IMG/VR virus record: IMGVR_UViG_3300035228_000290 | Location: 1-38,200 of that record | Source: a virus | DNA length: 38,200 nt | Reading direction: 5' to 3' (one strand) | In this document: one piece after another, positions 1 through 38,200 of the stretch | How the letters are laid out: each line of letters starts with the position of its first letter | Position numbering within the stretch: the first letter of the stretch is position 1 | Made by a program: the position numbers and the translations under genes | The notes under the pieces: model-generated | Databases searched by the model: none | What the model saw: only the letters and a program-made list of their open reading frames with translations | Told to the model about the DNA's origin: nothing

Positions 1-684
1 AAAGCGATCAATCTCGATCAACTTAAACAGATTGAACCACTGACTCCTAATCAGGAGAAGGTGTTTGAGTCTTATGCTGCAGGAAAGAACTTAGTTCTAC
101 ATGGTGCAGCAGGAACAGGTAAGACATTCATTAGTCTTTATCTTGCTCTACAAGATGTAATGTCAGAGGATTCTCCTTATCAGAAGGTATACATGGTTCG
201 CTCCCTGGTTCCTACTAGAGAGATTGGATTCTTACCTGGAGATCATGAGGATAAAAGCAACCTTTATCAGATTCCTTATAAGAATATGGTGAAGTATATG
301 TTTCAGATGCCTGATGACAATGCCTTTGAAATGTTGTATGATAACCTTAGGTCACAGGAAACCATCTCTTTCTGGTCCACGTCATTCATACGTGGTGTCA
401 CCATGGACGATTGTGTCATTATCGTTGATGAGTTCTCTAACCTGAACTTCCATGAACTTGATAGTATTATCACCCGTGTTGGTGAGAACTGTAAGATCAT
501 TTTCTCTGGAGACTACACCCAGTCTGACCTCGTTAAACACAATGAGAGGAATGGTGTGTTAGACTTCATGAAAATCATGCAGACAATGCCTTCAGTTGAT
601 GTCGTAGAGTTCGGCATTGAAGACATCGTTCGTTCAGGTTTCGTTAAAGAATACCTCATCTCTAAAATTAATCTTGGTTTCTAA
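1..684 (+). CDS. phoH: PhoH-like P-loop ATPase (5' end outside window)
   Basis: The reading frame is open from base 1, so the start codon lies upstream; 227 residues are visible. A Walker A motif (GAAGTGKT) lies near visible residues 35-42 and a Walker B-type strand ending in VDE (CVIIVDEFSN) follows about 100 residues later. This arrangement, with little sequence after it, fits the PhoH family of NTPases that nearly all marine T4-like cyanophages carry. The family is named after the phosphate-starvation gene of E. coli, but its role in phage is not established; RNA metabolism and phosphate stress have both been proposed. A GTG at 61 is in frame, but the upstream codons continue PhoH-like sequence, so it is an internal valine codon rather than the start. 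The nuclease gene follows after 3 bases. Confidence 0.9.
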   Translation, partial: KAINLDQLKQIEPLTPNQEKVFESYAAGKNLVLHGAAGTGKTFISLYLALQDVMSEDSPYQKVYMVRSLVPTREIGFLPGDHEDKSNLYQIPYKNMVKYMFQMPDDNAFEMLYDNLRSQETISFWSTSFIRGVTMDDCVIIVDEFSNLNFHELDSIITRVGENCKIIFSGDYTQSDLVKHNERNGVLDFMKIMQTMPSVDVVEFGIEDIVRSGFVKEYLISKINLGF

Positions 685-687
685 ATT

Positions 688-1368
688 ATGAGTTTTACAC
701 ACGTCGGTCCAACGACGGGAATACTGGAGTTGGAATCCCGAACACTGCCTCATGGTAGATTTTATAAACTACCTGACGGTGCTTGGGCACCGAGTGTTAC
801 TACAGTGACAGGTCATCAATCCACCGAAGGCATCCGTAAGTGGGAGCAGAGAATCGGATTCACTGAAGCACAAAAGATCAGGACCGCAGCGTCATGGCGC
901 GGCACAAAGTACCATGGACTTGTTGAATTCTATCTTAACAATGACCTGGAAAAAATTGAAAAGAGCGAGGGTTTTCCCCTCTACCTTTTTAGGGCTAGTC
1001 GTTCGACTCTTGATCGGATCGGTCTTATTCACGCTCTTGAAACCAGTCTTTACTCTACTCGTCTTGGTATTGCTGGTCGTGTTGATTGTATAGCAGAGTT
1101 CGATGGTGAACTTGCTGTCATTGACTTCAAAACTACAAAGACTTTGAAGAAAGTTGAGTGGTTGGAGAAGTTCTTCGTACAGGAAGCAGCGTATGCATAC
1201 ATGTATTACGAACGCACTGGTATCGAAGTAGATAAACTTGTAACGTTGTCTGTTGCTGAAGACGGACAGATTCAAGTAGAACAACGTTATGATAAGATCC
1301 CGTACATGAACAAACTCATTGACTGGATTGAAGAATACATGTATTATGTACAGGGGATGAACAAGTGA
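688..1368 (+). CDS. PD-(D/E)XK family exonuclease
   Basis: A 226-residue protein. The core GRVDCIAEF...LAVIDFKTTKT at about residues 130-153 is the metal-binding centre of the PD-(D/E)XK nuclease fold (Asp, then Asp-x-Lys). A helix rich in Gln/Ala (QEAAYAYMY) follows, like the QxxxY motif of the RecB/Cas4 subgroup. Proteins of this type occur in most cyanomyoviruses beside phoH and gp33/gp32 and probably act in DNA recombination or degradation of host DNA in the cytoplasm. Start ATG lies 3 bases after the phoH stop. The end overlaps the possible GTG start of gp33 by a few bases, indicating co-translation. Exonuclease rather than endonuclease activity is inferred from the family. Confidence 0.82.
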   Translation: MSFTHVGPTTGILELESRTLPHGRFYKLPDGAWAPSVTTVTGHQSTEGIRKWEQRIGFTEAQKIRTAASWRGTKYHGLVEFYLNNDLEKIEKSEGFPLYLFRASRSTLDRIGLIHALETSLYSTRLGIAGRVDCIAEFDGELAVIDFKTTKTLKKVEWLEKFFVQEAAYAYMYYERTGIEVDKLVTLSVAEDGQIQVEQRYDKIPYMNKLIDWIEEYMYYVQGMNK

Positions 1369-1388
1369 AAGAGATCGAGGAAAAGTTT

Positions 1389-1610
1389 ATGACACAAGCA
1401 AAGTTCTCTGCCCTAGTAGAGAAGGTGGTCAAGGAATCTAATGGTCTCGTCAATTACATTGAGGCAGTCACATCTATCTGTGATGAATTCGAGATTGAAG
1501 TTGAGACTGCTAGTAAGTTGATCTCTAAACCACTAAAAGATAAAATTAAATTTAATGCTCAGGAGTTAAACTACATTAAACGAACGAGCAGAGGAGTATT
1601 ACCATTATGA
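1389..1610 (+). CDS. 33: Late-promoter transcription coactivator gp33
   Basis: A protein of about 73 residues resembling the core and C-terminus of T4 gp33, which bridges RNA polymerase and the sliding clamp at late promoters. The shared pattern is VEKVV...YIEAVTSICDE..IE.E...KLIS..LK.KI...A..LN, followed by a basic/hydrophobic end (GVLPL), the equivalent of the T4 clamp-binding tail. I chose ATG 1389 because GAGG at 1377-1380 lies 8 bases upstream. GTG 1365, overlapping the previous stop and preceded by GGGG, would add 8 residues and is also possible. The 3' end overlaps the DUF1825 gene as ATGA. Its presence agrees with the TATAAATA-like late promoters found later in the window. Confidence 0.78.
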   Translation: MTQAKFSALVEKVVKESNGLVNYIEAVTSICDEFEIEVETASKLISKPLKDKIKFNAQELNYIKRTSRGVLPL

Positions 1611-1972
1611 CACAGGATTTTTTTGATTCTGATGTAGTTCGAGAAGAACTAGAGAACATACAATCTACCTACACAGAACTTCTGAAGATGTCTAACAAAC
1701 TTCAGGAGTTCTCTCCGCAAGAGCGGTTAGACCATATCAATAAGACATTGGAGTTGATTGCCAAGCAGAAGGTGTTCTATGCACGTCTGGCATTGGCAGC
1801 ACACCACGTTGCAGAGGAGGATCAGGATGGAACGGTGCAGGATATGAAAACCCGTATCGATTCCATCTCTCAAGTCTATTCTGGTGGAATGGATCTGACT
1901 ACTGTCCTAGATCAGATGGAGGGCAAACTCAAGGAGTGGAAGTCTCAGATCGTTGAAGAACAGGGGACTTGA
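1607..1972 (+). CDS. DUF1825 family protein
   Basis: A 121-residue, largely helical protein. The N-terminus FFDSDVVREE followed by a helical region with KMSNKL and LELIAKQKVFYARL matches the cyanobacterial DUF1825 family, whose members begin with FFDSEIV and have the same helix pattern. The family is found in cyanobacteria and their T4-like phages, where it sits between gp33 and gp32; its function is unknown. The position corresponds to that of dsbA in T4, but no similarity to DsbA is evident. ATG overlaps the gp33 stop (ATGA), so translation is probably coupled. Probably a cyanobacterial-lineage gene fixed in the phage replication block. Confidence 0.75.
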   Translation: MTQDFFDSDVVREELENIQSTYTELLKMSNKLQEFSPQERLDHINKTLELIAKQKVFYARLALAAHHVAEEDQDGTVQDMKTRIDSISQVYSGGMDLTTVLDQMEGKLKEWKSQIVEEQGT

Positions 1973-2041
1973 CAACTCATATATAATATGCCATGATACT
2001 CATGGCACCACAAGCCAAATACAAATACGGAGAATACAAAC
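1969..2041 (+). promoter_or_regulatory. gp32 leader with perfect stem-loop
   Basis: The intergenic leader holds an uninterrupted inverted repeat at 1989-2007 (TGCCATGA, loop TAC, TCATGGCA). A ribosome binding site GGAG at 2029-2032 lies 9 bases before the gp32 ATG. TTGACA (1969-1974) and TATAAT (1982-1987) are present but only 7 bases apart, so they cannot be one normal sigma70 promoter. In T4, gp32 represses its own translation by binding structured leader RNA; this stem-loop is a candidate operator or RNA stabiliser by analogy. Confidence 0.5.
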
Positions 2042-2989
2042 ATGTCTTTTGCATCACTCAAGAAGTCCAGCGGCACTTCCTTCGCCTCTCTTAGCACTGC
2101 TATTGAGAAGATGAACAAGCCTTCTGGATCTAAAGTTGATGAACGCCTCTGGAAACCAGAGGTTGATAAGAGCGGCAACGGTTACGCTGTTATCAGATTC
2201 CTGCCTGAAACTGAATCAGATCTGCCATGGGCACAGGTATGGAGTCATGCATTTCAGGGACCTGGTGGTTGGTACATCGAGAATTCTTTGACTACTCTTG
2301 GTCAAAAGGATCCTGTCGGTGAGATGAACCGTCAACTCTGGAACAGTGGTGTCGATGCTGACAAGGAAATTGCACGTAAACAGAAGCGCAAACTGTCCTA
2401 CTACAGCAACATCTATGTCGTTCGGGATCCTCTACATCCTGAGAACGAAGGTCGTGTCTTCCTTTACAAGTATGGTAAGAAGATCCATGACAAGATCGTC
2501 GCTGCTGCACAACCACAATTTGAAGATGAAACACCCATCAACCCCTTCGATTTCTGGAAGGGTGCTGACTTCAAACTGAAGATCACAAAGGTTGCTGGGT
2601 TCTGGAACTATGATAAGTCTGAGTTCGACCGTGCTGGCACCCTTGGTGGTTTCAGTGATGAAGAACTGGAAGGTGTCTACAACAAAGAGTATTCACTCAA
2701 AGAGTTTAGTGATCCTTCTAACTTCAAGTCATATGAAGAACTTGAGACACGTCTCAGGGCTGTGCTGAACAAGCGTTCAACTCCTAGAGTTGATGAGTCA
2801 TATGAAGATGAGAACGAAGGTCGCGGTAGGCAGATTGGATCTTTCAATTCTGCAGATATTATGGCATCAGCACCCAGTGCACAAAGTGTCCCTGCTGCTC
2901 CCAGTGGGTTCGGTGACCGTGTAGAATCAGTACAGCAGTCAGATGAACCTGACCTGTCGTATTTTGAAGACCTCGCGTCCGAACTCTAA
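2042..2989 (+). CDS. 32: Single-stranded DNA-binding protein gp32
   Basis: A 315-residue homologue of T4 gp32, which coats single-stranded DNA and organises the replisome and recombination. The order of segments is the same: a basic N-terminal cooperativity region, an OB-fold core (IRFLPE..., WYIEN, KLSYYSNIYVVRDP..PENEGRVFLYKYGKKI near residues 115-147, FKLKITKVAGFWNYD), then a flexible linker and an acidic C-terminal tail (DEPDLSYFEDLASEL) that recruits partner proteins. Unlike T4 gp32, the zinc-ribbon cysteines are missing: positions matching Cys77, Cys87 and Cys90 are non-cysteine, though a His equivalent to His64 remains. Strong RBS GGAG at 2029-2032. Transcription probably continues into the next gene, whose ATG immediately follows the stop. 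Confidence 0.95.
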   Translation: MSFASLKKSSGTSFASLSTAIEKMNKPSGSKVDERLWKPEVDKSGNGYAVIRFLPETESDLPWAQVWSHAFQGPGGWYIENSLTTLGQKDPVGEMNRQLWNSGVDADKEIARKQKRKLSYYSNIYVVRDPLHPENEGRVFLYKYGKKIHDKIVAAAQPQFEDETPINPFDFWKGADFKLKITKVAGFWNYDKSEFDRAGTLGGFSDEELEGVYNKEYSLKEFSDPSNFKSYEELETRLRAVLNKRSTPRVDESYEDENEGRGRQIGSFNSADIMASAPSAQSVPAAPSGFGDRVESVQQSDEPDLSYFEDLASEL

Positions 2990-3277
2990 ATGAAATTCCT
3001 TGCTCTCCCTTTACTCCTCGCTGCAACTGCAACTCCTGCAAGTGCACTGACCTGGGGAGAGTTTTGGGAACCCTTCCAAGGTGATACTCATCACCATTAT
3101 ATTGAAAGAGATTATTACCGACATCATGTGCCTCGTCGTACATGGTGTTGGGATTACGTTCAACATGAAGAGTATATCTCAGGCGACTACAGTCGCAGTG
3201 GTAGGTATAGACCAGGTTGGGTTAGAAAATGGACCGAACGTGTACGTGTACCATGTAGACGTAAACATTACCATTGA
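2990..3277 (+). CDS. Small exported His/Tyr/Arg-rich protein
   Basis: A 95-residue protein beginning with a textbook signal peptide: MKF, a hydrophobic stretch LALPLLLAATAT, then PASA-L, a likely signal peptidase I cleavage after residue 19. The mature part is only about 76 residues, unusually rich in His, Tyr, Trp and Arg (HHHY, RRTWCWDY, RKHYH) and has two cysteines that could form a disulfide in the periplasm. The start directly abuts the gp32 stop, and hairpins follow the stop. I recognise no family. Export suggests a role at the envelope during infection; metal or nucleic-acid binding is possible from composition but unproven. Confidence 0.7.
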   Translation: MKFLALPLLLAATATPASALTWGEFWEPFQGDTHHHYIERDYYRHHVPRRTWCWDYVQHEEYISGDYSRSGRYRPGWVRKWTERVRVPCRRKHYH

Positions 3278-3284
3278 ACTGATG

Positions 3285-3305
3285 CCAAAAACAACTTTTG
3301 GTTTC
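3285..3305 (+). terminator. Candidate intrinsic terminator
   Basis: Inverted repeat CCAAAA (3285-3290), 5-base loop, TTTTGG (3296-3301), followed by TTTCATAT just after the stop of the exported-protein gene. The stem is AT-rich, so on its own it would be weak; a second hairpin follows immediately. Confidence 0.4.
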
Positions 3306-3313
3306 ATATATCG

Positions 3314-3355
3314 CCCCCAAAAAATTCGGGGTATTTTTTCACCCCTAGGGTTTTT
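3314..3355 (+). terminator. Candidate intrinsic terminator with GC stem and T-runs
   Basis: CCCC (3315-3318) can pair with GGGG (3328-3331), followed by TATTTTTT. Alternatively GGGGT (3328-3332) pairs with ACCCC (3341-3345), followed by TAGGGTTTTT. Either fold places a GC stem before a T-run, in the 90-base gap after the gp32/exported-protein unit. Probably ends or attenuates that transcript. Confidence 0.55.
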
Positions 3356-3367
3356 CAAGAATTTATC

Positions 3368-3565
3368 ATGACACACTACAAACCATATTCGCCCGAATGG
3401 CATAGATATCGCAATCTCAGGGATTCTATTGAATCCTATCTAAATGAGTATGTGGACTCTGATGTTATATGTGGTGATATCCTTGATATTCTCGAAGATC
3501 GCCGTACGGACGCAGAGAACGAAATCAGTAGAATGACCAGCATGATTGATCATTTGTCTAAATAA
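3368..3565 (+). CDS. Small conserved-type unknown protein (65 aa)
   Basis: A 65-residue acidic, mostly helical protein with aromatic residues at the N-terminus (HYKPYSPEWHRY) and a charged C-terminal helix (DILDILEDRRTDAENEISRM). It begins 12 bases after the second candidate terminator hairpin, and its stop TAA overlaps a CTAAATA motif. I do not recognise a domain. The compact size and helical pattern are like many early cyanophage accessory proteins near gp32, but nothing here shows a function. The absence of a clear Shine-Dalgarno sequence makes the start slightly uncertain. Confidence 0.6.
   Translation: MTHYKPYSPEWHRYRNLRDSIESYLNEYVDSDVICGDILDILEDRRTDAENEISRMTSMIDHLSK
3558..3564 (+). promoter_or_regulatory. 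Late-promoter-like motif CTAAATA
   Basis: CTAAATA overlaps the stop of the 65-aa gene, 22 bases before the next ATG. It resembles the T4-type late promoter element TATAAATA; alone it is weak evidence because the stop codon contributes part of the match. Confidence 0.25.
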
Positions 3566-3585
3566 TTTCGACTAGGAAAGAATAA

Positions 3586-3900
3586 ATGCTTTCTACAAAA
3601 TACAGACTCCGACTGGAGTCGATCTGCAGATGTATCGCGAATTCGCAAGATGTCTCCATCGAAGATATGATCTGGGCAGAAAAACTTGCTAAGGCACACA
3701 CTCTTGCAAAAGATTGGTTGCAACAAGCAAGAAGGCAATCCTCTCAAAACATTGAGGATGGCAGTACCGACGATTTTCTGAATAGGATGGGATTAGGTGA
3801 CCCCGACCCATCCAATCATAAAACGGGGTTCGGTAGTGCAGACGAAATAGTTGATTGGTTTCAACGTGAAAAACCTGATGATTGGAGACAACGTGACTGA
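3586..3900 (+). CDS. Unknown protein (104 aa)
   Basis: A 104-residue protein with a helical N-terminal half (SIEDMIWAEKLAKAHTLAKDWLQQARRQ near residues 24-51) and a polar C-terminal half ending in a Trp-rich acidic segment (EIVDWFQREKPDDWRQRD). There are no recognisable catalytic motifs. AGGAAAG lies upstream of the ATG as a modest ribosome binding site. The last 8 bases overlap the GTG start of the glutaredoxin-like gene (GTGACTGA), so the two are probably translated together. Function unknown. Confidence 0.65.
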   Translation: MLSTKYRLRLESICRCIANSQDVSIEDMIWAEKLAKAHTLAKDWLQQARRQSSQNIEDGSTDDFLNRMGLGDPDPSNHKTGFGSADEIVDWFQREKPDDWRQRD

Positions 3901-4348
3901 GATTAAGATCACACCTGAAACTTATCAAAAAATGAATGAAGAGTTCATTGAAGATGATATTCCATTCCGAATTGCTGTTCCTACACAAGAGGCAATTGAC
4001 AAGTGGCAATCACAACCACCACAACATATTGGTGTTGTTCATAATGTTGATATGGTTGCTGAAATGTGGAAATTAGAAAACGAACGAATTGCTAAAGGTA
4101 AGTTGGTTGATAGTCTTTGCGTAGTTTATAGCAATGGCAGTCAAGAATGTGATAGAGCAAAATCACTTCTCGAATCTCTCGGAGGAGAGTTTTTAGAATA
4201 TCGTCTAAATAATCATTTTACACAACGCTCATTTGAATCAGAATTTGGATCAGGCGCACCTTATCCTCAGATTGCTATAGGTGCAAAACATATAGGTGAT
4301 TTGAAAGACACACTACACTACTGTTCAGAAAAAGGTTTGTTACCATGA
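3893..4348 (+). CDS. Glutaredoxin-like protein lacking the first active-site Cys
   Basis: About 151 residues from the GTG start. The N-terminal 70 residues are an unassigned acidic extension; residues 75-150 have the glutaredoxin/thioredoxin fold pattern: strand VVYSNG, active-site region SQECDRAKSLLESLG, the cis-proline segment PYPQIAIG (Pro near 125) and a final GDLKD helix. In glutaredoxins the active site is CPYC; here the first, nucleophilic Cys is Ser (about residue 83) and only the second Cys (about 86) remains. Start GTG 3893 has GGAGA at 3884-3888 and overlaps the previous stop. An ATG at 3851 is in frame but would overlap the previous gene by 50 bases and has no better RBS. Possibly a binding or altered-redox protein rather than a classic reductase. 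Confidence 0.7.
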   Translation: MTEIKITPETYQKMNEEFIEDDIPFRIAVPTQEAIDKWQSQPPQHIGVVHNVDMVAEMWKLENERIAKGKLVDSLCVVYSNGSQECDRAKSLLESLGGEFLEYRLNNHFTQRSFESEFGSGAPYPQIAIGAKHIGDLKDTLHYCSEKGLLP

Positions 4349-4485
4349 CTACAAAGCAATACACTAACGGTAAAGGCGATATCTGGGAATGGGAGGATAC
4401 TCCATTCTTAGCAGAATTTAGAGAGAGACATGACTACTCCAAACTGGCAACACCACTCAAACAAAAACCAAAAAAGAAGTCTTAA
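4345..4485 (+). CDS. Small unknown protein (46 aa)
   Basis: A 46-residue ORF whose ATG overlaps the stop of the glutaredoxin-like gene (ATGA), a typical translational coupling in this genome. It begins MTTKQYTNGKGDIWEWED and ends in a strongly basic tail (KQKPKKKS). The overlap, the biased composition and the position right before a strong terminator support a real gene, but no family is recognised. The basic tail might bind nucleic acid or an acidic partner. Confidence 0.55.
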   Translation: MTTKQYTNGKGDIWEWEDTPFLAEFRERHDYSKLATPLKQKPKKKS

Positions 4486-4510
4486 ACCTCAGGCATTACG
4501 TCAGGCAAAA

Positions 4511-4558
4511 GCAAGAAGAAAAGCACTCCTCAGGAAACTGAAGGGTGCTTCTTTTTTT
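4511..4558. terminator. Strong bidirectional intrinsic terminator
   Basis: Stem 4522-4533 pairs with 4538-4549 (12 positions, one mismatch and one G-T), closed by a GAAA tetraloop. On the + strand it is followed by T7 (4552-4558). On the minus strand the other side gives a T/C-rich run (complement of 4511-4521). It sits between convergent genes, the 46-aa gene on + and gp53 on minus, and can end both transcripts. The gp53 stop codon overlaps the T-run. Confidence 0.88.
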
Positions 4559-5522
4559 AGTATCCTCCGCCAGATGATCCAGAACTTCCACTACTGCTAC
4601 TAGAAGAACTACTGCTGCTAGACGAACTACTACTGCTGCTAGAAGAAGAGGAAGAGGAAGATGAATCCGAAGTAGACCCAGAATCCGTTGTTCCTGCATA
4701 TACACCAGAATCGTTGGTGGAACTACTAGCGTTGTCTGTCTGTTGTGCAACTGTAAATGCAACCTGAGAGGATGCAGAAGTAGTTGCAAACTGCCTATCA
4801 CCATAATCCTGAGAGGATGCTCGTTTAGTAATAGCAATGCGACCAATATCACTCTCATAGACAGTCTTATTAGTGAGGTAATTCTCATCAATAACACTAA
4901 ATGTCTTTTTAAGATCATCTTCGTCAACTTCATCATTTGGTAGATATTCAACCAAATCGGTAAATTCTGAAACGAAGTTAGCAAGGAATGCTGGTTTCAA
5001 CAAGTAAATATTACGCTTATAATCGTTATTTGCCAGTTCATAATCATAATTAGATATAGGCATTACCTTGTCAAGGTATATGGTACCATTTGAGTCTGTA
5101 TATTGGAAATTGGCATTTACTTCAATACCACCATCTAGGAGCAATTCCCCCTGATTGTTTCGTATTTCTATAGTCTCATAATGATGAATAACTGCTGGAT
5201 TACTTTTATATTTTCTTTCAACATAATCCATCAACTCAGATTCACTCATAGGCCATTCATTGTATAGATTGATTATATTATTGGCGAGCAATATCACCCA
5301 ATCTAGTTTAGGATCACCATATGCCTTGTCAGCAACGTTATCGGGTCTCTCATTACCCTGTACTGAGTATTGTTGGAAACCAAGAAGAGCACCGCTTAAA
5401 TCATCCCTGATTTTAATACGACGAAATAAGTTCTTCGCTTGTACATAGGGATCCACACCCTGCTTACGAATACTGTCTAAACGTATATAAACGTTTGGTA
5501 AATAGGAAAAATAATTACTCAT
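4557..5522 (-). CDS. 53: Baseplate wedge subunit gp53 with poly-Ser tail
   Basis: A 321-residue protein. The N-terminal two thirds match T4 gp53, the wedge component that helps join wedges into the baseplate, with the diagnostic segment DKAYGDPKLDWVILLANNI near residues 65-83 (T4 has AIYGNPQLYWVLL). The C-terminal third is not in T4: a Ser/Thr/Asp-rich linker, then 25 consecutive serines (bases 4590-4664 on the complement) and a GSSGSSGGGY end. The serine run mixes TCN and AGY codons. The gene overlaps gp48 by 4 bases in the same direction, so gp48-gp53 form a two-gene minus-strand operon ending at the hairpin at 4522-4549. The tail may be flexible or exposed on the baseplate. Confidence 0.88.
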   Translation of the reverse strand: MSNYFSYLPNVYIRLDSIRKQGVDPYVQAKNLFRRIKIRDDLSGALLGFQQYSVQGNERPDNVADKAYGDPKLDWVILLANNIINLYNEWPMSESELMDYVERKYKSNPAVIHHYETIEIRNNQGELLLDGGIEVNANFQYTDSNGTIYLDKVMPISNYDYELANNDYKRNIYLLKPAFLANFVSEFTDLVEYLPNDEVDEDDLKKTFSVIDENYLTNKTVYESDIGRIAITKRASSQDYGDRQFATTSASSQVAFTVAQQTDNASSSTNDSGVYAGTTDSGSTSDSSSSSSSSSSSSSSSSSSSSSSSSSGSSGSSGGGY

Positions 5523-6496
5523 TGATCAGTTAGCATATCTCTGGTGAGGAAGGCGGTTTCATCGAACTGTAGAGTAAGTTCGTACGCCGAAGGACCATAA
5601 TCATACTCATCGTTATCACCAGTGGCACCATTTCTAATGGTATTCAACTGACCGTCTGGTGTCATATTCACTGACATATTAGTCAGGACACATTTTGTAG
5701 GAAACTTCATCATGAACGATAATGTTTCGGGTTTTGACATATTGTCAGAGACCTCATTACCATTGTTTTTGTATCGAACGATGCTGAGTTGGAAGAAGTC
5801 TGGGATTGTGAGCCAGCGATCTCCTCTGCCTGCTCCACTATCGATAGCAGTAAACAAAGCACCCTGACCTCCAGAACTACCGTTTTTCCCAGGTAGCATG
5901 GATACTCTGAGTGTTTGAACAATTTTTGTAATCGCAACAACATCTTCGGGACTCCTCGGCGCTAGTCTAAAGTTAAAACTATGCTTCCTGTAATCCGTAC
6001 CTTGGAATGTTGTTTCTTCGTACGGATTAAGGATTGCTTTTGCCGTGAGTGCAGTAATGTCATTAAATGACAAGTTCGTCTGCCCCATGTTTGCGAGGTT
6101 TGCACCTGATGCTGCAACTTGACCAGCAAGTTGCGACTTGAGTTGTTCAGCAGCAGATGATATAGTATTACCAATATCGCTTGTACCGTCTTTTACACCT
6201 TTCATTACTGCCATACCACCACCGCCAACGGCGACCTGGTTATATCGCGTAGTGTAAGTTTCAACTAGACCCGCAGGTAAGTATAGATAAATTGTCTCTT
6301 TTGCTGTGCCAGAGGACGTGCGACCTGGTGTACCACCACCTACATAACTGTAGGGGTTGTTGGATTTGGAGTCATAAATATCAATTTTAAGATAATCCAT
6401 CGCCTTTGTCGGGAAGGACATATCACCACTGACTGCAGCTCTACTACCGTTTGTCGTTGTTCCTACGGGTTTTACCCTGGGAAATACTAATGCCAT
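5519..6496 (-). CDS. 48: Baseplate tail-tube cap gp48
   Basis: A 325-residue protein, first in the minus-strand pair with gp53. It has an N-terminal region with YLKIDIYD and IYLYLPAGL, a middle Ala/Gly region and a C-terminal half with HSFNFRLAPRSPEDV, FPTKCVLTNMSVNMTPDG and YELTLQFDETAFLTRD. The last motifs are those of the tail-tube-like beta domain shared by T4 gp48, gp54 and gp19. Its place directly beside gp53 and opposite gp4 is the usual cyanophage arrangement for gp48, which sits on the hub dome and starts tube polymerisation. Its ATG overlaps the ATG of gp4 on the other strand by 2 bases; no clear RBS is visible. It could be confused with gp54, but the context favours gp48. Confidence 0.8.
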   Translation of the reverse strand: MALVFPRVKPVGTTTNGSRAAVSGDMSFPTKAMDYLKIDIYDSKSNNPYSYVGGGTPGRTSSGTAKETIYLYLPAGLVETYTTRYNQVAVGGGGMAVMKGVKDGTSDIGNTISSAAEQLKSQLAGQVAASGANLANMGQTNLSFNDITALTAKAILNPYEETTFQGTDYRKHSFNFRLAPRSPEDVVAITKIVQTLRVSMLPGKNGSSGGQGALFTAIDSGAGRGDRWLTIPDFFQLSIVRYKNNGNEVSDNMSKPETLSFMMKFPTKCVLTNMSVNMTPDGQLNTIRNGATGDNDEYDYGPSAYELTLQFDETAFLTRDMLTDQ

Positions 6497-6929
6497 GAGT
6501 TATACTGGAAAATACAGACCATCACGACCCGAAAAATATAAAGGTGATCCCACAAATATTATTTATAGGAGTTTGTGGGAAAGAAAGTTCATGGTCTGGT
6601 GTGATAAGAATGATAATGTACTTGAATGGGGTTCGGAGGAGATTATCATCCCATATGTTAGCCCTGTTGATCGTCGGGTTCATCGCTATTTTCCAGACTT
6701 TTATGTCAGAGTCCGAACAAGGACTGGAAGGTATGAGAAATTCATTATCGAAGTTAAACCCAAAAAGCAGACTGCTCCGCCCAAAAAGCAAAAAAGAGTA
6801 ACCAAAAGGTATCTGACTGAGGTTAAGACATATGTCGTTAATGAAGCAAAATGGAAGGCAGCAGAGGAATACTGTGCTGATCGGTTGATGAAATTTATGA
6901 TACTCACCGAAAAAGAATTAAAGGTATGA
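6495..6929 (+). CDS. 4: Head completion protein gp4 (PD-(D/E)XK fold)
   Basis: A 144-residue homologue of T4 gp4 (head completion), which acts after DNA packaging so that tails can join. It shares the T4 pattern GKYRP..PEKYKGDP.NIIYRSLWERKF near the start, EWGSEE..IPY.SPVD, and HRYFPDFYV...FIIEVKPKKQT at residues 58-95. The last segment contains PD and E-V-K, the signature of a PD-(D/E)XK nuclease, so it may trim DNA ends. It starts back to back with gp48: both ATGs share the palindrome CATG at 6494-6497. The stop region overlaps the next gene by 4 bases. Confidence 0.88.
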   Translation: MSYTGKYRPSRPEKYKGDPTNIIYRSLWERKFMVWCDKNDNVLEWGSEEIIIPYVSPVDRRVHRYFPDFYVRVRTRTGRYEKFIIEVKPKKQTAPPKKQKRVTKRYLTEVKTYVVNEAKWKAAEEYCADRLMKFMILTEKELKV

Positions 6930-7399
6930 GCGTATACACAGACGTTATGAATCTACAAGGATTCAAACGAAAATCACGATCATGGTATAGAGATCAAGTA
7001 AGAGCACTTCTGGAACCTCTAGATGGTATGCCTGCTTTCGGTGATGTGGTATTCTATGCATACCAAGCAGAGAATGCAGATAAACTAAAGTTTTGGGATA
7101 GGTATCCCATGACATTAATTACTGATATGGATGTAAGTCAAAATAGATTTGAGGGTGGTAATCTACACTACTTAAGACCAACTACACGGGTGTCTGTAGG
7201 TAACTCTATCAAAGCGGGTGCTATTTCATATCCTCGCCGCTGCCATCATAAATACTTATTATCTAATGCTAGTGGATTTTATAAGGTCCCTAGGGAAGAA
7301 TTAGAAGACATTGGTAAACTGCCTCTAGAGCAGTTTGTTAGCACTGTTATGGGTCGAAGCATCGACATTCCCAGTTCATTTGTTTGGAGTCGTTTATAG
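6926..7399 (+). CDS. Unknown protein of the head/tail module (157 aa)
   Basis: A 157-residue protein between gp4 and a tail-tube-like gene, overlapping both (ATGA at its start; TAGTG at its end). It has a compact segment PAFGDVVFYAYQAENADKL.FWDRYPMTLITDM followed by GGNLHYLRP..RV near residues 33-90. That pattern (a proline-rich entry, a D-RYP strand and N-LHYL) recurs in T4-like marine phages next to gp4 and is usually annotated as structural or hypothetical. The context suggests a virion or head-tail joining role. I cannot assign it to a named T4 protein with confidence. Confidence 0.7.
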   Translation: MSVYTDVMNLQGFKRKSRSWYRDQVRALLEPLDGMPAFGDVVFYAYQAENADKLKFWDRYPMTLITDMDVSQNRFEGGNLHYLRPTTRVSVGNSIKAGAISYPRRCHHKYLLSNASGFYKVPREELEDIGKLPLEQFVSTVMGRSIDIPSSFVWSRL

Positions 7400-8151
7400 T
7401 GGCATTTACCACACCAAATTCATTTACAGAGTTTATGGATTGGGTTCGCACTGGAGGTGCAGAACCCGCTAGATCAAACCTGTTCTCAGTATTCTGTGGA
7501 TTCCCCGCAGTTATTAGAGATAGACCGTCATATGATTTCCGTAAGTGGTATGAGTATGTCAACTTTGCTGCTGATGATGTAAACGTACCAAGTAGACAAG
7601 TAACCACTGGTGAGGTTAGAGACCATGGCATGTCAAGAAAATATGCAACTGGTCAGGTAAACACACCTATCACGATCTCATTTTTAGTTACAAAAGATCT
7701 CTGGATGAGGCAGATTTTTGAGCAATGGATGCTTGAAATTGCTGGTGATCAGGAGAATCGTACTGCATTTTATGATCAATACACCACCAATATTCTTATT
7801 CAAAAGTGGGAAGTTGGTAGTAATGTTGTATATCGTGATCTGACCAAGACTGTTGGTGGTAAGAACCCTGAAGTACGTTTGAATAGAGTTACAGGTGTGT
7901 GGCAACTGTTAGGTGCCTTCCCAACAAACATTAGTGTTATGAATCTGAATAACGAGTCAACCACCCTTATGAAGATGGACATTGAGTTTGCATACGAACG
8001 GTATCGTTTTGATTCTGTTCTGAGCAACGTTGGGTGGGCAAATCAACCTGATAAATATGTGGACCACTTTAGTGCAGTTCGCAATATTCTTGACATTGAT
8101 GATGTCAACGGAAACCCAGCACAAAGTGAAGCAAACGACTTCGGAATTTGA
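7399..8151 (+). CDS. Tail-tube-like protein, probably tube initiator gp54 or gp19 family
   Basis: 250 residues from GTG 7399, which overlaps the previous TAG by one base and has GGAG at 7386-7389. The upstream TTG 7384 is in frame but poorer. The protein resembles the T4 gp19/gp54 domain: N-terminal RSNLFSVFCGFP; middle GQVNTPITISFLVTKDLWMRQIFEQWM; C-terminal GAFPTNISVMNLNN...MKMDIEFAYERYRF. In T4, gp54 begins tube assembly on the baseplate and gp19 forms the tube. The length (longer than gp19's 163) and the company of gp48, gp53 and gp26 make gp54 more likely, but a tube-like variant cannot be excluded. Confidence 0.62.
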   Translation: MAFTTPNSFTEFMDWVRTGGAEPARSNLFSVFCGFPAVIRDRPSYDFRKWYEYVNFAADDVNVPSRQVTTGEVRDHGMSRKYATGQVNTPITISFLVTKDLWMRQIFEQWMLEIAGDQENRTAFYDQYTTNILIQKWEVGSNVVYRDLTKTVGGKNPEVRLNRVTGVWQLLGAFPTNISVMNLNNESTTLMKMDIEFAYERYRFDSVLSNVGWANQPDKYVDHFSAVRNILDIDDVNGNPAQSEANDFGI

Positions 8152-8154
8152 TCA

Positions 8155-8161
8155 CTAAATA
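8155..8161 (+). promoter_or_regulatory. Late-promoter-like motif CTAAATA
   Basis: CTAAATA lies 4 bases after the stop of the tube-like gene and 24 bases before the gp26 ATG, in an AT-rich 34-base gap. The spacing would put the transcript start just ahead of gp26, so it probably drives the hub module. Confidence 0.5.
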
Positions 8162-8185
8162 ACTATATGATAAATGTGAATCATT

Positions 8186-8890
8186 ATGCCATTACCTAAA
8201 TTATCGATTCCTGAATACGAGTGCACACTGCCCGTAACAGGATTGACCGTCAAATATCGTCCTTTCTTGGTAAAAGAAGAAAAACTTCTCTACCTTGCCA
8301 TGGAATCTCAACAAGAGAAAGAAATGGTAGGTGCAGTGAAGACTATCATCAAGAACTGCACTGATTTGAAGAAAAATCTGGACAAACTACCCACATTTGA
8401 GATTGAATACATCTTCCTTCGCATTCGTGCAAAGGCAGTTGGTGAAGTCAGTGAATTTGTGGTTACTTGCCCTGATGACAAGACAACAACTGTAGAAGTG
8501 CAACTTCCGTTGCAAGACATTACAGTTACAATCCCCAAGGATCATACCAAACATATTGATCTTGATGGAAAAATCAAGATGGAAATGAAATATCCGTCTA
8601 TGGATTTCTTCATTGACTCCAATATGAAGGATGAACCCTCTATTGAAGACATGTTCAAATTATCTGCTCAGTGTATCGATAAGATATACGATGAAGATGA
8701 GATTTATGATTCTTTCACCTTGAAAGAAGCACAAGATTTTATTGAAGGACTTAACTCTGAACAATTCCAAAAGATTCAGCAGTTCTTTGATACTATCCCC
8801 AAACTTCGTCATGACCTTAAGGTCACCAATCCCAAGACCAAAGTTGAAAGTACGATTCCTCTAGAAGGACTTGCTGCTTTTTTCGGATAG
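8186..8890 (+). CDS. 26: Baseplate hub subunit gp26
   Basis: A 234-residue protein matching T4 gp26 in length (208) and pattern: LPKLSIPEYECTLPVTGLTVKYRPFLVKEEKLL at the start, IIKNCTD near residue 52, then FEIEYIFLRIRAKAVGE and a C-terminal LRHDLKV...GLAAFFG. This is the T4-type baseplate hub assembly family. gp26 is needed to build the central hub of the baseplate. It opens the hub operon here and is followed after 5 bases by a small gp51-like gene, the same order as T4 26-51. Confidence 0.88.
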   Translation: MPLPKLSIPEYECTLPVTGLTVKYRPFLVKEEKLLYLAMESQQEKEMVGAVKTIIKNCTDLKKNLDKLPTFEIEYIFLRIRAKAVGEVSEFVVTCPDDKTTTVEVQLPLQDITVTIPKDHTKHIDLDGKIKMEMKYPSMDFFIDSNMKDEPSIEDMFKLSAQCIDKIYDEDEIYDSFTLKEAQDFIEGLNSEQFQKIQQFFDTIPKLRHDLKVTNPKTKVESTIPLEGLAAFFG

Positions 8891-8895
8891 CACTA

Positions 8896-9081
8896 ATGCA
8901 TGATTCGCTTTTGAATATGTATCAAGTGAACTTTGCCTTAATGCAGCATCATAAGTATAGTCTCACCGAACTAGAAAATATGATGCCTTGGGAACGTGAT
9001 GTATACGTGAATCTACTCCTTGCACACCTCAAAGAAGAGGAAGCAAGGCAAAAGGCTCAACAACGTCAAAACTCTGTGTAA
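8896..9081 (+). CDS. Small hub-assembly protein, gp51-like
   Basis: A 61-residue protein: an aromatic/hydrophobic N-terminal helix (LLNMYQVNFALMQHHKYSLTE), then LENMMPWERDVYVNLLLAHLKEEEA and a Gln-rich basic end. The motif pairing a membrane-like short helix with PWERDVYV is typical of the very small proteins that follow gp26 in cyanophages and are labelled baseplate hub assembly catalyst gp51. The assignment rests mainly on position (gp26, this gene, then large hub proteins). It ends immediately before the next ATG. Confidence 0.55.
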   Translation: MHDSLLNMYQVNFALMQHHKYSLTELENMMPWERDVYVNLLLAHLKEEEARQKAQQRQNSV

Positions 9082-11682
9082 ATGGCAAAACTTAAAGTCA
9101 GAAGTTATGTTGCTGTGCGTCCTCCTCAGGACAGCACAGGACTTTCTGTGGGCTTTACTCAGAACATCCAAAGGACGAATCGCATTGGTGCCAGTTTAAC
9201 AAATATCGGTGAACAACTTACTACATTCAACACTCTATTAGAGTTTCAAACAGAACATCTAACTGACAAGGGTGATGAATCAGTAAACTTTATTAGAAAA
9301 ACTTCTAAAACTGAATTAGAACGACGTAGAGAATTAGGTCGTGAAGTTCGGAAAGATGAAGGTCGGGAGACAGATGATGCTGCTGAGGAAGAAGTAGAAG
9401 CAGAACCGACGAATGAAGACAAAGAAGCAATTAAAGAGAAGGTAAAGAAAGAGAAGGGAGGAAGACTCAAGGGATTCTTGTCTATTTTCAAAGGTATTGG
9501 TGGTCTACTACTACCAATTCTAAGTCAACTGGGACTATTTGCTGCCCTGGACTGGATAGCGAAGAATCCAGAAAAAGTCCAGAGTATGATCAACTTCATC
9601 ACAGGGTGGGTGAAGTTTGGATGGAAGATATTATCATTTGGTGTCACCTCATTTATGGATGGTGTCACCGCACTATTTGGTGGTGATCCTGATCAGTCTA
9701 CTGGTGAACGCATCTGGGAGGGCATCAAGGGCGTCGGTCAGATGTTCATTGGATTGTCTGCCATTTGGGCAGCATCCAGAGTATTTTTCCCATGGAAGTT
9801 AGTAAAAGATTTCCGTAGGTTGTCGATGTTGTTTAACATCTTTAACCAGGATGATCCAAACAAACAGAACGATAGAGATAGGAAGAAGCAAGAGAAAAGT
9901 AAAGCTAATAAGCAAAATAAAGCACGTCAACAGTCACGTACTAAGAACACATCCAAAGCAGCACGTAAGAGATACCAAAGACGATTTGGTGATAAGGCAT
10001 CAAGGAACCGCTTCAAAGGTAAGGTAGGCGGTCGCGGTGGAATGAACAAACTTACTGGCAAAGTCAGTAAGGCGATGAAGAAGTTAGGTGGGGGACTCAA
10101 AAAACTCGGAGGAGCAAAAGGATTAACTAAACTCGCTAGGGTCGGCGCGGGTGCAATGTCGATCATGTCGGGTATGGGAGCATATCAAGACGCACTGGCA
10201 GAAGGTAAGACAAATACTCAAGCAATCGGTCGTGGTGTTGGTACTGCGGCAGGTGGTCTTGCGGGTGCTGCTATTGCTACAGCACTACTCGGTCCATTCA
10301 TCGGACCTCTTGCACCTATCCTAGGATCCATGATTGGAGAATGGGCAGGTGGATGGTTGGGTGAAAAACTGGCACCTCATGTAGAGAAGGCGTTCAGTCA
10401 CATAATGAAGTGGTTTACTGAAACGCGAGAGTGGTTGAAAGCGAATACTCTCAAGACAGTTGATAATGTTCTGAAGTTCTACCAACCTATGTTGGATTGG
10501 ATCATTAACTTCATAGACTTTATACAACCAGCAATGGACTGGTTGAAGAAGTTTAATGATTTTGTATATGGTGCTGCCATTGATACTATTATCAAAGGTA
10601 TCAAGTTGGTATTGGGTGGTGCTGAGTTTATTTCTGAAAAAGCAGGACAAGCATGGAACTGGTTGACAAGTCCATTCCGAGAGGAAGGTGGACTTGTAGA
10701 ACGTGCTGAGGGTGGACCTGTTGAACGTGCTGGTGGTGGTGCTGTTAGAGCAGAGAATAGAAAGAATAGAAAATATCTCGAACCTACAGTTCTAAAACCT
10801 CAAGCAAAAGATACAGCACGAGACTGGGATAAGTTTGCTGCTGGTGGTGAATATAAGAACGGTCAGTTACCGAATGAAGCACTTACATCTATTGGTAGTG
10901 GTCATAAACTAGCCCATAGCATCGCGCCTCAATTTAAGGCGATGATGTCAGCAGCGGCGGCAGATGGTTTCGCCATGGGCAGTGCGTTCAGAATCAATTC
11001 ATCCTATAGAACATATCAAAGACAGCAAGAACTATACAATGAATTGGGACCTGGAACTGCTGCATATCCTGGAACATCTAATCATGGTTTAGGTCGTGCT
11101 GTTGACTTATGGTATACAAACGGTGCATATAGGTGGTTGAGACAGAACGCTGGTAAGTATGGATTTAGTCAGATCCCTGGATATGAGACTGATAATCCTG
11201 ATGGACATGAGGCATGGCACTGGGAGAACTTGAGTGGTGCTGGTACAACCAAGAAGGTTGCAACATCATCGGTAGCAGGTAGAAAGGTAGGACAACAGGC
11301 AAAACTGAAAGGTAAACCTGTTGTTTGGGATGGTAATAAATGGGTACCTGAAGGTTCGACTCAGCAGACTGCTGCTAAGGACAACATAAAAGGTAAAACT
11401 TTTGCATCAGAGTCAAGGAATATGGGTCAGGAAGACTCACATTTCAAAGGACTCAATAATGCAGTCAGTGGTATTAAGTATGCTGATAGTGCTGCACTAA
11501 ATAAGACTGGGAGCGTATCTGCACTTTCTTCAGCAAGCATTGGCGCATCACTTGATCGTCAAATGAGTGGTAGTTCTGCGATTGTTATGTTACAACAAGT
11601 GAATAGTCAAGGTAAGAGAACTGCATCTATGCCTGTGTTAATAACACGTCCAAACCCGTCGCCCATGATTAATCACTGCTGA
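9082..11682 (+). CDS. Large hub/tape-measure-like protein with M15 D,D-peptidase domain
   Basis: 866 residues, paralogous to the next gene. Order: coiled N-terminal segment (NIGEQLTTFNTLLEF), a highly charged stretch (residues 75-130), a hydrophobic block containing ALDWIAKNPEKVQ (about 150-165), a very basic stretch (265-360), a Gly/Ala hydrophobic segment (375-430), short repeats GGLVERAEGGPVERAGGG (about 535-555), then a VanY/M15-type zinc peptidase domain (about 600-720). The M15 signature is complete: SNHGLGRAVD with His668 and Asp675, and E-A-W-H with Glu710 and His713. The domain should cut peptide stems in peptidoglycan during DNA entry. Position between gp26/51 and the gp27-like gene is that of T4 gp29, the tape measure. 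Not a membrane protein in the ordinary sense. Confidence 0.75.
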   Translation: MAKLKVRSYVAVRPPQDSTGLSVGFTQNIQRTNRIGASLTNIGEQLTTFNTLLEFQTEHLTDKGDESVNFIRKTSKTELERRRELGREVRKDEGRETDDAAEEEVEAEPTNEDKEAIKEKVKKEKGGRLKGFLSIFKGIGGLLLPILSQLGLFAALDWIAKNPEKVQSMINFITGWVKFGWKILSFGVTSFMDGVTALFGGDPDQSTGERIWEGIKGVGQMFIGLSAIWAASRVFFPWKLVKDFRRLSMLFNIFNQDDPNKQNDRDRKKQEKSKANKQNKARQQSRTKNTSKAARKRYQRRFGDKASRNRFKGKVGGRGGMNKLTGKVSKAMKKLGGGLKKLGGAKGLTKLARVGAGAMSIMSGMGAYQDALAEGKTNTQAIGRGVGTAAGGLAGAAIATALLGPFIGPLAPILGSMIGEWAGGWLGEKLAPHVEKAFSHIMKWFTETREWLKANTLKTVDNVLKFYQPMLDWIINFIDFIQPAMDWLKKFNDFVYGAAIDTIIKGIKLVLGGAEFISEKAGQAWNWLTSPFREEGGLVERAEGGPVERAGGGAVRAENRKNRKYLEPTVLKPQAKDTARDWDKFAAGGEYKNGQLPNEALTSIGSGHKLAHSIAPQFKAMMSAAAADGFAMGSAFRINSSYRTYQRQQELYNELGPGTAAYPGTSNHGLGRAVDLWYTNGAYRWLRQNAGKYGFSQIPGYETDNPDGHEAWHWENLSGAGTTKKVATSSVAGRKVGQQAKLKGKPVVWDGNKWVPEGSTQQTAAKDNIKGKTFASESRNMGQEDSHFKGLNNAVSGIKYADSAALNKTGSVSALSSASIGASLDRQMSGSSAIVMLQQVNSQGKRTASMPVLITRPNPSPMINHC

Positions 11683-14234
11683 TGGCAAACCCTACAACAT
11701 CCGTACCTAAGGCAAAACTGTATAAGATGATCTCTAACAAGGGGATCTCTAAATCTGCAGTTACAGGAGCAAATGTAGACCAGATGGTCACAGTGCAGAA
11801 TGCTGGATTCAGGCAAATGGGATCCGCACTGAATAGTATTGGTGCGTCTGTTAATAGTATTGGTGTCATGCTACAAAGCATGAACGAGACATTCAAGGCA
11901 GGTATTACAGCACAGATTCAGGCAACTGATAACTTATTAAATGCTCAGAGAGATGTTGCAATTGATAAGGCGCAAGCAGATAGGGATGCAATAAGAGAAA
12001 AGAAGAAAGCAGATGGTAGAGAAGCAGACGATCTCGCTGAGGTAGAGGTAGAGAAACCAAACCTTGCTAGACGTGTAGGATTTGCTGCTGGATATGTCAC
12101 AGGTAAAGTTGCATCAGGCATTGCAGGATTCCTTGCTAGTCTGGGTAAACTATTCATGGGACTGGTTGGATTCGCCGTATTAGATTGGGTGGCGAAAAAT
12201 CCAGATAAAGTCCAGAAGATCATGGACGTTCTCGGGAAGATAGCGACCTTTGTATGGAACACCGCTAAGTTCTTAACAGGATTCGCACTTGGTGGTCTCT
12301 CTGATTTCATGGAGAATCCCACATCCCTGAAAGGATTGCTGGGTATTGGTAAGTTCTTCTTAGTATTAGGTGCGATCTTTGCTGGTCCTGCCCTTGCTAA
12401 GATGGGACTTAAACTGCTCCTTAAGGGTGGTATTAAGTTAGTTGTTAAACCTGTCCTTCTCCTACTGAAAAACGTAGGTAAGATGTTGTTCAACTTTGGT
12501 AAGATTGCTGCCAAAGGTGTATTCAAAGCAGGTAAGTTCTTATTTAAGAATCCAAAGGTAGCACTGGTTGGCGCTGCTGCTGTGGGTGTTGGTGCCCTGG
12601 CATATAATATGATGAAGGGTGGTGAAGGTGGAGCAGAAGAGGGAGAACCCCAAGGCACACCACAAGCACTAGGACCCACTGAGGATGATCTTGAAGGTGG
12701 TGATGATCCAATCATGGATGTTGATGCTGTTTTAGCATCATTAGACCTGGATCCTGATGAATTAGCAGATCTTCAGAAGACTGCATTAGCAGACAAGCTA
12801 ATGTATAATGCTGATGAAATCAAACAGAACGCAGAAGATGATGCAGAAGAGTCAGCATCAGAAGTTAAGGGTGCTAAAGGACCCATTGAGTCTGCACTTA
12901 ACTTCATTGTTGAACCTATCAAACAACTATGGGCAGGTGTATCTGACATCTTTGGTAAGATTGTCGGACAACTGAAAGAACAGTTTGATGGTGCAATGGG
13001 ATTCTTTGGTGAGGTATTCACCAAGGTTGGTTCATTCTTCTCACCATATGTTGATAGACTTAAGAAGTTTGGTACTGATGCGCTGCAACTATATTTTGCA
13101 CCGTTCTTCAAAATGTTTGAAGCAGTCCAGAAAATCATGGAAGTCTTTGAAAAGGATGACGATACTGGTAAGACAGAAGGTAAGTCAAAGGGTGGACGTG
13201 TACAAAGAGCAAAAGGTGGATGGATTAGTGGTCCTCAATCTGGGTATCCTGTATCCCTGGATGGTGGTGCTAGCACATCATTTATCGGTCATGGTACAGA
13301 ATGGGTAGGATATAAAGGATTTGCAGGTGGTGGTGCATTTGTTGTACCATTTGACACTCCTGCTACTAAGAGTAACCCTAGTCTCACAGGGAAGCGTATG
13401 GGTGAAGCAAAGTCAGGAGGATTTAACCTGCCAACATTCGCCAAAGGTGGTGCATATGCAGAACTTCCACAATTCTCTGAAGGTGGAAAGTTTGCCAAAG
13501 ACATGATCAAGATCCATGAAGGATTGAGATTGGATGTATATCGTGACAGTGCTGCAGAGAGGAATCTAACTGTTGGTTATGGTCACCTGATTGATTCTGG
13601 ATCACCTACAGATATTAAAGGTCTTGGTGAAGGTCAAAAGATTACACAGAGTCGTGCAAATAGTTTGTTTGATGAAGACTTCAAACATCATGCCGAGCAA
13701 GCGAAAAAGATTCCTGGTTATAATAAGGCAAGTCAACAGCAAAAAGCAGCACTAATTGACCTTACATTCAACATGGGTCCTGCCTGGTATCAGGGATTCC
13801 CTAAGTTTACGGAATACTTTAAGGCAGGCAAGTACGAGAAAGCAGGCGAAGAACTTAAAGATAGTGATTGGTATGGTCAAGTCAAAAGACGTGCTGAACC
13901 TATCATCAGTCTTATCAAAGGTAAGGGAGTTGGTGGTGCTGCACACCTGAAAGGATTAGGTGCACCACAACATAGTGCAGGTCAATCGATTACTGCATCA
14001 CAGCAAAGTCAGGATGCACGAGTTGAGACTGCTGCTGCATCTTCTGGCGGTGGTATTAAAACTGAGGTTGCTGCATTACCACCTATTAATGCTCCATCAC
14101 CACAGGATGAGGGTCCATCACCTATGCCTGCACTGGTTGGTTTGCCACAACGTGAGCAAGCGGCAACTAAATATATGATACCGAGGTTTGGTCTGATGAA
14201 CGAACACAAGACCCCACCAGCATTGTTATCATAA
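11682..14234 (+). CDS. Large hub/tape-measure-like protein with T4-type lysozyme domain
   Basis: 850 residues, overlapping the previous stop by one base (TGATG). The N-terminal half is a paralogue of the previous protein: MGSALNSIGASVNSIG coil, charged segment READDLAEVEVEKP, hydrophobic block AVLDWVAKNPDKVQ and Gly/Ala-rich segments. The C-terminal part (about 605-745) is a GH24 lysozyme: IHEGLRL with catalytic Glu613, YRD with Asp622, LTVGYGH with Thr630, then ALIDLTFNMG. It should cleave the glycan strands. In T4 this activity lies in gp5, whereas the gp5 of this phage has no lysozyme domain. Alternative reading: tail lysozyme fused to a tape-measure or hub-associated protein. The tail (750-850) is Pro/Ser/Gln-rich. 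Confidence 0.75.
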   Translation: MANPTTSVPKAKLYKMISNKGISKSAVTGANVDQMVTVQNAGFRQMGSALNSIGASVNSIGVMLQSMNETFKAGITAQIQATDNLLNAQRDVAIDKAQADRDAIREKKKADGREADDLAEVEVEKPNLARRVGFAAGYVTGKVASGIAGFLASLGKLFMGLVGFAVLDWVAKNPDKVQKIMDVLGKIATFVWNTAKFLTGFALGGLSDFMENPTSLKGLLGIGKFFLVLGAIFAGPALAKMGLKLLLKGGIKLVVKPVLLLLKNVGKMLFNFGKIAAKGVFKAGKFLFKNPKVALVGAAAVGVGALAYNMMKGGEGGAEEGEPQGTPQALGPTEDDLEGGDDPIMDVDAVLASLDLDPDELADLQKTALADKLMYNADEIKQNAEDDAEESASEVKGAKGPIESALNFIVEPIKQLWAGVSDIFGKIVGQLKEQFDGAMGFFGEVFTKVGSFFSPYVDRLKKFGTDALQLYFAPFFKMFEAVQKIMEVFEKDDDTGKTEGKSKGGRVQRAKGGWISGPQSGYPVSLDGGASTSFIGHGTEWVGYKGFAGGGAFVVPFDTPATKSNPSLTGKRMGEAKSGGFNLPTFAKGGAYAELPQFSEGGKFAKDMIKIHEGLRLDVYRDSAAERNLTVGYGHLIDSGSPTDIKGLGEGQKITQSRANSLFDEDFKHHAEQAKKIPGYNKASQQQKAALIDLTFNMGPAWYQGFPKFTEYFKAGKYEKAGEELKDSDWYGQVKRRAEPIISLIKGKGVGGAAHLKGLGAPQHSAGQSITASQQSQDARVETAAASSGGGIKTEVAALPPINAPSPQDEGPSPMPALVGLPQREQAATKYMIPRFGLMNEHKTPPALLS

Positions 14235-14237
14235 GAA

Positions 14238-15629
14238 ATGTCAGCAGCAAAAGGCTACGAATTAAAAGATCTGACGATTACTCTTCCCAAAGGGCAAGGT
14301 AATAATCAGGTAACAACACAGTTGTCAGATAAATTCAAAAAGGATAGTAAGAATTCTTTTGACATCAGACAACTTGCTGCAGAATTTATTTGGTATGAGT
14401 CAATCGACTCACCATTTTGCAGATTGGATATATCTATCATTGAATCTGTTGACTTCATCAACTTCTTGAGAGGTGGTGAGGTGGTTCACCTAGAAATTGT
14501 AACTGATGCATCTAAGGGTGAATCACTCAAATGGACAGGACAAGTCTTTAAGATTGCCAGTGTAACTAAGACAGAAAGAACATCATCCTACATGTTGAAC
14601 TGTGTTAGTGCTGAGTCATTTAACAATGAAGTCAATCGTGTGTTTGGTTCTTTCGGTCCTGCTACAAAGGACAGAGATAGTCTTCCAACACATATCATTA
14701 AAAAGTATTTGAATGGCGGTAAGAAGATTAAACACTCTGGTGCTATTGAAAAGTGCTCCAAAGTCAACTTTGTTTCACCTAACTGGAGACCTGTAGATCT
14801 TCTCAACTATCTTACTGATAAGGTAACACGCCAAACGTCAGGAAAAGGATCCCAAACCCAAGCGGGATACATGTTCTATGAGAACAAGAGAGGATATAAC
14901 TTTAAGAGTATTGATGGTATGTGTGAGCAGGCACCTCTTGGTGTTCAGTACACCTATGAGCAATCAAACGTAGGTGAGCAGGATAGTGAGAGAAATATGT
15001 ACTTGATTAATAACCTTGCATATCCTGATAGAATTAACATTCTAGAAAAACTTAGAACAGGTGCAGTGAAAAATGTCACCTCGGGTATTATGTTGCCTGT
15101 CATGACACGTTCAGCGGTCGCACAGGACACTTCTGGAGGGGGTGGTGGCACGATTACTGGACCTCGTGAGACTGTCCTTAGTAAGATGTTTGGCAAGATG
15201 TCTACCTTGGAAAAGGGTAATCCTCTATCACTTATGAAAGAGTATGAGGACTTCTTTCCTTCTAGAACAAAATTAAGAATACTTCCTGGATTGAAGGATC
15301 AAAAAGAAGTCAATGGTAGACCCGCTGGTGATCCTAACGCGGGTGCTGCAACCGCAGATACAGATACCTTGGAGGTGGCAACATATGCTGCTGCTAGGTA
15401 TTCAATGATTCGTTCAATATGTCTCCGTATTCAAGTACCAGGAAACACAGCAATCGCAGCAGGTGATGTTATCCAAGTTCTTATCCCCCTTGGTAAAGGT
15501 GATAACGGTAAAGTTATGGAAGATAAGAATTATTCTGGCAAATACCTGGTAGCAGGGTTATCTCATGTATGGAATAAAGAAGGTGTAACCACCACAATTG
15601 AATTAATTAGGGATAGTGTTCGTAGATAA
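14238..15629 (+). CDS. Baseplate hub protein, gp27-like
   Basis: A 463-residue protein lying between the large lysozyme protein and gp5. N-terminal sequence (ELKDLTITLP, SFDIRQLAAEFIWYESIDSPFCRLDISI) and DFINFLRGGEVVHLEI...WTGQVFKIASVTKTERTSSYMLNCVS at residues 70-125 form the beta pattern seen in T4 gp27 and other phage hub/VgrG gp27-like domains. The C-terminus has ARYSMIRSICLRIQVPGN...AGDVIQVLIP...YSGKYLVAGLSHVWNKEGVTTTIELIRDS, the typical hub domain ending. It would form the trimeric ring that carries gp5. Longer than T4 gp27 (391), with a Gly-rich insertion near residue 300. Name inferred from pattern and position. Confidence 0.62.
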   Translation: MSAAKGYELKDLTITLPKGQGNNQVTTQLSDKFKKDSKNSFDIRQLAAEFIWYESIDSPFCRLDISIIESVDFINFLRGGEVVHLEIVTDASKGESLKWTGQVFKIASVTKTERTSSYMLNCVSAESFNNEVNRVFGSFGPATKDRDSLPTHIIKKYLNGGKKIKHSGAIEKCSKVNFVSPNWRPVDLLNYLTDKVTRQTSGKGSQTQAGYMFYENKRGYNFKSIDGMCEQAPLGVQYTYEQSNVGEQDSERNMYLINNLAYPDRINILEKLRTGAVKNVTSGIMLPVMTRSAVAQDTSGGGGGTITGPRETVLSKMFGKMSTLEKGNPLSLMKEYEDFFPSRTKLRILPGLKDQKEVNGRPAGDPNAGAATADTDTLEVATYAAARYSMIRSICLRIQVPGNTAIAAGDVIQVLIPLGKGDNGKVMEDKNYSGKYLVAGLSHVWNKEGVTTTIELIRDSVRR

Positions 15630-15632
15630 ATA
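15625..15632 (+). promoter_or_regulatory. Late-promoter-like motif GATAAATA with adjacent inverted repeat
   Basis: GATAAATA overlaps the hub gene stop, 24 bases before the CP12-like ATG. It is followed at 15638-15651 by a near-palindrome (ATACCA, CT, TGGTAT) that could be an RNA hairpin at the start of the transcript. Only one base differs from TATAAATA. Confidence 0.45.
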
Positions 15633-15656
15633 ACTCCATACCACTTGGTATCACAC

Positions 15657-15884
15657 ATGGAAAATATCGAACAACACATCGCCAGGGACAAAGACATCCT
15701 TGACAACCCAATGACTTCTCCCAATCAACGTCGCCATATTGAAGGTGAACTGAGTGAATTGGAAGAATATGTAGAGCATCACAAGGCGGAAATTGAAGCA
15801 GGAGATCATCATGATCCTTCACCTTTAGAACTCTATTGTGATCAAAACCCATCAGAACCAGAATGCCTAGTTTATGAAGATTAA
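15657..15884 (+). CDS. cp12: CP12-like Calvin-cycle inhibitor
   Basis: 75 residues. The C-terminus PSPLELYCDQNPSEPECLVYED is a near-perfect CP12 tail, the segment that enters the active-site region of GAPDH, with its redox Cys pair (YC...EC). The middle ELSELEEYVEHHKAEI resembles the CP12 AWD-VEEL helix, but the usual N-terminal cysteine pair, which contributes to binding phosphoribulokinase, is missing. CP12 inhibits GAPDH and PRK in the dark and so turns off the Calvin cycle; phage versions are thought to push host carbon toward the pentose phosphate pathway for nucleotides. It lies oddly inside the baseplate module, just before gp5. ATG 15657 is chosen; TTG 15645 upstream is less likely. 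Four bases separate it from the next gene. Confidence 0.82.
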   Translation: MENIEQHIARDKDILDNPMTSPNQRRHIEGELSELEEYVEHHKAEIEAGDHHDPSPLELYCDQNPSEPECLVYED

Positions 15885-15887
15885 ATT

Positions 15888-16556
15888 ATGAATCTAATTT
15901 GTAATTTGCCCTCTCAAAAGGTATGGGTTCGTAAAGAATACCTTAGAGATCTACAAGATGGATACGGTGAATTTGTGGAAGGCGTCTGGGTGACTGCTAA
16001 GTCAATCCCAGGGCGGGCATTTTACATTGAAACGTATCTACCAGAGTATGGTGCGCTGTATGACAAACTACCCATAAGTGCATTTGTTTCGCGTCCAGAA
16101 ACACCTGAGATCGATATGAACATCTATAATCTACAGTTCTGGAACTGTATGGATTATGGTGTCACTGCGATTAACAAGGGATTTATTACCAGTATGGATG
16201 CTGAAGTAAGAACTCGTAATCATGGAACAATGCGTGGACAATATCTGTTCACCTTAGATAACTATCATGCCAGTCTGGATGTTATTGACAATAATGTCAG
16301 TGAAACACCAGCAGAACATAAGTCTCATAACTGTATTGCATTGGAAAATGGACAATTTTGTCTGTATCCCAACAATCGTATGAGACTTTATGATTTGTCA
16401 ATTACTCCTGAAAGTCCAAAGGTTCCAGACTTCAAAGTTAGCACAATGGAATACCAAGTAGAAAATGGTGCTAACTGGGGAAGACTTGGAGATACCGATG
16501 ATTATTTTTGGAGTACACAAAGCGAAAAAGAGCTTGACAAATCCTCTGAAAACTAA
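15888..16556 (+). CDS. Unknown protein (222 aa)
   Basis: A 222-residue soluble protein without signal or membrane segments. Notable features are many aromatic residues, an N-terminal KVWVRKEYLRDLQDGYGEFVEG and repeated beta-type segments in the middle (NHGTMRGQYLFTLDNYHASLDVIDNN). An internal NCIALENGQFCLYPNNRMRLYD segment looks like a compact beta domain. Adjacent genes are the CP12-like protein and a prolyl-4-hydroxylase-like oxygenase, so this cluster of three seems inserted between the two hub genes. I do not recognise the family; a structural or metabolic role cannot be separated from the sequence. Confidence 0.7.
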   Translation: MNLICNLPSQKVWVRKEYLRDLQDGYGEFVEGVWVTAKSIPGRAFYIETYLPEYGALYDKLPISAFVSRPETPEIDMNIYNLQFWNCMDYGVTAINKGFITSMDAEVRTRNHGTMRGQYLFTLDNYHASLDVIDNNVSETPAEHKSHNCIALENGQFCLYPNNRMRLYDLSITPESPKVPDFKVSTMEYQVENGANWGRLGDTDDYFWSTQSEKELDKSSEN

Positions 16557-16586
16557 TACAATCTAACACTGTAGGGGTTCGATGAG

Positions 16587-17219
16587 ATGTCTTTAGAGCT
16601 ATTAGATATTGATGCACCGAAGTCATTTATTGCAGGTGCAAAGATTGATCCGTCTGTATGTGACGGCATGATCGATTTCTTTAATACATGCGAATATCTA
16701 GAGAAAGAACCAGGTCAATCTGGTGCTGGTGTTGATAAGTCTGTTAAGGATTCTATTGATATGACTATTCCCGTACACCTACGGGACTCTAGGGTAGAAG
16801 CATTTATTGAACAGTTGGCATATGTTACTATGGCATATATCGAACGTTATCCTGGTTTCGGTAAAATGGCATGGGATTTAGTAGCACCATTTAACATACA
16901 AAAGTATGAACCTGGTGGTGGTTACTTTGCACTACATACAGAGAAGATGTCTGCACATCCTGAGGCGACTAATCGTGTCATGGCGTGGATGACATATTTG
17001 AATACTGTAGAGGAAGGTGGTGAAACATACTTCCCAACACAGCAGGCAAAGATCAAACCTGCGAAGGGATTGACTCTTCTTTGGCCTGCAGATTGGACAC
17101 ATCTCCATCAAGGTTGTGTGGCACCAAATGAAACTAAAATGATTGTCACTGGATGGTATGACTACGTGGGAACAACTGATACAAGGTCACTATTGCAACA
17201 AGAGACAAGCACAGAGTAA
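16587..17219 (+). CDS. Prolyl 4-hydroxylase-like 2OG-Fe(II) oxygenase
   Basis: A 210-residue protein with the double-stranded beta-helix pattern of prolyl 4-hydroxylase alpha-type enzymes: IQKYEPGGGYFALHTE, YLNTVEEGGETYFP, AKGLTLLWPADWTHLHQG, then ETKMIVTGWYDY. The iron ligands would be His117, the acid at 119 and a distal His (172 or 174), with Lys in ETK for 2-oxoglutarate. The acid is Glu where most family members have Asp. Such genes are common in T4-like cyanophages; their substrates are unknown. The gene sits with cp12 in the hub module, away from the other oxygenases at the right end of the window. Confidence 0.82.
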   Translation: MSLELLDIDAPKSFIAGAKIDPSVCDGMIDFFNTCEYLEKEPGQSGAGVDKSVKDSIDMTIPVHLRDSRVEAFIEQLAYVTMAYIERYPGFGKMAWDLVAPFNIQKYEPGGGYFALHTEKMSAHPEATNRVMAWMTYLNTVEEGGETYFPTQQAKIKPAKGLTLLWPADWTHLHQGCVAPNETKMIVTGWYDYVGTTDTRSLLQQETSTE

Positions 17220-17241
17220 TCCTGCTCTTTGGCCTCACATT

Positions 17242-17622
17242 ATGCTGAGGAATTCTTTAGTTGATGATAGTGTGATAGAATTAAAGTCCTGGTATAAGTA
17301 TCAGAGTGAGGCGGAAGTATATGGTCACTTTCATCTTACATTTCGCTATGATAATGATGGTAACGTACACACTACATCAGTAAATCAAAAGACTGGTGAA
17401 TCAGCATGTCCTTGGGTATGGGGATATAATGTTGGTTATTGGTGGGGTGAACCTGACGGTGATTGTATTATTGGAAACAATAAGATATTATCTCAAGTAC
17501 GTTTTAATGGGCAGGTATATCTTTCAAGGGATACTGCGCTAGATAATGATACAGGTGAGTTCCGATGGGGCAAACCTCTGAATGAATCTGGTGAGTTTGA
17601 ATTCATTCGCATACCTAACTAA
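17242..17622 (+). CDS. Unknown protein (about 126 aa)
   Basis: An open frame extends back into the oxygenase gene (ATG 17158, TTG 17143), but I chose ATG 17242 because it avoids a 60-77 base overlap; no strong Shine-Dalgarno decides it. The protein is rich in Trp, Tyr and Gly (SACPWVWGYNVGYWWGEPDG near residue 55), contains GHFHLTFRYDNDGNV and ends ESGEFEFIRIPN. It looks like a small beta-rich protein. It precedes a late-promoter motif and gp5. No family recognised. Confidence 0.55.
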   Translation: MLRNSLVDDSVIELKSWYKYQSEAEVYGHFHLTFRYDNDGNVHTTSVNQKTGESACPWVWGYNVGYWWGEPDGDCIIGNNKILSQVRFNGQVYLSRDTALDNDTGEFRWGKPLNESGEFEFIRIPN

Positions 17623-17625
17623 ATA
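17619..17625 (+). promoter_or_regulatory. Late-promoter-like motif CTAAATA
   Basis: CTAAATA overlaps the stop of the 126-aa gene and lies 18 bases before the gp5 ATG (17644), followed by an A-rich stretch. A late start of gp5 transcription here is plausible. Confidence 0.45.
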
Positions 17626-17643
17626 CTAAAAAACATATCGGTC

Positions 17644-20379
17644 ATGGAAGGTCTCCAAGGTTATAGAACTGATTTCGCGGGTCGTGATGGATTCGTGTGG
17701 TGGATTGGTGAAGTCGAAAATATTGACGATCCTTCTCAGTTGGGTCGAGTAAAAGTTCGTATTATCGGTTGGTATACTGGTAATAAAACCAATGAAGGTG
17801 CGGACTCTTATACTAAAACACTTCCTACTGAAAATCTTCCGTGGGCAACTGTTCTGCTCCCAACAGATAAACCACAGACAAAAAATGCTGGTACAACTAC
17901 TGAGTTGCAACCTGGTGCATTTGTCATGGGTTTCTTCCTTGATGGTGAGGAAGCACAGTTACCTGTCGTTATGGGATCCTTCCGTGGTTTCCGTCAAGCA
18001 GATGATCAATCCTCATCTACTGGTAAATCTAAGGGAGCACAGGAAACTACAAAGGCAACAACTATTGCTGCCATTGATAACGCTGCTAAGCATGAGACGG
18101 ATACTCCTCAGCAGAAAACCATGGTGGGTGAGAAGAACCACGGTGGTGCACCATTTGCAAAGACTAATAGTGCCCCTGCTGATGCAGCAGGTGGGCAGGA
18201 AGAGGCGCGTGGTGCTGGTGTAACTGTCGCTGAGGAGGTTACTCCTGGTAATGCTGTTACTAACCCAATTAAACCACCAACCGAGGCACAAGAAATTGCT
18301 GATGGTGCACAGGGTCCAGCAGGGAAGGGATTTGAGAATGGTTTGACTCGTATGCTCACTGAACTGGGCAATATGGCAGCAGGTCTTGCTACATCTAGTG
18401 ATGGTCAGTTTATATCCCTAATCACAGGACACAAGATCAACGGTGATAAGATCTTGGAACACCTGGGTAGTATTGCTAACTATATTTCTAGTGCTATTGC
18501 TGGTATTCTTGCACCTCTTAAAGAGTTCTTAGCAGAAGCAATTCAGCAAATGATTAGTGCTGTTACTAAATTTATTTCTAAATTTGTACCACTAAGTGTT
18601 ATCTTAGGACTTCTGGATCTATTGGGATTCATTCTGGATCTATTTTGTGTGCCGCACCCGCAATGGTTATCATTGGTTCAGGGTGCTTTAACAGACACGA
18701 CAGGATTTGCAGACCAGATTGTCGGTATGGTTGTTAACAAGGTTACTAACGTAACATCTAAGATTGCATCTAAAGTGCAAGGTGTCACTGATAAAATTCT
18801 TGGTAGCATCACCGATGCAATCTCTAAAGTTCGTGACGTAGCACAAACAGTTGTAAGTGCTATTGCAACAGCAAAGAATGCAGTAGAAAATATAGGTTCA
18901 CTTGTTACCAGTTTGAAGACCTTGTTTACAATGGACTTCTCTAAACTTGATTTTGGTTCTATCATTGCAATCATCAAAGCAATTCTAGGAATGTTATTCC
19001 AGAAAGATTGTGGGAGAAAGATTAAGAAACCGAAGTCTAAGAAGTGGTTCCCATTGCTGGGTTCCACTGAATGCGATGATGTATCTACATTTATTTCTGG
19101 TGGTGCACTACCTACCAGTATTAAAGACTGGAACGAATCACCTACCACAAATGGTGGATATATTGATGGTTTATTCCAAGGCATTAACTCTCGTGTGATG
19201 GAGGTTCAATCCTTCCTTGATGGATCTAGAATCATACACAACGCCACAAAAGGTAAAGAGTTCGCTGCAGAACAGGGACCAGGTGGTGTATCTACGTTCC
19301 AAGATAACCAGGGTAACAAACATACTAACGTTCCGAATAATGAGACAAAGATCATTGCTCGTGACAAGTGTGAGACCATTAAGAAGAACTTATGTGTCAA
19401 CGTTGATGGTGATTACTATCTGAAGGTTGCTGGTAACTGGCATATTGAAGTGTCAGGTGCAATCAATAGCAACCAAGCAAATGGTCCTCAGTCTTCTGCA
19501 TCTGGTTCTACTGCAAAGGAAGTTGGTAAGGGTACATCTGACTCAGGTGGATCTACATCTGGTGGTAGTAATGGCAGCACAAACTCTGGTAACACTCAGA
19601 GCATGATTCTCAGTGCTAGTGATCTGGTCACCATGAAGGGTAGAATTGAATCTCTTGAAGAGCGTATTGCTAGAGAAGATGAGGAGTTCTATTCCAATTT
19701 GAAACCGATTCCAACTCCTAATGGTGTTGGCGTGTGTACTCCTAAGATGAGATACACCAATCTAAAGGCACAAACTGATGATGATAATGAGCAGAAGTCT
19801 GCTAATCGTCAGAACGGTGACCATGACATTGCATATACTGGTGACGTTAACATTCAAGGTAACCAGGTATCAATTACTGCTATCTCTAACCTGAAACTGA
19901 ATGCTAACCAACTCAAGGCAGAAGCATCGAACATGAACTTCACCGCAGCAGGTGAGATTATCAACGAAGCAAACTGGATCACATCATTCTTATCATGTGG
20001 TCGTTTTGAGTTCGTTGCACTGTTCAACCCACTGTCTGCACTGTCAGGTCAATTCAGCATCGTTAAGGGTGCCATCATGGACGTGACAACCGATACGCCA
20101 GGTATCGGCATGCCTGCTGCACAGGTTCGTATGTCACTAGCAACAACGTCACCTACAACCATTGCTGATATTATTGCAGGCAGTCAGGCAGGTGTCCATT
20201 TCACTTTCGTATCATCTCCTACAGGTGGTATCGGTGAGATCGTTGCTTCTGGTTCTGGTGCCATCATTAACCAGGTGTCCACTGGTGTTGCATCCTATGG
20301 TGTGAGCACTGGTTTCATGGCAGTTGGTTGTGCTGTTGGACCAAATCAGGTCTATGGGTTGCCATTGCTGCTGAATTGA
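17644..20379 (+). CDS. 5: Baseplate central spike gp5, without lysozyme domain
   Basis: A 911-residue protein. Residues 10-115 form the gp5/VgrG OB-fold: VWWIGEVENIDDPSQLGRVKVRIIGW, LPWATVLLP, PGAFVMGFFLDGEEAQLPVVMG. Then come a low-complexity Ala/Thr/Gly linker, long hydrophobic helices (about 280-350 and 430-455) and a C-terminal beta section. That section starts near residue 576 with CETIKKNLCVNVDGDYYLKVAGNWHIEVSG, which fits the VxGxxxxx repeat of the T4 gp5 needle. In T4, a lysozyme domain lies between OB and needle; none is evident here, and the lysozyme is instead in the 850-aa protein upstream. The C-terminus (GFMAVGCAVGPNQVYGLP) could be the tip. It acts as the membrane-piercing spike. 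Confidence 0.82.
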   Translation: MEGLQGYRTDFAGRDGFVWWIGEVENIDDPSQLGRVKVRIIGWYTGNKTNEGADSYTKTLPTENLPWATVLLPTDKPQTKNAGTTTELQPGAFVMGFFLDGEEAQLPVVMGSFRGFRQADDQSSSTGKSKGAQETTKATTIAAIDNAAKHETDTPQQKTMVGEKNHGGAPFAKTNSAPADAAGGQEEARGAGVTVAEEVTPGNAVTNPIKPPTEAQEIADGAQGPAGKGFENGLTRMLTELGNMAAGLATSSDGQFISLITGHKINGDKILEHLGSIANYISSAIAGILAPLKEFLAEAIQQMISAVTKFISKFVPLSVILGLLDLLGFILDLFCVPHPQWLSLVQGALTDTTGFADQIVGMVVNKVTNVTSKIASKVQGVTDKILGSITDAISKVRDVAQTVVSAIATAKNAVENIGSLVTSLKTLFTMDFSKLDFGSIIAIIKAILGMLFQKDCGRKIKKPKSKKWFPLLGSTECDDVSTFISGGALPTSIKDWNESPTTNGGYIDGLFQGINSRVMEVQSFLDGSRIIHNATKGKEFAAEQGPGGVSTFQDNQGNKHTNVPNNETKIIARDKCETIKKNLCVNVDGDYYLKVAGNWHIEVSGAINSNQANGPQSSASGSTAKEVGKGTSDSGGSTSGGSNGSTNSGNTQSMILSASDLVTMKGRIESLEERIAREDEEFYSNLKPIPTPNGVGVCTPKMRYTNLKAQTDDDNEQKSANRQNGDHDIAYTGDVNIQGNQVSITAISNLKLNANQLKAEASNMNFTAAGEIINEANWITSFLSCGRFEFVALFNPLSALSGQFSIVKGAIMDVTTDTPGIGMPAAQVRMSLATTSPTTIADIIAGSQAGVHFTFVSSPTGGIGEIVASGSGAIINQVSTGVASYGVSTGFMAVGCAVGPNQVYGLPLLLN

Positions 20380-20382
20380 TGT

Positions 20383-20607
20383 ATGATGTTGGGGTACCAA
20401 ACAACCCCAGCATCCATGGACAACGATCAAACCACCGTTGAACACATCTGGTTGAACATTGCTAAGCGGCAAGTCACCATCTTAGATAATGAAGGTTATG
20501 AGGAGCGGATCAATTGGAAGTTTGATGAAGAAGGTGCAGAGGGTTTCTTTGAGACTTTGACTTCTATCCGCAATAACGTACCAGAAGATACCTATGTTAT
20601 CGTATAA
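20383..20607 (+). CDS. Small unknown protein (62-74 aa)
   Basis: An acidic small protein right after gp5. ATG 20383 gives 74 residues; ATG 20416 gives 62 residues and would leave a hairpin (20390-20409) in the leader. Neither has a clear Shine-Dalgarno. The body reads DNDQTTVEHIWLNIAKRQVTILDNEGYEERINWKFDEEGAEGFFETLTSIR and ends EDTYVIV, an alpha/beta pattern. No known domain recognised. It begins a row of five small accessory genes between the hub and the HNH cassette. Confidence 0.55.
   Translation: MMLGYQTTPASMDNDQTTVEHIWLNIAKRQVTILDNEGYEERINWKFDEEGAEGFFETLTSIRNNVPEDTYVIV
20390..20409 (+). promoter_or_regulatory. Stem-loop after gp5
   Basis: TGGGGT (20390-20395) and ACCCCA (20404-20409) form a 6-bp GC-rich stem with an 8-base loop, 10 bases after the gp5 stop. 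There is no T-run after it, so it is not a standard terminator; it might protect the 3' end of the gp5 message or control the start at 20416. Confidence 0.35.
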
Positions 20608-20610
20608 CTT

Positions 20611-20907
20611 ATGAACGCAAGTATGATCGAAGTGACCGAACAAGAAATCACTGAAAACTTTGATTTCTGTATGAGTTTGGTTGAGAGAGGTAACACTCTT
20701 AAAATTGTCAGAGAAGGGGGAAACGTTCTTATGGTTCCTATTCCTGAATATAAGCAAGCATTGGATGACATTGAGTCTCATCCACCTATTCCATCCCCAA
20801 GTTTTGGTGGTCTACCTGTAGATCCATCTGAATTTGTAGATCCCATAGCAACGAATGAATATGTCAGAGACGAACTCAGCAAAATGCAGACAGAACTTGA
20901 ATCTTGA
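20611..20907 (+). CDS. Phd/YefM-like antitoxin-type protein
   Basis: 98 residues. The segment MIEVTEQEITENFDFCMSLVERGNTLKIVREGGNVLMVPIPEYKQ follows the Phd/YefM antitoxin pattern (V-T..E....F......VE.G..L.I.R.G..V.V..P..EY), which folds into the small dimeric DNA-binding N-terminal domain. The C-terminus is Pro/Ser-rich (ESHPPIPSPSFGGLPVDPSEF) and ends in an acidic helix, where an antitoxin would wrap a toxin. No RelE/Doc-like toxin is seen next to it. It could repress its own small operon or neutralise a host toxin. Starts 3 bases after the previous gene. Confidence 0.55.
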   Translation: MNASMIEVTEQEITENFDFCMSLVERGNTLKIVREGGNVLMVPIPEYKQALDDIESHPPIPSPSFGGLPVDPSEFVDPIATNEYVRDELSKMQTELES

Positions 20908-21076
20908 CATTAAGTTGTGGTTCAGTCCTATCATGAATGAATATCATTGGACTCTCATTACATATGAGACCGAGATGCATGCTGGAACAGCACCAAGTGT
21001 AAGTAAAGCACTACATGATGTTAACACCACTATTGAGCATGTAATGGCGCAGGAGAATATCAGGATCCAAACATAA
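20897..21076 (+). CDS. Small unknown protein (47-59 aa)
   Basis: Open frame following the antitoxin-like gene. TTG 20897 overlaps the antitoxin end by 11 bases and gives LDIKLWFSPIMNEYHWTLITYETEMHAG, which reads as one continuous beta-rich start; ATG 20933 would give 47 residues. No strong RBS supports either. The C-terminal part is a helix (SVSKALHDVNTTIEHVMAQEN). Not a recognised toxin family despite its position. Ends at a CATAAATA motif. Confidence 0.45.
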   Translation: MNLDIKLWFSPIMNEYHWTLITYETEMHAGTAPSVSKALHDVNTTIEHVMAQENIRIQT

Positions 21077-21079
21077 ATA
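21072..21079 (+). promoter_or_regulatory. Late-promoter-like motif CATAAATA
   Basis: CATAAATA overlaps the stop of the previous small gene, 21 bases before ATG 21101. It differs from TATAAATA at one position. Confidence 0.45.
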
Positions 21080-21100
21080 AACCTGGTTGGAAATTTCTCA

Positions 21101-21382
21101 ATGGTTAAGTACAAGATTCACAATGGGTATGGCACCTTGATAAATCTTGAGGGTGATGAGAAACAAGTCAACTTCTGGTTTATTAATGGTATACCTTTTA
21201 CTTTTGATGAAATTCCAGAATTCTGGGGATTGGAAGATCTACCTGAAGATCCCATACCTGGATGTAAGTATCATATTGAAGACCTATATCATGCATCCAA
21301 TTATCTAATTATGGAAGAATGCCATCCTCTCCTGTTTGAGATGGAAGAACTCATCCAAAATTTTGAAGACATTCCATATTAA
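21101..21382 (+). CDS. Small acidic unknown protein (93 aa)
   Basis: A 93-residue, strongly acidic protein: VKYKIHNGYGTLINLEGDEKQVNFWFINGIPFTFDEIPEFWGLEDLPEDP in the first half, then PGCKYHIEDLYHASNYLIMEECHPLLFEMEELIQNFEDIPY. High acidity and many aromatics resemble small phage inhibitors or DNA-mimic proteins, but this is only composition. It has its own late-type motif upstream and is followed by an 85-base gap with an early-type promoter. Confidence 0.6.
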   Translation: MVKYKIHNGYGTLINLEGDEKQVNFWFINGIPFTFDEIPEFWGLEDLPEDPIPGCKYHIEDLYHASNYLIMEECHPLLFEMEELIQNFEDIPY

Positions 21383-21418
21383 GCAAGGCTACAGACCTGA
21401 GGCATTTGTCGAGACGAC

Positions 21419-21462
21419 TTGACAAACACCTCGCACTGTACTATTATTTGTATATCGGGAGG
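21419..21462 (+). promoter_or_regulatory. Sigma70-type promoter and strong RBS
   Basis: TTGACA (21419-21424), exactly 17 bases, TATTAT (21442-21447), then GGGAGG (21457-21462) 5 bases before the ATG at 21468. It is the best consensus promoter in the window and indicates transcription by unmodified host polymerase, probably early in infection. Confidence 0.75.
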
Positions 21463-21467
21463 CGACC

Positions 21468-21659
21468 ATGACACTACCATCCACAACGAATCAAAGACTC
21501 CTCCGTCTTGAACTTCTGTTGTTGGATACCCGTGCCAAACTCTCCCGCCTTGAAAATCCAGATCTCGATGGTTATACCCCCGAAGAGATCCAGGCGCAGG
21601 ATTTTGAAGCAAAGTACAACACGTTGTGGTATGACGACGTGATTAACTCCTTTTCTTAA
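21468..21659 (+). CDS. Small unknown protein (63 aa) of the HNH cassette
   Basis: A 63-residue protein directly behind the strong promoter and GGGAGG ribosome binding site. It has an N-terminal leucine-rich helix (NQRLLRLELLLLDTRAKLSRLENP) that could form a coiled coil, then YTPEEIQAQDFEAKYNTLWYDDV. The ATG of the HNH gene follows after 2 bases, so both are expected on one early transcript. No family recognised. Confidence 0.65.
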   Translation: MTLPSTTNQRLLRLELLLLDTRAKLSRLENPDLDGYTPEEIQAQDFEAKYNTLWYDDVINSFS

Positions 21660-21661
21660 GA

Positions 21662-22210
21662 ATGACTACTCAATTTGATTATGATGCTGTTCGCCACCAA
21701 TTGGTGACTGCTGCTGCTGAACTCAAGTCTAATGGACATGACGTTCGTGCAATCCTTGAAGACTGTGGTGTATTCCGTAAGATCAATAAGTATCGTGAAC
21801 TGTCTGTTGATGGTCTCCTTCAGGATTACTACCTCAAGGACGACATCCAAGAGATCGATACTCCCACCTATGTGACCAAGTGGGGTGCACCTGCTACATG
21901 CCGTGGCAACATCTACAAGCGTGGTGTTGATGGCAAACCTGATAGACTCATCCGTGGTGCATGGAACGGTGCTCTTACATACCGTATCTGCACTGTGACT
22001 GGTACTAATCAGTCAGGTGAGCGTGTTCAGCGTGGTATCCAGTATCATACTGTTGCTTTTGCTCTCGCTAATGGTCGCTGGCCTGAGACACCTGTTGTTG
22101 ATCATCTTGACGACAATAAGTTGAACAATGGTAGTGATAATCTTACTGAAAAAGACTACACTACCAACCAGTGGCAACGTAAAGCGAACCTTGCAAAACA
22201 ACAGGGTTAA
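21662..22210 (+). CDS. HNH endonuclease, probably homing type
   Basis: 182 residues. The C-terminal part carries an HNH_3-type motif: YHTVAFALANGRWP with His129, VVDHLDDNKLNNGSDNL with Asp147-His148 and Asn155/156, Asn160, then a basic end (NQWQRKANLAKQQG). The N-terminal 70 residues resemble a helical DNA-binding part (VRAILEDCGVFRKIN). Free-standing HNH enzymes in T-even phages are usually selfish homing genes that cut DNA lacking them. Lying between hub and fibre genes, with a private early promoter, fits this. A role in other DNA processing cannot be excluded. Confidence 0.8.
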   Translation: MTTQFDYDAVRHQLVTAAAELKSNGHDVRAILEDCGVFRKINKYRELSVDGLLQDYYLKDDIQEIDTPTYVTKWGAPATCRGNIYKRGVDGKPDRLIRGAWNGALTYRICTVTGTNQSGERVQRGIQYHTVAFALANGRWPETPVVDHLDDNKLNNGSDNLTEKDYTTNQWQRKANLAKQQG

Positions 22211-22212
22211 CT

Positions 22213-22230
22213 CTTGTATAAATATACAAG
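22213..22230 (+). promoter_or_regulatory. Palindromic late promoter with perfect TATAAATA
   Basis: The 18-base inverted repeat CTTGTATAAATATACAAG has 8-base arms and contains the T4 late consensus TATAAATA at 22217-22224. It lies 3 bases after the HNH stop and about 21 bases before the GTG of the first tail-fibre gene, so it should restart late transcription for the fibre module. Confidence 0.75.
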
Positions 22231-22251
22231 AAGACTTAGTGCTTATTCGTA

Positions 22252-23586
22252 GTGGCAACAAAAAGAATATCTCAACTTGATACTATTGCGGATGGGTTGG
22301 TGACTGGCGAGGCAGTGTTGCCTATCGTTATCTCCGACCCTCTCATTCCTAACAGGAAAGCAAAGGTAAACCAACTATTCCGTGGTGTAACTGCGGGATC
22401 CCAGACCTCACCTGGTCTGGCGTTTGACTTGGACCGCGATAGCGGTATCTACCAGTCCGCAGTCAATGAGTTAGGTATCACTTTTGGATCCGCAGCGGTC
22501 TACCATTCACGTATCTCAAATACGGATGGTTCAAGTACAGTCAATGCTCGTGTTATTGACTCCCAAGCATCAAACTCGAATTACCAGGTAACACCTCAGG
22601 GATCTGGTTATTTCACCATTAATGGTGTATCGCAGTTTACTGACCAGAATACGCTTATCATCGGTGCACAAAACCCTGGTAAGCGATTCTACTTTAATGC
22701 TGATACTGTTTCAGCACAGACAGGTACACGTCGTATTGACATGCCTGATGTGGGTACACTTACATCTACAACTTTGCTTGCAGATGATACAGTACAGACA
22801 ATTAGTAACAAAACTCTTGTTATTAAGGATGATCAACTTCAGATTACTGGTTCATCTGATGTAGGTAAACTTGCTAAGTTTGAGTGTGATTCATGGGAAT
22901 CACCTGGTACACACACATATAAATTACCTGACTTTGGTGCTGCTGTTGTTCAATCCACATTGTTGGATGACATCACAGAACAAAATGTGTTGAACAAGAA
23001 CATGGTTAACCCGACATTTTCGGGCACACCATCAAATGATCCAAACTCACCAACTAGGAAGGTTATCTTTAGCACTTCTGCTCTAACACAAGACAGAACT
23101 GCATCATTTCCTGATTTGAATGTCATCGTTGTTGGTGAAGCATCAACACAAACGTTGACTAACAAAACATATGCGGGTGCAGTCCTACAGGACACCGCAG
23201 ATGAAACTAAAAAGGTTGCTTTTAACCTTACCAATATTAATGAAAACAGCACTCTGGATTTCACATTCCCAGAAGGCAGTTTGGCGTTCCCGCTAAATAA
23301 TGGCGGTACAAGTAACGTCATTGTTGCTGAGCAAGCAACACAGATCGTTAACAACAAAATTCTTCAGAACGTCAGTTTTGATAATGCTGATGAACTTAAC
23401 GGTCGAATAACTTTCGACGTGAGTAACATCACTGAATCGGTGAACATTCAGTTCCCCAACGCAGACGCAACTCTGCTCTCTACCAACAACATTAGCGATA
23501 TTGCTATTAGTTTCGGTGGACCTATCTCCGCACCTGTTCAGGGCGGACAACTTAGACTTCAATCCTATTTCCAATCTGGTTGGTAA
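22252..23586 (+). CDS. Tail-fibre-type virion protein with NK repeats
   Basis: 444 residues from GTG 22252. The N-terminus ATKRISQLDTIADGLVTGEAVLPIV is typical of cyanophage fibre proteins that attach to the baseplate. The body has at least four related units spaced by about 55-75 residues, marked by TISNKTLVIKD, NVLNKNMVNPTFSG, TLTNKTYAGAVLQD and IVNNKILQNVSFDN, each followed by an F...P strand. Such repeats form trimeric beta shafts. The C-terminus (GQLRLQSYFQSGW) is short. It is the first gene after the palindromic late promoter. Which T4 fibre it corresponds to is not clear. Confidence 0.72.
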   Translation: MATKRISQLDTIADGLVTGEAVLPIVISDPLIPNRKAKVNQLFRGVTAGSQTSPGLAFDLDRDSGIYQSAVNELGITFGSAAVYHSRISNTDGSSTVNARVIDSQASNSNYQVTPQGSGYFTINGVSQFTDQNTLIIGAQNPGKRFYFNADTVSAQTGTRRIDMPDVGTLTSTTLLADDTVQTISNKTLVIKDDQLQITGSSDVGKLAKFECDSWESPGTHTYKLPDFGAAVVQSTLLDDITEQNVLNKNMVNPTFSGTPSNDPNSPTRKVIFSTSALTQDRTASFPDLNVIVVGEASTQTLTNKTYAGAVLQDTADETKKVAFNLTNINENSTLDFTFPEGSLAFPLNNGGTSNVIVAEQATQIVNNKILQNVSFDNADELNGRITFDVSNITESVNIQFPNADATLLSTNNISDIAISFGGPISAPVQGGQLRLQSYFQSGW

Positions 23587-23592
23587 TCACAA

Positions 23593-25833
23593 ATGACAGC
23601 AGGAAGACTAGCAAGTAAATATCTGTCTGCCACTACAAACACAGTAGTTTATTCAGCAGACATTGACAGCACAGCAAGTGTGATGGTTACTGCCGCCAAT
23701 TGGTCTGGTGGTGCTGCAACCTATCGCTTAGGTTTGCGAGACTATGATCAAATTTTGAGGATTAATGGTCCTCAAGTAAACTCTAATGGTGGTATTGCAT
23801 CCACACATAAGTTTGCCAAGGGCAATCCAGTAAGTGCATACAAACTGACACTATCACCTGGATTTGCTTACAGTTCTGCTGTTCCTGGAACTAACATTAC
23901 TTCCACGAATGGTGCAACTGCAAAGATGTTGGACGTATACAAACCAACTGACACCATCAACTATTACGTGAAGTTTGAGGAAATCTCAGATATTCCTTTT
24001 GCTGCTGAGACTGTAGTTGGTCAACCTGTAGGTGGTGAGACAATCACTGGTGGTACTTCTGCTCTGACAGCAACACACCGTGGTTATATTACAGATACAA
24101 ACCTGTCACATATTAACATCGCTGATGTTGCTTCTGGTGCCACCGCTATTAAGGTATCTAGAAATACAGGTCTTGCTGATTCTATGATCCTGACTGTTGG
24201 ACCTTCTTCAGTCATTACGGGAACATCTACTACAGAACTTATTACTATTGATGGTAGTGGTATCAACACTGCTAATAATACACTGACTGTTACTCGTGGT
24301 GCATATGGTACTACTCCTCGTGCTATTAAGTCGGGTGAGTTTGTTACTGCATTTACATTATCTGCGACTGCATCAACTATTAACGAAGGATCAACATATG
24401 CCACTGGCGATGCTATCCTCACACTGACAGATGCAACTGGTTTCCTTACTGGACAGTTCATTGTTATTGATAATGAAGTCATTGAAGTTACCGATGTTAA
24501 TGGTAATGACCTGACTGTTACTCGTGGCATGTATGGTACATCTGATGTTGATCACAACAATGGTGCTGCTGTTACTGCATTGACTGATGGTGGTAACTAT
24601 CTTCTTAACTATTTTACTGAGGGTGAAAATGTTACCTTTGGTACAAGTAATGCTACTGCAACACTAAACTTCACCGTTAGTGGTAATGTAACTATTACTC
24701 CTAGTTACATCCTTTCAACCACAAGTGCAGGTGCAACAGATCATCAGATCGTTGAACCTATTACTATTAATAATGAAAGATCATATCGTTTTGATCAGTC
24801 AGATTCATCTAATACTGCTCACCCACTGAAATTCTCGGGTGATAATGCTGAGGGTGCAAACTCTGACACTGGTACAGAATACACCACAGGTGTTTCTAAA
24901 GTTGGTACTGCTGGACAAGCAGGATCATATAGTGAGATCACCGTCGATGATAACATCCCCACCACCATCCTTACATATTCGGATGCTGGTGTTGATGGAG
25001 ACGGTACTGCGAATGATGCAGGTGCAGGTTTCACCTTTGAACCGATCCTTGATCCTCTCTATACTGACATCTACGTCTATAAGATAGCAGGTGAACCTTT
25101 TACTGCTGCTGATACCTTCACTATTGGTACTACAACTCAAACTATTCAAGCAAGTGGTGTTACCGCTGGTCCTTATGGTTATGTTCATGCATGGGATGCT
25201 GATACAGCATTACTAAAAGTATCCTTAGACATCGGATCTACTGCATTTGCTAATGGTACTGAGTTTTACACCACACCTACACTTAATAATGCCAATAGGG
25301 ATTTAATTGAGGCAGTTGATGGTAAGATCTTGACGATCACAGGTCAATCTGGTGCTGATGGATCTCGTACTACTGGAACATATAATCTGGTAGCATCCTC
25401 ATCTAATGGTAGTGGAACAACACAGCAGTTTAATGTAGTTGTTGATGGTTCTGGTGCTGCAACTGTAACTATCGTTGATGGTGGTAAAGGACACGCAAAC
25501 GGCAATACTATTACTATTGCTGACTCCGTACTTGGTGCTGGTGGTGCAGCAAACTTGACATTTAATGTTGATACTGTATCTACCGCAGTTCACGTTGGTG
25601 TTACTGGTACTGAAAACCACGATTGGTTACATTATGATCTGTCTGTTGCTGACAATACTCAACAACGCGACACCGCGATTGTAGTCGGTCCTGGACAAAA
25701 CTTAGTGGCATATGGTAGTGCACAGGTTAATGTGCTAGTTCAAGGATTTGAAACTGCATCGAGCGATTACACTATTGTTCATCTTCCTAAGGAAGAAGGT
25801 GAAGGTGGTGGCGCTGCTGCTGGTGGCGGTTGA
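23593..25833 (+). CDS. Large beta-rich virion structural protein (746 aa)
   Basis: A Thr/Gly/Ala/Asn-rich protein with very few Cys and low charge, typical of long fibre or baseplate-appendage proteins. It begins TAGRLASKYLSATTNTVVYSADIDSTASV, a pattern common in cyanophage structural proteins. Repeated segments occur: LTVTRGAYGT near residue 231 and LTVTRGMYGT near 307, coded by nearly identical DNA, within units of about 75 residues of the type a Gly-rich loop, a strand, then TRG.YGT. It ends in an acidic, Gly-rich tail (EEGEGGGAAAGGG). Likely a virion protein that contributes to the fibre network. Confidence 0.7.
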   Translation: MTAGRLASKYLSATTNTVVYSADIDSTASVMVTAANWSGGAATYRLGLRDYDQILRINGPQVNSNGGIASTHKFAKGNPVSAYKLTLSPGFAYSSAVPGTNITSTNGATAKMLDVYKPTDTINYYVKFEEISDIPFAAETVVGQPVGGETITGGTSALTATHRGYITDTNLSHINIADVASGATAIKVSRNTGLADSMILTVGPSSVITGTSTTELITIDGSGINTANNTLTVTRGAYGTTPRAIKSGEFVTAFTLSATASTINEGSTYATGDAILTLTDATGFLTGQFIVIDNEVIEVTDVNGNDLTVTRGMYGTSDVDHNNGAAVTALTDGGNYLLNYFTEGENVTFGTSNATATLNFTVSGNVTITPSYILSTTSAGATDHQIVEPITINNERSYRFDQSDSSNTAHPLKFSGDNAEGANSDTGTEYTTGVSKVGTAGQAGSYSEITVDDNIPTTILTYSDAGVDGDGTANDAGAGFTFEPILDPLYTDIYVYKIAGEPFTAADTFTIGTTTQTIQASGVTAGPYGYVHAWDADTALLKVSLDIGSTAFANGTEFYTTPTLNNANRDLIEAVDGKILTITGQSGADGSRTTGTYNLVASSSNGSGTTQQFNVVVDGSGAATVTIVDGGKGHANGNTITIADSVLGAGGAANLTFNVDTVSTAVHVGVTGTENHDWLHYDLSVADNTQQRDTAIVVGPGQNLVAYGSAQVNVLVQGFETASSDYTIVHLPKEEGEGGGAAAGGG

Positions 25834-25842
25834 TCTGTCAAA

Positions 25843-25849
25843 CTAAATA
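25843..25849 (+). promoter_or_regulatory. Late-promoter-like motif CTAAATA
   Basis: CTAAATATAAAC lies in the 39-base gap, 23 bases before the ATG of the 1190-aa protein; GGATCC follows near 25861. It probably starts the transcript of the next fibre block. Confidence 0.5.
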
Positions 25850-25872
25850 TAAACATACAAGGATCCAGTTAA

Positions 25873-28800
25873 ATGGCACTAACTCGTCTTAAGAATATCA
25901 TTACGTCAAGGACGGGGCGTATTATCTACGTCAACCCCGACGATTTTGATGCATCGGATGCATATGACAACCGAGGTAACTCAGCATTGCGTCCATTTAA
26001 GACGTTGCAACGTGCTTTCCTTGAGGTTGCTAGATTTTCGTATCGAGTAGGACTGTCAAACGACGAATTTGACGCCTTCTCGATTTATTTGTATCCTTCT
26101 GAATATGTTATTGACAACCGTCCTGGTGTCACTGATTTTAATCAGATTCAACCATTTGATGCTAACTCAAATTTTGATCTAACATCATCCTCTAACATTC
26201 TTTATAAGTTTAACTCCACCGATGGTGGTGTTATCGTACCTAGGGGTTGTTCAGTCGTTGGATCTGACCTCCGTCGTACAAAAATTATTCCCAAGTATGT
26301 CCCATACCCAACAACATCGGGTACTCTGGGTATTACTGCTGCCAACGAACCTGTCGCATCAGCAACATTCTTGCTGACAGGTGCATCATACTTCTGGCAG
26401 ATGTCTTTCTTCGATGGTGATAACAATGGTGTTTATTACCGTGGTGATGATGTTGCAACTATTGCACCTAACTATTCACATCACAAACTGACATGTTTCG
26501 AGTTTGCACAGAAATCAGATCTGCAACTCTACTATCAGAAAATCTCTAAAGGTTATGCAACTATTCCTGACTCGTCAGGTATCATTGCACAGGATCAGAT
26601 TCAGGCAAGGGTTGAAGAAAATAGAATTGTTGGTCCTATCTCCGACGAATTTGCTATCTCGCAGATTGTAAGAAATGGACAAACCGCCACAGCATTTACA
26701 GTTGATGAACTTGGTAACCCGAAGAATCATGGATTCTCCGTGGGTGTCGCTGTTAATATATCTGGTGTTACTGGTCCTACTGAGCAAGATCAACTGCTGT
26801 ATAACGGGTCGTTTCTGATCACGTCAGCACAGGGTAACCAGTTTACTTATCAGATGGCAGCAGAACCATCAGGTAACGCACTTGGTAGTAATATTCTCGT
26901 TAAAGTCGAGATTGATACTGTTGACTCTGCATCACCATATTGCTTTAACCTATCACTAAGATCAGTGTGGGGTATCAACGGCATGCATGCCGATGGTTCT
27001 CGTGCAACTGGATTTAAGTCCATGGTTGTAGCTCAGTTCACTGGTATTTCCCTTCAAAAGGATGATAGAGCGTTCGTTCTTTATAACCAATCTACTGGAG
27101 CGTATGAACCACAGGCGCAGGGATCTGGTGCACACATTAATGGTCTGGCAAAGTATCGTAAAGGATGGCGTCATTGCCACATTAAAGCATCCAACGGTAG
27201 TTTCATTCAGGTTGTTTCTGTGTTTGCTGTGGGATTTGGCGACCATTTCTTTGCTAGTAGCGGTGGCGACTTATCTATTACTAACTCAAACTCTAACTTC
27301 GGAAACACAAGTTTGCGATCCAAAGGGTTCAGAGACAATGCATTTACCAAGGATAAAGCGGGTACTATTACCCACGTTATTCCACCTAAATCACTGACAG
27401 ATGTTACAGAGATTCCTATTAACTGGGTATCACTAGACATTGCAAAGATTCGTGCTGCTACTGATGCATCTAAACTGTATCTGTATGGTTATACTGATGA
27501 GACTGCTAAACCACCTAGTAAAGTTCAAGGTTATACAATTGGTGCACGTAGAGATTCAGCATCGGAACCTGATAAAGTATTTGTTCTGCTGAAAGCATCG
27601 GGTGCTGCTGATGCAACAACTCACTACGCTAATGTAAACCCTGCTGGTGCTACGGTTACAGGTTCAAAACCTGGTGATGACTTATCACCTATCAAATGGG
27701 ATCCTGCACAGAATAACTGGTATATTCAGGTAGATCCCGCTGCTAATACAATCTATACCACACTTCTTGCTAACAGCATTTATCAGAACTTAGCATTCTC
27801 ACCACCTACATTTGTTCGTAGACTACCTGACCCACGTAACCTTAAGGATAGAACATATCGTTTCCGTTATGTACTAGACAAGGATGCGTTCCCTATACCT
27901 AGAGAACCAATCACTGGTTTCGTATTACAACCTAGATCATCTGAGACTAACTCACCATCATATAGTAAAGTATACTATGTGTTTGAAGTTGAAACGTATC
28001 AAGAGTTTGTACGTGGTGAAGCAGATGGTATCTATTATCTAACTATTCTCTCTGCATCTGTAGCACCATCGACATCTAACTTCGATGACTTTGCGTTCTC
28101 TCAGAGAACACAAGACGTGTATCCTGCATTTGATAGAGATAACCCCAACGCGAATCCTGCTGCATCGGTATCTATTGCCGATAATGAAGTTCTGGGTCTG
28201 GTTAAAACTACTGATGGTGCATCACCTACACCTGCTATTGATACTCTACGTTCTGTTACTAGAGAAGCAGCACAGTTCTATCTGTTGGAAAGTGAGAACA
28301 ACATAAACTACAACACTGTATCTAACGTATTGAATAGTGTTTCGGTTACTGCACGTTTAGGTGATGAGGAAGATAGAAAGATTGCACTGAAACTTAACGC
28401 TGACCAATCAGTAGCACCACTATTGATTGAACTCCGTCGTTATTCTATTCTCCGTGCATCTGGTCACACGTTTGAATATCTTGGTTTCGGTCCTGGTAAC
28501 TACTCAACTGCATTCCCATCTACTCAGGTTCAAGTTCTGAGTGAAGATGAAGTGAGACTATCACAGCAGTTGAAAGAAGAAGCAGGAGTTGCATACTACA
28601 CGGGTGTTAACTCTGATGGTGAACTGTTCATTGGTAACCAGGTGATTAACCCAGTTACAGGTCAGATTACATCTGAAGATATTGCACAGTTAAATGTTAT
28701 TGGTGAAGAGGGTGAGATTGAAACATTTGGTGAGATCGTCCTTACTGATAAACTAACTGTTATCGGTGGTTCGTCTAACCAATTGGAATCTGTATTCTCT

Positions 28801-29445
28801 GGTCCTGTAACCTTCCAGAAGAAGATTACATCTCAGGAGAACATTCAAACCATCAAGCAAACATTTGCTAACGATGATGGTACTGTACTGAAACAATTCT
28901 TCCTTGCTGAAGAACTTGGATCTGGTGCACCTGATGTACCTGCTGCTTCTGCATTTAACAACGGTGATATTTGTTATAACATCAATTGGACACCAGGAAA
29001 TCCATTAGGTTGGATCTATGAATCTGGTGTTTGGTATAAGTTTGGTATCTCTGATAGTGAACAAATCACTTCTACGAGATACAGTGGACAGACTCACTTC
29101 GGTATTGGTGAGGCACCTGATGCTTCTAACCGTATGAAGATCACAGGTAATGTGAAGGTGACTGGTAACATTGATGTTACTGGAACATATGGTTGCGCTG
29201 ATAAATACTCATTAGCAACAGGCGTTGCTAATAGTAATGCTGGTGTTCTATATAATGGTGATGGTTCAACCACATCTTTCGCAATAACTGCTGGGCACAC
29301 TGCATCTTCTGTGCTCGTATTCTTGAATGGTGTATGTCAGATTCCTGGCACAGATTACACTGTAACTGGTAATGCTGTTGACTTCTCAGTCGCAACTCCC
29401 CCTGCAACTGGTGATGTCGTTCAAATTCGTGAACTCGTTATCTAA
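25873..29445 (+). CDS. Large tail-fibre/beta-helix virion protein (1190 aa)
   Basis: The longest protein in the window. The N-terminus (RIIYVNPDDFDASDAYDNRG, then ALRPFKTLQRAFLEVARF) is the usual start of a right-handed parallel beta-helix domain. The middle has Asn/Ser/Gly-rich turns (DLSITNSNSNFGNTSLRSKGFRD near residue 475). The C-terminal part includes VTGNIDVTGTYG and ends in a small fibre domain (YNGDGSTTSFAITAGH...VLVFLNGVCQIPGTDYTVTGNAVDF) found at the ends of many cyanophage fibres. The architecture suggests a long fibre or tailspike with a possible glycan-binding or cleaving helix; no catalytic residues can be assigned by eye. Confidence 0.75.
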   Translation: MALTRLKNIITSRTGRIIYVNPDDFDASDAYDNRGNSALRPFKTLQRAFLEVARFSYRVGLSNDEFDAFSIYLYPSEYVIDNRPGVTDFNQIQPFDANSNFDLTSSSNILYKFNSTDGGVIVPRGCSVVGSDLRRTKIIPKYVPYPTTSGTLGITAANEPVASATFLLTGASYFWQMSFFDGDNNGVYYRGDDVATIAPNYSHHKLTCFEFAQKSDLQLYYQKISKGYATIPDSSGIIAQDQIQARVEENRIVGPISDEFAISQIVRNGQTATAFTVDELGNPKNHGFSVGVAVNISGVTGPTEQDQLLYNGSFLITSAQGNQFTYQMAAEPSGNALGSNILVKVEIDTVDSASPYCFNLSLRSVWGINGMHADGSRATGFKSMVVAQFTGISLQKDDRAFVLYNQSTGAYEPQAQGSGAHINGLAKYRKGWRHCHIKASNGSFIQVVSVFAVGFGDHFFASSGGDLSITNSNSNFGNTSLRSKGFRDNAFTKDKAGTITHVIPPKSLTDVTEIPINWVSLDIAKIRAATDASKLYLYGYTDETAKPPSKVQGYTIGARRDSASEPDKVFVLLKASGAADATTHYANVNPAGATVTGSKPGDDLSPIKWDPAQNNWYIQVDPAANTIYTTLLANSIYQNLAFSPPTFVRRLPDPRNLKDRTYRFRYVLDKDAFPIPREPITGFVLQPRSSETNSPSYSKVYYVFEVETYQEFVRGEADGIYYLTILSASVAPSTSNFDDFAFSQRTQDVYPAFDRDNPNANPAASVSIADNEVLGLVKTTDGASPTPAIDTLRSVTREAAQFYLLESENNINYNTVSNVLNSVSVTARLGDEEDRKIALKLNADQSVAPLLIELRRYSILRASGHTFEYLGFGPGNYSTAFPSTQVQVLSEDEVRLSQQLKEEAGVAYYTGVNSDGELFIGNQVINPVTGQITSEDIAQLNVIGEEGEIETFGEIVLTDKLTVIGGSSNQLESVFSGPVTFQKKITSQENIQTIKQTFANDDGTVLKQFFLAEELGSGAPDVPAASAFNNGDICYNINWTPGNPLGWIYESGVWYKFGISDSEQITSTRYSGQTHFGIGEAPDASNRMKITGNVKVTGNIDVTGTYGCADKYSLATGVANSNAGVLYNGDGSTTSFAITAGHTASSVLVFLNGVCQIPGTDYTVTGNAVDFSVATPPATGDVVQIRELVI

Positions 29446-29466
29446 TAAACCTATTAATAGAATAGC

Positions 29467-30387
29467 ATGACCACCAAGATTATAGGCAATCAGATAGATG
29501 CAGCAACAAGAGCAATTGTTACTGCACTAGATGTTACTGAGCAAATAAATCTTCCCGATCTAAACCAATCACAGGTAAATGCCCTGGGCACACCTGCATA
29601 TGGTACAATCGTCTATAACACCACTGAAGACGAAGCACAGATCTATAAGGCAGATGCATCACAAGGTCTTCCAGGATGGAACTCCGTAGGTGGTGGTGGT
29701 CCTTCTGTTGGTGAGAACTCAATTATCCGTACCAATGGTACGTTTATTGCTGAGAACTTAACTGTAGGTAATGTTGCTAATGGTGGTGATGAGTTTACCA
29801 ACGGGTTTACATTTGGTGACGTATCTATTAACAATGGATATACTGTTACAGTAGAGAATGGTGCATCATGGACTGTATTCTCTGATAAACCATCTGATGA
29901 CTATGAATATAAGAGATACCTTGCTATCCCTACTGATGGTCACTTCCGTATTGACTCAGGTGGTGGTGCTGAATTCGCTTCAGTAAGAAACCATAGAGAA
30001 TATTTCTATCGTGGTGGTACAGTTCCCATCGATTATAGTACGTCTTCTTACTGGTATTCTGATACAGGTAACGGATCTAACTATACAATTAACTTAACCA
30101 ACATTCCTACTGATGGTGGTATAGTAAATAATAATGTATTTCATTTTGTGTTCATTATCCGTGGGGGATTTGGTTCTCCAAGTGGATACATAACCAATGT
30201 CCAAGTTAATGGTTCAACACTTGGATCTGGAATGAGTTCTACTGACGCTGATGGATCGTGGGCAATTAGTAATAATGGTGATCCATCTACATTTGATAAA
30301 ATCACATGTGAACTGTTCCGTGATGTGAGTGCCCCTGGCAGTCCAACATCACGTTGGAGATTCATTGGACGCCGAATGACGTTCTAA
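29467..30387 (+). CDS. Tail fibre protein (306 aa)
   Basis: Begins KIIGNQIDAATRAIVTALDVTEQINLPDLNQSQVNALGTPAYGTIVYNTTEDEAQIY, a typical short-fibre N-terminus with an IVYNTTE shaft motif. The rest is Gly/Ser/Asn-rich, with ENSIIRTNGTFIAENLTVGN and a C-terminus rich in Thr/Ser/Phe (DVSAPGSPTSRWRFIGRRMTF). Probably a trimeric fibre or collar-like tip. Lies 21 bases after the 1190-aa gene, with the next late promoter just beyond it. Confidence 0.7.
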   Translation: MTTKIIGNQIDAATRAIVTALDVTEQINLPDLNQSQVNALGTPAYGTIVYNTTEDEAQIYKADASQGLPGWNSVGGGGPSVGENSIIRTNGTFIAENLTVGNVANGGDEFTNGFTFGDVSINNGYTVTVENGASWTVFSDKPSDDYEYKRYLAIPTDGHFRIDSGGGAEFASVRNHREYFYRGGTVPIDYSTSSYWYSDTGNGSNYTINLTNIPTDGGIVNNNVFHFVFIIRGGFGSPSGYITNVQVNGSTLGSGMSSTDADGSWAISNNGDPSTFDKITCELFRDVSAPGSPTSRWRFIGRRMTF

Positions 30388-30392
30388 AAAAG

Positions 30393-30400
30393 TATAAATA
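30393..30400 (+). promoter_or_regulatory. Late promoter, perfect TATAAATA
   Basis: TATAAATA, 25 bases before ATG 30426, with a GAGG ribosome-binding sequence at about 30411-30414. It matches the T4 late consensus and probably drives the glycine-rich fibre gene and the fibre-assembly gene after it. Confidence 0.75.
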
Positions 30401-30425
30401 ACACTGTAAAGAGGTTTCAAAAAGA

Positions 30426-31229
30426 ATGAGTACCCTTAAAGTTGCATCTGTAAAAGATCTTGCGGGACAAGGTGGATTTTCCTTCTCTAGTGGATCTATC
30501 ACTGCGAATGGAACACTGACTGTTTCCAACTTGCAAATTAATGGAAACATCACTGGTTCTTCGGGTCAGATTGTTCCGTCCCAGAGTGGACAAGGTGGTA
30601 AATATCTCACTACCGATGGTACTAACCTTGGATGGGGTACACTAGAAGCAGGTGGTGGTCCTATCTCCATCAATACCTATAATAACAGCACATCTTGGAA
30701 CAAACCAACTGGTGTAAAACGTATTTGGGTTAAATGTACTGGTGGTGGCGGAGGTGGATCAGGTTATGGTGAATCTGGTGGTGCTGGTGCACACACTGAA
30801 CAGATTATTGATGTTGCTAACATCAACTCTATCAACGTTAACGTTGGTGGTGCTGGTAACGGTGTAGGATATTCTTCTCGTGCTGGTAACGGTGGTAACT
30901 CATCGTTCGGCAGTTATTGTTCATCTGGTGGTGGACAGGGTGCTAACCGTCAACGTCAACATAATGGTGCACTGGGTGGTAGTCCTTCTCAGGGTGCTGT
31001 TCAGGTCTATGGTGGATCTGGTCACGGTCACACGAACTCACAACCAGGCATGATGTTCGGTGGATCATCCTTCTGGGGTGGTGCCTCACCAACTGCACAC
31101 TATCAACAGCAGTGGGCACATAACTATCGTTCCCATGCAGCATGGGGTGCTGGTGGTTCCTCGGGTCGTAACTCCGAAAGAGGTGGCGATGGTCGCCAAG
31201 GTTACATCGTCGTTTACAACTTCAACTGA
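30426..31229 (+). CDS. Glycine-rich tail-fibre tip / adhesin
   Basis: 267 residues. The N-terminal third is a fibre shaft (STLKVASVKDLAGQGGFSFSSGSITANGTLTVSNLQINGN). From about residue 95 on the sequence is a Gly-rich domain: WVKCTGGGGGGSGYGESGGAG, GAGNGVGYSSRAGNGGNSSFGSYC, with His, Asn, Ser and Trp between glycine runs, ending GGDGRQGYIVVYNFN. This layout resembles glycine-rich receptor-binding tips such as the gp38 adhesin type of T2-like phages. It carries six Trp and many His, possible contacts with host lipopolysaccharide or substrates for modification. The late promoter immediately upstream gives separate control. Confidence 0.75.
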   Translation: MSTLKVASVKDLAGQGGFSFSSGSITANGTLTVSNLQINGNITGSSGQIVPSQSGQGGKYLTTDGTNLGWGTLEAGGGPISINTYNNSTSWNKPTGVKRIWVKCTGGGGGGSGYGESGGAGAHTEQIIDVANINSINVNVGGAGNGVGYSSRAGNGGNSSFGSYCSSGGGQGANRQRQHNGALGGSPSQGAVQVYGGSGHGHTNSQPGMMFGGSSFWGGASPTAHYQQQWAHNYRSHAAWGAGGSSGRNSERGGDGRQGYIVVYNFN

Positions 31230-31237
31230 TAAAGCAA

Positions 31238-31816
31238 ATGAAAAGAGCACTAATTTCGTATCAAGGATTCCCTTCAGATATTGCAGAACCAGGTGAAGAG
31301 TTTGAAACTTATACTGGTCCTGGTTCTTCTTATCGTTGGGTAGATGCACCCGATGAAGTTTCATTAGATTGGAAACTTGAGTTCAACGAGTGGATTCCTA
31401 ATCATGGTCACGTTGATGTATCACAAGCAAGACTTGTCGGTTATGGTGATAGCGGTTCACAACTTGCCAGACTATTTGATGACATCAAAGCAGGTCTATT
31501 TGGTGATGCACCAAAAGAAGGTAAGTTCTACAAAGCAATTCAATCTGTTAAGGATGAAGTGCTAGAGAAGTATGGTGAGACTCCTAAGCATCCTGAAACG
31601 GGTGAAGCATGGGATCCATATGATCCATGGGATCATGATGAAAGAATTCCTGCATGGATGACTAGAGAAGAAGCAGAGGCAGAATATGGTGATGAACTTA
31701 CAAATGATGAAAAGTATAAGACCTATGTAGAATATGTTATTGAAAAAGGTGGTGAACCATGGGATGCTAACCAGCATCCTGTCCTACCAAGAGATGCGAT
31801 GCCTGAATATAACTGA
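31238..31816 (+). CDS. Putative fibre-assembly or virion protein (192 aa)
   Basis: An acidic 192-residue protein directly following the glycine-rich fibre gene. RLVGYGDSGSQLARLFDDIKAGLFGDAPKEGKFYKAIQSVKDE at about residues 66-110 resembles the G-YGD-G-QLD...FY-AIK-VKD pattern of small phage tail-associated proteins usually next to fibre genes. The last third is rich in Asp, Trp and Pro (AWDPYDPWDHDERIPAWM). It is likely a fibre chaperone or attached protein; the fold cannot be decided here. Eight bases follow the fibre gene. Confidence 0.6.
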   Translation: MKRALISYQGFPSDIAEPGEEFETYTGPGSSYRWVDAPDEVSLDWKLEFNEWIPNHGHVDVSQARLVGYGDSGSQLARLFDDIKAGLFGDAPKEGKFYKAIQSVKDEVLEKYGETPKHPETGEAWDPYDPWDHDERIPAWMTREEAEAEYGDELTNDEKYKTYVEYVIEKGGEPWDANQHPVLPRDAMPEYN

Positions 31817-31833
31817 CCCTTTGTAACTTTATA

Positions 31834-33378
31834 ATGATTCGTAATGTAGTAATTGTAGGCGGCGGATCCGCTGGTTGGATGACTGCCGCTGCCTTTGCAA
31901 AAGTATTGCCAGAGTACAACGTAACTCTAATAGAATCCCCCGATGTTCCTGTAATAGGCGTCGGGGAATCTACTTTAGGGCAGATTAATCATTACATGCA
32001 TATCCTCGGATTGAAAGATGAGGACTGGATGAAAGAATGCTGTGCCACATATAAGGTAGGTATTAGATTCACTAATTTTTATAAGAATGATGGTACATAT
32101 TGGGACTATCCATTCGTTGATCCATCAGACGAGGCATTGCCAAATGGTCTGAAGACAATGAATTGGTTAGAAGATAAGTATCCTGATAAGTATAGACATC
32201 CCAATTGGTTTGCCCGTGCAGTTAACGGTAACACTTGGTTGATGGAGACTAATAGACTTGACCCAAATGAAATTTGGGGTAAATTTAATGGTGACTATTC
32301 ATATCATCTTGATGCTATCAAATTTGGTCAATGGTTGAGAAAGAATATATGCCATGACGTAACACATATCAAAGCACATGTTGAGGATGCTAATGTCACA
32401 GACAAAGGAATCGAAAGTATTCGACTTGATAATGGTGATGAATTGTGTGCTGATCTATTTGTTGATTGCACTGGTTTCAAATCACTCCTCCTTGAAGGAT
32501 ACCTAGGAGTAGAACACGAATCATTTAGTCATATCCTACCTAATAATAATGCAATCGCATGTAGACTGAACCATGTGGATGTGCAGAACTTTACCAATGG
32601 TACTGGTTTGAAGAATGGATGGGTGTGGAACATACCATTATGGAATAGAACTGGTACTGGATATGTGTGGTCGGATAAGTTTACTGATAAGGAGAGTGCA
32701 GAGCAAGAATTTAGAGACCATATTGAGGAGACTCATGGTATCTCTCCAGGCAACTATCAGTTAAATCATATCAAGATCAAGAATGGTAAGCATACTAAGG
32801 CATGGCATAAGAATGTTGTTGCTGTTGGTTTATCGTATGGATTCGTTGAACCATTAGAGTCCACAGGTTTATTGACAGTACATCAACAGATCTTACGTCT
32901 AATGGGAGCATTGCAGACTAGAAATGGTCTAGTTGGTAGTATTGAGAAGTCAATGTTTAATAATATTGCTGATAGAGAGATAGATGGATTTGCTGATTTT
33001 GTTTCATGGCATTATGCATTCTCAATGCGTAGGGATACCGAATACTGGAGATATGTAACTGAGGATATTGATTATAGTAAGGGTCATGGTAATATGAACC
33101 ATCCTCAAGATAATGGATTTGCACAACTAGCAGCATACAAATATATTGCTCATGACATTACTGACGAAATGGGTGGTAACCTATATGTTATTATGGGTAA
33201 CAAATACTCATGTGTTCAAGGTATTGGTACTACGTTACTAGAGCAGAAGTATGGACCACCTGATGTTGAGCAATGGTCCGAACAGGTTGACAAACATATG
33301 AAGGATGCACTACAATACAGCATGTCACTCCCCACATCGGAGGAGTATTTGAGGCAGAGAATTTATGCTGAGACGTAA
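31834..33378 (+). CDS. Flavin-dependent tryptophan halogenase
   Basis: 514 residues, the length of PrnA/RebH-type enzymes. It has an FAD-binding motif GGGSAGWM at residues 9-16, the family motif GWVWNIP near 262-268 and the STG region VEPLESTGL near 338-346, with Glu342 in place of the catalytic Glu. Lys74 in TYKVGIRF corresponds to the Lys that forms the chloramine or guides HOCl. So the key residues look intact. The enzyme should use reduced FAD, oxygen and chloride or bromide to halogenate an indole ring. No flavin reductase is seen in the window, so it may use a host one. It begins the right-hand enzyme cluster and overlaps the next gene by 14 bases. Halogenases occur in many cyanophages; their substrate is unknown. 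Confidence 0.9.
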   Translation: MIRNVVIVGGGSAGWMTAAAFAKVLPEYNVTLIESPDVPVIGVGESTLGQINHYMHILGLKDEDWMKECCATYKVGIRFTNFYKNDGTYWDYPFVDPSDEALPNGLKTMNWLEDKYPDKYRHPNWFARAVNGNTWLMETNRLDPNEIWGKFNGDYSYHLDAIKFGQWLRKNICHDVTHIKAHVEDANVTDKGIESIRLDNGDELCADLFVDCTGFKSLLLEGYLGVEHESFSHILPNNNAIACRLNHVDVQNFTNGTGLKNGWVWNIPLWNRTGTGYVWSDKFTDKESAEQEFRDHIEETHGISPGNYQLNHIKIKNGKHTKAWHKNVVAVGLSYGFVEPLESTGLLTVHQQILRLMGALQTRNGLVGSIEKSMFNNIADREIDGFADFVSWHYAFSMRRDTEYWRYVTEDIDYSKGHGNMNHPQDNGFAQLAAYKYIAHDITDEMGGNLYVIMGNKYSCVQGIGTTLLEQKYGPPDVEQWSEQVDKHMKDALQYSMSLPTSEEYLRQRIYAET

Positions 33379-34081
33379 ACCAATTCGTTTCTGGTCAACA
33401 CATCCAGGTGTAAAGGATTGTCATCCAATATATCCTGCTGCCAATCTTAAGAGGGAGATGTCTAAATGTCCCTTTGCAAGTATTCAACGACATGCTGCTA
33501 AGTGTCCTGCACTGAAACAATATGGTGCTACAGGTTTTATTATTCCTGCACCATGTGATTTCATCATTGAAACTAATGGTGATGGTAAAACAGTCAACTG
33601 GAGAGCACCAACACTGCTTGATACAAGTGATGGATTTATTAGTTCACACGATGAAACACAAGCAAAAGCATCAGCACCACCACATAGTATGGATGTAGTA
33701 ATAAAAATAGGTACAACATGGAGGTCTAGTACCCCCCACGACCTAATTTTTATTCAGTCACCCGTGCTATATAATGGTGAGGAGAGATTTACTGCTGCTA
33801 CTGGTATACTTGACCCGTCAAAAGTTCCCCAACTAAACGCTCAATTGTATTGGCATGTATTGGAGGGTGAAACTCTAGTTAAAGCAGGTACACCTTTAGT
33901 TCAATTAATTCCAATTCTTCGTAAATCACTTAGAAAGTGGGATTATGTCATCGATGATGCAACACCTGAAGACTTAAAGTTTGAGGATGCTATCAACTAC
34001 AGTATGAACTCACAGTTTGAACCATCTACACCAACTGTCCTTAATAACAATCAAAAGATTATAAAGAATCGCTATGTCTGA
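33365..34081 (+). CDS. Unknown Cys-motif protein A, halogenase neighbour (238 aa)
   Basis: Overlaps the halogenase by 14 bases. It has a Cys-rich segment near residues 35-48 (CPFASIQRHAAKCP) and a middle beta-type domain with TAATGILDP and VKAGTPLVQLIPILRK near residues 155-190. The protein at 35716 shares this plan (CP.. motif, W...GTPL..A.FY..R), so the two appear paralogous. They resemble the poorly described DUF6065-like proteins found near halogenase and 2OG-oxygenase genes. Possibly a substrate-binding or helper protein for those enzymes; function not known. Confidence 0.6.
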   Translation: MLRRKPIRFWSTHPGVKDCHPIYPAANLKREMSKCPFASIQRHAAKCPALKQYGATGFIIPAPCDFIIETNGDGKTVNWRAPTLLDTSDGFISSHDETQAKASAPPHSMDVVIKIGTTWRSSTPHDLIFIQSPVLYNGEERFTAATGILDPSKVPQLNAQLYWHVLEGETLVKAGTPLVQLIPILRKSLRKWDYVIDDATPEDLKFEDAINYSMNSQFEPSTPTVLNNNQKIIKNRYV

Positions 34082-34448
34082 ATCTATCACTGTTGATGAT
34101 CTGTTCACAAACCTTGCAAACCAACATGCAGTAACGTATGAGAAATACATTGCTGCAAAAGCACAAACTGAAAGGTTTAATGCTAAACCACAGCAGCAAG
34201 GTAATACTACATTTGATCTTAGAGAAGTACAAAGTCTCCGCGATGAGTGTATCAAATTTGAAGGTGCGCTTGATGGTCTAAATCTATACTTCACTGAGGT
34301 ATTGGGTGAAGAACCAAGAGAATATGTTGTGGTGCAAGAAAAATCGCAAGTTAAGGTTAGACTACCACTTAATAGACAAGAAGAGTTTGGTGACCTTGCT
34401 GATTGGAAACCTGAAGAAGATGCACCCAAAATTGATACTGGTGTGTGA
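34074..34448 (+). CDS. Small helical unknown protein (124 aa)
   Basis: A 124-residue protein overlapping the previous gene by 8 bases and the next by one (TGATG). Charged, helix-forming sequence (LREVQSLRDECIKFEGALDGLNLYFTEVL at about residues 47-75) suggests a coiled coil, followed by a beta-type VVVQEKSQVKVRLPL and a C-terminal acidic end. No catalytic motif. Its tight packing inside the halogenase/oxygenase operon suggests a structural or partner role there. Confidence 0.6.
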   Translation: MSESITVDDLFTNLANQHAVTYEKYIAAKAQTERFNAKPQQQGNTTFDLREVQSLRDECIKFEGALDGLNLYFTEVLGEEPREYVVVQEKSQVKVRLPLNRQEEFGDLADWKPEEDAPKIDTGV

Positions 34449-35113
34449 TGCAAGAAGAATATTTGTTTCCCACTCCTGTGTGGTGGTGTGATCTTGACAT
34501 CAATTTAGATGAACTCTATGCATCCATTAAAGACATCCAGTATAACCACGACACACAAGTACGTTCAAACGTAGGTGGTTATCAATCACAAGACTTTGAT
34601 GGGGAATATCTATTAACATGTGATGATGCTTTAGGTAATGTAGCAAGACAAGTGCAAGGATTTGCTGAAGAATGTTACGCTAGGTTTGGATCTGCTGCAA
34701 CTAAAGTTAGACTTGCTAACTTGTGGATCAATGTAAACAATGGTCCAGATTACAACCAGGTACATACACATCCAGGTGCAGTATTGTCTGGTGCTTTTTA
34801 TGTCAAGGCACCTGAAGATTCGGGTAGATTAGTATTTCATAGGGATCATGCATCTGCATTTAATTATGCATCTGTAGGTACAATGGAAGACTTTGCTATG
34901 GGTCAAGAGGATGCTGCTTTCATGTATAATCAATTCACATATCCACCTGTTGAAAATAGATTGATCATGTTCCCTGCATGGTTACCACATGGTGTGCAAA
35001 CTGGTGAGAATATTGATGAACGTATTTCTATATCATTTAACCTCATACCCTATAAAGTTGATGATAAGGTTAAATATGGTAAACTAGAGCAGAAGCAACA
35101 GTATGCAATGTGA
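34448..35113 (+). CDS. 2OG-Fe(II) oxygenase-like protein 1
   Basis: 221 residues from ATG 34448. It opens EEYLFPTPVWWCDLDI, then has the oxygenase core NLWINVNNGPDYNQVHTHPGAVLSGAFYVKAPEDSGRLVFHRD at residues 92-133 and FPAWLPHGVQTGENIDERISISFNLIPY at 175-202. Candidate ligands are His106/His108 (HTH), distal His181 and Arg of ER-ISISFN for 2-oxoglutarate. In place of the usual HxD there is HxH, as in the other two complete copies of this family here (35103 and 37322). The fold is that of the phage/bacterial 2OG-FeII_Oxy_5 type. Likely substrate unknown. Confidence 0.75.
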   Translation: MQEEYLFPTPVWWCDLDINLDELYASIKDIQYNHDTQVRSNVGGYQSQDFDGEYLLTCDDALGNVARQVQGFAEECYARFGSAATKVRLANLWINVNNGPDYNQVHTHPGAVLSGAFYVKAPEDSGRLVFHRDHASAFNYASVGTMEDFAMGQEDAAFMYNQFTYPPVENRLIMFPAWLPHGVQTGENIDERISISFNLIPYKVDDKVKYGKLEQKQQYAM

Positions 35114-35729
35114 TTTCCTATTTCCAACACCAGTTTGGCATGGTGATATTGATTTGAATGTAGATGCACTCAGTGCATTTGCATCTAATTATATGAATAA
35201 CAATCCAATGGAATATGGTAGTTATGAATCCTATTATTGTGGTGCTGATAGTTATCGGGACAGTAAGTGTGTTATCGGTTCTTTTATACGTCAAGTGGAA
35301 GACATGGCACAAGATTGTTTTCAGGAATTTGGACCAATAAACACATACTGTGAGATGCGAGACTTCTGGTTCACAATCACACCACCAGGTCAATGTATAG
35401 GTGTTCATTCACATCCAGGTGCAGTATTGGGTGGAACAACATATCTTCAGGCACCTGAAGGTGCAGGTAGTTTGTCTATTCGTCGTAACTTATTAGAGTC
35501 GCATCAATATTTGTCACTGGGTGCATATACCAGTGGTAGTCAAGGTAACACACCAGTATCATTCACATCACATTCATATCCACCACAAGTGGGTAAAATT
35601 ATTATGTTCCCTGGGTGGTGTCCACATAGTGTGGGACGTAATAACTCTGAAGAAGATAGAATGTCCCTATCATTTAATATGGGCGTCAAACATGGTCTGT
35701 ATCCGAGGTTAAACAGTGTCAACGATTAA
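35103..35729 (+). CDS. 2OG-Fe(II) oxygenase-like protein 2
   Basis: 208 residues, overlapping protein 1 by 11 bases, and clearly a diverged tandem copy of it: CDFLFPTPVWHGDIDLN at the start, CIGVHSHPGAVLGGTTYLQAPEGAGSLSI in the middle and FPGWCPHSVGRNNSEEDRMSLSFNM near the end. HSH replaces HxD, and a distal His and Arg follow. Several extra cysteines are present (about 6). Probably has a different substrate from protein 1, or works in sequence with it. Confidence 0.72.
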   Translation: MQCDFLFPTPVWHGDIDLNVDALSAFASNYMNNNPMEYGSYESYYCGADSYRDSKCVIGSFIRQVEDMAQDCFQEFGPINTYCEMRDFWFTITPPGQCIGVHSHPGAVLGGTTYLQAPEGAGSLSIRRNLLESHQYLSLGAYTSGSQGNTPVSFTSHSYPPQVGKIIMFPGWCPHSVGRNNSEEDRMSLSFNMGVKHGLYPRLNSVND

Positions 35730-36417
35730 TTACATTTCAGTTATACCTGATGACCATTATGAAGATTATCAGTCTCCTACATTTGCTGAAGACTTTGAAA
35801 TAACACCTACCCCAGCATTTGCTGATGGTATGAAAACACATGATCATAAATCATGTCCAGCACACAAAGAATGGTGCAAAAATAGATGGACATTTTATAT
35901 GCCATTCGATTTACATCTTAGAGCAATACCACAAGAAGGTAAGATGGTCGTCTCTGATAGTATCGAGAATAGTGAGTTTGGTAGATTGATAGAGATCAAT
36001 GAGAACTGGTGGAATGAGGATTTACCTGAGTTACAAGTAAAATATAATACTCTATTCTGGACTGATATTAAGAGTGGAGTATGGATAGAATATACTGGAC
36101 ATCCTTCACTCGCTGCACATGGAATGACTGTCGTCCCAGGTACATTTCCAATCACAGCATGGATGAGAAGTTTACCTATTGGATTGGTACTTAATAGACT
36201 AAGTGAAGATCTATGGATCAAACGTGGCACACCATTGTTTCATGCACGTTTCTACGATAAGCGTGGATCTATATTCAAACTACGTCGTAAAGCACCACCA
36301 AAGGAGAAGATCGAATCTATCATACAAGATAAACGATTGAAGAATTTTATGCGGTTTGCATCATGGGATCTAATTAAGAAACGGGAGAGTAAATGTCCAT
36401 TCAAAAATCTATTTTAG
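35716..36417 (+). CDS. Unknown Cys-motif protein B, paralogue of protein A (233 aa)
   Basis: Start GTG 35716, with GAGG at 35705-35708. It holds a CPAHKEWCKNRWTFYMPFDLHLRAIP segment (about 47-72) similar in plan to protein A, then AHGMTVVPGTFPITAWMRSLPIGLVLNRLSEDLWIKRGTPLFHARFY at about 134-180, and ends with a second Cys motif (ESKCPFKNLF). It overlaps the JmjC/cupin gene by 25 bases. The two related proteins A and B occur on either side of the oxygenase pair, which suggests that each pairs with an enzyme. Function unknown. Confidence 0.6.
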   Translation: MSTINYISVIPDDHYEDYQSPTFAEDFEITPTPAFADGMKTHDHKSCPAHKEWCKNRWTFYMPFDLHLRAIPQEGKMVVSDSIENSEFGRLIEINENWWNEDLPELQVKYNTLFWTDIKSGVWIEYTGHPSLAAHGMTVVPGTFPITAWMRSLPIGLVLNRLSEDLWIKRGTPLFHARFYDKRGSIFKLRRKAPPKEKIESIIQDKRLKNFMRFASWDLIKKRESKCPFKNLF

Positions 36418-37085
36418 ATCGACACCCATTTCTTATTGGTGACTATCCAGCAGTATATCCTTCTGGGTATAGTAATCCAGAACAACTTGTGCAATGGAAG
36501 GATGTTCAAACATGTCTCAACAATCCATGGTGGTATAATGTTGAGATGTTGAATAGTAGCAATATGAAGGTACCAATGCCTACGGTACCTGAACAATGGC
36601 ATGAAAAGATGGTGCCCGAGAAGTCAGTTATATTTGATCTTGCTAATAGTAATAATACATTTGTTATTGGTAAGTATGGGCATCATAATCGTGCTGTAGA
36701 AGATCTTTTAGATGAGATAGAAGCACAGTTCTATGTTAATTGTGATGCACATGTGTATGGTGCACTAGGTGGTGCATCATCATTTAAGATACATTGGGAT
36801 CAACCAGCGAACCTAATCATCCAGATTGAGGGTGAAACTGATTGGACAGTGTATAATGAGAGATGTAGCACACTCATCAAATATGATGGGTTTCCATATA
36901 ACCCCACAGAGGATGAAGTGACACCTGCTATCCAGCATAAAATGTTGCCTGGTGATGTTCTATACATCCCTGCACGTAGTTATCATTGTGCACGTCCACA
37001 TGATAGAAGGTTATCTCTTAGTATACCTATGTGGCACGATCCAGAGTATCAAAGTGACAGAAAAGAACATCAATTGATGTTATAA
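36393..37085 (+). CDS. JmjC/cupin_8-type 2OG hydroxylase
   Basis: 230 residues. The cupin/JmjC motif FKIHWDQPANLIIQIEGETDWTVY places His134 and Asp136 as iron ligands, and MLPGDVLYIPARSYHCARPHDRRLSLSIPMW supplies the distal His198. This matches the ribosomal-oxygenase/NO66-type hydroxylase family, whose known members hydroxylate Arg or His side chains of proteins. It overlaps the previous gene by 25 bases. The substrate might be a virion or host protein, but the sequence does not show which. Confidence 0.8.
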   Translation: MSIQKSILDRHPFLIGDYPAVYPSGYSNPEQLVQWKDVQTCLNNPWWYNVEMLNSSNMKVPMPTVPEQWHEKMVPEKSVIFDLANSNNTFVIGKYGHHNRAVEDLLDEIEAQFYVNCDAHVYGALGGASSFKIHWDQPANLIIQIEGETDWTVYNERCSTLIKYDGFPYNPTEDEVTPAIQHKMLPGDVLYIPARSYHCARPHDRRLSLSIPMWHDPEYQSDRKEHQLML

Positions 37086-37114
37086 TTAATGATCATGAAC
37101 TCCTGACATACCAC

Positions 37115-37142
37115 TTGACCGCTGCCCCATTAAATATAAAAT
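37115..37142 (+). promoter_or_regulatory. Promoter candidate before the 53-aa gene
   Basis: TTGACC (37115-37120), 16 bases, TAAAAT (37137-37142), a fair sigma70 match. The overlapping TTAAATA (37130-37136) also resembles the late motif. GGAG at 37153-37156 lies 7 bases before ATG 37164. The gap 37086-37163 shows nothing else. Confidence 0.4.
37130..37136 (+). promoter_or_regulatory. Late-promoter-like motif TTAAATA
   Basis: TTAAATA, one mismatch to the CTAAATA variant found elsewhere, 27 bases before the small ORF ATG. It overlaps the sigma70-like candidate, so only one of the two may be real. Confidence 0.3.
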
Positions 37143-37163
37143 AGGTATCTCTGGAGATTCCCC

Positions 37164-37325
37164 ATGTTCCTCAAGACTGCACTACTAGACTCCGAAGAGC
37201 GTATTTTTCTCCGTCAAGCATTGTTTTGCTTGCAGAAGAAAATGTATGAGCGCCAAGGCGAATTATCCCCTCATCAAACAAATCTAATCAACTCTGTTGC
37301 TGACAAACTACATTTGAAACAATGA
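37164..37325 (+). CDS. Small unknown protein (53 aa)
   Basis: A 53-residue ORF (MFLKTALLDSEERIFLRQAL, then FCLQKKMYERQGELSPHQ) with a good RBS, GGAG at 37153-37156, and a stop overlapping the next start (ATGA). The pattern of Leu/Phe/Lys in helix-compatible spacing suggests a small helical protein. No family recognised. Its own promoter candidate and coupling with the next oxygenase argue for a real gene. Confidence 0.6.
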   Translation: MFLKTALLDSEERIFLRQALFCLQKKMYERQGELSPHQTNLINSVADKLHLKQ

Positions 37326-37945
37326 CTGTATTCCCTTTATTCTCTTCTCCTGTATATGTTGAAACATATAATATTGAGGATGAAGACATCCAAGGTATTA
37401 TTAATGAAGAGTATGAAGAGTATCCTAAAAGGAGAGATGGGGCACAATCAGTAAATACTCAGATCTTACAAAAGTATCCACGTTTGCATGCTATTTGTCA
37501 AGAACATGCAGAGAAGTTGTGCTATGATGTCCTGTCTATACAGGATAGAGTTACACCAAAGATTGTATGCTCATGGGTGAATAAGCATCGTCAAGATGAA
37601 CGTGCTAATCGTCATGGTCACTCTAACAGTATGTTCACTGGATGTTTATATGTTCAGTGTTCACCTGACTGTGGTAATCTGATGTTTGAGGCATCATATA
37701 ATCACTGCACATGGACAACTGGTATGATTGAACCACCAGTATATGAGGACACTATGCTTAACTCTAGAGTGTGGCAGATTGTACCTGAGCGTGGCATGAT
37801 TGCTATGTTCCCTAATCATGTGGATCATCTAACTGGATATAATGAGTCCAATGATGACCGTTATAGTATTGGATTTAATATTATGCTTGAAGGTGACTTC
37901 AGCGAGAAAACTCGTGACCTTGTAATTGAAATTAAAAATGTCTGA
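37322..37945 (+). CDS. 2OG-Fe(II) oxygenase-like protein 3
   Basis: 207 residues. It begins VFPLFSSPVYVETYNIEDEDI, carries SWVNKHRQDERANRHGHSNSMFTGCLYVQCSPDCGNLMFEA near residues 85-125 and MIAMFPNHVDHLTGYNESNDDRYSIGFNIML near 160-190. This is the same oxygenase family as proteins 1 and 2 with HGH in place of HxD and a distal His in VDH. Closest in the window to the truncated copy that follows, so they seem to be a tandem duplication. Substrate unknown. Confidence 0.7.
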   Translation: MTVFPLFSSPVYVETYNIEDEDIQGIINEEYEEYPKRRDGAQSVNTQILQKYPRLHAICQEHAEKLCYDVLSIQDRVTPKIVCSWVNKHRQDERANRHGHSNSMFTGCLYVQCSPDCGNLMFEASYNHCTWTTGMIEPPVYEDTMLNSRVWQIVPERGMIAMFPNHVDHLTGYNESNDDRYSIGFNIMLEGDFSEKTRDLVIEIKNV

Positions 37946-38200
37946 TTTCCCTGGATCTGGTGGTGCTCTATTTCCACTATTTTCTCAACCATTATATTGT
38001 TGTGGTGATAAACTAACAGATAGTATGGTTGATTACGTTATCAATCAAGAGTTCTATCCTGACCCTATGGCACACAATGGGCAGAACACAAAGAATCAGA
38101 TGTTATTAGATGGATGCCCTGAAATGAAGGCATTAATAGAGAAACATCTGAATTTTTATGTGTATAACATTCTTAGCATTGATAGAAAATATGTGCTAAA
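37938..38200 (+). CDS. 2OG-Fe(II) oxygenase-like protein 4 (3' end outside window)
   Basis: ATG 37938 overlaps the previous stop by 8 bases and the frame stays open to the window end (87 codons visible). It begins SDFPGSGGALFPLFSQPLYC and continues with the N-terminal half of the same family as the previous gene: the LFPLFS.P.Y start, DYVINQEFYPDPMAHNGQNTKNQML and a helix ending YNILSID match it. The catalytic half is outside the window. Confidence 0.6.
   Translation, partial: MSDFPGSGGALFPLFSQPLYCCGDKLTDSMVDYVINQEFYPDPMAHNGQNTKNQMLLDGCPEMKALIEKHLNFYVYNILSIDRKYVL

Follow-up and report, generated by a model that had tools for sequence, protein, structure and literature searches.

A halogenase and Fe(II)-oxygenase gene cluster inherited together with a receptor-binding fibre tip in marine phages: a possible tip modification cassette

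Why would a phage carry a halogenase and a series of iron-dependent oxygenases directly behind the tip of its fibre? The question is raised by a 38,200-nucleotide stretch of viral DNA (IMG/VR record IMGVR_UViG_3300035228_000290; hereafter the window), in which 6.4 kb hold a halogenase, two Cys proteins, four 2OG-Fe(II) oxygenases and a JmjC protein behind a glycine-rich fibre tip. The original prediction had named these genes and proposed that their products decorate fibre proteins or a host surface molecule. Pfam and PHROG profile matches showed that the named genes are all present, one of the four oxygenases being cut by the window end. All features described below lie on the + strand.

We first consider the adhesin behind which the cluster was said to lie. 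The gene is real (30426-31229; PF21722, phrog_863), and its structure model (pLDDT 85) identifies the product as a Pam3-type receptor-binding fibre tip, gp24-like, with a TNF-like and a glycine-rich domain. The model matched the Pam3 fibre (PDB 7ypx) with a Z of 21.7 over 179 aa (2.3 A, 29% identity), whereas the sequence profile of the adhesin found no match in the PDB; the best BFVD match was Gp38 of Syn9. Eight nucleotides further on, between tip and halogenase, lies the presumed assembly gene of the original prediction (31238-31816, phrog_1787), whose homologues stand directly behind adhesins in nearly all loci. This position suggests a Tfa/gp25-like chaperone role for its product, which had no Pfam match and no significant PDB match by profile, the Pam3 chaperone included.

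The first enzyme gene, at 31834-33378, matched Trp_halogenase (PF04820, E 1e-100), and its best solved relative was VirX1 (6qgm, E 2e-119). In the halogenase and its relatives (16 sequences), the GxGxxG motif (G9/G11/G14) and the WxWxIP motif (W263xW265xxP268) were invariant, as were K74 and E342, which aligned to VirX1 and PyrH and correspond to the catalytic Lys (K79 of PrnA) and Glu (E346). With every catalytic landmark of the family intact, the protein is a predicted flavin-dependent halogenase of the VirX1 type. Its alignment to VirX1 runs to residue 512, the C-terminus; that to most Trp halogenases stops near 407, and that to PrnA reaches 508. VirX1 is not known to act on a protein, and no native substrate has been reported for it. 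VirX1 has no helical lid above the Trp pocket (PMC7948982), and its active site is wide open (PMC7948982, PMC8407142). Its halide preference is I > Br > Cl (PMC8407142), so that an iodine shift of +125.9 Da becomes relevant beside the +34 and +78 Da shifts named originally.

These properties bear on the explanation that the enzymes make or alter a small molecule (a host metabolite, a free Trp product, a signal or an antibiotic), the linkage to the fibre being positional only. Free Trp is the classical substrate of the halogenase family, many small heteroaromatics serve as substrates of VirX1 in vitro (PMC8407142), and halogenases of a second clade are placed among metabolic genes. Antibiotic protection was suggested in PMC9964418 and in a passage of PMC2984593 that cites the Syn9 genome paper, and host metabolites were suggested in PMC10452541. 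However, the lid that VirX1 lacks is the one over the free-Trp pocket, nothing in the gene set was recognised as a transporter, an NRPS/PKS or another biosynthetic gene, and the near-obligate, co-evolving coupling to the tip described below is hard to explain in this way. We regard a small-molecule role as rather improbable.

Three complete 2OG-Fe(II) oxygenases, at 34445-35113 (A; E 4e-21, 75.7 bits), 35103-35729 (B; E 5e-20, 72.3 bits) and 37322-37945 (C; E 5e-17, 62.6 bits), matched PF13759, whose curated cut-off is 27 bits. Only the start of a fourth, D, lies before the window end (37926-38198; 34 bits to C), and an intact homologue of D has 214 aa (L004:7611-8255). Over 82 relatives, H107-x-H109...H182...R193 of A was conserved at 100/93/100/98%; the metal motif is HxH, not HxD. 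The gene at 36393-37085 matched JmjC_2 (E 2e-18, 66.3 bits vs a cut-off of 22), and its H134-x-D136...H198 triad was conserved in all of 60 relatives. Its product falls in the ribosomal-oxygenase-type family and is predicted to hydroxylate protein side chains. For 2OG enzymes, action on nucleic acid or a lowering of 2-oxoglutarate has been proposed (AlkB-like DNA repair and NtcA signalling; PMC3037559 and PMC2984593), which would leave them with no connection to the fibre. The published repair arguments, however, are built on different 2OG genes, neighbours of uvsX/uvsY, a 2OG or JmjC gene lies within five genes of the halogenase in 66/78 clusters, and JmjC co-varies with the tip. Such a function is very improbable for the present genes.

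The remaining members of the set are less readily assigned. The Cys protein at 33365-34081 (phrog_7084, function not annotated) gave a structure model (pLDDT 78.8) whose top Foldseek matches were all dUTPases (VIA Z 10.1 over 119 aa), and it is predicted to carry a dUTPase (beta-clip) fold; it is not classed as a dUTPase, and its profile scan found no dUTPase family in Pfam at E<=0.1. DUF6065, considered for the PxxWYK/p7084 family, gave a single sub-threshold match (E 0.013) and is not claimed. The second Cys protein (35716-36417, phrog_17480) is probably a distant relative of the first (profile comparison E 2e-4, probability 48%); of the two related Cys-motif proteins in the original prediction, both are thus present, with a kinship that is probable and distant. 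An additional ORF at 34074-34448, which that prediction did not name, is a conserved member of the gene set and encodes a small, probably helical protein of 124 aa, belonging to a family defined here with 63 distinct members. Pfam and PHROG scans gave nothing above noise for it. A RiPP-like precursor was considered and set aside, the ORF belonging to a conserved, probably helical family across modules with no leader or peptidase seen, and a reading as a fibre chaperone found no support in the same scans.

The genes are tightly packed. From 31834 to 37085 each neighbouring pair overlaps by 4-25 nt, which bears out the description of mostly overlapping genes, and a gap of 236 nt follows the end of the JmjC gene, ahead of 37322. 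Between the adhesin gene and the end of the JmjC gene, no intergenic gap exceeds 17 nt. The gene order recurs in the isolates S-WAM1, P-RSM6, S-CREM1, Syn9, S-RIM44, P-TIM40, Sf-CH3, Sf-FR1 and S-SZBM1, and because it recurs in these nine, the arrangement is not due to chance. For S-CREM1, virion mass spectrometry has been reported to yield 14 proteins (PMC9964418). The order tip, chaperone, halogenase, p7084, small protein, 2OG and JmjC was fixed across highly diverged genomes.

To what extent is the cluster bound to the tip? Searching with the adhesin only, we found a halogenase 30-2300 bp away in 72 of the 73 viral contigs with at least 1 kb of DNA downstream of the adhesin (36/37 clusters at 80% identity). 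Among isolates, the pairing was found in 12/12 records. In the opposite direction, a glycine-rich tip lay within five genes upstream of the halogenase in 45/78 clusters, compared with 12.9+-2.7 clusters when same-strand genes were drawn at random from these contigs (200 draws, maximum 21). The loci share ancestry, so that these counts are not all independent, and one alignment (A3) was assembled from adhesins that lie beside halogenases. Glycine-rich or adhesin ORFs occurred in 25-40% at gene ranks -2 to -5 and in 0-5% at -7 to -10 in this search. Cellular halogenase homologues had a glycine-rich neighbour in 1/41 cases and other module genes in 0/41. Cyanophage nrdA contigs (n=80) held a halogenase once and an adhesin never; because they are closely related to one another, the same-contig random genes and the cellular halogenases serve as the main controls. 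The condition by which the original prediction would have been refuted, a cluster independent of the adhesin genes in related phages, was examined in both search directions, and the full cluster did not prove independent of the adhesin. Tip-halogenase coupling is near-obligate, and the cassette is inherited as one block. The idea of fibre decoration is strengthened by this coupling but qualified by single members found elsewhere: JmjC genes adjoining cobS or psbA, p7084 beside ribonucleotide reductase, and second-clade halogenases in the neighbourhood of psbA, tRNA and sugar genes. Some VirX1-type halogenases also have no fibre nearby (the RNR-linked L022-L024 and L029, and S-B64).

The fibre end of T4-like phages is a flexible region that gathers unrelated genes too. 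The enzymes might be cargo at an insertion hotspot, recombined together with tips and bearing no functional tie to them. Clusters of 2OG/phytanoyl genes between fibre and neck genes of HTVC008M, with no adjacent halogenase, fit this explanation. In mirror-tree comparisons of 23 phages, the correlation with the halogenase was 0.87 for the tip vs 0.36 for the fibre shaft (tip-halogenase partial 0.89, permutation p 0.0005), and JmjC, 5 kb off, correlated with the tip at 0.80-0.83, the shaft, 1 kb off, giving 0.54-0.64. Shaft and tip are separated by a recombination boundary that is at the same time the boundary of the module, as hitch-hiking would also have it. Against mere cargo stand the constant gene order in highly diverged genomes and the way in which halogenases arrived. 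Supported tree branches force at least two changes, halogenases having been recruited to fibre loci more than once, and a halogenase of the P-SSM2 clade (L031) likewise lies behind tips, which makes at least one independent second-clade recruitment to the same place. In siphovirus-like contigs, moreover, the same partner genes accompany halogenases behind different glycine-rich tips. Hitch-hiking is in our judgement unlikely.

Late transcription of the module is suggested by promoter-like motifs. The sequence TATAAATA at 30393-30400 agrees with the late motif of cyanomyoviruses, NATAAATA (PMC2984593), and lies ~26 nt ahead of the start of the adhesin gene. In the genome as a whole, the motif was no more frequent than chance would give (9 vs 8.2 expected). 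Across loci, it preceded 22/84 tips, 19/89 chaperones and 8/61 of the halogenases behind them, and it was found before 0/81 p7084, 0/65 JmjC and 1/365 2OG genes downstream. The motif is meaningful by its position across loci, not by its genome-wide count, and it points to late co-expression of the tip and enzyme genes with assembly genes. This bears on the second target in the original prediction, a host surface molecule, here taken to include lipopolysaccharide, S-layer, porin or the receptor, whose modification during infection could for example block superinfection or keep progeny from adsorbing again to debris. Such a target would also explain the coupling to receptor specificity. However, the motifs suggest late expression together with assembly genes, which speaks for a role in virion assembly; enzymes that depend on FAD or 2OG require cofactors of the cytoplasm; and no signal peptide or membrane segment stood out when the listed ORF translations were read. 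We hold modification of the host surface to be quite improbable.

Taken together, these results make it probable, in our view, that the cluster is a fibre-tip modification cassette, in which the halogenase and the hydroxylases would modify the tip in the course of assembly. The coupling of the tip to the enzymes is shown; that the tip is their substrate is inferred, and the residues, the chemistry and the benefit are proposed in the same spirit. Late in infection, the tip gene, the presumed chaperone gene and the enzyme genes would be transcribed together. The open-pocketed halogenase would then halogenate aromatic residues (Trp, Tyr or His) as the glycine-rich tip is made and folded, and the 2OG and JmjC enzymes would hydroxylate other residues of the tip, such as conserved His, Asn or Arg. 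The modification may alter binding to the host receptor or stability in seawater. We see about even chances for the wider proposal that widespread marine phages halogenate (probably with Br or I) and hydroxylate their own tip by means of a co-inherited cassette, which would make the tip the first example of a halogenated virion protein and tip modification the native role of VirX1-type enzymes.

Cyanophage halogenases and 2OG oxygenases have so far been regarded as auxiliary metabolic genes that serve the metabolism of the host, protect from antibiotics or repair DNA, and VirX1 is a much-studied biocatalyst. Tip modification, if true, would explain where such genes sit, add a new layer of chemical diversification to host recognition by ocean phages, provide biotechnology with natural halogenases for proteins, and require re-annotation of widely found auxiliary metabolic genes.

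Several known systems resemble parts of this proposal. MibH and other flavin-dependent halogenases in RiPP pathways act on peptide-bound Trp and so set a precedent for flavin halogenation of Trp inside a polypeptide, whereas none of the present genes was recognised as a RiPP precursor or as serving leader recognition or export. In Mimivirus (PMC9546862), virus enzymes including a 2OG lysyl hydroxylase modify a repetitive, collagen-like viral protein; that system differs in belonging to a eukaryotic giant virus, in using Lys hydroxylation and glucosylation, and in having no halogenase and no receptor-binding phage tip. Phage glycosyltransferases (e.g. PMC11256854) are likewise thought to decorate a structural protein of the virion, but with sugar rather than halogen or hydroxyl, and on the capsid rather than the receptor-binding tip. 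Pam3 gp24/gp25 (PMC9608196) share with the window the TNF-like and glycine-rich architecture of the tip and the short presumed chaperone gene next to it, although 31238-31816 had no profile match to gp25; because Pam3 has a homologous tip and no Pam3 record was among the halogenase matches, the tip fold does not require halogenation. The closest solved relative of the window halogenase, over its whole length, is VirX1 of cyanophage Syn10 (PDB 6qgm), which has been studied with small synthetic substrates only. The literature cited here, leaving aside the primary VirX1 paper, does not discuss a genomic linkage of VirX1 to a fibre tip, yet the VirX1 gene itself sits in the same fibre-linked module in Syn9/Syn10.

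The 38.2-kb IMG/VR virus record derives from a T4-like cyanophage, and its genes run from baseplate and tail genes through tail fibres to a halogenase/oxygenase region. The ORFs found at 31834-38198 matched the gene list of the original prediction, namely a halogenase (31834-33378), a pair of Cys-motif proteins, four 2OG-Fe(II) oxygenases, of which one is truncated, and a JmjC_2 protein (36393-37085). Among solved structures, VirX1 of cyanophage Syn10 is nearest to the halogenase. An extra small ORF (34074-34448) is a conserved part of the gene set. Between 31834 and 37085, neighbouring genes share 4-25 nt, and the catalytic residues of the halogenase, 2OG and JmjC proteins are intact and conserved. 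The PF13759 oxygenases (34445-35729 and 37322-37945) carry HxH in place of the usual Fe(II)/2OG HxD/E (H109, 93%; H107 and H182, 100%). The 236-nt gap at 37086-37321 contains a 53-codon ORF, and a near relative (locus L004; halogenase 85% identical) has an extra 2OG-type gene there (L004:6294-6797). Between the two, oxygenases A and B are 76-77% identical and C 96%; the greater divergence of A and B hints at rapid turnover. Near the baseplate genes, 9082-14234 encodes two adjacent large proteins (866 and 850 aa); one contains a VanY D-Ala-D-Ala carboxypeptidase domain, the other a phage lysozyme domain.

To compare neighbourhoods starting from the fibre tip (30426-31229), a tip-only alignment, its family defined from halogenase-linked members, was scanned against 2.9 million viral contigs, and 80 loci were kept, seven of which were left out because the contig stops < 1 kb past the tips. 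Gene calls were simple longest-ORF tilings. A halogenase lay 30-2300 bp from the tip in 72 of the 73 loci with enough downstream DNA, and in 36 of 37 clusters when tips were grouped at 80% identity; few loci departed from the canonical gene order. The loci share ancestry, so these counts are not all independent. The sole exception (L284) was the lowest-scoring match. A halogenase was also present in all 12 GenBank phage records having this tip type, while 80 control cyanophage contigs found by ribonucleotide reductase (974 kb) held one halogenase and no tip of this type. The co-occurrence of halogenase and adhesin type across genomes, proposed as a check on the original prediction, was thus borne out.

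The search was also run from the halogenase, relatives of which occur in at least 595 viral stretches. Two scans, the second keeping the best 80, yielded 147 halogenases from 108 contigs; grouped at 80% identity, these halogenases form 95 clusters. ORFs that are glycine-rich or belong to the tip family peaked sharply 2-5 genes upstream of the halogenase (25-40%); their share was 0-5% at ranks -7 to -10, and no more than 9% downstream. Such an ORF lay within five genes upstream in 45 of the 78 clusters with five upstream genes present, compared to 12.9 ± 2.7 (maximum 21) for random same-strand genes of the same contigs (200 draws), and 2OG/JmjC genes lay within five genes of the halogenase in 66 of the 78. 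Quite different glycine-rich tips adjoin halogenases in contigs whose other genes appear siphovirus-like (e.g. L013, L014, L027). Among cellular homologues in bacterial genomes, a glycine-rich ORF was found in 1 of 41 and other module genes in none. Some contigs (L120; L089, L092, L096, L116) carry arrays in which as many as five diverse halogenases stand among 2OG and phrog_7084-type genes, and some of these arrays are convergent to opposite-strand genes. The array enzymes might be site-specific and work in series. Pelagibacter phage HTVC008M (L046) has its halogenase between terminase subunits. Its fibre genes and neck genes directly flank a reverse-strand block (2031-4904) made up of a pair of 2OG genes, a pair of phytanoyl dioxygenase genes and one ferrochelatase-like gene.

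Isolates (S-WAM1, P-RSM6, S-CREM1, Syn9 and Syn10, S-RIM44, P-TIM40, Sf-CH3, Sf-FR1 and S-SZBM1) repeat the gene order: the tip or tips come first, followed by a 31238-type gene, one or two halogenases, a 33365-type gene, the 2OG genes and JmjC, with members absent in some phages. In S-RIM44, Sf-CH3 and Sf-FR1 the module follows a 10-12 kb structural gene, just ahead of a neck gene, so tip and enzymes sit together at a different genome position. On the halogenase tree (49 rows), the fibre-linked state required 4 changes compared to 15.7 in shuffles, with at least two changes forced by well supported branches; the P-SSM2 clade halogenase of L031 joined the tip-chaperone neighbourhood independently. 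In a mirror-tree analysis of 23 deduplicated phages (one paralogue per locus), halogenase distances tracked tip distances (r 0.87) but not those of the adjoining fibre shaft (r 0.36), with a tip-halogenase partial correlation of 0.89 (permutation p 0.0005). Tip, 31238-type protein, last halogenase, 33365-type protein, small protein and JmjC were mutually correlated (0.77-0.94). Furthermore, JmjC, 5 kb off, correlated better with the tip (r 0.80-0.83) than did the shaft, 1 kb off (r 0.54-0.64), so linkage distance alone fails to explain the pattern. Tip and enzymes are thus inherited together, as a single cassette.

The late-promoter motif TATAAATA lies ~26 nt ahead of the tip gene. Across loci the motif precedes first tips (22/84), chaperone-type genes (19/89) and the halogenases following them (8/61), and is rare ahead of second halogenases (0/41), 33365-type genes (0/81), JmjC (0/65) and 2OG genes (1/365). 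The simplest reading of these motifs is that tip and enzymes would be produced together from one late operon.

The Cys-motif protein at 33365-34081 is predicted to adopt a dUTPase (beta-clip) fold (pLDDT 78.8, Z 10.1). Pfam and PHROG searches did not place its sequence in the dUTPase family, so no claim is made for a nucleotide function. Haloarchaeal tailed viruses carry relatives, which also occur beside ribonucleotide reductase and beside halogenases. The phrog_7084/PxxWYK proteins (relatives in L040 (HRTV-8 gp36), L041, L009 and L017) have an almost invariant Cys in common and, going by the model of 33365-34081, the predicted dUTPase fold.

VirX1 is without the helical lid that closes over free tryptophan (PMC7948982); it accepts bulky substrates, with a preference for iodide and bromide (PMC8407142). 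By analogy, the window halogenase would be of this open-pocket kind. The proposals for such enzymes in the literature searched, namely antibiotic protection, host metabolites, DNA repair and 2OG signalling (PMC9964418, PMC2984593, PMC10452541, PMC3037559), leave the coupling to the tip unexplained. Taken together, genome context, folds and conserved residues best support a reading in which the module enzymes would decorate the tip during late assembly. The fibre-decoration hypothesis of the original prediction thus gained tip-enzyme coupling and co-inheritance; that the tip is the substrate is what we infer. A full-text search of largely open-access literature found no paper proposing fibre modification by the halogenase/2OG/JmjC set. 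Candidate modification sites conserved in 81 tips include W91 (96%), Y149 (100%), Y164 (93%) and H179, H202, H225 and H237 (90-100%), conservation that folding or metal binding may equally explain.

The model of the glycine-rich tip protein, built from 45 relatives (pLDDT 85), matched the cyanophage Pam3 fibre (Z 21.7, 179 residues, 29% identity). It also matched the tail tip of Bxb1 (Z 15.5), and its best viral match was Syn9 Gp38. By its predicted fold, 30426-31229 is a receptor-binding tip. One tip gene is recognisable in the window, compared with two or three in tandem at most related loci (L211-L283); such tandem copies may let receptor specificity be exchanged. In Pam3, receptor recognition falls to the TNF-like and glycine-rich module, whose distal tip is hypervariable, and the fibre chaperone is encoded right after the fibre gene (PMC9608196). 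A profile search found no sequence link between 31238-31816 and the Pam3 chaperone. By position, a fibre chaperone role fits this gene, which directly follows the tip gene as in the fibre-chaperone pair of Pam3.
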